From Planctomycetota bacterium (GTDB taxonomy: Bacteria > Planctomycetota > Phycisphaerae > SM23-33), in assembly GCA_016235825.1 (NCBI GenBank), contig JACRIL010000091.1, forward strand, positions 1 to 49,998: a stretch of DNA of 49,998 nucleotides, written 5' to 3'. The notes under the pieces were generated by a model. The model worked only from the letters and a program-made list of their open reading frames with translations. It searched no databases and was not told the DNA's origin. Positions 1 to 49,998 of the stretch are shown here, one piece after another (within the stretch, counting starts at the first letter, position 1; each line of letters begins with the position of its first letter). The position numbers and the translations under genes are program-made.

Positions 1-2
1 TG

Positions 3-620
3 ATACGTCAGGCCCTCCGCAAGACGGGTCGGCAGAATGCCGTCGAGGTCCAGCCGCCGCCTCAGATCAGGAAACTCTCCGGCAAGGTGGTTCTCGACGC
101 TGGCCATGGCGGGAACGACCCAGGCACAACCGTCGCCGCGGGCCATCCTGAAAAGACGGTTAATCTTGCCCTGGCTTCGGAGGTCGCCGGATTGCTCCGC
201 AAGCGGGGCATCGAGATTGTCATGACCCGCACTTCCGACCGCGCCGTGGACCTCGACGACAGGGTGAATATCGCCAATCGCAGCGGGGCGAGCCTGTTTG
301 TGAGCATCCATTCCAATTCCTCAAATAATTCCTCCGTCAGCGGCTACGAGGTGATCTATCCAGCCTCGGCGCCTGGCCAGGCTGTCAAGGCCGCCAATTG
401 TGTGTCCCAGCGTCTCTCTGCGGCCGGGACAACAAGGCAATCCGTCCGGCCTGACAACCGCGGCCTGAGAGTGCTCACAAATACCCGAATACCCGCTATT
501 CTTGTCGAAACAGGCTATCTGAGCAATCGCGCCGAGGCGGCGAAGCTCGTCAGTTCGCCGTATCAGGCCAGGCTGGCCCAGGCCATCGCCGACGGCATCT
601 GCGACTTTTTGAGCAGATAA
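3..620 (+). CDS. N-acetylmuramoyl-L-alanine amidase (Amidase_3), 5' end outside window
   Basis: The frame is open to the left edge, so the N-terminus lies outside the window. The visible 205 residues contain a complete Amidase_3 catalytic domain, the zinc hydrolase that cuts the MurNAc-L-Ala bond of peptidoglycan in the periplasm. Visible motifs are LDAGHGGNDPGT (first zinc His), a Glu in GHPEKTVN (second zinc ligand), VSIHSNSS (third zinc His) and ILVETGYLSN, which carries the catalytic Glu. The sequence just before the domain (QPPPQIRKLSGK) reads like a linker, so an N-terminal anchor, signal peptide or LysM-type domain is likely upstream. The GTG at 87 is inside the first beta strand and is not a credible start. 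It ends with TAA, and a 180-bp gap follows before the next gene on the same strand. Confidence 0.9.
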   Translation: MRQALRKTGRQNAVEVQPPPQIRKLSGKVVLDAGHGGNDPGTTVAAGHPEKTVNLALASEVAGLLRKRGIEIVMTRTSDRAVDLDDRVNIANRSGASLFVSIHSNSSNNSSVSGYEVIYPASAPGQAVKAANCVSQRLSAAGTTRQSVRPDNRGLRVLTNTRIPAILVETGYLSNRAEAAKLVSSPYQARLAQAIADGICDFLSR

Positions 621-704
621 ATTCTTTGAACCCTTTTATCCCGCGGAAGATACTGATATATAGTCATATGAGGGCGGTGTTTTTTTGTCCAGAAAAAGTG
701 TTTT

Positions 705-779
705 ACAAGGCCGGAATCTGTTATAATTCAGTTTGGATTCAGCCTGAACGTCCGGAAAGGTTATTTCCGGCGAAATAAC
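705..779 (+). promoter_or_regulatory. Candidate promoter and 5'-UTR hairpin upstream of the first LTxxQ gene
   Basis: A TATAAT box lies at 722-727. The upstream -35 is poor: TTTACA with 14-bp spacing, or TGTTTT with 17 bp. Between it and the start codon at 801 is a perfect 8-bp inverted repeat, GTTATTTC-CGGC-GAAATAAC (760-779), followed by the ribosome binding site GAGAGGTGAG. The paralogous gene downstream has a comparable arrangement. This is a pattern call only. Confidence 0.4.
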
Positions 780-800
780 TCCTTTTCAGAGAGGTGAGAT

Positions 801-1559
801 ATGGCTCGCATGGCATTTCTGGCGGTAACGGCGACAGGGCTGATTTTTCTGGCATCCTCATTGGCATTTTCGGCCGCAGGTCCCCAAGCGACGACCAGGC
901 CCGCAAACGCCGGCGGAAGAGATGCCAGGACCAGAGGAGGCGGCGATCCCGCGTTTGCCCAGTTTACCGACAGGACCATCAAGGCCGATCTGGGCGATCT
1001 GGTTAAATTCGCCGATTTTGACAAGATGATCGATCAGCAGGCCGAAGCCCTCAAGCTGACCGACGCCCAGAAGGAAAAGGCCAAGCTCACCGCCGATCAG
1101 AAGGAAAAACTGGCCAAGATATTCCAGGAGAAACTTGACGGCCTGAAGGACGGCACGCCTTATGCCAAGGCGAAGGCGAACATAGAAAGCACAGTCCGGG
1201 ACAGGACCGCACAGGCGAGCCAACTCAAGAGCTTGAGGACGGAGTACGACAACAAGTTTTTCGGGGACGCGTTCAAGCTTCTCACGCCCGAACAGAAGAG
1301 CATCTTCTACACCGCCCGGCTCTATGAGATCGTCGGGCCGGAATTCAACGTTCTTTTGCTGACGCCCGACCAGGATGCCAAGCTGCGGACCGTCTGCGCG
1401 AGCGTGGCCAAACGGATTGCCGGCGGCAAGCCCGTGGATCTGTCAGCCGATCAGGCTTTTCTCGCCGCCGTCAAGATGGAAATCGCCAGGGCGGTTTTGA
1501 CTCCGCCCCAGATCGCCGAATGGCAGAAAAATACCGCCACTCCAGCTCCAAGAAGATAA
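801..1559 (+). CDS. Secreted LTxxQ-motif helical protein, copy 1
   Basis: A 252-aa protein with an N-terminal signal peptide (hydrophobic residues 4-25, cleavage probably after SAA-G), a short Pro/Arg/Gly-rich linker and a charged, mostly helical domain from about residue 55 to the end. That domain contains five LTxxQ motifs: LTDAQ 86-90, LTADQ 96-100, LTPEQ 161-165, LTPDQ 187-191 and LTPPQ 233-237. LTxxQ repeats are typical of periplasmic Spy/CpxP-type helical proteins, so an envelope chaperone or stress role is possible, but the resemblance is at motif level only. Residues 58-244 are closely similar to the C-terminal half of the next gene, indicating a recent tandem duplication. The start is set by the SD GAGAGGTGAG directly before ATG 801. 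No enzymatic motif is visible. Confidence 0.8.
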   Translation: MARMAFLAVTATGLIFLASSLAFSAAGPQATTRPANAGGRDARTRGGGDPAFAQFTDRTIKADLGDLVKFADFDKMIDQQAEALKLTDAQKEKAKLTADQKEKLAKIFQEKLDGLKDGTPYAKAKANIESTVRDRTAQASQLKSLRTEYDNKFFGDAFKLLTPEQKSIFYTARLYEIVGPEFNVLLLTPDQDAKLRTVCASVAKRIAGGKPVDLSADQAFLAAVKMEIARAVLTPPQIAEWQKNTATPAPRR

Positions 1560-1680
1560 GAAGCAATACAACCTCATGTAACCGGACATGCCGGCGGCCG
1601 TAACGCCAAACGCAACGGCGTTATGTTGCAAAGCCGCCTCTTATTCACCACGATTTTGGGATGAGAATCTGATTTATTCT

Positions 1681-1775
1681 TTGGCTATATCAAGCGCAAG
1701 AACGTATAATTACATTAGTTGGCGATGTTTTAGAAGATTTCAAATCATGTCTGGAATCGGGAAAGGGTTTCCCGA
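1681..1775 (+). promoter_or_regulatory. Candidate promoter and 5'-UTR hairpin upstream of the second LTxxQ gene
   Basis: TTGGCT at 1681-1686 and TATAAT at 1705-1710 are separated by 18 bp. A perfect inverted repeat, TCGGGAAA-GGG-TTTCCCGA, occupies 1757-1775, before the ribosome binding site GAAGGAGG. This suggests that the two paralogs are transcribed separately. Confidence 0.5.
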
Positions 1776-1804
1776 GAAAACCGCGATAGCCGAAGGAGGC
1801 TGAA

Positions 1805-3097
1805 ATGCTGCGGACTGCCGGAGTTACACTGCTTTTCGGGGCGGTTTTTGCCCTTGTGGTTTTGGGGCAGGAACAGCCTGCCACTGATAAGGCCAAGGTC
1901 GGTTTTGTCTGGTGGGAAGGCGAGAATTACACGAAGACGGACTTCCCCACGACCGATGCTCTTGCCAAGGGCGGCTGGTACAAGGCCGAGCCTCTATCCG
2001 CGGGCAAATGGTTCGGGGCGACAAGCCTTCCGGCCGGGGCGTTCCTTGAATATGAAGTGGATGTGCCCAGGGACGGGACATATAAATTCTTTGCCCGAAG
2101 ATTCTGGAAGCACGGGCCGTTCAAGTGGCGATTCGGCGAGGGGGCGTGGGTTGACTGCGGCAAAAGCAGCACGCTGCTGGACGGCGCCGGCGAAGAACTG
2201 GCCAAGAATATCTGCGTGAACTGGGTTTCGCTGGGCGACGTGAAGCTAAACGCCGGCAAGACCACCTTTCGGCTGGAGCAGTCGGAGGCCGGCAACGCCT
2301 GCTACGACTGCTTTGTCCTGGTCGACGGCTCGTTCACACCGACCGGGAGCCTGAAACCCGACGGGTCCGGAGGCAGAGCCGCGACTCAGGTGGCCGCAAC
2401 GGCGCCGGGGCCGGAAAAGGTTGCGGTAACGCCGCCCAAGCCCCCAGACCCCAAACCGGCCGACACCAAGCCTCCGGTAAGCGCCATATCCGCGGAATTC
2501 GCCAGGTTCAAGGCGGACCGGACCATCAAGGCCGACATGGGCGATCTGATTAAATTCGTCGATTTTGACAGAATGATCGACCAGCAGGCCGACGCACTCA
2601 AGCTGGACGACGCTCGCAAGGAAAAGGCCAAACTCACGGACGAGCAGAAGGAAAAAATGCTCAAGATTTTCCAGGAGAAGCTCGACGGCCTGAAGGATGG
2701 CACGCCTTACGCCAAGGCAAAGGCGAACATAGAAAATGCGGTCAAGGGGGCCGCCCAGACGGACCAGATCAAGAAATTGCGGACTGAGTACGACAACAAG
2801 TTTTTCGGAGACGCGTTCAAGCTTCTCACGCCGGAACAGAAGAGCATCTTCTATACCGCCCGGCTCTATGAGATCGTAGGGCCGGAGTTCAATGTTCTTC
2901 TGCTGACGCCCGATCAGGATGCCAAGCTTCGGACCGTCTGCGCGGCCGTTGCAAAAAAGATTGCCGGCGGCAAAGCGATCGACCTGTCAGCCGATCAGGG
3001 TTTCCTTAACCAAGTGAAGTTGGAGATCGCCAAGCAGGTCCTGACGCCGCCTCAGATCACCGAATGGCAGAAAAACACCAGCACCAAAAAGCCGTAA
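1805..3097 (+). CDS. Secreted carbohydrate-binding-like domain plus LTxxQ domain, copy 2
   Basis: A 430-aa protein. Residues 1-22 are a signal peptide. Residues about 33-178 form an aromatic-rich beta domain (WWEGENY near the start, EYEVDVPRDGTYKFFAR in the middle, CYDCFVLVDG at the end). It resembles the carbohydrate-binding-module-like beta-sandwiches found on planctomycete exported proteins; two closely spaced Cys near 167-170 could pair. A Pro/Lys-rich linker (about 180-228) joins it to a C-terminal domain (236-425) that is nearly the same as copy 1, with LTDEQ, LTPEQ, LTPDQ and LTPPQ motifs. The first LTxxQ of copy 1 is LDDAR here. SD GAAGGAGG precedes ATG 1805. Function unknown; the fusion suggests that the helical domain is targeted to a glycan or to the cell surface. 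Confidence 0.8.
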   Translation: MLRTAGVTLLFGAVFALVVLGQEQPATDKAKVGFVWWEGENYTKTDFPTTDALAKGGWYKAEPLSAGKWFGATSLPAGAFLEYEVDVPRDGTYKFFARRFWKHGPFKWRFGEGAWVDCGKSSTLLDGAGEELAKNICVNWVSLGDVKLNAGKTTFRLEQSEAGNACYDCFVLVDGSFTPTGSLKPDGSGGRAATQVAATAPGPEKVAVTPPKPPDPKPADTKPPVSAISAEFARFKADRTIKADMGDLIKFVDFDRMIDQQADALKLDDARKEKAKLTDEQKEKMLKIFQEKLDGLKDGTPYAKAKANIENAVKGAAQTDQIKKLRTEYDNKFFGDAFKLLTPEQKSIFYTARLYEIVGPEFNVLLLTPDQDAKLRTVCAAVAKKIAGGKAIDLSADQGFLNQVKLEIAKQVLTPPQITEWQKNTSTKKP

Positions 3098-3260
3098 CCG
3101 GTCCGGTTTTGCCGCCGGGCCGCCGGGTTCGTGAATAAGCAGGGCGACGTTGTTGAACCGGCTCCATTCCGCGTGCGGAAGATGACCTTCCGGCAGGGCC
3201 TCCCGCTCGGCTGCCGGCGATTTCTCCGTCAAGGTCCGCGGATCGCCAAACGAATTTCGG

Positions 3261-4460
3261 TTATTTCTTTTTCGAGGCCAGGGCCTTTTTGAGGGCCTTG
3301 GCCGCCGCGGCGCGGATGTTTCCGCCCCGGCCGGTGGAACGCTCGTTCTGGAGCCTGTTGAAGAGCGACTCGATTGCCTGTGCCTTCACCGGTAGCTTGA
3401 CAACCTTGTTTGTGTAACCCGACAGATAGGCCGCGTTTGAAAGCTCCAGGCCGTTGATGCCCTCGGCTCCGCTGACCACCATATGCTCGCCGCGGAGCAG
3501 ATGCGCCGCGAACGCCCGGATCACCAGGATATGCGAGCTGCCGCCCTGTTCGGCCAGATCCACGTCGCTCCACGTGGTTGACTGCTCATCCGGGCCGGGC
3601 CAGGCCTTCGTGGACTTGTAAATGTGCTGTGAGATCGGCTGGAGCAGCCGGCCGATCTTCAGTTTGCCGCCCTCGGCCACGAGCGTCGCCTTGTCGCCGG
3701 TGATTATGAACTGGTCGATGCCCGGCTCCTCGGCCGTCGTAACGTAGATGTAGCCGATCTTCCCCTTGTCGTACATGCAGATGATGTCGGCCGTGTCCTC
3801 GACCTCGATCTTGTGGCAGCGGGTGCTGATCGCCGCGAAGACCTTCTTTGGCATGCCGGCGATCCACTGGAACAGGTCCAGGCTGTGCGGCGCCTGGTTG
3901 ATGAGCACCCCGCCGCCCTCGCCGTCCCACGTGCCTCGCCACGATCCGCTGTTGTAGTAGGCCTGCGTGCGGAACCAGTTGGAGCAGATGTACTGCACGC
4001 GGATTACGTCGCCCAGTTCGCCCGACTCGACCATCTGCTTCATCTTCATCATGATCGCCTTGGTCCGCTGCTGGAACATCATGCCCAGGGCGACCTTCCG
4101 TTTTTTGCACTCGGCGACCATCGTTCTGGCGTGGCCGACCGTGGACGAGAGGGGTTTTTCGCACAGCACGTGCAGGCCGGCCCTGGCGGCCAGCACCGTC
4201 TGCGGCGCGTGCCAGTAGTGCTGCGTGGCTATGATTACCGCGTCAATCATGCCGGAGTCGTACATCGCCTGTGCGTCGTTGAAGGCCGCAACGTTCAATT
4301 CCGCCCCGATGGTCTGCAGCCTGTTCTGATCTATGTCGCAGATCGCCCCGAGGCAGAAATCCGGATCGTTGTCCTTGACGATGCCCCTGGCGTGCGGGAC
4401 GCCCATTGCACCCAATCCGATTACGCCGAACCTGACTTTGCTAAGCTTGCTGTTGGCCAT
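3261..4460 (-). CDS. Gfo/Idh/MocA family NAD(P)-dependent oxidoreductase
   Basis: A 399-aa cytoplasmic oxidoreductase of the glucose-fructose oxidoreductase / inositol dehydrogenase family. The N-terminal Rossmann motif is VIGLGAMGVPHARGI, and the family's EKP motif is present in LHVLCEKPLSS. The remaining residues form the usual alpha/beta C-terminal domain. The start at 4460 (MANSKLSK) is chosen because AAGGAG lies directly upstream and the glycine loop then begins at the normal distance; an upstream in-frame ATG at 4502 would add 14 unlikely residues. The substrate cannot be read from sequence; this family is greatly expanded in planctomycetes, where members act on sugars and polyols. It is divergent from trpF, with a 144-bp intergenic region. 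Confidence 0.85.
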   Translation of the reverse strand: MANSKLSKVRFGVIGLGAMGVPHARGIVKDNDPDFCLGAICDIDQNRLQTIGAELNVAAFNDAQAMYDSGMIDAVIIATQHYWHAPQTVLAARAGLHVLCEKPLSSTVGHARTMVAECKKRKVALGMMFQQRTKAIMMKMKQMVESGELGDVIRVQYICSNWFRTQAYYNSGSWRGTWDGEGGGVLINQAPHSLDLFQWIAGMPKKVFAAISTRCHKIEVEDTADIICMYDKGKIGYIYVTTAEEPGIDQFIITGDKATLVAEGGKLKIGRLLQPISQHIYKSTKAWPGPDEQSTTWSDVDLAEQGGSSHILVIRAFAAHLLRGEHMVVSGAEGINGLELSNAAYLSGYTNKVVKLPVKAQAIESLFNRLQNERSTGRGGNIRAAAAKALKKALASKKK

Positions 4461-4604
4461 TTGTTTCTCCTTGTTCCGGTCATGAATCATGCCGGCTGGC
4501 AATTATGGAAGCGGATAGTTTATTTCCTCATGCTCCGCGTTGCAAGAACCCAGTCGAAAGGTTATTTAATTACGTGCGGTGAAACTTTCGGGCGAAATAT
4601 ACCC

Positions 4605-5279
4605 ATGCGCACGTGGATCAAGATAGAAGGTCTGAAGGACTCGCGGACCGCCTCGATGGCGGCCGTAAACGGGGCCGACGCGATCGGGCTGGTCTTCGCC
4701 CTGTCGCCCCGGCGGGTAGGGCCGCAAGAGGCGGCCGAGATCGTCCGCGCCGTGCCGGCCTCTGTCCACAAGGTCGGCGTGTTCGTCAACTCCACGCCTG
4801 ACGAGATCAACCGTGTCGCCGACATGGTCGGCCTGACGCACGTGCAGCTTCACGGGCAGGAGCAGCCGCCGATTTTGGCCCGGCTGAACCGCCCGTGCAT
4901 CAAGGCGTTCCACGTCCGCTCGGCCGGCTGGGCCGACGACGTGCATGCATGGATCGCCAAGGCGCCGGATAAGTCGAAGCTCTTCGCCGTGCTGCTGGAT
5001 GCTTACGATTCCACCGCCGCCGGCGGGACCGGCAATCGCTTCAACTGGGACCTGGTCGTCGCGGCCCGGCAGGATGGAAAGCTCGAAGGCCTGCCCAAGC
5101 TCATCCTTGCCGGCGGGCTGGACCCCGACTGCGTGGCCGAGGCCGTCCACAAGGTCAGGCCCTGGGGCGTCGACGTCGCCAGCGGCGTAGAATCGGCCCC
5201 GGGCGTAAAGGACCAGGCCAAAGTCAACGCCTTCATCCTGGAAGTCCGCGGCTGCGACTCCGCGGGAGGATTGTTTTAA
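4605..5279 (+). CDS. trpF: Phosphoribosylanthranilate isomerase with a Cys-to-Glu change at the catalytic position
   Basis: A 224-aa TIM-barrel protein of normal TrpF length. The family pattern is clear: NGADAIGLVFA, VGVFVN, VQLHGQE, LLDAYD followed by GGTG (phosphate loop and catalytic Asp), LAGGLDPD, and VDVASGVES near the end. TrpF performs the Amadori rearrangement of phosphoribosylanthranilate in tryptophan synthesis. The N-terminal family motif KICG, whose Cys is the general base, here reads KIEG: the codon at 4626-4628 is GAA (Glu8). The catalytic Asp is retained. ATG 4605 is the only sensible start; the open frame continues upstream but lies antisense to the neighbouring gene. No other trp genes are nearby. 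A long palindrome overlaps its stop codon. Confidence 0.88.
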   Translation: MRTWIKIEGLKDSRTASMAAVNGADAIGLVFALSPRRVGPQEAAEIVRAVPASVHKVGVFVNSTPDEINRVADMVGLTHVQLHGQEQPPILARLNRPCIKAFHVRSAGWADDVHAWIAKAPDKSKLFAVLLDAYDSTAAGGTGNRFNWDLVVAARQDGKLEGLPKLILAGGLDPDCVAEAVHKVRPWGVDVASGVESAPGVKDQAKVNAFILEVRGCDSAGGLF

Positions 5280-5337
5280 GAGCCTATCCGAATAACTACA
5301 ATGGCAGTTCATCGTAGTTATTCGGACAGGTTCTTAA
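5276..5337. repeat. 62-bp near-perfect palindrome overlapping the trpF stop codon
   Basis: Two 24-nt arms (5276-5299 and 5314-5337) are complementary except for two positions that still allow G-U pairs in RNA, around a 14-nt loop. The arms begin and end with TTAA. The left arm starts one base before the trpF TAA, so the element abuts or inserted at the gene end. It could act as a terminator-like or mRNA-stabilising hairpin, or be a tiny palindromic mobile repeat; there is no T-tract after it. Part of an arm (GGATAGGCTCT) also occurs at about 43867. Confidence 0.6.
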
Positions 5338-5388
5338 GCTCGAAATGTATTTTACGGGGGCTTTCTTGCAAATTTGGCGATACCGTGG

Positions 5389-5800
5389 TTGAGGCCCATA
5401 GGGCCGGCATGATAGTAGCCCAGGGTGAAGCGGAGGACCCATCAGGGTCCGAAGCGAAACCCTGGGAAAATTCGTCAATAAATGTGTTTCCAAATCTCCG
5501 CACGCGCCACGGCTGACGTTCCGGAATCTACAAACGCCTCAGCGGAGGATTATCGACGAAAAATTTATCTGTAGTAGGGGGGGGCTACACCCTCGCCCCA
5601 ACATGGCATTATCCAAAGCGGATGAATGAATTAATAAAATCATTTGCCGGGGCATTCAAAAATTTGGGATCGTCCGCCGTGGCGCGAACGAAAATTGGAA
5701 ACTTTTCTAATGACGACTGTTCCCCAGGTTCCGCTTCGGACGGCTGTGCCGTCCCCCGCTTCACCTGGGGCTACAAGCATGCCGGCCCTATGGGCCTCAA
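5389..5800. repeat. Inverted pair of a ~78-bp interspersed repeat
   Basis: The sequence at about 5389-5466 recurs in reverse complement at about 5722-5800. Shared blocks include GAGGCCCATAGGGCCGGCAT, AGCCC(A)GGGTGAAGCG and CCGAAGCG. The stretch between them holds no gene I recognise. Short ORFs in this gap are products of the repeats (for example a translated LHPGLLSCRPYGP) and are not called. The remainder of 5340-5969 shows no coding signal. Confidence 0.6.
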
Positions 5801-5969
5801 ATTCGGCGACGCAGAGTCAGCAAGATGTTTCTGATGGGTGATATGTCTGGCGTTCCAATTTGCGCATGATTTCAAGAGGACGGCTTTATTAATTGTTTGC
5901 TAACAGTCAGTTCAGTTACACGCAAACTGTGCCATCCCATCAGATGTTTGCAATAAATTTTCGGCTGTT

Positions 5970-7163
5970 TTATTGCCCCGCCGGCTGGGTTTTCGCCTGA
6001 AGGGAAGCAGCTATCTCCGTGCTGGTCGGCAGATTGATGCGGTCGCCCGCGGAAACGTCTTTTTTGGAAATTTCCGGATTCAGAAATACAAGGGCCTTGA
6101 ACCACGCATTGCGGATTTTTTCCTGCCTTTGCATTTCTTCTGCAGGGTTTTTGGCGGAATAGTGAGCCATACTCCACGCGGCCCGATCCTGGGCGATCTT
6201 TTCCAAAGTATCGCCTTTTTGAGCCATAATATACGGCCGGTCGCTCAGCCATCGCAGTTTGCCTGGCTTTGCGCCGTCCGAAATTTCCAGTATCGCGTCC
6301 CGCCGTGAATGGATGCCCGGCAGTCCGGAGGGTTGTTCGCATGCCTCGGAATGGCTTTCGATTTGAACAAATTTTATAATGGGATGGATCGGCTGATCTT
6401 TCCATTCTATTTCGCTCTCAACCGACTTGCCTCCAAACTCCCAACCGGAATACCTGCCCATGGATTCTTCCGGTCCTTCGCCGATAATCCGCCATTTCTT
6501 TTTGGCGTCTTGCCAGAGATAAAACACTCGCAAATATTCCCAGCGACCCGTTCCGCCACTCCAGGCAAACCAGCCGATCTCGTAAACGTTGCCGCCTTGC
6601 TTATTATGAGATTTAACAATGGCATAATTCCGGTACCCCCTATCATATTCCGGTTTGTCCGGGACAACTTCGATCCGTGCCGGCATGAACTTGTTAGATG
6701 TCTGGTTCATGAATTGTTGATCATTGTCTCCGCCCTGCATATCCAGTAGCACCCATCGGGTTTTCTGGCCGTCCTGTTCCAAAGTGAAAGGCGTCTCCAG
6801 ACGGAAGACCGGATCGCAGCCGGGTGTCTCGTCTATCCACAACAGATTCACCAGGCCGTGGTCCGACGACATTTCCCTTGGGTCGTTCCGCCACAAGAAG
6901 GTCGGCTTTGCCTTTGCGATCAGCTCATCGAGCGTGTCAGCCTGATCCCTGACCTTTAGCCGGGCACTCAACGGCCCCTTGATATCGGGATATTTCAGGC
7001 ACCAAGCCTCCTTCCTCGTTAAATCATCAATCGTCTGCACGGATGCCACAGGCCCGGCAGGCTGCATCGCCGGTTGCGAGACAGGCTCTATTGGCTTTGA
7101 GGCAGTCGTCTGGGCGGCAGCAAAGGCGGATAGGGTCAGGATGGTCCCGGCGATGATGCGCAT
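5970..7163 (-). CDS. Secreted protein with C-terminal LysM-like region, function unknown
   Basis: A 397-aa protein with a signal peptide (MRIIAGTILTLSAFAAAQ) and a Gln/Pro/Ala-rich segment around residues 20-42 (VSQPAMQPAGP). The large middle region (about 45-300) is rich in Trp, Tyr and Gly and matches no family I can name. Residues about 310-385 look like a LysM carbohydrate-binding module with an insertion: YIMAQKGDTLEKIAQ at the front and LNPEISKKDVSAGDRINLP at the back, which are the two ends of a LysM motif. This suggests peptidoglycan or chitin-like glycan binding in the envelope. The tail again carries TQPAGQ. It is transcribed alone on the minus strand. Confidence 0.7.
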   Translation of the reverse strand: MRIIAGTILTLSAFAAAQTTASKPIEPVSQPAMQPAGPVASVQTIDDLTRKEAWCLKYPDIKGPLSARLKVRDQADTLDELIAKAKPTFLWRNDPREMSSDHGLVNLLWIDETPGCDPVFRLETPFTLEQDGQKTRWVLLDMQGGDNDQQFMNQTSNKFMPARIEVVPDKPEYDRGYRNYAIVKSHNKQGGNVYEIGWFAWSGGTGRWEYLRVFYLWQDAKKKWRIIGEGPEESMGRYSGWEFGGKSVESEIEWKDQPIHPIIKFVQIESHSEACEQPSGLPGIHSRRDAILEISDGAKPGKLRWLSDRPYIMAQKGDTLEKIAQDRAAWSMAHYSAKNPAEEMQRQEKIRNAWFKALVFLNPEISKKDVSAGDRINLPTSTEIAASLQAKTQPAGQ

Positions 7164-7229
7164 TCTTTACTCTCTTTTTACCTTCAATTCCGGCATTATA
7201 ACAACGAAAACTGCTATCAGGTCGTTTAT

Positions 7230-7263
7230 AAAACTGCAAAAGCCACGACCGGGACGGTCGTGG
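7230..7263 (-). terminator. Intrinsic terminator after hxlB
   Basis: On the minus strand a perfect stem CCACGACC-GTCCC-GGTCGTGG (7243-7263) is followed by CTTTTGCAGTTTT. It lies about 40 bp after the hxlB stop codon and fits a rho-independent terminator for the hexulose-phosphate operon. Confidence 0.6.
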
Positions 7264-7301
7264 AACACGCTGGCGAGACGCCCGTGCCACGCTGAAAGAG
7301 G

Positions 7302-7847
7302 CTATTCCAGGTTTGCGTGCCTGGACTGGAAGGCCTTGGCGTCGATCTTTAGCCTGTCGGACAGGACGTTGAAGACGGCGTCGAGGCAAAGGCTTGTGGC
7401 GTGCTCGAAGACTGCGGCCCGCAGCACGATGTCGGACAGTGCGACCGGGATGTGAATGACCTTATGAACGTGTCCGGCGAGGGCGGATTTGGGGCTTGCG
7501 GTTATGGCAACTACCTGGCAGCCGATCTTGCGTCCGCGGTTGGCGACATAGTCGGTCATGCCGGTCTGGCCTGTGCAGCTTATGGCCACCAGCAGGTCGC
7601 CCTTGGTTGCCGGCGGCGTGATCGTCTCGCCGGGGATGTAGGCCCGCAGGCCGGCGTGCATCAGCCGCATGACGAAGCTCCTGGCGACCAGCCCGCTTCG
7701 GCCGGCGCCGGTTACGAACGTCCTTGCGACCTTGGGCAGCATGTCCACCAGTTTGAAAAGGTCCGGCCAGTTAACCTTGTCCATCACATCCGAGATATGC
7801 TCAAGCAGTTCCCGGCCGGCTTCCCGGATTGTTTCCTTGTCAGTCAT
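7302..7847 (-). CDS. hxlB: 6-phospho-3-hexuloisomerase (SIS domain)
   Basis: A 181-aa single SIS-domain sugar-phosphate isomerase of the size typical of HxlB/PHI. The sugar-phosphate motif is present in FVTGAGRSGLVARSF and again in ISCTGQTGMTDYV. The C-terminal part (ALSDIVLRAAVFEHATSLC) matches the family pattern, in which a Glu-His pair is catalytic. PHI converts D-arabino-3-hexulose-6-phosphate to fructose-6-phosphate. It lies directly downstream of the HPS gene on the same strand, which fixes the role: reversible ribulose-monophosphate chemistry, used for pentose phosphate supply or formaldehyde fixation. Start 7847 is an ATG; a TTG four codons upstream is less likely. A hairpin lies in the 155-bp gap to the HPS gene. 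Confidence 0.85.
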   Translation of the reverse strand: MTDKETIREAGRELLEHISDVMDKVNWPDLFKLVDMLPKVARTFVTGAGRSGLVARSFVMRLMHAGLRAYIPGETITPPATKGDLLVAISCTGQTGMTDYVANRGRKIGCQVVAITASPKSALAGHVHKVIHIPVALSDIVLRAAVFEHATSLCLDAVFNVLSDRLKIDAKAFQSRHANLE

Positions 7848-7913
7848 TTCCAATCTCAATTCGTTTTCAGATCACGATTTGCCCTGGTGAAAAAGCCACA
7901 CCGATTTGCCTGT

Positions 7914-7953
7914 GTTGTGTAACAGGCTCCCGCTGAAGGGCCTGTTACACAAC
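7914..7953. repeat. 14-bp perfect inverted repeat between the hps and phi genes
   Basis: GTTGTGTAACAGGC (7914-7927) and its exact complement GCCTGTTACACAAC (7940-7953) flank a 12-nt loop. It sits inside the presumed operon and could stabilise or attenuate the downstream mRNA, or be a small mobile repeat. No T-tract follows on either strand. Confidence 0.6.
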
Positions 7954-8014
7954 CTGACCTTAATCTATCTGTCTGAATAACGCGTTTCAACAAACCTATC
8001 GTCATTTCATTATA

Positions 8015-9328
8015 TCAGCCCGCGTCGGGCGTGGAGCCTTTGTTCTCCCAGCGAAGCAGGTTGAGCACCTTCGCCAGGGTGCTATTGCCGTCGCGGATTT
8101 CGGCCCGGATGCGGTTCTCGGCCTCAAGGACGTCCATGGCCCGGTTGGCCATTTCCACCGCCTGCGGTTTGGGCACGACGATCACGCCGTCGTCATCTGC
8201 GACGATCCAGTCGCCCGGCAGAATCCGCCGGCCGGCGATCTCGATGGGCACGTTGATCTGCCCCAGGCCGTGCGGGTCGCCCGCGTGGCTGGTCGTCAGG
8301 CGCGACCAGACGGCGAAACCCATGCGGCGGATGTCGGCGGTGTCGCGGACGGCGCCGTTGACGACCAGACCGGCCAGGCCCTTGTTCTTGGCCGACTCGC
8401 TCGCCAGTTCGCCCCAGACGGCAGGCGGCCGGCCCGCAGCGTCTATCACGATGATCTCGCCCGCTCGGGCTATGTCAATGGCCTCGACCGATTTTGCCCA
8501 GTCGCCGGGGAAGGTTCTGACCGTAACGGCCGGGCCGCAGGCGAACTGCCCGGGCGACAGCGGGCGGATGCCTTCCAGACAGGGCAGGCGGTGGGCGCCG
8601 TCGGATACGTTCGACGAGCGGACCTTGCTGAATGCCTCGCGAAGGGTCTCTTCGGTTACCCGTTTGAAAAGTTCGGTTGCGACGGCCTGGCCGGTGTCGA
8701 TGGCGCGGCGGATGTCGGCGGCGGCCTGGCGCGGATCGACGGCCTTGGTGATGGCCCCGCCGACGATAATCACGTCGGCCCCGGCCGCTACGGCCTGGGC
8801 GGCGGTTTGGCTGTTTATCCCGCCGGCCACCGCGAGCGTCAATTTGGTCAGGCCGCGAATCTGCCTCAGCAGGTCCAGCGGGTCTTTGCCCTGCATCTGG
8901 GCGTCGATAGGGCAGTGTACGTCCAGCCACGCGACGCCCAATTCCCCGGCCTTTGCGGCGAATCCGGCCGGGTCGGCGCAGCCAAGCAGATCGACGGCTA
9001 CCTGCAGGCCGTAATGCCTGCCCGCCTCGACGCACTCGCGGATCGTCGCCTCGGACGCCCCGGCCAGGACGGTTATCACGTTAGCCCCGGCCTTGGCGGC
9101 GGCCTCGGCCTCGATCCGCCCGGCGTCCATCGTCTTGAGATCGGCCACGATAACGTGCCGCGGGAACATCTCGCGGAGTTTGCGGACCGCGTCCAGACCC
9201 TCGGACTTTATCAGCGGCGTGCCGGCCTCGATGTAGTCGGCCCCGCCGGCTGCCGCAAGCCCGGCGACCTTCAACGCCCGCGGAAGTTCCACAAAATCCA
9301 GCGCAACCTGTAATTTTACCCGGCCCAT
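8015..9328 (-). CDS. hxlA: 3-hexulose-6-phosphate synthase fused to an RraA-like domain
   Basis: A 437-aa two-domain protein. Residues 1-215 are an OMP-decarboxylase-fold hexulose-6-phosphate synthase: LQVALDFVELPRAL, GADYIEAGTPLIK, the catalytic DxKxxD-type ADLKTMD, and a phosphate site in AVAGGIN followed by GADVIIVGGAI. HPS joins formaldehyde and ribulose-5-phosphate, or runs in reverse to supply pentose phosphates. Residues about 225-425 are an RraA/demethylmenaquinone-methyltransferase-like domain (VIDAAGRPPAVWGEL, LVVNGAVRDTADI), a family whose true activities include RNase E inhibition and aldolase chemistry. HPS-RraA fusions are known in archaea and bacteria. Start 9328 (MGRVKLQVALDF) places the first beta strand normally; an upstream TTG at 9367 is possible. 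Confidence 0.85.
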   Translation of the reverse strand: MGRVKLQVALDFVELPRALKVAGLAAAGGADYIEAGTPLIKSEGLDAVRKLREMFPRHVIVADLKTMDAGRIEAEAAAKAGANVITVLAGASEATIRECVEAGRHYGLQVAVDLLGCADPAGFAAKAGELGVAWLDVHCPIDAQMQGKDPLDLLRQIRGLTKLTLAVAGGINSQTAAQAVAAGADVIIVGGAITKAVDPRQAAADIRRAIDTGQAVATELFKRVTEETLREAFSKVRSSNVSDGAHRLPCLEGIRPLSPGQFACGPAVTVRTFPGDWAKSVEAIDIARAGEIIVIDAAGRPPAVWGELASESAKNKGLAGLVVNGAVRDTADIRRMGFAVWSRLTTSHAGDPHGLGQINVPIEIAGRRILPGDWIVADDDGVIVVPKPQAVEMANRAMDVLEAENRIRAEIRDGNSTLAKVLNLLRWENKGSTPDAG

Positions 9329-9394
9329 ATTTAATGGGAATTTATCAAGGGCCAAGGCGGTTAGCAAGAATTGATCGCCGGAAATGCCGGCGAA

Positions 9395-10405
9395 TCAGAC
9401 GTTTCGATGGACGATCACTGCTGTCAGCGGCGCGATCGCCTCGGCCAGGCCTATGTCATCCTCGGTGAAGGGCTGCTCGCCCTTGCGGTACAGGATGATC
9501 ATTCCCACAAGCTGGTCGGCCTCCGGCAGCAGCGGAATGGTCATCAGCGTCAGGCCGGGCAGAAACGGCTTGAGATCCTTGTCGAACAGATTGGCGTGTT
9601 CGCCGGCGTCGATGATGGCGCACTGGGGGCGCCGGATGACCTGGTCGATGATCGGCCTGACCAGCTTCTGGCAGAAGGCGAGCGGGTCGGGCTTCGGCGA
9701 GCCGAACCGCCCGACCATTTTCAGCCGGGCCTGGCCGTCGCACACCAGGGCGATGCCGCAGACGGAGCCGGTCCAGCGGAGGAACGTCCTGAAGAGCAGG
9801 AGGAACACGTCGTCGTCGCCGGCGGTCTTGAATAACTCGCCCTGGTAACGGATCACTTCCTGAAGCAGCGACATCTGGTTGCTGAACGCGCGGCAGGCGG
9901 TCTTGAGGGTCGCCTGAAGATGCGACGCCTCGTGGCGGGCTTTTTTCCGCTGGATCCGCATGTTGCCGAGCCTGTTTTTTAGCAGTAAAACCCTTCGCTC
10001 AAGCCGGTCCGATTCGTTCATGCCGGCCAGTTTGTTCTGAACGGCGTTTCTGAGCCTGTCCAGGTCGGTCGGCATGGGAGAAAACACCAGTTCCTGGACG
10101 ACGCCGTCCGTCGGTTCATTTTTGCCGTCCGCGATCGGCCGTGCCGATTCTGTCAGAACCACGGCCGGTATCCTGCCGGCAAGGGCCTGAAGACGCTCGA
10201 CTATATCCACAGAGTCGAGGCGGCTGGACATCTGCTTGGTTACCAGCAGGTCGGGCCGATTGTCGCGGACTATCGCCAGGGCCTCGGCAGCGCTGGCCGT
10301 CGCCTGAACTCTTGCCGGAAGGCTGGACAGGGCGTCTATAAGCATCTGCCGCGTCCGGGCCTCTTCGTCCACAACCAGTATGTTGGCAATCTTTTTGTTA
10401 AGCAT
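9395..10405 (-). CDS. Degenerate response-regulator receiver plus GAF-domain protein
   Basis: A 336-aa cytoplasmic protein. Residues about 7-120 have the receiver fold: ANILVVDEEART supplies one acidic-pocket Asp, and VVLTES matches the conserved Thr region. The phosphoacceptor position, expected in PDLLVTKQM, is Lys57 (codon 10235-10237) instead of Asp, and the switch Lys is absent in VFSPMPT. It therefore cannot be a normal phosphorylated receiver. A helical, probably coiled-coil linker (about 125-195) leads to a GAF-like domain (about 200-335: VFLLLFRTFLRWTGSVCGIA, LTLMTIPLLPEADQLVGMII). There is no DNA-binding output. Likely a phosphorylation-independent signalling or partner protein. Confidence 0.75.
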   Translation of the reverse strand: MLNKKIANILVVDEEARTRQMLIDALSSLPARVQATASAAEALAIVRDNRPDLLVTKQMSSRLDSVDIVERLQALAGRIPAVVLTESARPIADGKNEPTDGVVQELVFSPMPTDLDRLRNAVQNKLAGMNESDRLERRVLLLKNRLGNMRIQRKKARHEASHLQATLKTACRAFSNQMSLLQEVIRYQGELFKTAGDDDVFLLLFRTFLRWTGSVCGIALVCDGQARLKMVGRFGSPKPDPLAFCQKLVRPIIDQVIRRPQCAIIDAGEHANLFDKDLKPFLPGLTLMTIPLLPEADQLVGMIILYRKGEQPFTEDDIGLAEAIAPLTAVIVHRNV

Positions 10406-10729
10406 GATGCCTGTATCCGTTCAATGGGCCGCCGGCGTACATGGCTGCTCTTTATGGCCCGGACGCGGCTGCATCGGCGGCACGCAGATTCCGTTCAGCC
10501 ACTTTCAGTTATCGAGACGTAAGGCCCCAACATGAGTTCTGAATCTGATAAAACCCCATGAATACGCCGGAGGAGGAGATTTATTCCGAAAAAAGGAGGG
10601 TATAGGCGGCAAATCTGCCGGATAATCCCGAAAATGAAAGAGCCCCGCAGTCCTGAAAAGACCTTGGGGCCCTTATCGAACACGAGTTAAAGGTAAAAGT
10701 TTATCTGCCTCCCAGGAGGGACAATGCCA

Positions 10730-10920
10730 TCTGCGGCAGGCCGGTCAGCCTGGTCGTGCTGCTGGTCTGCCCGCCCGAAAAGACCGCCGACCACATACAG
10801 GGACTGGCCAAGGCCTGCGGCATTCTGAGCCTCGATTCAGTCCGCAACAGACTTCTGGCCGCCGATTCCCCCGACGCCGTCTATCAGGCCATGCTCGAAG
10901 GCGAACAGGCAAACGCCTGA
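10730..10920 (+). pseudogene. C-terminal remnant of a PTS EIIA-type domain
   Basis: In the frame ending at TGA 10918-10920 the translation reads like the last 60 or so residues of a PtsN/fructose-type EIIA domain: GRPVSLVVLLVCPPEKTADH, then LAKACGILS, then a short helical end. The frame has a stop at about 10654 and no usable start; an ATG after AGGAGGG at 10724 is in a different frame. The upstream half, with the phosphorylated His, is not found. I read this as a gene fragment. The rest of 10406-10996 shows no recognisable gene. Confidence 0.5.
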
Positions 10921-10996
10921 ATTGGTGCCACTGTCCTACGATGAGCCGATAGGCGAATCGGAGGGCAGTGCGTTGATGCGGCAGATAAATGCAGAA

Positions 10997-11776
10997 TTAT
11001 TTTTCGCCCTCTGGTTTTGTGGCCGCCTGCCCCGGCCTCATCGCCGCTGATTTGAGCTTGGCTATTGCTTCTTCGCACTTTCCGCGAACGTCAGGATGTT
11101 CATCTTTTTGCATTGCTTTTTCGAGTGCAATTATCGCCTGCGGATCGCCAAGTTCGCCGAGGAAAGCTGATGCCCAATATCGTACCCAACAATTCTGGTC
11201 GTTTTGCAAAACATGCATCAATGGTTCCACGGCTCTTTTGCCATCAAGTCTGGAAAGGACAAAAATCGCAGTCTCACGTACGGCGGCGTCTTTATCATTC
11301 TGTAACGCAAAGATCAGCGGATCAATCGCTCGTTTTTCTCCAAGACTGCCAAGTATGGTGGCGGAATGCATACGAACATCTCTATCGCTGTCCTTTTGTA
11401 AAGCCTGTAACAGCAACTCAATCATCCTGTCATCACCTACCCATGAAAATTGGACTACTGTACAGCGGACCTTATCATTTTCATCATTCATCAAGGAAAT
11501 AAGGGCAGGAGTTGCAGCATGTCCTATTGTCTTTAATTCTTCACGAATAATAACTGATTCTCTCGGCTTAGATTTTTCGCCAAAGAGGAAATCCAACTTC
11601 ATTCTTTTGAGGATTCTTTCGGTTCGCGTGTCCGGATATCCTGCGGCCTCGTAGACGAGTTGGCAGACCTTGCGGTCGATGGCGGTGGATTGCCAGTACC
11701 ACCAGATTCCGCCGGATCCGCCGGCCAGGACCAGCAGGACCAAACTCAGCCAGATTATCTTCCGCCTCCGGGTCAT
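10997..11776 (-). CDS. Membrane-anchored HEAT-repeat protein
   Basis: A 259-aa protein starting with MTRRRKIIW and a single transmembrane segment (about residues 8-27), which places the rest outside the cytoplasm or anchors it as a signal anchor. Residues about 85-245 consist of four to five HEAT / PBS-lyase-like repeats of about 30 residues (HAATPALISLMNDENDKVR; DRDVRMHSATILGSLGEKRA; DAAVRETAIFVLSRLDGKRA; CWVRYWASAFLGELGDPQAI). These are protein-interaction scaffolds with no catalytic residues. The tail RPGQAATKPEGEK is typical of exported proteins in this window. No partner can be named. Confidence 0.75.
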   Translation of the reverse strand: MTRRRKIIWLSLVLLVLAGGSGGIWWYWQSTAIDRKVCQLVYEAAGYPDTRTERILKRMKLDFLFGEKSKPRESVIIREELKTIGHAATPALISLMNDENDKVRCTVVQFSWVGDDRMIELLLQALQKDSDRDVRMHSATILGSLGEKRAIDPLIFALQNDKDAAVRETAIFVLSRLDGKRAVEPLMHVLQNDQNCWVRYWASAFLGELGDPQAIIALEKAMQKDEHPDVRGKCEEAIAKLKSAAMRPGQAATKPEGEK

Positions 11777-11836
11777 ATCTCGATTATTATAACAAACCGG
11801 CCGGCGACTGCCGGGGAATTTCCCTGGCGCGGGGGA

Positions 11837-12322
11837 TTATTCCTTATCCGGTTTGGAGCGGCTGGCGGGGGGCAGATCGGGGGAGAATTGGGCACGGTCG
11901 CCGGGTTTGATGTTCAGGCGTTTTATTTCGCCAGCGGGCAGTTCCAGGGCGTACTGGACCGGCACGCCCGAGGGATAGAGGATATCTCCCTTGAGGTCCG
12001 GCTCGATCTTCATCTCATGGGTGTCGGTTATTCGCATGTCCGAGTCGATATAGACCAGGTCGAGCGGCACGAGGCAGCCTTCCATCCAGAAGGACCGCAT
12101 CGCCGGCTGGGGAAAGACAAAGAGCATCCCCGTGCCGGCCGGAATGTTCGGCCTGCCCGCAAGCCCCTTGGTGCGCAGCTCCGTGGTGTCGGCGATCTCG
12201 ACGGTCCAGATCTGCCCGTTTATCCGAATCGTGTTGCCTGACAATGGCGGCTCCTTCTGGCAGCCTGCAAGGGCGGCCAAACTCGCAATCGCTAAGACGG
12301 ACAGCCGAATAAGGCATCGCAT
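11837..12322 (-). CDS. DUF192 lipoprotein
   Basis: A 161-aa protein with a lipoprotein signal (SLAALAGC, lipid-modified Cys at about residue 21) followed by a full DUF192 domain: VEIADTTELRTKGLAGR, GTGMLFVFPQPAMRSFWM, PLDLVYIDSDMRI, and a closing segment around residues 125-145. DUF192 proteins are small beta-rich extracytoplasmic proteins of unknown function. The start at 12322 is chosen because the lipoprotein signal begins there; the longer open frame overlaps the upstream maf gene. It follows maf by only 17 bp, so the two are probably cotranscribed. Confidence 0.85.
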   Translation of the reverse strand: MRCLIRLSVLAIASLAALAGCQKEPPLSGNTIRINGQIWTVEIADTTELRTKGLAGRPNIPAGTGMLFVFPQPAMRSFWMEGCLVPLDLVYIDSDMRITDTHEMKIEPDLKGDILYPSGVPVQYALELPAGEIKRLNIKPGDRAQFSPDLPPASRSKPDKE

Positions 12323-12339
12323 GGCGGTTCTCCGGTAAT

Positions 12340-12984
12340 TCACGTCCGGTCCTCGACGGCCTGAAGGACTTTTTCCAGCAGCTCCATCGGCAGGCCCACG
12401 ACGTTCGACCAGCTTCCCTCGACTTTCGTGATGAACCTGTCGCCGGTCTCCTGGATGGCGTACGCGCCGGCCTTGCCGATCCACTCGCCGGAAGCGATGT
12501 ATTGTTCGATCTCCTGCGTCGTCATCTTCCGCATTGTAACAAAAGTGGTGTCGGAAACGATAGTCCTTCGCGGGCCGGGTCCCAGCAGGGCCAGGCCGGT
12601 TATCACCGCGTGCCTGCTGCCGGAAAGCGTCTCAAGCATCCCGCGGGCGTCGGCGGAGTCGGATGGCTTGCCCAGGATCCTGCCGTCCGCCGCGGGATTG
12701 GCCCCGCCGACGGCGACGATCGTGTCGGCCCCCAGCACGCACACCTGCCGATGCCTGGCCGCGACGGACCTGGCCTTGAAATACGCCAGGGCCTCGGCGT
12801 ATCCCCGCGGCGGCAGGCCCCCGGCCACTATCTGCGGCTCCACGAACGGCGAGGGAACAACGTCAAAGACGTAGCCGGCCTCGGCAAGCAGCGCTCGCCG
12901 CCGAGGGCTGGACGACGCCAGGACCAGCCGGAATGTCTGAGGTTTGCCGATAACCAACTCCAGAGTTTCTTGACGCCGGGTCAT
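12340..12984 (-). CDS. maf: Maf-like nucleotide pyrophosphatase
   Basis: A 214-aa protein of the Maf/HAM1-like NTP pyrophosphatase family, which hydrolyses non-canonical or excess nucleotides (typically dTTP, UTP or modified pyrimidines). The signature loop LASSSPRRRALLAEAG is complete. The catalytic acidic motif is seen in VLGADTIVAV and ILGKPSDSADARGML, followed by SGSRHAVITGLAL and the C-terminal GKAGAYAIQETG. An N-terminal extension of about 18 residues precedes the first strand. SD AAGG lies before ATG 12984. It is first in a two-gene operon with the DUF192 lipoprotein. Confidence 0.88.
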   Translation of the reverse strand: MTRRQETLELVIGKPQTFRLVLASSSPRRRALLAEAGYVFDVVPSPFVEPQIVAGGLPPRGYAEALAYFKARSVAARHRQVCVLGADTIVAVGGANPAADGRILGKPSDSADARGMLETLSGSRHAVITGLALLGPGPRRTIVSDTTFVTMRKMTTQEIEQYIASGEWIGKAGAYAIQETGDRFITKVEGSWSNVVGLPMELLEKVLQAVEDRT

Positions 12985-13016
12985 AATTCAACCTTGTACC
13001 GGCGTTGTCAAGGCGA

Positions 13017-13994
13017 TTACCTGGCGGGCGGGCCGGAAGAGGCGGCTGGCCGGGTATCGGCGGGCGAACTTGCCGCCGGTTCGCCGGCCGGTCGGGTGGC
13101 GGGGGCCGTCTCCGGAACTTCCGGATCGACGGCGCCGGCGGCACGAAGCATATCTTCTATCCGGGCGCTGCCGTTGAGCCTGGCGTATTGCAGGCTGCTC
13201 GATCCGCTTTTCGTCCGCAAGTTGGGGTTGGCGCCCCATTTGAGCAGCATGGCTGTGCTTTTTTCCCTGTTGCAGAACACCGCCCGATGCAGCGCGGTCT
13301 CGTCGCCCCTGTCTTTGGCGTTGATGTCGGCCCTGGCTGACAGAAGGACATCGATGACATCCGTCTTGTCGGCGGCCGCGGCCTCGTGAAGCGGCGTGCG
13401 GTCGGCGCTGTTTCTGATGTTCACGTCGGCCTTGGCCGACGCCAGCAGCCTTACCATCTCGGCCTGTCCGTTGCGGGCCGCGACGTGTATAACCGTGTCC
13501 CCGTCGGCCTGGCGGAAGGCGGCGTCGGCGCCGGCCTTGAGCAACAGCCCGACGATCTCGCCGTTGCCTGCCGGCACAGCCATGCCCAGCGGCCTCTGGC
13601 CGTCGGCCGCTCCGCAGTTGACGGCCGCCCCGCCGTCCAGCAGAATCCGCACGACCTCCGCCCGGCCGGACAAAATCGCAAGGTGAAGCGATGTATGGCC
13701 GTTGGCGCCGTCTGCGGCGTTGGGGTCGGCTGCGCCGGCCAGCAGCAGCCGGACCATATCTTTGTGCCCCTTGCTTGCGGCGATCTGGAGCGGCGTGAAG
13801 CCCAGCTCGTCCCGGGCATCCACGTCGGCGCCGGCATTCAGGAGCTTTTTGGCCTGTTCGGTGTCGCCGGCCAGGGCGGCATAGTGAAGCTGGTATTTAT
13901 CCGAGTCGGCGGATTTGCGGCAGGCCGGCAGGATCAGCCCGGCGGGCAGAATCGCCAGCAGCACGAAAATGTTTCGCATCCTTGTGTTATCCAT
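13017..13994 (-). CDS. Exported ankyrin-repeat protein
   Basis: A 325-aa protein with a hydrophobic export signal (FVLLAILPAGLILPAC); the Cys may be lipid-modified, although LPAC is not an ideal lipobox. About eight ankyrin repeats of 33 residues follow (for example GFTPLQIAASKGHKDMVRLL, DRTPLHEAAAADKTDVIDVL, DETALHRAVFCNREKSTAML). The C-terminal 50 residues are Ala/Pro/Ser/Thr-rich with repeated ATRPA/DTRPA. Ankyrin repeats bind other proteins; no catalytic domain is present. The start is uncertain: 13994 (MDNTR), 13979 (MRNIF) and 14048 are all in frame, and 13979 or 13994 gives the best signal peptide. Confidence 0.8.
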   Translation of the reverse strand: MDNTRMRNIFVLLAILPAGLILPACRKSADSDKYQLHYAALAGDTEQAKKLLNAGADVDARDELGFTPLQIAASKGHKDMVRLLLAGAADPNAADGANGHTSLHLAILSGRAEVVRILLDGGAAVNCGAADGQRPLGMAVPAGNGEIVGLLLKAGADAAFRQADGDTVIHVAARNGQAEMVRLLASAKADVNIRNSADRTPLHEAAAADKTDVIDVLLSARADINAKDRGDETALHRAVFCNREKSTAMLLKWGANPNLRTKSGSSSLQYARLNGSARIEDMLRAAGAVDPEVPETAPATRPAGEPAASSPADTRPAASSGPPAR

Positions 13995-14109
13995 CCGGTT
14001 AACGACCGAGCCTTCCATGGTTTTGCCGGCCCAAAAACCGGCCGTCAACCATATTTTATCGACGAAATCCGCCTGGGCCTTAAACGTCTGCGGCCCGGCC
14101 GGGCGGTTC

Positions 14110-14712
14110 TCAAAACCAGACGAAACTGACGCCCAAGCCCATCAGCACCAGCGCCCCGGCCAGCTCGGCGTATCTGCCCAGGGCCTTGCCGATGTGCTGG
14201 CCGAGGAATACGCCCGTCAGCGACATTACGCCGGCCGTCAGGCCGATTATCACACTGCTGAATCCGATCGGATGCTCCGCCGGATCGGGCCGCACGCCCA
14301 GCGACACGCCGATCACCAGCGCGTCCAGGCTGGTCGCCACCGACAGCACGATAAGCGACCAGCCGAGGGTCGGGTCGCCCCCGGCCTTGCCGGCCGCCGC
14401 GGGTTCCGCCGGCTGATCCGCCGTCTGGTTCTTGTCCTTCCGGCCGGACTTGATTACCTCGATGAACATCTTCAGCCCGATCAGAAAAACCAGCCCGCCC
14501 GCGATGTATTTGCCATAGCTGCTTATCAGCTCCGCCAGACCCTGGCCCACCACGTAGCCGATCAGAGGCATCATGAACTGGAACAGGCCCATATGCCATG
14601 CCAGCCGGAACTTCTGCCTGGGCCCGTGCCACTTTACGCCTATCGCCGCGGAGATGCTCATCGCGTCGGCCCCCAGGCCCAGTGCTATCAGAATTGTCTC
14701 CAAAACGTGCAT
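14110..14712 (-). CDS. mntP: MntP-type manganese efflux pump
   Basis: A 200-aa integral membrane protein with about six transmembrane helices. The two diagnostic acidic membrane motifs are present: LGLGADAMSISAAIG near the N-terminus and VATSLDALVIGVSLG after the central loop. The central hydrophilic loop (about residues 90-120) is longer than in E. coli MntP and contains DQPAEPAAAGKAGG. MntP exports Mn2+ and protects against manganese excess. The start at 14712 (MHVLETIL) matches the family N-terminus; the longer frame adds 13 residues without support. I see no manganese riboswitch in the upstream 135 bp. Confidence 0.85.
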   Translation of the reverse strand: MHVLETILIALGLGADAMSISAAIGVKWHGPRQKFRLAWHMGLFQFMMPLIGYVVGQGLAELISSYGKYIAGGLVFLIGLKMFIEVIKSGRKDKNQTADQPAEPAAAGKAGGDPTLGWSLIVLSVATSLDALVIGVSLGVRPDPAEHPIGFSSVIIGLTAGVMSLTGVFLGQHIGKALGRYAELAGALVLMGLGVSFVWF

Positions 14713-14847
14713 TGCCGCAAGAGGATACAACATCGCACGCGAAACGCACAAGCCCGCAAATCCAAAATCGGTATTTCAGGATATCGCCGCCCAATTCCGC
14801 CGCTGCCCATCGCCCCGCACGGTAATTTGAATTGTAAGTGCCGGCGA

Positions 14848-16857
14848 TTACTTCGCGGCGCCGACGCAATAGATGTTTTTTTTGCAGCGGATGTAAATCC
14901 GGCCGTCCATGAAGGCCGGCGTGGCGTTGGCCAGCTCGCCGAGCTTGCAGCGGCCAAGCTCCTTATACTGGTCCGCCGCCTCGAAGATTATCATCGTCCC
15001 GGTGCAATCGAGCAGATATACCTTGTCGCCGACCAGCGTGGGCGAGGCATTGACGCTCTCGCCAAGTTCCTGCGAATAAAGGATTTTGCCGGTTGGGACG
15101 ACTTGTGAATCGGTGGCAGGTTGTGAAGCAGCGGAAGGTTGTGAAGCGGTGGAAGGTTCGATGGCCCGGCAGACGAGGTTTCCTCCGGTTGTAACCGTCC
15201 AGATCCTCTTGCCGTCGGTCAGCGGGCTGACGATGTCGGGCAGCTCTTCCGTGGCGGTCCAGGCCACGTGAGTCTTTGAGACGTCGCCGCTGCCGTCGGG
15301 CCTGATCGCCGCCATTTTATGGCCTGTATTGGCCACGAAGACCAGTCCGCCGCCGTAGACGGGCGAGGGGGCCATGTCTCCGCCGGCGCAGTCCGCCAGC
15401 CACCACAGTTCCTTGCCGGTGGCGGGATCGTAGGCGACGACCCATGGATCGCCGGCGGGTTGTGAAGCGGCGGCGGGTTGTGAATCGGCGACGACATGCG
15501 AATCCATAGCGGTGATTATCTGATCTCCGGACGGCGCGCTGATTATCGCCGGGGTCATCCAGGTGAAGCCGTCCCGCCGGGGCGTTCGCCAGACCTCCTT
15601 GCCGGTCGCGCAAGCCAATGCGGCAATCGCGTTCTGGGATGGCCTCAGATCCAGCATGACTATAAGCGTGCCATTGCAGGTCGTCAGCGACGATGCGTAG
15701 CCGTAACTGCCGCCCTCCTGCATCGGTCCGAAGTTTTTCGTCCATTGCACCTTGCCGTCGAAGTCCAATGCGGCCAGGTCGCCGTTGGCGAAGATTGCGA
15801 AGACCCTCAGGCCGTCGGTCGCCATTGTGGGCGCGGCATAGCCGGTTTCATTCATGACATTCGGGACCGGCTGGGTCTTTCCTTCTTTTGTCGCAATCTG
15901 CCGCTCCCAGAGAATTTTGCCGGTGTCGGCGTCGAGGCAGTAGACGGAGCGTTTTTCCGGCGTCGCGCCGGTCAGGAAGACCCTTTTGCCCCACACGACG
16001 GGCGAGTTCTCGCCCGGCAGAGGGATGGGCGTCTTCCACAGAATCCCCTTGTTTGAAGGGCCGTCCCATACAGAAGGGACGTTGAGATGCGCCGACACGC
16101 CGGCCCCGCCCGGACCGCGGAATCTCGGCCAGTTGGCGGCGTATTCCTTTTCCGACGGCAACGTGGCGGAAACCAGACTTGGCGACGGCGTCGGTTCGCT
16201 TGTGGCGCCGCCTTTGGTTGGTTGAGTCGCGGCCATTCCGGTATCTTCCGCGGCCGGCCTGTAACGCTGCCCCGCCAGAATTGCGATGAGTATCAGAATG
16301 CCGAAAACCCCGCCCGCCGCCAGGCGTCCCAGTCCGGCGGACCGCTCGGCGGCCGAGACCTGATCGACCGCTGTCGCTTGCGGCGCGGGCATCGCCCGGC
16401 GGCATATAATGACGTATCCGCCGCAGACCAGCAGAGTGCCGGCCCCGGCCAGCAGCAGCCACGCCCCGACGCGAATCAGCCTTTCCAGGCGAAGTTTTTC
16501 GGCGCGGACCAGAAGGTCCTCATCCTGGATCATCGCGCGAAGCGGCTGGTCGTCCGGATTTTCCTTGAGCCGGGCCTTCAGGGCCGTCAGCTTGGGCGAA
16601 TCGACCGGATCGGTCAGCCTGCCTGAAGCCAACTCCGCCGCCAGAACTCCCCCGACTATCAGGCAGAAGGCCGCCACCACCGCCGTCGTCCACTGCGCGC
16701 AGACGTACCAGGGATTATCACGCGCGCTGAGCCAGCCTCGCCGGGCGAGTTCTTTTTTTTCGCCGGCCCCGTCAGCGGCAACTGCTGCGCCGGAGGCTTG
16801 CCCCGCCGCCGCGCCGTCAGAAGTCTTCTTGTCGTTGTCCATTGGTTCGGCTTCCAT
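14848..16857 (-). CDS. Membrane-anchored PQQ-like beta-propeller protein
   Basis: A 669-aa protein. Transmembrane segments are predicted at about 52-74, 130-150 and 182-202, followed by a Thr/Pro linker and an extracytoplasmic PQQ-like (BamB/WD40-like) propeller from about 245 to the end. Repeats such as VYCLDADTGKILWERQ, LAALDFDGKVQWTKN and VVAYDPATGKELWWLAD show the expected A-x-D-x-x-TGKxxW rhythm. There is no sign of a dehydrogenase active site, so it is more likely a scaffold or sensor than an enzyme. Two places contain 18-bp direct repeats coding for ASQPA-type units. Start 16857 or the ATG at 16842, which has GGAAG upstream, are both possible. Confidence 0.8.
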   Translation of the reverse strand: MEAEPMDNDKKTSDGAAAGQASGAAVAADGAGEKKELARRGWLSARDNPWYVCAQWTTAVVAAFCLIVGGVLAAELASGRLTDPVDSPKLTALKARLKENPDDQPLRAMIQDEDLLVRAEKLRLERLIRVGAWLLLAGAGTLLVCGGYVIICRRAMPAPQATAVDQVSAAERSAGLGRLAAGGVFGILILIAILAGQRYRPAAEDTGMAATQPTKGGATSEPTPSPSLVSATLPSEKEYAANWPRFRGPGGAGVSAHLNVPSVWDGPSNKGILWKTPIPLPGENSPVVWGKRVFLTGATPEKRSVYCLDADTGKILWERQIATKEGKTQPVPNVMNETGYAAPTMATDGLRVFAIFANGDLAALDFDGKVQWTKNFGPMQEGGSYGYASSLTTCNGTLIVMLDLRPSQNAIAALACATGKEVWRTPRRDGFTWMTPAIISAPSGDQIITAMDSHVVADSQPAAASQPAGDPWVVAYDPATGKELWWLADCAGGDMAPSPVYGGGLVFVANTGHKMAAIRPDGSGDVSKTHVAWTATEELPDIVSPLTDGKRIWTVTTGGNLVCRAIEPSTASQPSAASQPATDSQVVPTGKILYSQELGESVNASPTLVGDKVYLLDCTGTMIIFEAADQYKELGRCKLGELANATPAFMDGRIYIRCKKNIYCVGAAK
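15103..15156. repeat. Three 18-bp in-frame tandem repeats within the PQQ-propeller gene
   Basis: Units at 15103-15120, 15121-15138 and 15139-15156 follow the pattern TTGTGAANCGGTGGNAGG. They encode (reverse strand) repeated A/T-A/D-S-Q-P-A/S units. Related copies of the same unit sit at about 15465-15495 in the same gene, inside another propeller loop. Confidence 0.7.
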
Positions 16858-16936
16858 CTCTTACGGGAATATACCATATCGCGGCTGTCAAAGTGATTGT
16901 CGCTTGCAAAAAAATCGGACGGCGGCCATTTTGCGA

Positions 16937-16965
16937 TTGAAGTTAGTTGAATGTTAGGATATATT
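16937..16965 (+). promoter_or_regulatory. Sigma-70-like promoter for the radical SAM gene
   Basis: TTGAAG (16937-16942) and TATATT (16960-16965) are spaced by exactly 17 bp. Transcription would begin near 16972, downstream of the in-frame ATG at 16951, which supports the ATG at 16990 as the real start. Confidence 0.55.
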
Positions 16966-16989
16966 GTACCCAGGAAATTGGGGCCGTAT

Positions 16990-18114
16990 ATGGACACGCA
17001 CGGCAAACTTGAGATTCTCGCCGACGCTTCGAGGCACGACCTTGCCTGCGCCTGCGGGACCAAAGACGGCGAGCATCGCGTTCGCGCCGGCGAAGGGCGA
17101 TGGCTGCACCCGGTGAGCCTGCCTTCGGGCGGGCAGAGCGTGCTGCTCAAGACGCTCGTCTCCAGCGCGTGCGTCAACGACTGCCGATATTGCCCGCTCC
17201 GGGCCGGGGCCGCAGCCGCCCGATGCAGCCTGGAACCGGCCGAAATCGCCGATGTCTTCATGGACTATCATCGCCGGCAGAAGGCGTTCGGCCTGTTCCT
17301 CAGTTCCGGCGTGGTCAGGGACCCCGACACGGCGATGTCGCGGCTGGTCGGCTCGGCAGAGATTTTGAGGAGGCGGCACCGGTTCCGCGGCTATATCCAT
17401 CTGAAGATAATACCCGGCTGCTCGCAGGCGGCGATGGAGGAGGCGCTGTCGCTGGCGTCGGCGGTCTCGCTGAACGTCGAGGCCCCGCACGCCTCGGCCT
17501 TCGGCAAACTGGGCGGCTCGAAAAATTTCGAGCGGGACATTGTCGGACCGATGCGACTCATCAGCAAATTGACCTCACCGGGCGGCAGATACGCCGGCGT
17601 GAAGAATACCACGCAGTTCATCGTCGGTGCGGCCGACGAGACCGACGGCGACATCATAAAGGCGACGTTCGGCCTGTACCGCCGGCTGAATCTCAACCGC
17701 GTCTATTACAGCGCCTACCAGCGCGGCCTGGGCGACGCCGGCCTGCCCGGCGAGCAGCGGCGGCTGGCCGACCCCGACGACATGCTGACACGCGAACACA
17801 GGCTATATCAGGCCGAATGGCTGATCCGCAAATACCGGTTCACCGACGATGAGATTCCGTTGGAGGCCGACGGCAATCTGTCGCTGCGGGTCGATCCCAA
17901 GACGATCTGGGCGGACAAGAACCCGCAATTTTTCCCGCTGTCCGTCAACCGCGCCGACCGCTGGCAACTGCTCCGCGTGCCAGGCCTGGGGCCGACCTCC
18001 GTCGGCAGAATCCTCGACATCCGACGCGACGGCGGCAGAGTCAGCCGGATCGACCAGCTCGGCAGACCTTCAAAACGCCTCGCTAACGCGGCAACATTCC
18101 TGAGGTTTGATTGA
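16990..18114 (+). CDS. Putative DNA modification/repair radical SAM protein
   Basis: A 374-aa radical SAM enzyme. The 4Fe-4S/SAM motif CxxxCxxC is visible in SACVNDCRYCPL. The following TIM-barrel region contains FLSSGVVRDPD and SLNVEAPHAS, which are characteristic of the radical SAM family usually paired with a uracil-DNA-glycosylase-like protein. The C-terminus has a helix-hairpin-helix (LLRVPGLGPTSVGRILDIRR) that would bind DNA. The substrate is unknown; a role in DNA damage or modification is inferred from the HhH and from the known linkage in other genomes. The UDG-family partner is not adjacent here. Start 16990 (MDTHGKLEILADA) matches the promoter position. Confidence 0.85.
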   Translation: MDTHGKLEILADASRHDLACACGTKDGEHRVRAGEGRWLHPVSLPSGGQSVLLKTLVSSACVNDCRYCPLRAGAAAARCSLEPAEIADVFMDYHRRQKAFGLFLSSGVVRDPDTAMSRLVGSAEILRRRHRFRGYIHLKIIPGCSQAAMEEALSLASAVSLNVEAPHASAFGKLGGSKNFERDIVGPMRLISKLTSPGGRYAGVKNTTQFIVGAADETDGDIIKATFGLYRRLNLNRVYYSAYQRGLGDAGLPGEQRRLADPDDMLTREHRLYQAEWLIRKYRFTDDEIPLEADGNLSLRVDPKTIWADKNPQFFPLSVNRADRWQLLRVPGLGPTSVGRILDIRRDGGRVSRIDQLGRPSKRLANAATFLRFD

Positions 18115-18159
18115 TGTTGCTGCTCATTCCTGCGTGCAACAAATTGAACGACCAACACA

Positions 18160-18678
18160 CTACTTCACCAAGTCAAGAAGGATGTTTTCGGACTCTGTAA
18201 GGTCTGAAGCACCGAAAAGTCGAGCGAGAATTCCGGCAGCATCACGGAATGATTTCCGGCTTGACCCTATGATCCCATGAGCTGCGTGATCGATCGTCAG
18301 GTTCCCAGCGGGAAGACTTTCAAGCCCCGTGAGCACTTCCAGCACTGTTTGCCCATACTCCCGTGGAAGCCCTTTACGAACATCGTCCAATGCATGGGCC
18401 ATTGCTTCAGGAAAGATGCTATCCCCGTTCAAGCAACCTACTCGAATCATCAAGGTGTCCCCGTCTATCGGCACAAATGTGCCTCCCAAAAGGGCATATG
18501 AGAACTTGGCTCCTTGTGGAGCGTAAAGTTCAACGCCGATGCTCATGGTGTGCCCAATCTGATGAGTTCTTGCTGGCGCGGTGGACGTAAGCCACTCTTG
18601 GGGCGCATACTCTGCACCTGGTAGCGAACCGATCCACAAGCGTACACGCTTATGCATTGGAAGTTTCAATTCAATCAT
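18160..18678 (-). CDS. Hypothetical protein downstream of the 207-bp promoter repeat
   Basis: A 172-aa protein with no family I can name with confidence. It has no signal peptide or membrane segment and looks like a compact alpha/beta cytoplasmic protein; recognisable blocks are FSYALLGGTFVPIDGDTLMI, FPEAMAHALDDVRKGLP and LTIDHAAHGIIGSS. The ATG at 18678 overlaps the stop of a small leader ORF (ATGATTGA), implying translational coupling. Transcription probably starts from the promoter in repeat copy 1. It is the last gene of the cassette region, and a degenerate copy of the GCGTGCAAC palindrome lies 20 bp after its stop. Confidence 0.7.
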   Translation of the reverse strand: MIELKLPMHKRVRLWIGSLPGAEYAPQEWLTSTAPARTHQIGHTMSIGVELYAPQGAKFSYALLGGTFVPIDGDTLMIRVGCLNGDSIFPEAMAHALDDVRKGLPREYGQTVLEVLTGLESLPAGNLTIDHAAHGIIGSSRKSFRDAAGILARLFGASDLTESENILLDLVK

Positions 18679-18784
18679 TGGCCGGTGGCACAGGCATGGA
18701 ACCTTCGGAACGCGGTGCCACGGACCTGCCGCTTTTAGCAGGTCCGTGCGTTTTTGATTCGGATATTGTCCAGATCGTCCTCAT
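18671..18784 (-). CDS. Candidate 37-aa leader ORF in repeat copy 1
   Basis: ATG 18784 follows GAAGGAG at a distance of about 11 nt and a TATAAT box. It encodes MRTIWTISESKTHGPAKSGR and 17 further residues, and it stops inside the start of the next gene. The homologous ORF exists in repeat copy 2. It runs through the hairpin, so it may be a regulatory leader peptide, or only a chance ORF carried by the repeat. Confidence 0.3.
   Translation of the reverse strand: MRTIWTISESKTHGPAKSGRSVAPRSEGSMPVPPAND
18719..18755 (+). terminator. Intrinsic terminator hairpin in repeat copy 1
   Basis: The 11-bp perfect stem, 8-nt loop and CGTTTTTG tail are oriented on the plus strand. No plus-strand gene ends here other than the distant radical SAM gene. 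Confidence 0.5.
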
Positions 18785-18821
18785 TTATCGTGAGTCTCCT
18801 TCGTCCGTTCTTCTTCGCGGG

Positions 18822-18852
18822 ATTATACCTCGGCCGTGTAAAGTCCGGGCAA
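18822..18852 (-). promoter_or_regulatory. Promoter candidate within repeat copy 1
   Basis: On the minus strand -35 TTGCCC (18847-18852) and a perfect -10 TATAAT (18822-18827) are separated by 19 bp. It would drive the leader ORF and the 172-aa gene. The same boxes occur in copy 2. Confidence 0.5.
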
Positions 18853-18939
18853 CAATTTTCAGCCGCCGTTTCACCCCGCACATTACAACACACTGCCATC
18901 CGCGTAGGCCAGAGGCCAGTACCGCTTTTCAACGGCCTG

Positions 18940-19200
18940 TCAGGCCGTGGTGAGGCGGTTTTTTCGGGGGCACAGGCGGAAAGTCATCACGGCCTTGCGG
19001 ATCGGCTGTGGAAGTTCGATCGGCGAGAAGTAGCGAGCGGGGTATAAATAGTCTTCGCCGGATTCGTCGATCACGCGAATCTGCCTGTGCCTGGCGGCGT
19101 CAGGATCGGGAAGGGTCTGATAAATTTTTCTCGGCTCCAATGAAACCTCATAGCCGGTGTTCTTGAGGCAAACGACAAATTTTTGGGCCGTTGTTCTCAT
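18940..19200 (-). CDS. Small conserved protein, second gene of a two-gene cassette
   Basis: An 86-aa cytoplasmic protein. The recognisable pattern is FVVCLKNTGYEVSLEPRKIY, then LPDPDAARHRQIRVIDESGE and YLYPARYFSPIELP. Proteins of this pattern (a 70-90 aa beta-rich fold ending in DESGEDYLYP) are frequent in diverse bacteria next to a partner like the gene just upstream; I know of no proven function. The six-base gap to the upstream gene shows cotranscription. The C-terminus (FRLCPRKNRLTTA) extends a little beyond the usual end. The pair could be a toxin-antitoxin-like module, but neither protein has a recognised toxin motif. Confidence 0.65.
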   Translation of the reverse strand: MRTTAQKFVVCLKNTGYEVSLEPRKIYQTLPDPDAARHRQIRVIDESGEDYLYPARYFSPIELPQPIRKAVMTFRLCPRKNRLTTA

Positions 19201-19206
19201 AATGTT

Positions 19207-19443
19207 TCAGCCAACGTAGTGTTTGATTTTGAATTCTTTACGACCTATACCGTGAGCTTCATACCAGTGTACCTCGGCAAGACGAATAGAACCATCAGAA
19301 ATCCGGACGCGGGCGATACCTTTGCATTTTCTCCACCGGCCGCGACCGTAAAATTTGTGCAGCCGTTCAAACTCCCGAATGGCATTGCCAACGGCAAAGG
19401 TCTCAACATCGGTTATTTCTCCGACGATCTCGAAATCCATCAC
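19207..19443 (-). CDS. Small conserved protein, first gene of a two-gene cassette
   Basis: A 78-aa protein with an N-terminal acidic strand (MDFEIVGEITDVETFAVG), a basic centre (FYGRGRWRKCKGIARVRI) and the conserved end LAEVHWYEAHGIGRKEFKIK. This pattern occurs widely in small bacterial proteins encoded beside a DESGEDYLYP-type partner, as here. The function is unknown; the basic middle could bind nucleic acid. Transcription may start in the 207-bp repeat copy 2 upstream, or at a second TATAAT at 19482-19487. Confidence 0.65.
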   Translation of the reverse strand: MMDFEIVGEITDVETFAVGNAIREFERLHKFYGRGRWRKCKGIARVRISDGSIRLAEVHWYEAHGIGRKEFKIKHYVG

Positions 19444-19482
19444 AATATGCTTTCAGGCCGCCACCATGGCGTCAAACCCCCA

Positions 19483-19629
19483 TTATACACCAATCCGGCT
19501 GGTTGGGGAACAAAACATATCCACGGGCGTGGGTGCAGGCATGGAACCTTCCGAACTTGGTGCCACGGACCTGCCGCTTTTAGCAGGTCCGTGCGTTTTT
19601 GATTCGGATATTGTCCCGATCGTCCTCAT
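19483..19629 (-). CDS. Candidate 48-aa leader ORF in repeat copy 2
   Basis: Starts like the copy 1 leader (MRTIGTISESKTHGPAKSGR) after the same GAAGGAG, but runs 11 residues longer because the sequence leaves the repeat. It ends 39 bp before the 78-aa gene, so coupling is looser than in copy 1. It may be non-functional. Confidence 0.25.
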   Translation of the reverse strand: MRTIGTISESKTHGPAKSGRSVAPSSEGSMPAPTPVDMFCSPTSRIGV

Positions 19630-19742
19630 TTATCGTGAGTCTCCTTCGTCCGTTCTTCTTCGCGGGATTATACCTCGGCCGTGTAAAGTCCGGGCAACAA
19701 TTTTCAGCCGCCGTTTCATCCCACACATTACAACACACTGCC
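19536..19742. repeat. 207-bp direct repeat, copy 2
   Basis: The second copy, with promoter boxes TTGCCC (19692-19697) and TATAAT (19667-19672), the hairpin at 19564-19593 and the same leader ORF start. It precedes the two-gene small cassette in the same orientation as copy 1 precedes the 172-aa gene. Confidence 0.9.
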
Positions 19743-19765
19743 CTACGCATAGGGCAACTCATTCC

Positions 19766-19785
19766 GCGTGCAACAAGTTGCACGC
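19766..19785. repeat. Palindromic element GCGTGCAAC-AA-GTTGCACGC, copy A
   Basis: A perfect 9-bp inverted repeat within a longer shared context (CATTCCGCGTGCAAC...CACGCCCTACAG). A second perfect copy is at 21804-21823 and a degenerate one at about 18132-18151, the latter sharing the preceding CTCATTCC. Together the first and third bracket the whole cassette region. Confidence 0.7.
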
Positions 19786-19856
19786 CCTACAGGCTACGCC
19801 GGACAAGTCGCCGGACAAGCCGTGCAGGACCGATGGCGCCGCGGGCGTTCAGTTTA

Positions 19857-21737
19857 TTATTTGCCGAGGCCGAGGATTCGCATGAGGTGTTCGTCGGGCC
19901 TGCCGCCCAGTTGGATGAATTTATTGTAATCGGCCATGGCGTCGGCCCGTCTTGCCAGCCGGCAATAGGCGATGGCCCTGGCGCGATAAGCCTGCGCGAA
20001 GTCCGGGCGCAGGGCGACGGCCCTGTCGAAATCGGCCAGCGCGTCATTCATCCTGCCCATCTCCGCCAGCGCCGTGCCGCGATTCACGTACGCCTCCAGG
20101 AAATCGTCCTTGAGTTCGACGGCCTTGCCGTAGTCGCCGGCCGCCTGGTCGAACCGGCGGGCGGCAAGATGCAGATTCGCCCGGTTGTAATACGCGTCGG
20201 CATATCGCGGCGCCATCGCGATGGCGGCGGCATAATCGGCCATGGCCTCGTCCGCCCGGCCCAGCTCCTTCAGGACGTTGCCGCGGCTGCTGCGGGCTAT
20301 CGCGTCGGGCCTGATCGCCAGAGCCTTGTTGTAGGCGTCAAGGGCCTCGTTCGGATTGTTCGCCTCGTGATTCGCCCTGGCCAGATTGTACCAGGCGCGA
20401 TCGTTGCCCGGCCGGGCGTCCGCCGTCGCCCGCCAGATAGACAACATGCTGCGATAATCGCGATTTCGCATAAACGTCGCGACGCACATCGTCGCACAGA
20501 CGCCGGCAAGGGCCAGCCACGCGCCGGTCCGCACCAGGACGCCGCGTTTTGGGAACGTCTCGCCGAGCCTTGTAAACGCGCCCTGCGCCGCAAAGATCGC
20601 CAGCGCCGCGACCGCCGCAAGCGGCAGATACATCCTGTGCTCGAACTGGGCGTCCTTGACGGGTATGAAGCTCGACGTGGGGGCGAGGATCGCGAAAAAG
20701 GCAATCGCGGCGAATCCGATCCGCGGCCGGCGCCAAAGCGCCCAGATCGTCGCCGCCAGCAGCGCCGCCAGAACGGCGGCGTAAGGCAGGGCATCCCGCC
20801 AGTCGCGGATGATCGGCGTGTTGTAATCGAGTATCAGAGGGGTGGGCCAAAAGCACAGCACGAGGTATTCGCAGACGACCTTGCACTGCGTCATGGCGTA
20901 ATCGAGCGGGCTGACGCCCATGCCCATCCCGGCCGTGCCGCCCCGCTCGAACGAGCCGGCCAGCAGCGCCGCCAGAATTCCCCACGTCGCCGCAAGGCAG
21001 GCATAGACCGGCCATCGCCGCCGCAGTGCGACGCGGAATGAACCGGCCAGGAACGCCCGGTCGTAAAGCAGCACGATCAGCGGGGCCGACGCCATCACCT
21101 CTTTGCTTGCCATGCCCAGGCCGCATGCAGCGACCGCCGCCGCGTGCCACCATGCCGCACCCGTCGCGCCGCGGACGAAAAAATAGAGCGTCGCCAGATA
21201 GAAAAGCCCCATCAGCGACTCGGCCCGCTGGATGATGTACGTAACCGATTCAGTCTGGATCGGATGGACCGCCCAGACCATCGCGATTGCGAACGCGACG
21301 GACCGGGCCGGCCGCCTCAGCCAGTCGGGCAGGCCCTCAAGCTCCAGCGTCCGCCGGGCCAGACCCAGCAGCGCCAGCGCCGCCAGCACGTGAATCGCCA
21401 GATTGAGAACGTGATACGGCCGCACGTCCAGCCCGCCGATGGCGTAGTTGGCCGCCAGCGAAAGGTTGACCAGCGGCCTGCCCTCGACCGTTGCGCCATT
21501 GTGCGGCGGGACAAGGACGGCGGCGATATCGGCCGGGCGGCGGATCGTCGGATTGTCGACTATCGAATTCTCGTCGTCGAATATGAAAGGGCACGACAGG
21601 CTGTTGGAATAGATCGCAACCGCGGCCACGGCGACGCACGCGCCGGGCCAGACCGCAGCGGCCAACATCCTCCCTGGCCGGCGAAAAAACCTGCCTGTCT
21701 GCTCCGCATCCATCGTTGTTTCCGCTTCCTGCGCCAT
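19857..21737 (-). CDS. TMTC-like GT-C membrane glycosyltransferase with TPR domain
   Basis: A 626-aa protein with about ten transmembrane helices (residues about 25-435) followed by TPR repeats (about 445-620). The first loop carries the acidic motif FIFDDENSIVDNP expected for the catalytic Asp pair of GT-C enzymes. VHPIQTESVTYIIQRAESLM and EHRMYLPLAAV correspond to the conserved blocks of the TMTC/O-mannosyltransferase-like family. About five TPRs follow, such as AWYNLARANHEANNPNEALD and AYVNRGTALAEMGRMNDALA. By analogy it would transfer a sugar from a polyprenyl phosphate to exported proteins; donor and acceptor are unknown. Start 21737 or the ATG at 21713 are both plausible. Confidence 0.8.
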   Translation of the reverse strand: MAQEAETTMDAEQTGRFFRRPGRMLAAAVWPGACVAVAAVAIYSNSLSCPFIFDDENSIVDNPTIRRPADIAAVLVPPHNGATVEGRPLVNLSLAANYAIGGLDVRPYHVLNLAIHVLAALALLGLARRTLELEGLPDWLRRPARSVAFAIAMVWAVHPIQTESVTYIIQRAESLMGLFYLATLYFFVRGATGAAWWHAAAVAACGLGMASKEVMASAPLIVLLYDRAFLAGSFRVALRRRWPVYACLAATWGILAALLAGSFERGGTAGMGMGVSPLDYAMTQCKVVCEYLVLCFWPTPLILDYNTPIIRDWRDALPYAAVLAALLAATIWALWRRPRIGFAAIAFFAILAPTSSFIPVKDAQFEHRMYLPLAAVAALAIFAAQGAFTRLGETFPKRGVLVRTGAWLALAGVCATMCVATFMRNRDYRSMLSIWRATADARPGNDRAWYNLARANHEANNPNEALDAYNKALAIRPDAIARSSRGNVLKELGRADEAMADYAAAIAMAPRYADAYYNRANLHLAARRFDQAAGDYGKAVELKDDFLEAYVNRGTALAEMGRMNDALADFDRAVALRPDFAQAYRARAIAYCRLARRADAMADYNKFIQLGGRPDEHLMRILGLGK

Positions 21738-21803
21738 CTCGAATTATCCGCCTTAAATCCTCGCGCTCGGTTGACAGACATGCAACTCGTCCCAAAAGTT
21801 TCC

Positions 21804-21823
21804 GCGTGCAACGAGTTGCACGC
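21804..21823. repeat. Palindromic element GCGTGCAAC-GA-GTTGCACGC, copy B
   Basis: The second perfect copy, in the 119-bp gap between ileS and the membrane glycosyltransferase gene, followed by the same CCCTACAG as copy A. Confidence 0.7.
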
Positions 21824-21856
21824 CCTACAGATTGCAAAATATTTTTCAGCGGCTTG

Positions 21857-24800
21857 CTACTTATTATCTTTCGCCAGTTGTCGCATTACATCTGCGTCGC
21901 GGGCGGAGAGTTCGGGGTAGTCCTTGTCGGCCCCAACGTCAGGTCTGCGTTTCCAGCTTCGGGCGCAGCGTTTATATTTGTTGCGGCTGTCGAGCACCTC
22001 GATGGCGACCTTCCGGCCTTCCGGCAAATTGACGTCCGTCTCGATGCTGGCGAAGCCCGCGCCCAGCATGTCCTCCAGTTCGCGGAGATATGTCTGAATG
22101 AGTTTGGCCTGCGAGTCCTGCCCTTTGGCGACTTTGAAGACGACCTCGGCGTCGAGCGGATTTTTCAGCCCTTCGGCGTCGGCCCCGTCGGCGGGGTTGC
22201 GAAGGGCCTCGAGTTTGGCCAGCCCGTCCGAGCGCAGTTCAAGCAGGCGGTCCCAGATAAGGTCCGGCCCGGCCTGGAGAATCTCGATCTCGCCCGTGGC
22301 CTGGTCGGCGACTTCGGGTCTCATGTCCTGGACAAACCGCAGGATTTCCTCGTCGAAGTCCGGCAGGGCGGCAAGGTGCACGCTATGCGGTTCCTTTATA
22401 TCGCGGAACGGGATGTGCGCCCATGCCTCCTCGCAGGTGTGGACGAGGATCGGGGCCAGCAGCCTGGTCAGCGTAACCAGCAGTTCGTGCAGGACGGTCT
22501 GAGTCGCCCGCCGCCTGGCCGAGCGCGGATGCTCGCAGTAGAGCCTGTCCTTGACGGCCGAGAAGTAGATGCTCGACGCCTGGACGGTGCAGAATTCGTA
22601 GAGCAGGCGCGTGGCCTTGTGGAATTCACAGGCGTCGTAGGCGGCCCGCACGTCGCGGACCAGTTCGTGCAGTTCCATCCGCATCCACAGGTCGATGGAG
22701 TGCTCGGCCGGCTGGCGGCAATGGTGGGCCGGATCGAAGTCGAAGCACGCCCCGGAGGCGTACCGCAGCGTGTTGCGGATCTTGCGATAGGCGTCCTCGC
22801 TCTTTGCGATCAGGGCGTCGCTGCATCGAACGTCGTCCTGGTAGTTGAGGCTGGCGATGTACAGCCGCAGCACGTCGGCCCCGCGTTTGTTGAGCTGGTC
22901 GATCACGCTGACGAAGTTGCCCAGCGACTTGCTCATCTTGCGGCCTTCTTCATCGACGATGAATCCGTGCGTTACGACGGCCTTGAACGGCGGCTTGCCC
23001 ACCGCGCCCAGGGCCGGCAGAAGCGAAAGCTGGAACCACCCGCGATGCTGGTCGGAGCCTTCCAGGTAGAGATCGACCGGCACTTCGTCCACAAGTCCAC
23101 GCCGCACCGCCACCGCGTGCCAGCTCGATCCGCTCTCGAACCAGACGTCGAATATGTCCTGGCAGGTCTTCAACTGGTCGATCTGAAATTCCGCCTGGTT
23201 CTTGAGGTCTTTATCCTTTCGCGGGTCGTAGCCGTGCAGGATCTGGGCGGGCTTGAGATCGAACCACGCGTCCGAGCCGTGATGCGCGAATACGGCCGCA
23301 ACCGCCCGCACGCTGGCGGGCGTCATAAGGATATTGCCCGCGGAGTTCATGAATGCCGGGATCGGCAGGCCCCAGGACCGCTGGCGCGAGATGCACCAGT
23401 CCGGCCGGCTATCGAGCATGCCGGTGATGCGGTTTCTGCCCCAGGACGGGATGAAATCGGCCCCGCCCTGTTCGGCGGTGCGGCGGCAGACCTCCAGGGC
23501 CAGTTCGCGGAGAGATTTTTTCCGCTCAGCCAGCGGCTTATCCACGGAGATGAACCACTGTTCGGTCGCGCGGAAGATGGTCGGCTTTTTGCTCCGCCAG
23601 TCGTGCGGATAGCTGTGCGTGATCATCTCGTCTATTACCATCAGGCCTTTGGCCTTGAGGTGCTCGATGACAAGCGGATTTGCCTGCCAGACGGTCTTGC
23701 CTCGCAGGAACTCTGGGGCGGTCTGGTCCAGCCTGCCGTCGTCCAGGACGGGGCAGTAGATTTTCAGGCCGTGCTTGACGGCGGTGTGATAGTCCTCCAG
23801 GCCGTGGCCGGGCGCGGTGTGGACCAACCCCGTGCCGTCTTCGAGCGTTACATAGTCGGCCGGGACGATCGGACAGGTTACGTTTTCCAGCAGCGGCTGG
23901 CGATATGTCAGGCCGGCGTCGAGCAACTGTTTGCCGGTCAGCGTGCCGACGGCCTTATAATCTTTCAACCAGTCGGGCCGCTTGGCCTTTATCGCGGCAA
24001 AGACCGCCTCAAGGCGGCTCTGGGCGATGACGTAAGCAACCGGCCCGCCGGATGTCTGGCAGCGGACGACGGAATAGACATAGCCCGGATGCACGGCCAC
24101 GGCCAGGTTTGCCGGCAGCGTCCAGGGCGTGGTCGTCCAGATCATCAGCATGAGATTTTCGGCGGCGCCGCCCGGCAGGGTTTGCGTCTTGCCGCCGATC
24201 ACAGGGAAGCCGACGTAAATGCTCGGGTCGGCCCTGTCCTCGTATTCCAGTTCGGCGTCGGCCAGAGCGGTGCGGTTCTCCAGCGACCAGTGCACCGGCT
24301 TGAGCTGCCGGTACACAACGCCCTGCTCGACGAGCCGCGCGAAGACCTCCAGCACGTCGGCCTCGTACTGAGGCTTCATTGTGATATAGGGGTCTTCAAA
24401 CTCACCCATCACGCCAAGCCGCTGGAACTGCTGCGACTGGCGTTTGGCGAACTGGTCGGCGTAGGCCTGGCACTGTTTGCGAATTTCCGACGGGCTCATG
24501 GTTCGCGCCTTGGAGCCAAGCTCGTCGGTTACTTTCTGCTCGATCGGCAGGCCGTGGCAGTCCCAGCCGGGCACATAAGGGCTGTCGAAACCCTCCATGT
24601 TTTTAACGCGCACGACCATGTCCTTGAGAACCTTGTTGAGGGCCGTGCCGATGTGTATGTCGCCGTTGGCGTACGGCGGGCCGTCGTGAAGAATGAACCG
24701 CTTTTCGCCCTCGCGGTCGGCGCGGATGCGGGCGTAGAGCTTATCTTTGGCCCACCGGGCCTGTATCTCCGGCTCCTTGCGGAGCAGGTTGGCCTTCATG

Positions 24801-24874
24801 TCAAAGCCCGTCCTGGGCAGATTGAGCGAATCTTTGTACGTGTTTTCCGGACTGTAGTTCTTCCTGGCGGCCAT
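21857..24874 (-). CDS. ileS: Isoleucyl-tRNA synthetase
   Basis: A 1005-aa class I aminoacyl-tRNA synthetase that charges tRNA-Ile. The HIGH motif is in PYANGDIHIGTALNK and the KMSKS loop in GRKMSKSLGNF; the editing (CP1) domain region and WDCHGLPIE are present, and the size is normal for bacterial IleRS (about 900-1050). The start at 24874 (MAARKNYSPENTYKDSLNLP) follows AGGAG at a good distance. The C-terminal zinc finger of bacterial IleRS, usually CxxC...CxxC, is mostly lost: only Cys970 remains, with Ser973, Ser990 and Asp993 at the other ligand positions. It is a monocistronic-looking minus-strand gene. Confidence 0.95.
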   Translation of the reverse strand: MAARKNYSPENTYKDSLNLPRTGFDMKANLLRKEPEIQARWAKDKLYARIRADREGEKRFILHDGPPYANGDIHIGTALNKVLKDMVVRVKNMEGFDSPYVPGWDCHGLPIEQKVTDELGSKARTMSPSEIRKQCQAYADQFAKRQSQQFQRLGVMGEFEDPYITMKPQYEADVLEVFARLVEQGVVYRQLKPVHWSLENRTALADAELEYEDRADPSIYVGFPVIGGKTQTLPGGAAENLMLMIWTTTPWTLPANLAVAVHPGYVYSVVRCQTSGGPVAYVIAQSRLEAVFAAIKAKRPDWLKDYKAVGTLTGKQLLDAGLTYRQPLLENVTCPIVPADYVTLEDGTGLVHTAPGHGLEDYHTAVKHGLKIYCPVLDDGRLDQTAPEFLRGKTVWQANPLVIEHLKAKGLMVIDEMITHSYPHDWRSKKPTIFRATEQWFISVDKPLAERKKSLRELALEVCRRTAEQGGADFIPSWGRNRITGMLDSRPDWCISRQRSWGLPIPAFMNSAGNILMTPASVRAVAAVFAHHGSDAWFDLKPAQILHGYDPRKDKDLKNQAEFQIDQLKTCQDIFDVWFESGSSWHAVAVRRGLVDEVPVDLYLEGSDQHRGWFQLSLLPALGAVGKPPFKAVVTHGFIVDEEGRKMSKSLGNFVSVIDQLNKRGADVLRLYIASLNYQDDVRCSDALIAKSEDAYRKIRNTLRYASGACFDFDPAHHCRQPAEHSIDLWMRMELHELVRDVRAAYDACEFHKATRLLYEFCTVQASSIYFSAVKDRLYCEHPRSARRRATQTVLHELLVTLTRLLAPILVHTCEEAWAHIPFRDIKEPHSVHLAALPDFDEEILRFVQDMRPEVADQATGEIEILQAGPDLIWDRLLELRSDGLAKLEALRNPADGADAEGLKNPLDAEVVFKVAKGQDSQAKLIQTYLRELEDMLGAGFASIETDVNLPEGRKVAIEVLDSRNKYKRCARSWKRRPDVGADKDYPELSARDADVMRQLAKDNK

Positions 24875-25066
24875 TACGGTTGCTCCTGGTTGAATGGCGG
24901 AGTTTATCAAAAAGTCGAATGGATGGGTATAGCAAAACTGTCGGCCGGCCTGAATGAAGTTGGCAAAGGAATCAAACAACGCATGGCGAACAAGTTTCTG
25001 ATCTGATAAAATCTGTCGCGCACTACTTGCCATTACAAACGCCGATTGGGAACGAAAGGATTACCG

Positions 25067-26179
25067 ATGAACAGCGCTGAGCGATTGCGGGCGATTTTCG
25101 ACGGCGGCACGCCGGACAGGTTCGGCATTTCGACGTACGAACTGGTCGGCTGGGACAGCGACGCGTGGGAAAACAAAATGCCTGCCTACGCCCGGCTGAT
25201 GGAGAAGATCCGCCGCGACACCGACTGCATGTATCGCGCCGGCGTGAGCGTGCCCAACGTCGCCGAGGCGCCCGTAACCAATCGCAAGTGGACCGAGGAC
25301 GGCCATGCGTTCAGCGAAAACATTTTTCACACCGCCAGGGGCGACCTGCGTCAGCTTTTACGCAACGATCCGGGCCTGCATACCACCTGGCAGATTGAAC
25401 ACATCTGCAAGAGTCTCGACGACGTGGAGGTCTGGCTGGACCTGCCGTGGTCGCCAGGCGAGCCGGACGGCAGTAAAATGCGGCTGGCCTGGCAGAGGCT
25501 CCAGGGCAAGTACGGCATTCCCAAGTTCAGCACTTCTGACCCGATCTGCGTATTCATCGATCTGATGGAGTTTGGCGAGTTCACTATCGCCGCGATTACC
25601 GAGCGGGAGCGAGTCCTCAAGGCGATGGACAGGATTCACGAGCGGCAGATGGAGACGCTCCGCAGAATCGTCAGCCTGCCGGAGGTCAAGGGCACTCAAT
25701 GCCGCATTTGCGGTCCTGAAGCTGCCACGCCGCCGTATCTGCCGCCGGAGATGTTCGACGATTTCGTCGCCCGGTATCTCCGCAAAATGATCGAGGTGCT
25801 GCGCGGGGCAGGCGTGTTCGTCCGCGTCCACTGCCACGGCAAGATGGGCAAGGTGGTCGACAGGATCGTGGATTCAGGAGCGCAGGGGATCGACCCGTGC
25901 GAGCCTCCGCCCGACGGCGACATAACTCTGAAAGAACTTCGCCGGCGATTTCCCAAGCTGGTGCTCTTCGGCAACATGGAAATAAAGGAGCTGGAACATT
26001 CCTCGCCGCAGCGGGTGAGGGAGCTTACCCGCCAGGCGATCAGCGAGGCCGCCGGCGGCCCGTTCGTCCTGCTTCCGACGGCCGCGCCGATCAACGACGA
26101 CCTGTCGGCCAAAACCGAGGAAAACTATTTTGTCATGATCGACGCGGCCCTGGAGTGCGCGGGCGGCCGAACTTACTGA
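25067..26179 (+). CDS. Uroporphyrinogen-decarboxylase-like (URO-D superfamily) protein
   Basis: A 370-aa TIM-barrel protein of the URO-D/MtaA-like superfamily. Features are an N-terminal SAERLRAIFDGGTPDRFGI, a central FSTSDPICVFIDLMEFGEF, and a late VRVHCHGKMGKVVDRIVDSG with DPCEPPPDGD, the region that in this superfamily includes methyltransferase metal ligands or the porphyrin site. The HCH motif favours a cobalamin-dependent methyltransferase-like or unassigned member rather than HemE; the typical HemE N-terminal Arg-rich motif is missing. Such paralogs are common in planctomycetes. The start at 25067 has AAAGGA upstream. It is convergent with nagA. Confidence 0.75.
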   Translation: MNSAERLRAIFDGGTPDRFGISTYELVGWDSDAWENKMPAYARLMEKIRRDTDCMYRAGVSVPNVAEAPVTNRKWTEDGHAFSENIFHTARGDLRQLLRNDPGLHTTWQIEHICKSLDDVEVWLDLPWSPGEPDGSKMRLAWQRLQGKYGIPKFSTSDPICVFIDLMEFGEFTIAAITERERVLKAMDRIHERQMETLRRIVSLPEVKGTQCRICGPEAATPPYLPPEMFDDFVARYLRKMIEVLRGAGVFVRVHCHGKMGKVVDRIVDSGAQGIDPCEPPPDGDITLKELRRRFPKLVLFGNMEIKELEHSSPQRVRELTRQAISEAAGGPFVLLPTAAPINDDLSAKTEENYFVMIDAALECAGGRTY

Positions 26180-26291
26180 TCGGATTCACCGGCAGATTTT
26201 TACGCACCGCGCGCGAACGCGGTAAACGTTTTAAACATTCCGCCGCCGTTGAGCGGAAAGTTTGCGCACTTGTTCACGAGGCCGCAGGCTG

Positions 26292-27476
26292 CTAGCCTTT
26301 GTAGACGATTTGACCGGCCACTATGGTACAGATCACCTCCATACTGCGATTCAGGACGACGATGTCCGCGTCGTAGCCTTTCTGGAGCTTGCCTTTCCTG
26401 TCGTCCATTCCCAGAACTCTCGCTGCATTCAGGCTCGTCATCTTCACGGCGTCTTCTATCGGCACGTTGACGAACTTTATCAGGTTCGCAAACATTTTGT
26501 CGAGAGGCGTAACGCTCCCGGCAAACGCGGTGCGGTCGTCGAGCATAGCGACTCCGTCGTGCACGACGGCCGATACGCTGCCAAGCGAGAACCTGGCGCC
26601 CTCGGCCAGCCCGGCCCCGACGGTGGCGTCGCTGACAAGCCGTATCCTGTCGGCGCCTTTCATTTTATAGATGAGCTTCATCAGGGCGGCAGGCAGATGC
26701 TTTGCGTCCGCTATCATCTCGCACGACACCCTGTCGTCGACAAGCGCCGACTCGATAAGTCCCGGCACGCGATAGGGGCCTATGCGAACGAAACCGGCCA
26801 TCCCGGAATACACGTGCGTTACGGAACTCAGGCCCGCCTCGACCGCTTTCAGAAAGTCAGGATACAGTATGGTGGAGTGCGCCGCGCTCGCGACAATTCC
26901 TTTTTTCCCGAGCAGCCTTATGAGTTGCAATGCCCCCGGCAATTCGGGCGCAAGCGTCATTATCCTGACGTATTTGTTGCCATCGCGGAGATACCTTTTG
27001 TATTCGGAAGGCCTGGGCGGCCGGATGTATTCGGGCGGCTGACCGCCTCGCTGGCTCAAATGAAAAAACGGCCCCTCCAGGTGAATGCCCAGTATCTGCG
27101 CTCCGTTTTTCACCCCTCCCCCGAGCATCAGCGTCCTGACGTTTTTTACGGCATCAAGCAAATCTTTCATGGGATGGGTAAGCGTGGTCGGCAACATGCC
27201 CGTAACGCCGTGCATCGCGTTGAACCTGGCGATCTTTCTGATGGCGCCGATTCCATCAAGGGCATCGACGCCGAGCGCCCCATGCACGTGCGTATCGATG
27301 AAACCCGGCATCACAAATCCTCCCCCGGCGTCGATGGTTTCGTATCCTTTGGCGGTTCTCGCGTTTTTCCGGGGCAGGATATCACTGATTTTGGAGCCGT
27401 TGGTCAGAAGCACGCTTTGCTCTTTTGTTTCATATGGCGTTACAATAAGGCCGTTTTTTATCAGAATTTTCTTCAT
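26292..27476 (-). CDS. nagA: N-acetylglucosamine-6-phosphate deacetylase
   Basis: A 394-aa amidohydrolase that removes acetate from GlcNAc-6-P in amino-sugar catabolism. The metal-binding HxH is in GFIDTHVHGALG, a catalytic/metal Glu in ILGIHLEGPF, His residues in DAKHLPAAL and VASAAHSTILY, and the catalytic Asp in LVSDATVGAG. The start at 27476 (MKKILIKNG) is at the natural beginning of the beta-sandwich; the frame extends upstream without support. It lies 162 bp after a sulfatase gene on the same strand, which fits removal of sulfate and then acetate from sulfated amino sugars. Confidence 0.87.
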   Translation of the reverse strand: MKKILIKNGLIVTPYETKEQSVLLTNGSKISDILPRKNARTAKGYETIDAGGGFVMPGFIDTHVHGALGVDALDGIGAIRKIARFNAMHGVTGMLPTTLTHPMKDLLDAVKNVRTLMLGGGVKNGAQILGIHLEGPFFHLSQRGGQPPEYIRPPRPSEYKRYLRDGNKYVRIMTLAPELPGALQLIRLLGKKGIVASAAHSTILYPDFLKAVEAGLSSVTHVYSGMAGFVRIGPYRVPGLIESALVDDRVSCEMIADAKHLPAALMKLIYKMKGADRIRLVSDATVGAGLAEGARFSLGSVSAVVHDGVAMLDDRTAFAGSVTPLDKMFANLIKFVNVPIEDAVKMTSLNAARVLGMDDRKGKLQKGYDADIVVLNRSMEVICTIVAGQIVYKG

Positions 27477-27638
27477 GATTTCCCGTCTTTTTCCTGCAAC
27501 TCCATATCCGCAAAGCCTGGGCAGCCTTTCCCGCAACCCACTGTTCCCTGACAAGAATATATCCATGCCGGCCGTAAAATGCCAGATCGAACGCGCGGCA
27601 GGCTGAATGGCTGGACGCCGGCGGGGCGTAAATTGCAA

Positions 27639-29120
27639 TCAGGCCACGACGGACGCCAGGGGCGGCTCGTTGGTCTCGGTCTCGATCAGGTGGCGGACCA
27701 GCCGCTCGGCCAGTTCCGCGCGGATTTGCGCACAGGCCGGATCGTCCGCCAGATTCCGCAGTTCGTGCGGATCGGCCCGCAGGTCGTACAACTCGTGATG
27801 CCCGTTGAGACGATAGATCAGTTTGTGATTTTCCGTGCGGACCATCTTGGCCTTTAGCATGAAGTCGCTGTGCGACAGGGCCACAAGTTCCTTGATGGTT
27901 GGCTGCCGCCCGGCCGGCACGTCGATGTTGGGGCCTTTGCCATCGGGTGCGATCAGGGCCTCGCGCTCCACGCCGCCCTGCGCGAACACGGCGTCGCGGG
28001 CCGGCAAGGCCGCGTCGCGGCAATACGGCAGCAGGCTTCTGCCGGCCATCCAGCCCGGCCGGGAAATCCCCGCCGCGTCTAGTATGGTCGCCGCGATGTC
28101 GATATATTCCGCCAGCCCGTCCCGCAGGATGCCGGCCGGAAGACCCGACGAGGCCGGAAACCTCATGATCAGGGGCAGGCGGACGTGGCAGTCGTATAAA
28201 ATCGTATCGTGTTTTTCGACGCAGCCGTGCTCGCCGGCAAAGTCGCCGTGATCGGCCGAGAAAATCACCATCGTGTCGCGATCCAGCCCGGCCGACGCCA
28301 GCGAGTCGAGCACGCGACCCAGCAGCATGTCGTTATACGTGATCGCGCTGTAATAGGCCTTCACGATAGTCTGCCACTGGCCGTCGGTCATTCCTTCCAG
28401 ATCGTATATTCGGCGCTGCTGGGCCTCCGTCCAGGGCGCCTGGTCCAATGGACATGCGGGTGGTCTGGGGACGTACAGGTCGCGGTAGTAGTCGCCCATC
28501 ACAGGCCAGTCGCGATAGAGCGGGTGCGGGGCGCGAAGGTCCAGATAGGCCAGGAACGGCCGCCCGCCGCGCCAACCCTCCAGAAACTCGATCATCTGCC
28601 GCGAAGCTTCAAAGTCGTGATCACATTCCAGCGGATATTCAGCCGGGACCGGTCCGGCATACAGCGCCCGCGCCAGCAGCGGGTCGGCGTTGGTCTGCGG
28701 CGGGGCCTTGCATTGCTTGAACCGGCCGTCCCAATCCATCCGCGAGTCGAACCATCGCTCGTAGCAGTCCCACGAGACAAGGTGCTGCACGCCCTTGTGG
28801 CAAAGCGCATATCCGCGGTCCTTCAGCAGCGGCAGGATATTGCGGTTTTCGGCAGTGAGCAGCATGTGTGCGTTGACGCCCCCAACGCCGGCCTTGCTGC
28901 CCATCGCACGCAGCCCGTCCGTGTGCGGGTAGCGGCCGGTCAGCATCGACTGGCGGCTCGGCACGCACTTGGGCATCTGGCAGAACGCCCGCGAGAACGA
29001 AACGCCCTCTCCCGCGAGCCGGTCAAGATTGGGCGCGCGGCAGTATGGATTCCCGAACATCGGCAGCGCCGTGGTCTTCGTAGAATCGAACGTGATCCAA
29101 AGGATGTTCATGGTTGTCAT
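27639..29120 (-). CDS. FGly-type sulfatase (formylglycine motif CVPSR)
   Basis: A 493-aa type I sulfatase. The maturation motif CxPSR is KCVPSRQSMLTGR with Cys52, which becomes formylglycine. The N-terminal metal site is FDSTK rather than the usual double Asp, as in the FDS(L/T)R-type subgroup. The later metal site is IFSADHGDFAGEHG. There is no clear signal peptide, so it may be cytoplasmic or exported by an unseen route; the substrate is unknown. SD AGGAAA precedes ATG 29120. Downstream nagA on the same strand suggests a sulfated GlcNAc-containing substrate. A GH4 fragment lies just upstream on the same strand. Confidence 0.9.
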   Translation of the reverse strand: MTTMNILWITFDSTKTTALPMFGNPYCRAPNLDRLAGEGVSFSRAFCQMPKCVPSRQSMLTGRYPHTDGLRAMGSKAGVGGVNAHMLLTAENRNILPLLKDRGYALCHKGVQHLVSWDCYERWFDSRMDWDGRFKQCKAPPQTNADPLLARALYAGPVPAEYPLECDHDFEASRQMIEFLEGWRGGRPFLAYLDLRAPHPLYRDWPVMGDYYRDLYVPRPPACPLDQAPWTEAQQRRIYDLEGMTDGQWQTIVKAYYSAITYNDMLLGRVLDSLASAGLDRDTMVIFSADHGDFAGEHGCVEKHDTILYDCHVRLPLIMRFPASSGLPAGILRDGLAEYIDIAATILDAAGISRPGWMAGRSLLPYCRDAALPARDAVFAQGGVEREALIAPDGKGPNIDVPAGRQPTIKELVALSHSDFMLKAKMVRTENHKLIYRLNGHHELYDLRADPHELRNLADDPACAQIRAELAERLVRHLIETETNEPPLASVVA

Positions 29121-29223
29121 TTCGGTTTCCTAAACCTGGCGTGCCGAAACATCGCCCGTAATTTAACCCAATTTCGTCTGCTGTCATTGTAAATTCTTAT
29201 ATTGCACTAAAAATATCTTGTCG

Positions 29224-29376
29224 TCAGGTGAAGTGCGGGTCATGCGCACGCAGCATCTCATCTGCCAATGGCTCGACCGCGTCCAGATCGCCCACGAGCG
29301 GGTGAGCCAGCATCGCCTGAATCACCAGGTCCCTTCTGCGCCGAATAGCCGCTTCGACCGCGGCGGGCCGCTCCCA
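29224..29376 (-). pseudogene. C-terminal remnant of a GH4-family glycosidase
   Basis: Minus-strand translation of the frame ending at TGA 29224-29226 gives about 48 residues closed upstream by a stop. The segment LVIQAMLAHPLVGDLDAVEP followed by LADEMLRAHDPHFT is the typical last helix pair of GH4 (NAD-dependent alpha/beta-glycosidase) proteins. No start and none of the NAD-binding part is present. It is placed directly upstream of the sulfatase-nagA pair, suggesting a formerly larger glycan operon. The rest of 29380-29679 shows no recognisable gene. Confidence 0.45.
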
Positions 29377-29679
29377 TCACAGAATCATCCGGAATCCCCG
29401 CTGCCGCCCCGTGGTTCGGTGCGGGCTTATCAGACACAATTAATGCCTTCCCAAATGAAGAAGATGCTGGAACGGAAACTGTTCATAGAGCATATCCATG
29501 ATTCGATTTCTCAGATTCATCTATCGAAAGACCCTATATTGCACTCCAAACACAAAATCGTTGACAAATGGGAGACCGCCTCTACAAAAATGCATGGACG
29601 CGATTGAAGGATATTACAAGTCAGATGCAGACGACTGCTTACAAGCTGCGCCTGGCGCCGCCAACCGATTTGGAAACGA

Positions 29680-30264
29680 TCAGGTCTTTCGGCCGAGTTT
29701 GGTAAAAATGTCCTGCCAGCGTGCCTTCATGTCCGGGGCGTAGAACAGGGGTTCAAAGCCCATCTTGAGGTACGTCTTGATGGCCGGAAGGCGCCAGTCG
29801 TCGGTCATCAGGTAGATTTCCCGGAAACCTGCGGCGATGAATCTTCCGATCGCTGCGGCGCTGGCCGCCATGCCCAAACCCTTGCCGGCGTGCTGAGGGT
29901 CGCAGGCGACCCAGCCGAGTTCGCCGCCGTCGGGATGCAGTTGAGTGGGCTTGGGCAAGGCCAGCGCAGTTGCCGCTATCTTGCCCGACAGCCTATGCTC
30001 CACGAAGAATATTCCATCCGGCAGGACCTTCGTGGCCATTTCCGAGGCGAATTGCGCGTTCCAATCCTTGAAGCCGACCCTTGTCATGAGTGCAGCCCAC
30101 TGCTCGATGTCGGCCGGCCTGAATGTCCGCAGCAGATAGTCTTCGGGGATGCAAGGTTTGGGCGGCGAGTCGAGCAGCCGCCGCGGCCAGATCATATGGA
30201 GCTGTCCGCCCGATGCCGGCTGCCCCCACTGCCGCGAGTCCGGGTGTTGTTGTGGTTTGTCCAT
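29680..30264 (-). CDS. GNAT-family N-acetyltransferase
   Basis: A 194-aa GCN5-related acetyltransferase. The acetyl-CoA-binding motif A is VACDPQHAGKGLGMAASAAA, and the adjacent region YLMTDDWRLPAIKTYLKMGF is the usual end of the fold. The N-terminal 25 residues are probably disordered. The start at 30264 (ATG) is two codons after a GTG at 30270. It begins only 7 bp after the glycosidase gene ends, so they are probably cotranscribed. The substrate cannot be read from sequence. Confidence 0.8.
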   Translation of the reverse strand: MDKPQQHPDSRQWGQPASGGQLHMIWPRRLLDSPPKPCIPEDYLLRTFRPADIEQWAALMTRVGFKDWNAQFASEMATKVLPDGIFFVEHRLSGKIAATALALPKPTQLHPDGGELGWVACDPQHAGKGLGMAASAAAIGRFIAAGFREIYLMTDDWRLPAIKTYLKMGFEPLFYAPDMKARWQDIFTKLGRKT

Positions 30265-30271
30265 TTGCACA

Positions 30272-31459
30272 TCAGGGATGTCCGGCGGGTTGGGTCGCCG
30301 GCCGGGAGGCGGATTGCGAGTCCGGCCGGGATGAAGGCCCGGAGCCGGTTTGCGAGGCCGGTCCGCTGGCTGTCCCGCCGAGCATCCGGTAATACGACGA
30401 GATTACATCCATCGCCGGCTTGCCGTAGGGACAGTATGACGTGTCCTTGTCGGGCGAGACGGCCTGATCGACCGAGCTGCGCCATTCCCAGACGAGGAAC
30501 CCGGCGATCCCCGGCTCGCCGACGAAGGTCCGGAAAAAAGCCTCGAAGCAGTCGGCCTGGTATTTCGGCTGGGGCTTGTCGGGCGCGGCGTAGTAGTTCC
30601 ACGGATACTGTGCGCACGTTACCTGGTTGGGCCAGCCGACCTCCGTAAAGAGTATCGGCTTGCCGGCCGTCTTCTGCCAATCGAGTATTTTCTGTTTGTG
30701 CGGCAGCCACGAGTTCATCATCAGTTCGACGGTCGGCTCCTTGCCGCCGGTCAGGTCGTAGTATGTGGTCATGCCGACCATGTCCAGGTCGTCCCAGAAT
30801 TTGACGACCGTATAATGGTCCCAGTTGGACGAGTAGGTGAGCTTGCCCCTGTAGGCCTCGCGGGCCTGCTTGATGAGGCTTCGCCAGCGGTCGGTCTGGG
30901 TTTCGGTGGAGATAAGTTCCGAGCCGAGGATGAAAAGGTCCACGCCGGTTTCCTGCGCCAGCCAGGCATAGTGCATCATGTAGTAATTGTAATCCTGCCA
31001 CCACTTATCCCAGTTGGAGGGGTTTATCTTGCCGCGCCATTCGCCCTCGCGCGGATTTTCCATCAAAACGATCGGCATGAGGGCGACCTTGAGCCCCAGG
31101 CTGTGCGCGTGGGCGATGAGCTTCTTCATCTGCTCAAAAGGCGGGATCTTGCGGGCCTCGATGAATATGCTCGACGAGCCGGCGTTCTCCATGTACGCGG
31201 TGGCCACGAGGCACACCATGTTGGCCCCGCTCTGCGAGATCTCGGTTATAAGCTTCGCGTAGGTGTTCTGCGGGTCCCATCCATGAAACTGGAGCGAGAT
31301 GCCGCGGTAGTCGCAGGGCGTGAACGGCTGCGTCCCAGCCGCCGGCCTCGCGGGCGGCGTTTTTACCGTCCCGCCAGGCCCGGCCAGAAACTGCACGTAC
31401 ACCACGCCCAGTATCGCCGCGCCGAATATTATTAAGATGAATGTCTTGTCCTTGCGCAT
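30272..31459 (-). CDS. Exported GH113-like glycoside hydrolase
   Basis: A 395-aa protein with an N-terminal signal or membrane anchor (residues 6-25), a Pro-rich linker and a clan GH-A TIM barrel (about 50-370). The acid/base Glu is probably E181 in LFILGSELIST and the nucleophile E273 in ILFTEVGWPNQ, about 92 residues apart; the order and wording match GH113, whose known member is a beta-mannanase. LVWEWRSSVDQ is the last barrel strand. The tail of 35 residues is built of repeated S/T-R/Q-PA units. Activity on mannan or another beta-glycan is inferred. A GNAT gene follows almost without a gap. Confidence 0.75.
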   Translation of the reverse strand: MRKDKTFILIIFGAAILGVVYVQFLAGPGGTVKTPPARPAAGTQPFTPCDYRGISLQFHGWDPQNTYAKLITEISQSGANMVCLVATAYMENAGSSSIFIEARKIPPFEQMKKLIAHAHSLGLKVALMPIVLMENPREGEWRGKINPSNWDKWWQDYNYYMMHYAWLAQETGVDLFILGSELISTETQTDRWRSLIKQAREAYRGKLTYSSNWDHYTVVKFWDDLDMVGMTTYYDLTGGKEPTVELMMNSWLPHKQKILDWQKTAGKPILFTEVGWPNQVTCAQYPWNYYAAPDKPQPKYQADCFEAFFRTFVGEPGIAGFLVWEWRSSVDQAVSPDKDTSYCPYGKPAMDVISSYYRMLGGTASGPASQTGSGPSSRPDSQSASRPATQPAGHP

Positions 31460-31560
31460 ATGCTCTGCCTTCGCCGATTATGTCAACTGCCGCCGGCGGT
31501 TACAAGGGGCTTGATGTCCCTCCTGGCAATCCTTTGGAAGAGCAGCATGGCCTGATGCCA

Positions 31561-31620
31561 TCGGTCAGTTTGTGGCGTGGGCGTATCGCCCGCGTGTGTC
31601 GCGGCCATCCTGGCCGCGTT
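31561..31620. repeat. Two adjacent GC-rich hairpins in an intergenic gap
   Basis: GCGTGGGCG-TAT-CGCCCGCGT and CGCGGCC-ATCC-TGGCCGCG stand side by side at about 31573-31620. They may be terminator or REP-like elements. No gene is seen between 31460 and 31742. Confidence 0.45.
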
Positions 31621-31742
31621 GGCAGATCTTTGAGGTTTCAAAAAAGTATACGGCCGCTAACAGATGCGGCCATGGCGCCAATTCCTGTCATTTTTCGGCT
31701 TCACCAAACATGCCATCAGCCTGTATGGATAATATTCAGAGA

Positions 31743-32066
31743 TCACTTTTTCCTCGGCGCGCCTCTGTATGCTTTCAACGCCATGCGGATCAATAATATC
31801 GTAAAGGCCAACTCCGTTCCCCATCCGCCCACATAAAATACACATGAGGACCTGAACACTATTCCCCAAAAATAGATCGCTACAAGTGATAGAATCAAGC
31901 CGACTGACAATAATGCAGGCGTCTCAAGTGGAGGGCGATAATTTTTCCTGAAGTTTATAACGCAAAGAACAACACATAATATCAGCGGCGGAATCAGGCC
32001 GGGGCCATAGAAGCACAAAAAGAAAAACCAATGCGGGACATTCAAGCTCATCGCTTTGGTCTCCAA
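31743..32066 (-). CDS. Small membrane protein, unknown function
   Basis: A 107-aa protein with three predicted transmembrane helices (FFFLCFYGPGLIPPLILCVV; VGLILSLVAIYFWGIVF; and a weaker helix at about 78-95) and a basic C-terminus (RGAPRKK). No family is recognised. The base composition is less GC-rich than the neighbours, with long A/T stretches, which may indicate transfer. The start may be 32051 (MSLNVPH), which removes five residues. Confidence 0.55.
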   Translation of the reverse strand: METKAMSLNVPHWFFFLCFYGPGLIPPLILCVVLCVINFRKNYRPPLETPALLSVGLILSLVAIYFWGIVFRSSCVFYVGGWGTELAFTILLIRMALKAYRGAPRKK

Positions 32067-32190
32067 CTGTTCTGTTGGCGGGCATGTTCGGATTTCGAGC
32101 CGAGAGGTAAAAAAAGATGCCCGAATCTGTTTGCGAGCATGTCATCCTCGACGGATTTTGCTCCGACGGGATGGACGCCGGAGCGCCGAT

Positions 32191-32494
32191 TCACTTCGCG
32201 GGTTCCTTGTCTTCCTGATCTTCCTCGATCCGGAAGATGAAGCCGAACTGGCTGTCCGCAGAAACCTGGCGGCATGTACGTCTTCTGGCGGGCGCCTTTG
32301 AGAGTATCGTAGATCGTCTGGCCGCCCTGGAGCTTGTCTTTCCAGACGACCTTCAATTCCTCCAGCGATATCTGATCCAGAGTCGGGGCCTGTCTGGTGT
32401 CGCCCTTGGGCGGGGCGCTGCCTTGGGGACTGTTCCTGGGAGATTGCGTGATTCCATCGCTACCGGCATGTTCCTCGGCTGACATGCCCGACAA
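32191..32494 (-). pseudogene. Small hypothetical ORF, possibly frameshifted
   Basis: The reading frame starting at 32494 or 32485 gives a natural-looking charged stretch (PTLDQISLEELKVVWKDKLQ, then GGQTIYDTLKGARQKTYMPP). After about residue 78 this frame turns Arg-rich and unlikely. In another frame, ending at 32191, QFGFIFRIEEDQEDKEPAK reads like a normal C-terminus. One indel near 32260 would join the two. The product would be about 100 aa of unknown function. Confidence 0.35.
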
Positions 32495-32560
32495 TGTACG
32501 TTACCCCCCGAAAATTATCAAGATTCGGACTTTGCTAATACTACAACGCCACCTGATGAT

Positions 32561-32635
32561 GTGGCACGCCCGCCCTCGGGCGTGAATGCAGTGTAAAATT
32601 TCAAGAAACCGCACAGCCGAGGGCGGCTGTGCCAC
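32561..32635. repeat. REP-like composite inverted repeat
   Basis: Outer arms GTGGCAC and GTGCCAC (32561-32567 and 32629-32635) enclose two GC-rich hairpins (CGCCCG...CGGGCG and ACAGCC...GGCTGT) of related sequence in opposite orientation. It lies in a gene-free gap (32495-32870) between the small ORFs and the asr operon. Confidence 0.5.
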
Positions 32636-32870
32636 AGATCAAGAGTGTTTTGAGATAGTTACTTATTGAATACGCTCTGACATGGAAAAGTCGGCGGCGC
32701 GTCCGGCCCAGAACCCGGCCAGCCGGCCCGCCGCGAGAAAGATATCTCGCAGTTGGCGCCGCAGCATCGCTCGCGTGCGATATGGCGCTGAACGGCGGCC
32801 GCGCATCTGCCCGCCTTACCCGCCGGAGGCCGGCTGTCTTGTCCGCATGATGCCCCGTCAACCGTGTCTC

Positions 32871-33857
32871 CTACGAGTACGTATAACCCGCAAAGTGGAG
32901 CGTTTCGGCGACTCGCGTTTTGTCCCCGAGCTGCACGCCGTCGAGAACGGTTTCCCGAAACGTCTGGTAGCCCGTCCGGTCCACTATATAGCCCAGATGC
33001 TCCTTGGGCAAGGCGCGATCAATGTGCCGCTCGATGAACTTGTAGGTGTTCAGGATAATCTGCACGACGGCATCCTCCGGCGCCCACTCCAAAAACGTCG
33101 CCCCAAGGCGGGGATTCCTCTTGCCCGTCCGCCCCAGGATGATCAGACGGAAATATTTTACCGGATCGCGGGTCCTGGCCCCCGTAGGACACTTCAGGAC
33201 GCAGCCGCCGCAGCCGAGGCAGTGCCGCTCGTCGCGGACCGGACGGCCGTTCCTCATGCTGATGGAGCCGTTGACGTGGCGGGAGCAGTACTTCACGCAC
33301 GCCTCGCAGCCGAGGCATCGTTGGGCGTCGAACCGGATATCCGCCTGGCCGATGACGCCGAAATCCTGCAAGTGAGCCTTGATGCAGTCGTTGGGGCAGC
33401 CGGTTACGGCGATCTTGAGGTGATGGTCATTGGGGAACACGCTCCGCTCGATCCTCATCGCCAGCGCAGTCGTGTCGAGGTTGGCGAATGGGCAGACGCG
33501 ATTGCCGATGCAGGCGACCACGTTCCGCGTGCCGGCGGCAGGGTAGCCGTTTTCGGGCGCGCCCAATTCAACGCCGATGGCGATCTCCACGTCCTCGATC
33601 AGCGCCGCCAGAGCCCGGTTGACGGAGGGAATCTTCTCGAAGGCAATGCCGGGAATCTCAAAGCCCTGCCGCGTCGTCAGGTGGACGGTGCCGTCGCCGT
33701 AATCCTCGGCGATGGCGCGGATGACTTCCAGGTGACGCGCGGCCAGGCACCCGCCCGGGACGCGAACGCGCAGGCAGGTCCTGTCTCGCCTGGATGTGAT
33801 GCGATAGGCATTACGACGAATCTCCCCGGCGTTCAGATCGAGCGGCATGTCAGCCAT
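32871..33857 (-). CDS. asrC: Anaerobic sulfite reductase subunit C (siroheme)
   Basis: A 328-aa catalytic subunit of the Asr dissimilatory sulfite reductase, which reduces sulfite to sulfide with six electrons. The siroheme/4Fe-4S site is complete: Cys116 and Cys122 (ACIGNRVC) and Cys154 and Cys158 (TGCPNDC). Two ferredoxin clusters follow (CLGCEACVKYC at 181-191, CLGCGGCVLKCP at 213-224). TTRQGFEIPG is the expected substrate/siroheme region. It starts 8 bp inside the end of asrB, indicating translational coupling, and is the last gene of the operon. Confidence 0.92.
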   Translation of the reverse strand: MADMPLDLNAGEIRRNAYRITSRRDRTCLRVRVPGGCLAARHLEVIRAIAEDYGDGTVHLTTRQGFEIPGIAFEKIPSVNRALAALIEDVEIAIGVELGAPENGYPAAGTRNVVACIGNRVCPFANLDTTALAMRIERSVFPNDHHLKIAVTGCPNDCIKAHLQDFGVIGQADIRFDAQRCLGCEACVKYCSRHVNGSISMRNGRPVRDERHCLGCGGCVLKCPTGARTRDPVKYFRLIILGRTGKRNPRLGATFLEWAPEDAVVQIILNTYKFIERHIDRALPKEHLGYIVDRTGYQTFRETVLDGVQLGDKTRVAETLHFAGYTYS

Positions 33858-34665
33858 CCTTCAGGCCGGTCAGCCACAGCGCCTCGGACAGGTTGAACAC
33901 TGGGCCGTCGAGGCAGACGTACGTGTGATGACACCTGCAGTGCCCGCACTTGCCGATCCCGCAGGACATGCGGCGTTCGTGCGAAACCCAGATGTTCGCC
34001 CGGCTCACGCCTCGTTCAAGAAACGCCCTGGCCGAGAACTTCATCATCGGCGGAGGCCCAACCACGATCGCGTCCACCTGCTCAGGAGCCTGAAGGTCCA
34101 GGCTCGCGACCAGGCTCGTGATCAGCCCGACATGCCCTCGCCATCCGGCGTCGGGGCGATCCACGGTCAGTCTCACGTTGGCCCTGGCCGACCAGGCGTC
34201 GATCTCGTCGCGGAACAGAATGTCGTCGGGCGAGCGAAACCCGAGAAGGACATCCATGCCCTTCACCTCTTCGGGCCGGCTGAAAAAGTGGTTGATCACT
34301 CCCTTGACCGGCGCCAGCCCGGTACCCCCGGCGGTGACGATGAGGCGCCTTCCGGGGAACCTTTCTATGGGAAATCCGCGCCCGTACGGGCCGCGGAGGA
34401 GCAGCCGCTCGCCCGGGCGGGCCTGGCAGATTCCCCCGGTGACGCGCCCGACGTTCCGCACCGTCATCTCCACGAAATCATCGCCGAAGCCGCTGGCTGA
34501 GATCGGCGCCTCGCCCAAGCCCCTGGCGGAAACCTGGAAGAACTGGCCTGGCCGGGGCCTTTGGCCGCCCCAAGCCACGCGGAAGGTGAAGTCCAACTGC
34601 GTCTGGCGGCGCACATGCAGGATATTCGCCGACACGGGAAGATAGGGATTCGCGGATGCAATCAT
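33850..34665 (-). CDS. asrB: Anaerobic sulfite reductase subunit B (FAD/NAD(P)H)
   Basis: A 271-aa ferredoxin-NADP reductase-like subunit that passes electrons from NAD(P)H to the siroheme subunit. The flavin-binding RxYS-like region is replaced by QFFQVSARGLGEAPISASG, typical of AsrB. RRLIVTAGGTGLAPVKGVI is the nucleotide-binding loop. The C-terminal 2Fe-2S ligands are in SCGIGKCGHCRCHHTYVC. It starts with an ATGA overlap on the FNT-channel gene and overlaps asrC, a tight operon arrangement. Confidence 0.92.
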   Translation of the reverse strand: MIASANPYLPVSANILHVRRQTQLDFTFRVAWGGQRPRPGQFFQVSARGLGEAPISASGFGDDFVEMTVRNVGRVTGGICQARPGERLLLRGPYGRGFPIERFPGRRLIVTAGGTGLAPVKGVINHFFSRPEEVKGMDVLLGFRSPDDILFRDEIDAWSARANVRLTVDRPDAGWRGHVGLITSLVASLDLQAPEQVDAIVVGPPPMMKFSARAFLERGVSRANIWVSHERRMSCGIGKCGHCRCHHTYVCLDGPVFNLSEALWLTGLKDG

Positions 34666-35585
34666 GGCAGGTTCTCCCGGCTCATCAGGACCGCTTCGGG
34701 CACGCGGCGGCCCACATGCCTTTTGGGCACGCCGTCAAGGGAAGCCGGCAGTTCGTGCGGCTCGTTTGCGGCCTTGCCCGGCATGGTCTCATCTCCGTCT
34801 GGAACCTTTTGGCCGCCGCCTTTGGCAATCCACCAGTAGCACGCGCCGACGAACACGGCGCCTCCTATCATGTTGCCGGCCGTTACGTAAAGCAGGTTTT
34901 TCAGGCAGCCCGGGAGCGATACGTCGCACTGGAGATGGGGGCCCAGCAGCCCCAGCCCCAGCACGGTCATATTGGCCACGCTGTGCTCGAAGCCCGAGCC
35001 AATGAACGCCAAAAGGCACATGAAGATCAGCGCCACCTTTGTCCCCTCGCTCGCCGTCGCGCTGGCCATCCATATCGCCAGGCAGACGAGCATGTTGCAC
35101 AGGACGCCTCTGAGGAAAAGCTGAAGGGGCGGCAGGCCGGTCTTGGCCATGGCGATATCCGCCACGAATTTGTTCAACGGCGGGGCGTCGATCAGGCCGG
35201 AATGCGCCACCAGCAGGGCCAGCGCCAGCGATCCGGCCAGATTGCCCGCGTAGCACACGGCCCAAGCCTTGCAGGTCCGGCGCCACGAGACGCACCCGGA
35301 CAGGCTGCCGATGGTCAGGATCATGTTGTTTCCCGTGAACAGCTCGGCCCCGGCGAACAGCACCAGCGTCAGGGCTATCGCGAAAGACGCCCCCATCACG
35401 GTCGCGGTCCATGGATTGCCGGCGGCCTTCAGCGGGGAACCCAGCGACAGGATCAGGACGATTCCGACCCCGATATATGCGCCTGCCAGCATCGACAGCA
35501 GAAAGTATCGTAAGGGGCTGCGCTCCAGCAGGGCGGCCTTCTGCCGGGAGGCGTGAACAAAGGCGTTTATGGAACGGTCTATCAC
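34662..35585 (-). CDS. Formate/nitrite/hydrosulfide (FNT) channel within the asr operon
   Basis: A 307-aa membrane protein with six transmembrane helices in the FNT arrangement: FLLSMLAGAYIGVGIVLILS at the start, ELFTGNNMILTIG for the first re-entrant loop, GSGFEHSVANMTVLGLGLLG for the second (with the conserved central His) and NMIGGAVFVGACYWW at the end. The cytoplasmic tail (about 50 residues) is unusually long. FNT channels export formate, nitrite or hydrosulfide. Position between asrA and asrB argues for hydrosulfide export, as for the HSC-type channel linked to asr in clostridia; this is inference. Confidence 0.85.
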   Translation of the reverse strand: MIDRSINAFVHASRQKAALLERSPLRYFLLSMLAGAYIGVGIVLILSLGSPLKAAGNPWTATVMGASFAIALTLVLFAGAELFTGNNMILTIGSLSGCVSWRRTCKAWAVCYAGNLAGSLALALLVAHSGLIDAPPLNKFVADIAMAKTGLPPLQLFLRGVLCNMLVCLAIWMASATASEGTKVALIFMCLLAFIGSGFEHSVANMTVLGLGLLGPHLQCDVSLPGCLKNLLYVTAGNMIGGAVFVGACYWWIAKGGGQKVPDGDETMPGKAANEPHELPASLDGVPKRHVGRRVPEAVLMSRENLP

Positions 35586-35601
35586 TTCAGTCTCCCTGTC
35601 T

Positions 35602-36654
35602 TCAGGCGAGCACCGCCGCGGGACTCTGTTCGAGCGCGGCGCAGACCTTGTTGATGCACGCGGAAAAGGAGATGTATTCGGGGCATTGATCGTCGCATCG
35701 CCCGCAGCCGACGCACATGTGCCTGCCGAACCGCATCTTGTGGTCGTGAATCTTGTGCAGCACCTTGAACCTCATCCGTGAGCCGTGGTCATTGCGGAGG
35801 CTGTGGCCGCCGGCCATGTCCGTGAACCGATCCGCATGGCAGGATGCCCAGACCCTGCGGCGCTCCCCGAGCCGCGGATTCTCCTCGTATTCGATGTCGA
35901 ACGTGGTGAAGCAGGAGCACGTGGGGCAGACCGCGTTGCACCGTCCGCAGGCGTGGCAGCGGCTGGCATACTCCTTCCACATCTGGTGATCAAAGAAACG
36001 GCCTTCCTCTATCGCCTGCTGGAGCGTTTCGGAGTCGGGCAGCCTAACCGGCGAGCCGTCGGTTTCCGCGAATAGCGGCGAGAATTCCGTCGCCGGGGCC
36101 GACGGCGGCAGCGCCGCGGCCAAAGTCTCGTCGCGAACCCGCGTCAGAACGCGATCTCCCTCAAACCGCACGGCCATGGCGTAGTCGTCCGCGACGTTGG
36201 CGCCCATGGAGACGCAGAAACAGTTCTCGAAGGGCTCAGGACATTCCATGAGGACAAGTTTGACCTTTCGGCGCAGCCGCTCGTAGTAGGCGTCGGCGAC
36301 CGGGCCGTTTTGCAGGAGTATCTCGTCCAGGCGTCCGATGCCGTTGATGTCGCAGGCCCGCAGAAACAGAAGGATCCCGCGGTCATCCCCGGCCGGCTCC
36401 ATACATTCGTTATCGCTGAAACAGAGCAGGGTCTGCGTAATCGGGAAAAGGACCTCCTTCGGCGAGAAATCGGATTTCCGGCGGAACTCGATCTGCCGCG
36501 CCGACCGAATCTCGCCATACCGCACGACGTCCGTGCCGGAGAATCTGCCTCCGCCGCCGATAAGCACCGGGGCGAAGAGGCGATGAGTGGGGGCGAGACT
36601 ATCGAGCATCGCGTCAAACTCTCCGAAGGTCAACCTGGCGCTCCCGGGATGCAT
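35602..36654 (-). CDS. asrA: Anaerobic sulfite reductase subunit A (ferredoxin-like)
   Basis: A 350-aa iron-sulfur subunit that passes electrons within the Asr complex. The family start FGEFDAMLDSLAPTHRLFAP is near the N-terminus. Two 4Fe-4S sites are visible in the C-terminal half: CHACGRCNAVCPTC and CVGCGRCDDQCPEY. ILLFLRACDINGIGRLDEIL is typical of AsrA/heterodisulfide-reductase-linked subunits. The start is uncertain: 36654 (MHPGSARLTF) fits homologs; in-frame ATGs at 36702, 36711 and 36819 would add an unlikely Arg/Ser-rich extension. First gene of asrA-FNT-asrB-asrC, with 16 bp to the channel gene. Confidence 0.9.
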   Translation of the reverse strand: MHPGSARLTFGEFDAMLDSLAPTHRLFAPVLIGGGGRFSGTDVVRYGEIRSARQIEFRRKSDFSPKEVLFPITQTLLCFSDNECMEPAGDDRGILLFLRACDINGIGRLDEILLQNGPVADAYYERLRRKVKLVLMECPEPFENCFCVSMGANVADDYAMAVRFEGDRVLTRVRDETLAAALPPSAPATEFSPLFAETDGSPVRLPDSETLQQAIEEGRFFDHQMWKEYASRCHACGRCNAVCPTCSCFTTFDIEYEENPRLGERRRVWASCHADRFTDMAGGHSLRNDHGSRMRFKVLHKIHDHKMRFGRHMCVGCGRCDDQCPEYISFSACINKVCAALEQSPAAVLA

Positions 36655-36813
36655 GGCCTGCCGCACTCCGCGTTTGCTTTGCGATCCCGTTCTTTCAATC
36701 ATGCCGCTCATAACGCGAGGACATGCAAGGGGTGTGCCAATCCTTGAGGTGGCCCGAAACCGCCATTTTGCGGGCGTTTGGCCTGTCCGGCTTGCCGGAT
36801 GCCGAAAATTATG

Positions 36814-36833
36814 ATACAATTATGTAATTGTAT
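36814..36833. promoter_or_regulatory. Palindromic operator candidate upstream of asrA
   Basis: ATACAATTA-TG-TAATTGTAT is a perfect 20-bp palindrome. On the minus strand a CATAAT -10-like box follows directly, so a bound dimer would cover the promoter. It is about 160 bp upstream of the preferred asrA start. The regulator is unknown. Confidence 0.5.
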
Positions 36834-36902
36834 GACTGGGGTTATAACAATAATGTTGCGCATGGGTGCGACAAGGCCTCGGGTGTTCCGTAATGTTACT
36901 TA

Positions 36903-37328
36903 GCTCGACTTTTGCCAATTTTAAGCATCTTCCGCCGCCGGCTGAGTTGGCCAGACAATTGGTTGCCGTGCTGATTCACTGGTTTCCGGGCCGAAAATTC
37001 ATCGTTTTGGGCGACGGCGGATATGCCTCGCATGAACTGGCGAGATTCTTTCATCGTCATCGCCGACACGTCACGCTGGTCAGCCGCTTCCGGGCTGATG
37101 CCAATCTTCATCTGCCTCCGCCTGCCGGTTACTTCGTGGCACGCCAAGGCTGATCAGACCTTCTGTGATGCCATAGCGACAGTCCGAAGGCTGTTCTGGA
37201 CCCAAACTGTTTTTGTGAGGTCTTATCATCTCAAGGACCCGACAAAACTTCCGCCTGGAATCAAAGGCATTATGCCGGACTGCCTCTGCCGGGCGGCGTA
37301 AGATGTTCAAAATTGGCAAAAGTCGAGC
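36903..37328. mobile_element. Internally deleted insertion sequence (IS701-like transposase remnant) with 29-bp TIRs
   Basis: Terminal inverted repeats at 36903-36931 and 37300-37328 begin GCTCGACTTTTGCCAATTTT and differ at only a few positions. TTA flanks both ends as a short target duplication. Inside are two transposase pieces in different frames: LVAVLIHWFPGRKFIVLGDGGY (plus frame near 36960-37100), a DDE-domain piece, and TFCDAIATVRRLFW followed by LCRAA (37150-37301), the C-terminus. The N-terminal part is missing, so this is a 426-bp non-autonomous remnant. Confidence 0.75.
36945..37301 (+). pseudogene. Transposase fragment inside the deleted IS
   Basis: The first piece ends at TGA about 37153 after GGYASHELARFFHRHRRHVT and VSRFRADANLHLPPP. 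A second piece continues in another frame to TAA about 37301. DDE transposases of the IS701 type show the same order of blocks. A frameshift plus loss of the N-terminal half leaves no function. Confidence 0.65.
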
Positions 37329-37416
37329 TTAATCCAACATTTGCAATACACTGCCCTCCGCTGCCGGCATATTCCACCGCTTCGGCAGGGCGTAGAACTG
37401 CGAACAAGTCCGCGGT

Positions 37417-38964
37417 TCAGTATGCGCCTTTTTTCCACCAGTCGCTCTGGTAAACGGCGGTGTCGGCCGCGGTGCGGGCCGCCAGTTCCCTGAACGCATC
37501 GGTCCGCAGGAACGGCTGATCCGCCAGGTCGAACGGCCTGCCGATACGATCCAGATATTTTTTCAGCCGGGCCTGCATGCCCTTGAGAATGCCGGCATGT
37601 TGCGGGTCGCCGGCAAGGTTTTTCTGCTCGCCGGGATCGCCGGCCAGATCGTAGAGCTGGTCCTGGTCCCAGAAGTGCGGATATCGTTTGATCTGGAGCG
37701 TCATGTCGAATCTGCCGATATGGTCGTAGGCCTTTTCGACCCTGCCGGCCTGCATGTCATCGAGGAGTTTCCGCGGGTAGCGAAGGGCGATGTATTTCCA
37801 CTTGCCGGTCCTGACCGCCCTGCAATACCCGAATTCGAAGAACAGATCCTCACGGTCCTCGCCGGCGGCGCCGCTGATCTGTTTCCACCTGTCGATTCCG
37901 TCGATGCCCGCCGGCGGGCGGACGTCCAGCGCCCCGCACAGCGTGGGCAGGAGATCGACGTTCTGCACGAACGCCTCGCACGTGCTGCCGGACTTTATGG
38001 CGCCCGCCCATTTCATGGCGAACGGGATGTGCACGCCGCCCTGGCAGCAGGTCGCCTTGCCGTCGAGGATATTGTGGTCGGTCGAGCAGATGATGATCGT
38101 GTTGTCGTACAGGCCGAGTTCTTCGAGTTTTTTCATGACCGCGCCGAACGCGTCGTCCATCCACATCGCCCCGGCGGTCCGGTGATTGCGGGCGATGCCG
38201 GCTTTCTGAAGGCGCGGGTAGATGGTGCTGCGGGGCGGCATCCAGGCGGACACATCCGGCCTGGCGTCCAGGAATCCGTATTCGCAGGCCAGGCCGTCCG
38301 AGTCGATCGATTCCATATGGCACGGGCCGTGAATCGTCGTAAGGGCCAGATGCAGGGCAAAAGGGCGCCGCCTGTTCCGGTCGATAAAGTCCAGGGCCGC
38401 ACCGACGTGCCATTCGAGGTTGTGATATTGAAGTGCCTTCAGCGGGCGGTTGTCCGTGTTGCCCCACGCGACGGCCTCGGCATAATCGAACCCCGTGGAC
38501 CGCAGATAGTCCCTCATGCCGTCATAGTCTTTCCGGAGTTTTTCGCGGACGGCCTGGTCGGACGGATTGTCATTTTCGTTGTACCTGAATGCGTTGAACG
38601 ATGTCCGCGAAGGGCCGGTGTGACATTTGCCCACAAACCCGGTCGTGTATCCGGCCGCCCTGAACACCGACCCGAACGTCGGGGTGGGCGGCTCTATCAC
38701 CGTGTTCCACGTGATCGCGTACGGCTCATCTTCCGGGAACTGCCGCCCGATATTCGGGGCGTTTCCGGCGTACAGGCCGGTCAGGTAGTTGAATCGGGAT
38801 GGAGTGCATACCGGGGTCTGGGCGTGGAATCGGGTGCACACCACGCCCTCGGCCGCCACGCGATCCATATTGGGGGTCAGCACGTTTCCGCCCGTGAAGT
38901 GCAACATGCTGAAATCTGTGTCGTCAGTGATGAACCAGACAATATTCGGCCCGCTGTTTTTCAT
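37417..38964 (-). CDS. FGly-type sulfatase (motif CTPSR)
   Basis: A 515-aa type I sulfatase. The N-terminal metal site is VWFITDDTDFSM with the double Asp. The maturation motif is PVCTPSRFNYLTGLY, with Cys53 as formylglycine precursor. The second metal site is IIICSTDHNILDGK, and AMKWAGAIKSGSTCEAFVQN is typical of the late domain. There is no convincing signal peptide. It is the last of three same-strand genes after the PQQ-methyltransferase and DUF4159 genes (78-bp gap). The substrate is unknown. An anaerobic maturase (anSME) would be needed elsewhere in the genome. Confidence 0.9.
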   Translation of the reverse strand: MKNSGPNIVWFITDDTDFSMLHFTGGNVLTPNMDRVAAEGVVCTRFHAQTPVCTPSRFNYLTGLYAGNAPNIGRQFPEDEPYAITWNTVIEPPTPTFGSVFRAAGYTTGFVGKCHTGPSRTSFNAFRYNENDNPSDQAVREKLRKDYDGMRDYLRSTGFDYAEAVAWGNTDNRPLKALQYHNLEWHVGAALDFIDRNRRRPFALHLALTTIHGPCHMESIDSDGLACEYGFLDARPDVSAWMPPRSTIYPRLQKAGIARNHRTAGAMWMDDAFGAVMKKLEELGLYDNTIIICSTDHNILDGKATCCQGGVHIPFAMKWAGAIKSGSTCEAFVQNVDLLPTLCGALDVRPPAGIDGIDRWKQISGAAGEDREDLFFEFGYCRAVRTGKWKYIALRYPRKLLDDMQAGRVEKAYDHIGRFDMTLQIKRYPHFWDQDQLYDLAGDPGEQKNLAGDPQHAGILKGMQARLKKYLDRIGRPFDLADQPFLRTDAFRELAARTAADTAVYQSDWWKKGAY

Positions 38965-39042
38965 GGCCGGATTCTTATATCGGTTCGCCAGCAGGTTTTC
39001 AAGATTTTGTCTCTCCCCGCGGGCATAAACCGTCAGCCAACA

Positions 39043-40665
39043 TTATTGTTTTGCCGGCTGCGACTGGCTTGCCGGGCTGGGTTGAATCGGCGTCAGCGTC
39101 GCGGCGTACAGCACGATGTTTCGCATGACGTTGAAGGCGCTTTCGGGATCGTATCCGTCGCAGGCGTACGACGGGAAACCCACCAGCCCGGAGACGACAT
39201 CCTCCTGACTGAAGATGACCTTGGGCCTGTCGCCGGCCAGAATCGCCATCAGACAAGGTTCTTTCACCCCGACGAGCCTGGCCCTCGTCACCCGGCGGTA
39301 TTTGACCTTCTCGATGGTCATGTCCTTCATCTGATAGACCGGGCTGGAAAGAGGCAGCGGCAGCAGGTTGTCTGCGCCCCAAAGTTCGCCGATCAGTTCC
39401 CTGGCCGAATTGCCGAAGCCCCTGGCCCCGCCGCCGGCGTCGAAGAGGATAAGCCCGCCCTGTCCGGCATAATCCCTGAGTGCGGCCTTCTCGTCATCTT
39501 TCAGTTTAAAAGCGGTCGTGCCCGTCAATATCGCCAGTTTCGCCCCGGAATCCTTGAGAGCCGCGATCTCGACCGGCTCGGGCGGATAATCAACCTTGAC
39601 CTTGAATGACGCGCCCATCAATCTGCCGAACCGCTCCAGTGCCAGCGGCTCGGCGTCGCAATTTCCGGCGTACTTGAGTTTGACGACCTTTACGGTCTTG
39701 TCGAATGGTCCAGCCGGTTCGGGCGGCCATGAGTTTGCGCCGCGGTTCTTTATCTGCTTGTCGGTAACGTACAGCAGCACGGTCGAGGCGGCGTCGAAGG
39801 CATGTTTGCCCGTCGCCACGGTGTACTGCTGCCAATGCAGCGACAGGTCGTCGTCGGTGTGCAGCACGAGCGGGCGGATGCCGTTGTGGATCATCGAGAA
39901 CCTCGCCTTGCCGCCTGTCAGGCCGTGCAACTTGTAGAACTCGTGGTCGGGGCCGATGACCTGAAGCTCGTATTTCGGGAAAAGTTTTTTGTACAGATCC
40001 TTCATCCCGAGGCTGAAGGCGCCGCCGCCGCACTGTGTCATCACGAAGAGCGTCCCGCCCTGCCGGACGTACGTCCTGAGCTTGGCGACATCCTCATCCG
40101 AAAAGTCCGGCTTGACAGACCCGCCGATGTAGACGATCGGGGCGTCGTGCCACTCGCCGACCTCGGATTTGAGCGTGATGATCTGCCAGTTGACATCCTT
40201 TTCCAGGTTCTTCTGGTACTTGTTTTTCGTGGTCTTGTTGGCCGACAGCCAGACGTTGCACCGCAGGCCTACGGAATACGTCCGCCAGTCCGTAGTCTCC
40301 ACCTGGGCATCCTTCAACTCGAGAAACTTTTCCTGATTCTTTGCCATCCAGTCCAGCGCCTTTTGCATCCGCGGGTCCTGCGCATCTGTGCCGCTGTCCA
40401 GCAGGGCGTAGCAGGCAAGGGCCGTCAGACCGGTTATGTAATACAGGTCTTCGCTGGCGCCGCGTTCATTTTTCGGCACGCCTACGTCGCCCCAGCTTCC
40501 GTCGTCAAGTTGTGTAGACCACAGATAACTGACGCCCTTTTCGATAGCCTTGCTGACATCCCCATCTGTGAACGACTTGACGGGTTTGCCTCTCTGCGCC
40601 TGGGCCGGCTGAGAAAAGCATGCAACCAGAACCGTGATCGCTGTTACGATAATTTGAATTCTCAT
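39043..40665 (-). CDS. Exported DUF4159 protein with prenyltransferase-like repeat
   Basis: A 540-aa protein with a signal peptide (residues 1-24). Residues about 35-120 contain a terpene-cyclase/prenyltransferase alpha-toroid repeat (KAIEKGVSYLWSTQLDDGSW, TGLTALACYALLDSG). Two DUF4159-like segments follow: about 180-300 (APIVYIGGSVKPDFSDEDVA, LRTYVRQGGTLFVMTQCGGG) and about 360-520 (GAKLAILTGTTAFKLKDDEK, LRDYAGQGGLILFDAGGG). DUF4159 is related to the glutamine-amidotransferase-like fold without its catalytic residues, and is frequent in Phycisphaerae. The tail is SPASQSQPAKQ. Function unknown. It starts 45 bp after the preceding PQQ gene, so they are probably cotranscribed. Confidence 0.8.
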   Translation of the reverse strand: MRIQIIVTAITVLVACFSQPAQAQRGKPVKSFTDGDVSKAIEKGVSYLWSTQLDDGSWGDVGVPKNERGASEDLYYITGLTALACYALLDSGTDAQDPRMQKALDWMAKNQEKFLELKDAQVETTDWRTYSVGLRCNVWLSANKTTKNKYQKNLEKDVNWQIITLKSEVGEWHDAPIVYIGGSVKPDFSDEDVAKLRTYVRQGGTLFVMTQCGGGAFSLGMKDLYKKLFPKYELQVIGPDHEFYKLHGLTGGKARFSMIHNGIRPLVLHTDDDLSLHWQQYTVATGKHAFDAASTVLLYVTDKQIKNRGANSWPPEPAGPFDKTVKVVKLKYAGNCDAEPLALERFGRLMGASFKVKVDYPPEPVEIAALKDSGAKLAILTGTTAFKLKDDEKAALRDYAGQGGLILFDAGGGARGFGNSARELIGELWGADNLLPLPLSSPVYQMKDMTIEKVKYRRVTRARLVGVKEPCLMAILAGDRPKVIFSQEDVVSGLVGFPSYACDGYDPESAFNVMRNIVLYAATLTPIQPSPASQSQPAKQ

Positions 40666-40710
40666 GGTTCGCGTATCCTTGTCGTCATCGATTATCGGTT
40701 TTTGTCGGGT

Positions 40711-43695
40711 TTATTGTCCTGCCTGGAGGCAGATAAGCCTGCCGTCCCGCGTGGCGACGAACAGCCGGCCGTTGCCGGTGGACAGGCCGTCGAAGGCCGG
40801 AGCGGCGTCCAGTTCCAGCCGGCCTTTCTCCGCGCCATCAGCCAGCGAAAGAACAATAATCAATCCCTTGCCGTCCGGTTCCGGTTCGCGGGCAATTGCG
40901 ACAGCCACGTGATCCGCCGCCATCAGAATAGCCTTTCCGCGGCACTTTTCCGGCAATTTGACGGACCACAGTTGCTGCGGCCGTCCGACAGGGTCGGAAA
41001 ATGCAGCGACTTCGTTCCGCTCGCTGTGCAGCCGGACCATCGTGCTGCCGCGAAAGCACACTCCACTGCCGGTCATTTCCGGAATCTTCTTGCCAAAAAT
41101 CCCCGATTTCTCCAAACCCCAGAGCCGCCAGGGGTGTTTGAACCCGTAAGGCGGCCGGGCGACGTCCTCGGTGAATCCGCACGCCCCGCCGTACAGGAAC
41201 GTTCCGGTCGCCTTGTCCAGCGGCTTGCCGGTCGCCATGTCGAGTATGCAGCGGTCCATGTACAGAGATTTTCCATCCATGCTCAGGATGCCGCCCATCG
41301 TGTTTTTGACGTCGCTGACGAACTGCTGCTGGAGCATTTTTTCCCGCCGCACAAGCTGCTGCCAGACCGGCTGGCCCGTATCGGCCTTGACGGCGAAGAC
41401 CTCGATTCCGCCGTCGGTCTCGCTGTGCCGCCCGGCGGCAAAGTACGCCACTCCGTCGTTGGCCAGCACGCTTCCGGCGATCGGCCAGACCGATTCCAAC
41501 TGTCCACGGACGGGGATCATCCTTTCCGCCGCCGCGGCCCGCATCCGCCAGACAAGTTGCCCGTCGGCCTGCTTGAGGCAGTAGACGTACCCGTCGGCCG
41601 AACCGAACAGGACGAGCTGGCCGGTGCACGTCGGAGGCGAATCGATCCTGCCTCCGGCCGTGAAGGACCACGCCTCCTTGCCCGTGTCCGGCTGGAGCGC
41701 CGCTACACGGTGTTCATCCGGCGCCGCGGCCAGAACCAGCGAAGCCGGGATGACCGCCTGCGTCGAGAGCTTTCCGATCTTCGCTTGCCAGAGCGGGTCG
41801 AGTTTGGGGCCGAGTTTTGTTTCCGTCGCCCCGCCGCGAGTCCCATCGTGCCTGTAGGCCGGCCAGGGGTCGGCCTGGGATTTCGCCGCCGATGCCTGTC
41901 CGAACGCCGGCCCTTTCTGAAGCGCCGGCCCTGCCGCCGTGCGAAGAGCGGCAAGATCGGCGGCGGGCTGGGCGCTGTATGCGACCTGTCCCCGCACCTG
42001 AGCGAAGCAGACGCAGATGTCGGAAGACTTGTAGATCAGCCCGTTGGCCGGGCGATATCCGCCGCCGCACGTGCCTCGCCCGCCGTAGAAACTCGCGAAC
42101 TTGCCCTGCCGGACGTCAAGGCACGCGATGCCGACGTCTTCCAGGATGTATCGCTCGGTGGCAAGGTCGGAGTAGCATCGCAGAAAGGCTCGTTGGGCTA
42201 CCGGCAGCCGCTGTTTCTCTTGGCCGGTCTTAGCGTCCAGGGCCACCCAGCTTTGAGGCGGGCCGTCATCCTGAAGCCAGATCTGATCGCCCATGAGGAA
42301 AACGTCAGGCCGACCCTGATGCCAGTGAACCTTGTACTTGAAAGTCCACAGGGGTTTTCCGTCGGCGATGGAATACGCGCGATTGACGGCCTCGGGAGAG
42401 TGCCCTCCTTCACCTGCCGCGGGACGCGCCCTGATGGTCGCCTCGGTCAGAAGAAGTCCGCCGCGGGCGCATGCAAGTTCGCTGAAACCTTCATTGGGAA
42501 CCTGCCATTTGATCTTGCCGGTCTTGGCGTCCAGACATATCAACTGGGCGTTTTCGGGCTTGCCGTAGCCTTTCAGAAATACGCATCCTTCAGCCGCCAC
42601 CATGCCGGCATAGCCGGCGGCCTCACTCTGCCAGACCTGCTTGCCTGTCCGGGCGTCGTAGGCGGCCAACTTGCCGGGGCCGGTGATTAACATGCCGTCG
42701 GTCAGAATTATAGCCGAGGCCGAAAAACCGTATTCCAGCACCTGTTCGCCGGTGGCGGCGTCCAGGGCCACGAGCGGCTTGCGGGCCTCCAGCAGAGTGT
42801 ATACGCGATCCTGGTCGGCGATAAACAGCGGGGACGGGTGCAAGGAAACCCGCTGCCAGAGCATCTGGCCGTTGAAGGCGTCGCGGGCGAGTATCCTGGT
42901 TTTTTTGGACTCGTCGGCCATCAGATAGAAGACCCGCCCGCCGGAACTGTAGATGCCGAGCATGCCCCAACTGTCGTTTTCGGAAATCCACCGGTCGCCG
43001 TTAATCCAGCGGACGCCCGTCGGCGGGCCGACCAACTGGTCTTTGGAGATGGCCGAACGGGATGCGTCGTAGCGAACCTGGCCCCAATTATCCATTTCCG
43101 GCGGATAGGGTTTTTGCAGCAGCGTCCAGCCGGCCGGCGGGGGCTTCATTTCGGACAGGCCGCCCTGTTTGCGGTCGTCGGCGGACGCCTGTCCGCCCAG
43201 CATGACTGTGCCGTAAGGCGCCAGCACGCGGACGACCTCAGCCATGGTCAGGCCCCGCTTGCCGGCGGCAGCCCAGTCCTCGATGACTATGAGATTGGCA
43301 AGGTTGTCGGCGTAAGGAAGAGATGCCGGTTGGCTCCATAACGCGGCGGAGACCTGCCCGTAAACTCCTGCGGCCTGGATGTTCTTTCGGGCCGCGTCGA
43401 GCGAGGCCGCGTCGGCCGTCAGGCCTTGAACCACGTACTGGCCGCCCAGGGCCAGCTCGGCCGTCAGTTTCCCTTGGCCGCACTCAATGTGCAGACACAC
43501 GCCCGGCCGGACCTGCCGCGACGACAGCAGCCCGTGAACCGTCTTGGCCGCCGGCGACAGGCCCGCCGGAGAAACGGGCAGCGCGGATGATTTTGTGTTT
43601 GTGGCCGGCGAGGTCTGGCCTCCTGCCGGAGTCAATTCGTGGAGAACAGCGACGATTGCCAGAGACGAAACGATCAGGCTCGCGATTGCTTTCAC
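40711..43695 (-). CDS. Exported methyltransferase-like domain fused to PQQ-like beta-propellers
   Basis: A 994-aa protein. Residues 1-26 are a signal peptide. Residues about 50-170 are a class I methyltransferase-like Rossmann domain: CLHIECGQGKLTAELAL (motif I), SLPYADNLANLIVIEDW (motif II/III region) and EVVRVLAPYGTVMLGG. The rest (about 200-990) is a long series of PQQ-like propeller blades, such as VALDAATGEQVLEYGF, LICLDAKTGKIKW and VAALQPDTGKEAWSF. Methyltransferases need cytoplasmic SAM, so export of this domain is odd and may mean loss of catalysis. Function unknown. First of three same-strand genes. Confidence 0.8.
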   Translation of the reverse strand: MKAIASLIVSSLAIVAVLHELTPAGGQTSPATNTKSSALPVSPAGLSPAAKTVHGLLSSRQVRPGVCLHIECGQGKLTAELALGGQYVVQGLTADAASLDAARKNIQAAGVYGQVSAALWSQPASLPYADNLANLIVIEDWAAAGKRGLTMAEVVRVLAPYGTVMLGGQASADDRKQGGLSEMKPPPAGWTLLQKPYPPEMDNWGQVRYDASRSAISKDQLVGPPTGVRWINGDRWISENDSWGMLGIYSSGGRVFYLMADESKKTRILARDAFNGQMLWQRVSLHPSPLFIADQDRVYTLLEARKPLVALDAATGEQVLEYGFSASAIILTDGMLITGPGKLAAYDARTGKQVWQSEAAGYAGMVAAEGCVFLKGYGKPENAQLICLDAKTGKIKWQVPNEGFSELACARGGLLLTEATIRARPAAGEGGHSPEAVNRAYSIADGKPLWTFKYKVHWHQGRPDVFLMGDQIWLQDDGPPQSWVALDAKTGQEKQRLPVAQRAFLRCYSDLATERYILEDVGIACLDVRQGKFASFYGGRGTCGGGYRPANGLIYKSSDICVCFAQVRGQVAYSAQPAADLAALRTAAGPALQKGPAFGQASAAKSQADPWPAYRHDGTRGGATETKLGPKLDPLWQAKIGKLSTQAVIPASLVLAAAPDEHRVAALQPDTGKEAWSFTAGGRIDSPPTCTGQLVLFGSADGYVYCLKQADGQLVWRMRAAAAERMIPVRGQLESVWPIAGSVLANDGVAYFAAGRHSETDGGIEVFAVKADTGQPVWQQLVRREKMLQQQFVSDVKNTMGGILSMDGKSLYMDRCILDMATGKPLDKATGTFLYGGACGFTEDVARPPYGFKHPWRLWGLEKSGIFGKKIPEMTGSGVCFRGSTMVRLHSERNEVAAFSDPVGRPQQLWSVKLPEKCRGKAILMAADHVAVAIAREPEPDGKGLIIVLSLADGAEKGRLELDAAPAFDGLSTGNGRLFVATRDGRLICLQAGQ

Positions 43696-43772
43696 TTGCG
43701 CCCCTTTGAAAAGAGTCGTTTATCCGGGATTGACCGAATGATCTCTTACGCTACGGCGCGGAGACTATCCAT

Positions 43773-43801
43773 AAAATAGCATCGAGTTTCATATAAGTCA
43801 A
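43773..43801 (-). promoter_or_regulatory. Sigma-70-like promoter for the PQQ-methyltransferase gene
   Basis: On the minus strand TTGACT (43796-43801), a 17-bp spacer and TATTTT (43773-43778). The leader to the start codon is about 70 nt. This is one of the best promoter matches in the window. Confidence 0.65.
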
Positions 43802-43889
43802 CTTTTTTGATACTATAGCGACGTTGCCGGGAACATGTTATCCTGCTCTGGCGTAATGAAGCGTCCGGATAGGCTCTAAATCATAGCAT

Positions 43890-43920
43890 AAAAAAAGCGA
43901 CAGGATAATCTGCCGCTTTT
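43890..43920 (-). terminator. Intrinsic terminator of rpsA
   Basis: On the minus strand AAAAGCGGCAG and CTGTCGCTTTTTTT pair with one G-U around a 6-nt loop, ending in a run of seven T. It begins about 50 bp after the rpsA stop. Confidence 0.75.
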
Positions 43921-43967
43921 GTGTGCCAAATTTCCATCAGCAATTGCGATATCGCAAAAAGGGGGGC

Positions 43968-45800
43968 TTACTGGCCGTCGGCTTTCGGCTCCTGCTGGTC
44001 CTGTTCGCCGTCCTTCGGTTTGGTCTTTTCGGTCTCGTCGCGGCTGCGGATTGTCTGGATGATATTATCGCCCAATTCTCCCAGCAGGCCGTCGTTGCCT
44101 TCCAGCCCGCCGCGGCGTTTTACCGGCTGCTCGCCGGCGCCAGCCCCTTCCTCGGCCGCCCATTGTGCCCGCTTGAGGCTCAGGCCGATCTTGCGGTCCT
44201 CGGTGTCCACGCGGAGAATCTTGACCTCCAGCACGTCGGCGACCTTGACCACGTCCTTGGGGTTCTCGACCTTCTGGTCTGAGAGTTCCGAGACGTGCAG
44301 CAGGCCTTCCAGTTCGTCCTCCAGCTCGACGAACACGCCGAAGTTGGTGATCTTGGTAACCTTGCCCTGGACGATCTGGCCGGGCATGTAATGCTCGGGA
44401 ATCTGCTGCAGCCAAGGATCCTCGACAAGTTGCTTGAGGCCCAGGGCCACGCGCATCTTCTCCTCGTCCACGCTCAGGACGACGCACTGGAGCTGCTGGC
44501 CCTTCTTGAGGAGTTCCGAGGGATGGCCGATCTTGCGGGTCCAGGAAAGGTCCGAGACGTGCAGCAGCCCGTCGATGCCTTCCTCGATCTCCACGAACGC
44601 CCCGAAGTTCGTCATGTTGCGGACCGTGCCGGTGATGACCGTGCCCGGCGGATACTTTTCCTTGACGACTGTCCAGGGATTTACCTCGGCCTGCTTCATG
44701 CCCAGCGAAATCTCCTGCTTGTCCTTGTCTATCTCCAGGACGACCACCTCGACCACGTCGGCGGGCTTGACTATCTCTGACGGATGGTTGATGCGGCGGG
44801 TCCAGCTCATCTCCGAGATGTGGACCAGGCCCTCAAGCCCCTCGTCGAGCTTGACGAAGGCGCCGTAGGTCATGATGTTGACGACCGTGCCCTTGATTTT
44901 CGAGCCGATCGGGAACTTCTGCTCAACCTGCTCCCAGGGGCTGGCGGTCTTCTGCTTGAGGCCCAGGGCGATCTTTTCCTTGGCCCGATCTACGGTCAGG
45001 ACCACGCATTCGACGTCCTGGTCGATCTTGAGCAGTTCCGACGGATGGCCGATCCTGCCCCAGCTCATGTCGGTTATGTGCAGCAGGCCGTCGATGCCGC
45101 CCAGGTCAACGAACGCCCCGAAGTCGGCGATGTTCTTGACGACGCCCTTTCGCATCTGGCCTTCCTGGATTTCCACCAGGACCTTGGCCTTGGCCTCGGA
45201 GCGCTTTTCCTCGATGAGCTTGCGGCGAGAAACCACGATGTTCCGCCGCTCGTTGTCGATCTTGAGAATCTTCGCCTCGACGGACTGGCCGATGAACTCG
45301 CCGATGTCGCCGGGCCTGCGGATATCCACCTGGCTGGCCGGCAGGAACGCCGGCACGCCGATGTCCACCAGCAGCCCGCCCTTGATCTTGCGGGTTACCA
45401 TGCCGCTGACGATATCGCCTTCCTTGTTGTTCTTGAGAATGCGTTCCCATCCGCGGATGCGGTCGGCCTTGCGCTTGGAAAGCTCGACCAGCCCGCTTTC
45501 GGACTCGACGCCCTCCAGGCAGACTTCGATTTCCTGGCCGGAGATCACCGCCGCCGGATCATCGAACTCGTTGAGCGGCACGGTGCCTTCGCTCTTGAGG
45601 CCGACCTCGACCACAACGTCGTTGCCGACCACGTCCACAATCCGCCCGATGAGAATGGCCCCGACCTGATGGCCGGTCTTGGTCTTGATGACCTCGCCGA
45701 TTGTTTCCTGGTTGAAGCCGTCCCCCAGAGCCTCGGCCAGTTGCTTCTTGAGATCGTCTTCGGACACCCCCAGAGAATTGATGAGATTGTAATCTACCAT
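43968..45800 (-). CDS. rpsA: 30S ribosomal protein S1
   Basis: A 610-aa protein with six S1 (OB-fold) RNA-binding domains, the usual number for bacterial S1. The domain starts are GAILIGRIVDVVGNDVVVEV (about 45), GDIVSGMVTRKIKGGLLVDI (about 130), GQMRKGVVKNIADFGAFVDL (about 215), GSKIKGTVVNIMTYGAFVKL, GTVITGTVRNMTNFGAFVEI and GQIVQGKVTKITNFGVFVEL. S1 holds mRNA on the 30S subunit during initiation. The start at 45800 (MVDYNLINSLG) is preceded by an A/G-rich SD (AGGAAAAAGG); the frame continues upstream without coding character. The tail is acidic and Gln-rich (GEQDQQEPKADGQ). A terminator follows. Confidence 0.95.
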   Translation of the reverse strand: MVDYNLINSLGVSEDDLKKQLAEALGDGFNQETIGEVIKTKTGHQVGAILIGRIVDVVGNDVVVEVGLKSEGTVPLNEFDDPAAVISGQEIEVCLEGVESESGLVELSKRKADRIRGWERILKNNKEGDIVSGMVTRKIKGGLLVDIGVPAFLPASQVDIRRPGDIGEFIGQSVEAKILKIDNERRNIVVSRRKLIEEKRSEAKAKVLVEIQEGQMRKGVVKNIADFGAFVDLGGIDGLLHITDMSWGRIGHPSELLKIDQDVECVVLTVDRAKEKIALGLKQKTASPWEQVEQKFPIGSKIKGTVVNIMTYGAFVKLDEGLEGLVHISEMSWTRRINHPSEIVKPADVVEVVVLEIDKDKQEISLGMKQAEVNPWTVVKEKYPPGTVITGTVRNMTNFGAFVEIEEGIDGLLHVSDLSWTRKIGHPSELLKKGQQLQCVVLSVDEEKMRVALGLKQLVEDPWLQQIPEHYMPGQIVQGKVTKITNFGVFVELEDELEGLLHVSELSDQKVENPKDVVKVADVLEVKILRVDTEDRKIGLSLKRAQWAAEEGAGAGEQPVKRRGGLEGNDGLLGELGDNIIQTIRSRDETEKTKPKDGEQDQQEPKADGQ

Positions 45801-46296
45801 TTGCAGCCTTTTTCCTGTCAATACCGGTTGCCTTGGAAACGCGACGAAAATCCCCGTCCCCTGCGGACGAAGCGGCGCGTCCCGCCATTTTTCCCGGCGG
45901 GTCGGACGGCCGGACCACCCGGCCAAACTGTCAACAGCCTCGCAGCAGGGCATACATCGCGGCCAAACCCCAAAAAGCGAGAGGACTTATGATAATCTTC
46001 CCCGCCCGAACCTCAAGCTTTTTTTCTTATTTTCAATACGAACACACGCCCTTTTCGGACCCGAGCATAAAAAAACGATGCCTGCATCCGTTGTTCAATT
46101 ACAAAAAGCGGCGCTTGAAGAAAGACCTTTTTGACACAAAGAATCCCGCATTTTTGAGGTTGTCGGTTAAAATAGGCGCCATCGTGCAATGCCATGCGAG
46201 AATGGCTCTGGCGGGCGAGCCATTCCGCCCGGGCGAAAATTATCTGAATTTCATGCATTTCTTTGCTCACGACGGGCAATTACATAGAGGAGAGAC
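45801..46296. other. Divergent intergenic region between rpsA and the sigma/glycosidase gene
   Basis: About 500 bp with A/T-rich stretches and no gene. A TTGACA at 46133-46138 lacks a convincing -10, and a TAAAAT sits at 46170-46175. I cannot assign promoters with confidence, although both flanking genes must be transcribed outward from here. Confidence 0.4.
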
Positions 46297-49200
46297 ATGG
46301 CGAACGTGAATTTGACGACAGCAAGCGACGGCGAACTGCTTTGCGATTTCATCGGGCAGCGGCGGCATGAGGCCTTTGCCGAGATAGTGCGCCGCCACGG
46401 GGCTTTGGTTCTGGGCGTCTGCCGGTCGGTGCTGGGAAACGTCCCTGACGCCGAAGACGCGGCCCAGGCGGTTTTTCTGGCGTTTTTCCGCAAAGCCGCG
46501 TCGCTCAAGCATCATCCTGCATTGGCCGGCTGGCTGCATCAGGTGGCATGGTATGTGGCTTCTCACGAGAAAAGGGCGATCACGACGCGAACGCGCCACG
46601 AACAGGAGGCGACCGCCATGAAATGGAGAGCATCGCAAATAAAAAATGAAAACGTTCCCCCGGACCTGCTTCACGAGGGCCTTTCCCGGCTGCCCGAAAA
46701 GTACCGCCTGCCCATCATCCTGCATCATCTGGAAGGCCGCAGCCAGGAGGAAGTGGCGAACGTGCTGGGCAAAAAAGTCGGCACTGTCGCGTCGCTTCTG
46801 ACACGCGGCAGGCAAATACTCCGGGATCGTCTCGTAAAGACCGGCGCGGTTGTTTCCGCGGCCGGCCTGGCGGCTGTGATGACAACCCAGGCTTCCGCAG
46901 CTGTTCCGGCGGCGTTCGTCGGCTCGATTACGAATATGGTGTCGGCAATCCTGACCACCAAGGCGGCGGCCGCGGGCGCGGCGTCGGCCAAGATTTTGGC
47001 ACTTTCGAAAGGAGCTTTGAACATGTTGTTGATCGCGAAGGTAAAGGTGGCGGCATTGGTGACGGCGGCGGTCCTTCTGGTCGGCGGAACCGCGGCGAGC
47101 ACATATGTGGCGGTGGCCGCCGGACCTGGAAACGGAACCGTAAAACCGCCGGCGGCTGTTCCATCCAAGCCGGCCGTTCCGCCTAAAGTCGTGGCCGCTC
47201 CGCCCAAGACCGAAACGGTCGCGCCTGCAAGCCCATCGACCCCGGCGCCATCTTCGACCGACAAGGTTACAGTCGTGGAAATCACGGACAAGGTCCTGGT
47301 CAAGGACACCCGCCGGCTCGGCGTCAATATTGGCGATGATAATGTCTGGAACGGCGCGGTGCTGGTGAAAAAACGGGTGCAGGACAACTTCGAGGGCACA
47401 CTTTATCGCCAGTGCCATTGGGGCCCCACTTGTGACGCAAAGGGCGTTACGAGCTGGTACAACACGTCGCCGGCGTGGGATAAAATTTTACTCGAAGGAA
47501 CATACACGGTCCTTTCAGGCCCCAACAAGCAGACCAGCGGGAAGCTCAAGGCGATTACAACTAAAGAGATGCAAGGAAAGCAACTGACGTATTTTGAATT
47601 GGACAAGGAGATCACAGAAGGCAAAGACAGAAACATGAGATACGGATTGTTGGTGGAGAATCTTGAGAAGATTCGCGATGGCCAATTCCGTCCATTGGCG
47701 AAAAACTTCGGCACAACGACAGGCAACCAGATCGTCATCGGCGACACGCCTCCGGGCAGCTTCGGATGTGCGGCCTTGTGCCTCAAGCCGGACAACGGTC
47801 CGGCCTGGGTCGGGTATCCGACGCCTGTGCAACGATTTATTGACAACAATGGCGCGTGGCGAGTCGAGTTTTGGGCAAAGACCAAGGAAGGCGCCCCCAA
47901 ATTTACGGTCAGCTTTGCTTCTTTCAGCGCCCCGGACAAGCCTTTAGCCAGCCAAACCGTGGAGTTGACGAATCAGTGGAAGAAACATCAACTGACGCTC
48001 AAAGTGGAGGGCTTTCCCGAGCCCAAAGACGTCCCCAAAAACCCGGGAGAAACCATGGGCCAGCCGGGGGCTATTCTTTTGCAGTCTGACGGAGGCCAGG
48101 TCCTGCTGGACGATGTCGAGGCGTGGAAGGACGAAGACAAAAACCCGACAGTACTCCGCGACGACGCCATCGCGGCCATTAAATTATACAATCCCAGCGT
48201 ATTGAGGTTTGTTCAGATGGGCGGCAACTCGCTCGAAAACACGCTGATGCCTCCGATAAAAGCCTATTCCTTCACTAATATGAAATCCGCGGAAGTCGGG
48301 CCTTACGTCAGGCTCGTCAAGAACCCGGTTGGTTTGCACGATTTCTATCAGTTGTGCGAATACCTGGAAATCGAGCCCTGGTACTGCGTGCCGGGAACCC
48401 TGCATCTGGATGAGGCAAAGGCGCTCATGGAATATCTTGGCGGCCCGGCCGACAGCAAATTCGGCAAGATCAGGGCCGAGTTGGGCCATCCCAAGCCCTG
48501 GACGGAAACGTTCAAGCAGATACATGTGGAATTCGGCAACGAGGCCTGGAACGACGCTCCGGGATTTATGTGCGGCGGATTCAACGGACCGGATTATTGG
48601 ATGGACCTGATTGAAACCGGCAAGAAGTCTCCTTATTACAAACCCAATGTCCTTTTCCACGCCGGCAGCATGGCGGGGTTGCCCGATCGGACCGTGTCGG
48701 TCTGCAAAGATGTGCCAAATGCCGACCGGGTAGCGATCGCGCCATATATGGTGGGCACGTTTGCCAAGGCTGACGCGGAAACGCTGAACAGCGACGAGAA
48801 GCTCTTCCGCTGGACGTTCAGCCATGCATTGCAAAGATCGCTTACCGAAGGGAGTTCTTTAACCAGCACATATAAGGCGGCGAAGGCTGCCGGCAAGGAA
48901 TTGTCGATCTACGAGTTCAACTTTCATACGACCATGGGCGATGGGCCGGAAGGGCCCCGCAACACCATTGTTACGTCGCTGGCCGGCGGCGTGAATGTGG
49001 CCAACACCATGCTTCTCATGCTGAAGCTGCAAGGCATCCGGATTCAGAATCTTTACTCGCTGGTGCAGTATCAGTACAAATATCAGGACCTGAGAAGCAG
49101 GACAGAGGGACAAGTCCGTTTGTGGGGGTCGCTCGTGAATATGCGAAAGGGGAAGGAGCGTTACAGGCCGACGTTCCTGGGCTGCGCCCTGGCCAACAAA

Positions 49201-49599
49201 GTCATGGGCGGAAATCTGGTCGAAACCGTTCACACCGGGGCGAACCCGATCTTCCAGGGCGCCGGCAAAACCGAAGACTGGAGGTCGGATAAGACACTGG
49301 ACAATTTCAGCGGCAGTTGCATCTGGAGCTACGCCTTCAGCGACGGCAAGAAACGCGGCCTGATCCTGGTGAATCTGGACCTGAAAGAAAGCCTGCCTGT
49401 GGAGTTGAAGTTCCAGGGCAAGCCCAAAGGTGCGATGAAGTGCTGGACCATGACGGCCGACAATCCCGCCGCGAGCAACGAGTTTGAAAATGAAAAACCG
49501 CAGGTAAGCATTGCTGAATCGCAGGTGCAGCTTGAAAGCGGCGGCAAGCTGTCGCTGCCCCCATGCTCGATGCAGGCCTTCGCGTGGGAGGTCGAGTGA
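46297..49599 (+). CDS. ECF sigma factor fused through a membrane anchor to a GH51-like glycosidase region
   Basis: A single 1100-aa frame. Residues about 11-85 are sigma region 2 (HEAFAEIVRRHGALVLGVCR, DAEDAAQAVFLAFFRKA) and about 130-182 region 4 (LPEKYRLPIILHHLEGRSQE, VGTVASLLTRGRQILRDRL). An Ala-rich stretch and one transmembrane helix (about 247-268) follow, then a Pro-rich linker (about 275-325), a beta-rich region (325-600) and a TIM-barrel region (about 600-935). The barrel carries E749 in VEFGNEAWND (acid/base) and E873 in SIYEFNFHTT (nucleophile), 124 residues apart as in GH51 arabinofuranosidases. The C-terminal beta domain ends LSLPPCSMQAFAWEVE. SD AGGAG precedes ATG 46297. A second good SD-ATG (AAAGGAG then ATG 47023) lies just before the membrane helix. 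Confidence 0.85.
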   Translation: MANVNLTTASDGELLCDFIGQRRHEAFAEIVRRHGALVLGVCRSVLGNVPDAEDAAQAVFLAFFRKAASLKHHPALAGWLHQVAWYVASHEKRAITTRTRHEQEATAMKWRASQIKNENVPPDLLHEGLSRLPEKYRLPIILHHLEGRSQEEVANVLGKKVGTVASLLTRGRQILRDRLVKTGAVVSAAGLAAVMTTQASAAVPAAFVGSITNMVSAILTTKAAAAGAASAKILALSKGALNMLLIAKVKVAALVTAAVLLVGGTAASTYVAVAAGPGNGTVKPPAAVPSKPAVPPKVVAAPPKTETVAPASPSTPAPSSTDKVTVVEITDKVLVKDTRRLGVNIGDDNVWNGAVLVKKRVQDNFEGTLYRQCHWGPTCDAKGVTSWYNTSPAWDKILLEGTYTVLSGPNKQTSGKLKAITTKEMQGKQLTYFELDKEITEGKDRNMRYGLLVENLEKIRDGQFRPLAKNFGTTTGNQIVIGDTPPGSFGCAALCLKPDNGPAWVGYPTPVQRFIDNNGAWRVEFWAKTKEGAPKFTVSFASFSAPDKPLASQTVELTNQWKKHQLTLKVEGFPEPKDVPKNPGETMGQPGAILLQSDGGQVLLDDVEAWKDEDKNPTVLRDDAIAAIKLYNPSVLRFVQMGGNSLENTLMPPIKAYSFTNMKSAEVGPYVRLVKNPVGLHDFYQLCEYLEIEPWYCVPGTLHLDEAKALMEYLGGPADSKFGKIRAELGHPKPWTETFKQIHVEFGNEAWNDAPGFMCGGFNGPDYWMDLIETGKKSPYYKPNVLFHAGSMAGLPDRTVSVCKDVPNADRVAIAPYMVGTFAKADAETLNSDEKLFRWTFSHALQRSLTEGSSLTSTYKAAKAAGKELSIYEFNFHTTMGDGPEGPRNTIVTSLAGGVNVANTMLLMLKLQGIRIQNLYSLVQYQYKYQDLRSRTEGQVRLWGSLVNMRKGKERYRPTFLGCALANKVMGGNLVETVHTGANPIFQGAGKTEDWRSDKTLDNFSGSCIWSYAFSDGKKRGLILVNLDLKESLPVELKFQGKPKGAMKCWTMTADNPAASNEFENEKPQVSIAESQVQLESGGKLSLPPCSMQAFAWEVE
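47008..47025 (+). promoter_or_regulatory. Internal ribosome binding site and ATG within the sigma/glycosidase gene
   Basis: AAAGGAG at 47008-47014 is 8 nt before ATG 47023-47025 (Met243), in the same frame. Initiation here would give a signal-anchored glycosidase without the sigma domain. The Met is also part of the conserved anchor region of planctomycete ECF proteins, so the site may be incidental. Confidence 0.35.
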
Positions 49600-49783
49600 A
49601 CGGCCAATGAGGGATGATTCGATCTCGCGGGCTGGGATATTACCCGGCCCGCGAGTCGATGATTCAGGCTGACCGGGCGTGTCGTGGGAAGTGCGTAAAT
49701 TTGACAAATATCCGGATTTTCCGGTATGCTGAAAGGATCAATTCGGAAATCGCGGATCTTCTCCATACCTGAAGGAGCCTGGC

Positions 49784-49998
49784 ATGCGATGGAACGGATG
49801 TATTTTCGCTGTTCTTGCGGCCTTGTCGGCGCTCACCTTCAATACGCTGATGAGCTATGCCCAAGCTCCAGGCCGGCCTCCGGCCAATCCGCCACGGGAT
49901 CCGCGGAGCCAGCAGGGTAATACTCCCCGAGAACAGAATTATCCCCCCTTGCCAACCGTCGCCAAATTCACCGACGAGGATGTCGATAAGAAGGCCCA
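49784..49998 (+). CDS. Exported Pro-rich protein, 3' end outside window
   Basis: The frame from ATG 49784 stays open to the window edge (71 codons visible). GAAGGAG lies just upstream. Residues 1-27 are a signal peptide (CIFAVLAALSALTFNTLMSY, cleavage probably after AQA). A Pro/Arg/Gln-rich segment (PGRPPANPPRDPRSQQG) follows, and then TVAKFTDEDVDKK, possibly the start of a folded domain. No family can be assigned from this part. It follows the sigma/glycosidase fusion by 184 bp on the same strand and could belong to its regulon. Confidence 0.6.
   Translation, partial: MRWNGCIFAVLAALSALTFNTLMSYAQAPGRPPANPPRDPRSQQGNTPREQNYPPLPTVAKFTDEDVDKKA

Follow-up and report, generated by a model that had tools for sequence, protein, structure and literature searches.

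Many ECF sigma factors, those of planctomycetes included, have no recognisable anti-sigma partner. Several described systems are comparable to the protein reported here. SCO4117 of Streptomyces coelicolor, a member of ECF52, carries a sigma factor, a zinc finger, a transmembrane segment, a Pro-rich region and a carbohydrate-binding module (CBM) in one chain (PMC5826349), and activation of ECF52 proteins by proteolysis has been proposed (PMC5826349, PMC8999054). Clostridium thermocellum has paralogous SigI/RsgI sigma systems, each with its own outer CBM or GH sensor (PMC12203970, PMC4711584); the GH10 sensor of RsgI6 is 57% identical to Xyn10D, an enzyme of the regulon (PMC4711584). In IutY (ECF243) of Pseudomonas putida, the sigma factor is joined to a membrane-bound extension and set free when Prc and RseP cut the protein (PMC8999054). 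Planctomycetal ECF groups, such as ECF57 with its WD40 repeats, bear long C-terminal extensions and have no separate anti-sigma gene (PMC8999054).

The window analysed here, 49,998 nucleotides of a contig from the genome of an uncultured planctomycete (the home genome), encodes a protein that, like ECF52, runs in a single chain from an ECF sigma factor through a transmembrane helix and a Pro-rich extension to a carbohydrate-related domain on the outside (Table 1). Unlike ECF52, which is actinobacterial, this planctomycetal protein has no zinc-finger anti-sigma domain, its outer part has a GH51-type enzyme fold instead of a carbohydrate-binding module, and it belongs to a set of about 19 paralogues with apparently exchanged outer domains. 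It resembles SigI/RsgI in that several sigma paralogues with different outer sensors occur in one genome, and RsgI in that an outer GH or CBM domain follows one membrane helix; however, SigI/RsgI comprises two proteins with anti-sigma and self-cleaving periplasmic domains, whereas here the putative sensor and the sigma factor are parts of one protein. Fusion of a sigma factor to a membrane-bound extension is shared with IutY, but IutY answers an iron-siderophore receptor and carries a fused anti-sigma factor as its extension, not a glycosidase. The planctomycetal ECF groups named above share the extension and the lack of an anti-sigma gene, but differ in the kinds of C-terminal domain. Judged by the sequence features tested, the protein belongs to neither SigI/RsgI nor ECF52; in its way of working it would come closest to a SigI/RsgI made of one protein, or to an ECF52 without the zinc finger. 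By a slight balance of probability, we take it to be an ECF sigma factor that is tethered to the membrane and has its sensor in its own C-terminal outer domain, with sensing, proteolytic release and target genes as the parts that we infer; this reading is based, among other evidence, on the paralogue set, which has a common N-terminal part and glycan-related outer modules, and on the precedents of RsgI, ECF52 SCO4117 and IutY.

Table 1. Features of the fusion gene and its flanks (positions in the window; residues are those of the fusion protein)
Feature	Positions	Strand	Basis and remarks
Candidate promoter, upstream motif TTTCATGCATTTCT..ACGAC	46240..46273	+	Shared by type I fusion genes, some 50 bases ahead of the ATG
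Whole fusion gene	46297..49599	+	1100 aa, ATG to TGA, no internal stop
Sigma-70 region 2	46384..46575	+	Residues 30-93; PF04542 (Sigma70_r2), 35.2 bits, Pfam cut-off 24
Sigma-70 region 4	46669..46815	+	Residues 125-173; PF08281 (Sigma70_r4_2), 46.8 bits, Pfam cut-off 25.7
Juxtamembrane linker	46843..46986	+	Predicted helices 188-199 and 205-220; conserved class-wide; putative exchange point of paralogues
Membrane helix	47011..47103	+	Residues ~239-269; hydropathy; start point of sigma-less paralogues
Pro-rich spacer	47113..47262	+	Residues 273-322; absent, or nearly so, from sigma-less and free-standing relatives
N-terminal beta-sandwich region of outer module	47263..48153	+	Residues 323-619; AF2
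GH51-type TIM barrel	48154..49197	+	Residues 620-967; AF2, Foldseek, PDB profile matches
E749, expected acid/base Glu in VEFGNEAW	48541..48543	+	Invariant in alignment A1; GNE aligned with that of 2vrk
E873, expected nucleophile Glu in LSIYEFN	48913..48915	+	Invariant in alignment A1
C-terminal beta-sandwich, like the GH51 C-terminal domain	49210..49596	+	Residues 972-1100; AF2, PF06964, PDB profiles
Start of downstream gene, exported DUF4159-type protein	49784..49998	+	Cut by contig end

The sequence-only reading had described one open frame joining sigma regions 2 and 4, a transmembrane helix, a Pro-rich linker and a glycosidase-like barrel, and every one of these parts was recovered. Both sigma regions match Pfam above cut-off, the chain scores 59.7 bits against the NCBIfam sigma70-ECF profile TIGR02937 (cut-off 42.9), and regions 2 and 4 are present with region 3 absent, as in ECF sigma factors. 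In an AF2 model of the sigma, linker and helix parts, built from 41 related sequences, the sigma2 and sigma4 folds have pLDDT above 90, the two linker helices are less certain, and a long helix at residues 231-269 is of low confidence; the pTM of 0.44 is too low for judging contacts between linker and sigma domains. Foldseek matches of the sigma part are ECF sigma factors, including SigW, RpoE and AlgU. The strongest hydrophobic segment has a mean hydropathy of 2.37 and is followed by a Pro-rich stretch that runs until about residue 322. No zinc-finger or other recognised anti-sigma domain was found in the chain by Pfam (zf-HC2 up to E 1), nor was RsgI_N matched, the N-terminus being taken up by the sigma regions; by sequence profiles alone, Pfam likewise gave no match to the RsgI-type self-cleaving periplasmic (SEAL) domain C-terminal to the helix.

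Full-length copies of the gene, 81% and 69% identical to it, lie on other contigs of the home genome. The whole frame is kept in four full-length copies that have diverged by up to 31% and have dN/dS of 0.2-0.4 in either half. Both halves of the fusion are under purifying selection, with dN/dS among close copies of 0.15-0.35 for the sigma part and 0.17-0.38 for the outer part. A frameshift or assembly error between the two halves, which had been named as a possible refutation of the fusion, does not hold. Repeats among sigma genes could in principle have caused a secreted enzyme and a sigma gene that have nothing to do with each other to be joined in assembly, and the genome assembly is indeed fragmented, with several copies ending at contig breaks; but given the diverged in-frame copies, a longest exact DNA match of 30 bases to any other copy near the junction, and a spacer that occurs consistently and in fused copies only, the chance of such an artefact is negligible, and a chimera or frameshift was rejected.

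The purifying selection and the predicted fold agree in suggesting that the sigma part would be a working sigma factor, able to bind core RNA polymerase and to start transcription at promoters. Alternatively, it might no longer function as a sigma factor and might merely anchor a surface enzyme on the cytoplasmic side. One GH51 copy (C276) has no region 2 and a LamG copy (C252) has none in frame, suggesting that some copies are decaying; however, the low sigma dN/dS in intact copies, the confident sigma folds and the conservation of the same N-terminal part across the class with other modules make this alternative very unlikely.

In the structure prediction that had been suggested, the outer part has a TIM barrel between two beta-sandwiches, one N-terminal and one C-terminal (AF2, pTM 0.72). 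Its first 46 Foldseek matches in the PDB are all GH51 arabinofuranosidases (best E 7.9e-22), and its PDB profile matches include 3s2c, 3ug3 and 2vrk (E 1e-14 to 3e-12); the (beta/alpha)8 barrel and the GH51-type C-terminal beta-sandwich together give the GH51 fold. Pfam matches are weak and below cut-off: Alpha-L-AF_C (PF06964) at residues 957-1091 (22.5 bits, cut-off 27), PF22848 (14.3 bits, cut-off 22.2) and, in the N-terminal beta-sandwich region, CBM4_9 (PF02018; 14.4 bits). The outer module is a divergent GH51 relative outside curated sequence-profile membership. The Glu pair noticed earlier stands, as E749 (GNE) and E873 (YExN) are invariant, within the expected motifs, in the nine aligned proteins, namely eight fused copies and one free-standing relative. 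The module agrees with the GH51 alpha-L-arabinofuranosidases 3ug3, 2vrk and 6zps in its fold, in having a beta domain at either end and in where its two catalytic Glu residues lie. It differs in that identity to them is 12-19%, in that it falls below the Pfam cut-offs and has an extra beta-sandwich region, and in that it represents a separate, mostly secreted subfamily.

When the alignment of the GH domain was scanned against 84,980 species genomes, 33 loci were found in other species (Planctomycetota, Verrucomicrobiota, Lentisphaerae, Kiritimatiellae, Sumerlaea, Armatimonadota and others), none of them a sigma fusion. A signal peptide, judged by eye, directly precedes the domain in nearly all complete copies, one of which has a lipobox. 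Sigma genes occur on the flanks of only four of the 33 loci, one being a large sigma fusion with ankyrin repeats. With the domain separate and secreted in other species, the fusion is lineage-specific rather than conserved. Homologs in related genomes that are always two separate genes had been named as a refutation; this does not hold for the home genome, where paralogues keep the fusion, although the domain stands alone elsewhere. A two-gene arrangement of sigma factor and GH51-like enzyme as the norm was rejected, as sigma genes are not consistently adjacent to the separate enzymes.

Within the home genome, three fusions (C15, C251 and C176) adjoin a gene for the same kind of module that has no sigma part and little or nothing of the spacer; the sigma-less module is 63%, 51% and 70% identical to the fused one, respectively. 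Those beside C15 and C251 start at the membrane helix, and that beside C176 slightly upstream of it. A fourth gene, on contig C276, reuses the same helix on a PKD protein. The membrane segment thus appears to be the N-terminal export signal of sigma-less paralogues and, considering also the signal peptides of free relatives, takes the place of the signal peptide in the fused form. Fused forms have about 10 to 70 more residues of Pro-rich spacer than sigma-less paralogues, and the spacer is a trait of the fused form. Export of the C-terminal part is supported by the signal peptides of free relatives, the starts of sigma-less genes and the spacer found only in fused forms.

The same helix might, however, act as an internal signal peptide in a polyprotein, yielding a membrane-tagged sigma factor and a separate secreted enzyme with no signal across the membrane. 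Consistent with this, the segment serves as the export signal of sigma-less paralogues, and AVA-AG, a possible signal-peptidase site, lies at the helix end in many type I copies, so that the outer part could be cut off. Yet the hydrophobic stretch has a length that would be great for a signal peptide that is removed, and the spacer, nearly or wholly lost from secreted paralogues, is kept in fused forms, which is most sensible if the outer domain stays tethered. Restriction of the spacer to fused forms favours, without proving, a tethered outer domain, and the polyprotein is quite unlikely.

The fusion gene is part of a larger finding than first noted. When recurrence of its domain order was surveyed, about 19 genes with the sigma-linker-helix part were found in the 4.8-Mb home genome. 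The outer modules are of at least eight kinds. About ten GH51-like genes have a sigma-derived N-terminal part, some of them broken by contig ends, and nine further genes carry the sigma-linker-helix part on other modules: CBM9 (one paralogue, 53.7 bits), GH30/59-like (C15 and C176, scores near the cut-offs), LamG (two), FGE-sulfatase (one), GH42-like (one, a weak match), a CBM4_9-like, distant GH51 relative (C268) and a carboxypeptidase-regulatory-like domain (one). There are two sigma types, about 30% identical, and GH51-like and GH30-like modules are found with each. Divergence is uneven along the genes. Between C21 and C257, dS is 0.96 in the sigma part and 0.33 in the GH part; between C213 and C171, it is 0.09-0.23 in the linker and helix, 0.87 in the sigma part and 2.5 in the GH part; C158 and C268 have linkers that are 98% identical and very different outer modules. 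Linker identity is 93-98% between copies whose flanks have diverged. These patterns indicate that the linker and helix are where outer modules were exchanged or where gene conversion took place.

No fusion was found in genomes of the same family or order, where matches are mostly to ordinary sigma factors. Many genomes across the class join the same sigma-linker-helix part to outer modules of other kinds, such as FG-GAP, LRR, DUF5666 and carboxypeptidase-regulatory with a thioredoxin-like domain, and none of 19 class-wide proteins sampled has a CAZyme domain above cut-off. The class is probably Phycisphaerae, because one of its genomes, G209, has a protein that Phycisphaerales UBA7800 has too.

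In the tethered sensor proposed here, membrane tethering, possibly together with the two conserved helices of the linker, would hold the sigma domain inactive. The earlier reading had suggested an arabinose-type or related glycan as ligand. Here, the exported domain of GH51 type would bind or slowly cleave a furanoside or a polysaccharide of related kind, which would expose the stalk or helix to proteolysis, the last step probably being carried out by a site-2 (M50) protease. M50 proteases are encoded in the home genome; since they are near universal, their presence is weak support for proteolytic release. Alternatively to proteolysis, engagement of the glycan might alter the linker so that the sigma part becomes free for RNA polymerase. 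The freed sigma factor would transcribe the fusion gene as well as genes close by that encode exported proteins, and recombination at the linker, by swapping outer modules, would produce new sigma factors for new glycans. That the set as a whole forms a modular, one-polypeptide switch from glycan to transcription, with an enzyme-derived outer domain joined directly to the sigma factor, with no need of an anti-sigma domain, with linker-swapped sensors and with some 19 private glycan channels, is a tentative extension that may prove wrong more readily than right. The outer domains offer direct, testable guesses at signals, namely particular polysaccharides, across the paralogue set, and the sigma-less twins beside some fusions are built-in controls. 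If sensing is true, the fusions would do with one component what SigI/RsgI pairs do in sensing biomass, and would offer biosensor design a modular part ready for use.

The nearest neighbour of the fusion gene on the upstream side has an S1 domain, and that on the downstream side is of DUF4159 type; neither is anti-sigma-like, in keeping with the earlier statement that no anti-sigma gene is adjacent. A search of 11 upstream regions gave motifs that lie about 50 bases 5' of the fusion genes, one kind for each sigma type, and score far above shuffled controls. In genome scans, which are insensitive, matches in clear promoter positions occur almost only before fusion genes and no wider regulon was found. 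Since a similar CCGGATTTTCC stretch is present ahead of the downstream gene too, the motif may be a promoter of a general kind. No RNA element was found near the fusion gene with Rfam.

That the only clear common motifs precede the fusion genes themselves, and that the catalytic Glu pair and motifs are retained in every copy, would also suit a GH51 module that is first of all a working, surface-tethered glycosidase, with the sigma part amplifying its own synthesis and serving no wider regulon, so that sensing, switching and output would all reside in one protein. Free secreted copies of the same enzymes, however, adjoin three fusions, and DUF4159/PQQ genes recur near others; together these suggest wider targets, and with the insensitivity of the motif scan they leave the self-amplified glycosidase unlikely. 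Nine of 21 fusion places have a DUF4159 or PQQ gene no more than 3 kb away (14% expected, P ~0.002, post hoc). The downstream gene product is 40-46% identical, over about 68 aa, to the DUF4159 proteins encoded next after the C128 and C158 copies (blastp). Both the DUF4159 and PQQ families are abundant.

Members of the DUF4159 and PQQ-propeller families, both represented in the window (coordinates in the table), often lie near the fusion genes of the home genome, where the two families are strongly expanded (75 and 77 matches, respectively). The ends of five contigs of this genome (C28, C51, C128, C136 and C213) fall within or near GH51 fusion genes, as expected if more near-identical copies had broken the assembly; the true copy number of GH51 fusions may be higher than counted.

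The sigma fusions on contigs C15, C176 and C251 are each adjoined by a sigma-less paralogue of the fused outer module. On C276, a sigma-CBM9 fusion overlaps at its end with a GH51-like gene that contains region 4, the linker and the helix but lacks region 2. A third gene behind this pair encodes a PKD protein in which the same helix is a predicted export signal. The LamG fusion on C252 also has no in-frame region 2; judged from its sequence, this copy looks truncated, because its upstream sequence is part of a different protein.

In other species, the free-standing GH51-like gene of Planctomycetota BB1 is arranged tail to tail with a sigma-ankyrin fusion, and that of UBA7800 is adjoined by a gene for a LacI-type regulator, which is an ordinary alternative mode of control. 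Class-wide, sigma-linker-helix proteins (L184-L199 and other loci) carry outer domains of FG-GAP, LRR, or carboxypeptidase-regulatory plus AhpC/TSA thioredoxin-like type. The last combination, seen repeatedly and in several genera, is a possible redox-sensing counterpart.

Coordinates of the genes discussed (L, locus; G000, home genome; C, contig)
Feature	Location	Positions	Strand
Sigma-less paralogue of fused outer module	L071	2868-4451	
Sigma-less paralogue of fused outer module	L074	9666-11336	
Sigma-less paralogue of fused outer module	L072	4786-5190	
GH51-like gene	L065 (G000:C276)	985-3900	minus
Sigma-CBM9 fusion	L065 (G000:C276)	3890-5362	minus
LamG fusion	L073 (G000:C252)	1-4020	minus
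Sigma fusion with ankyrin repeats, 1151 aa	L131 (Planctomycetota BB1)	8509-11961	
Free-standing GH51-like gene beside LacI-type regulator gene	L080 (UBA7800)	320-1402	
DUF4159 gene	window	39043-40665	minus
Methyltransferase plus PQQ-propeller gene	window	40711-43695	minus
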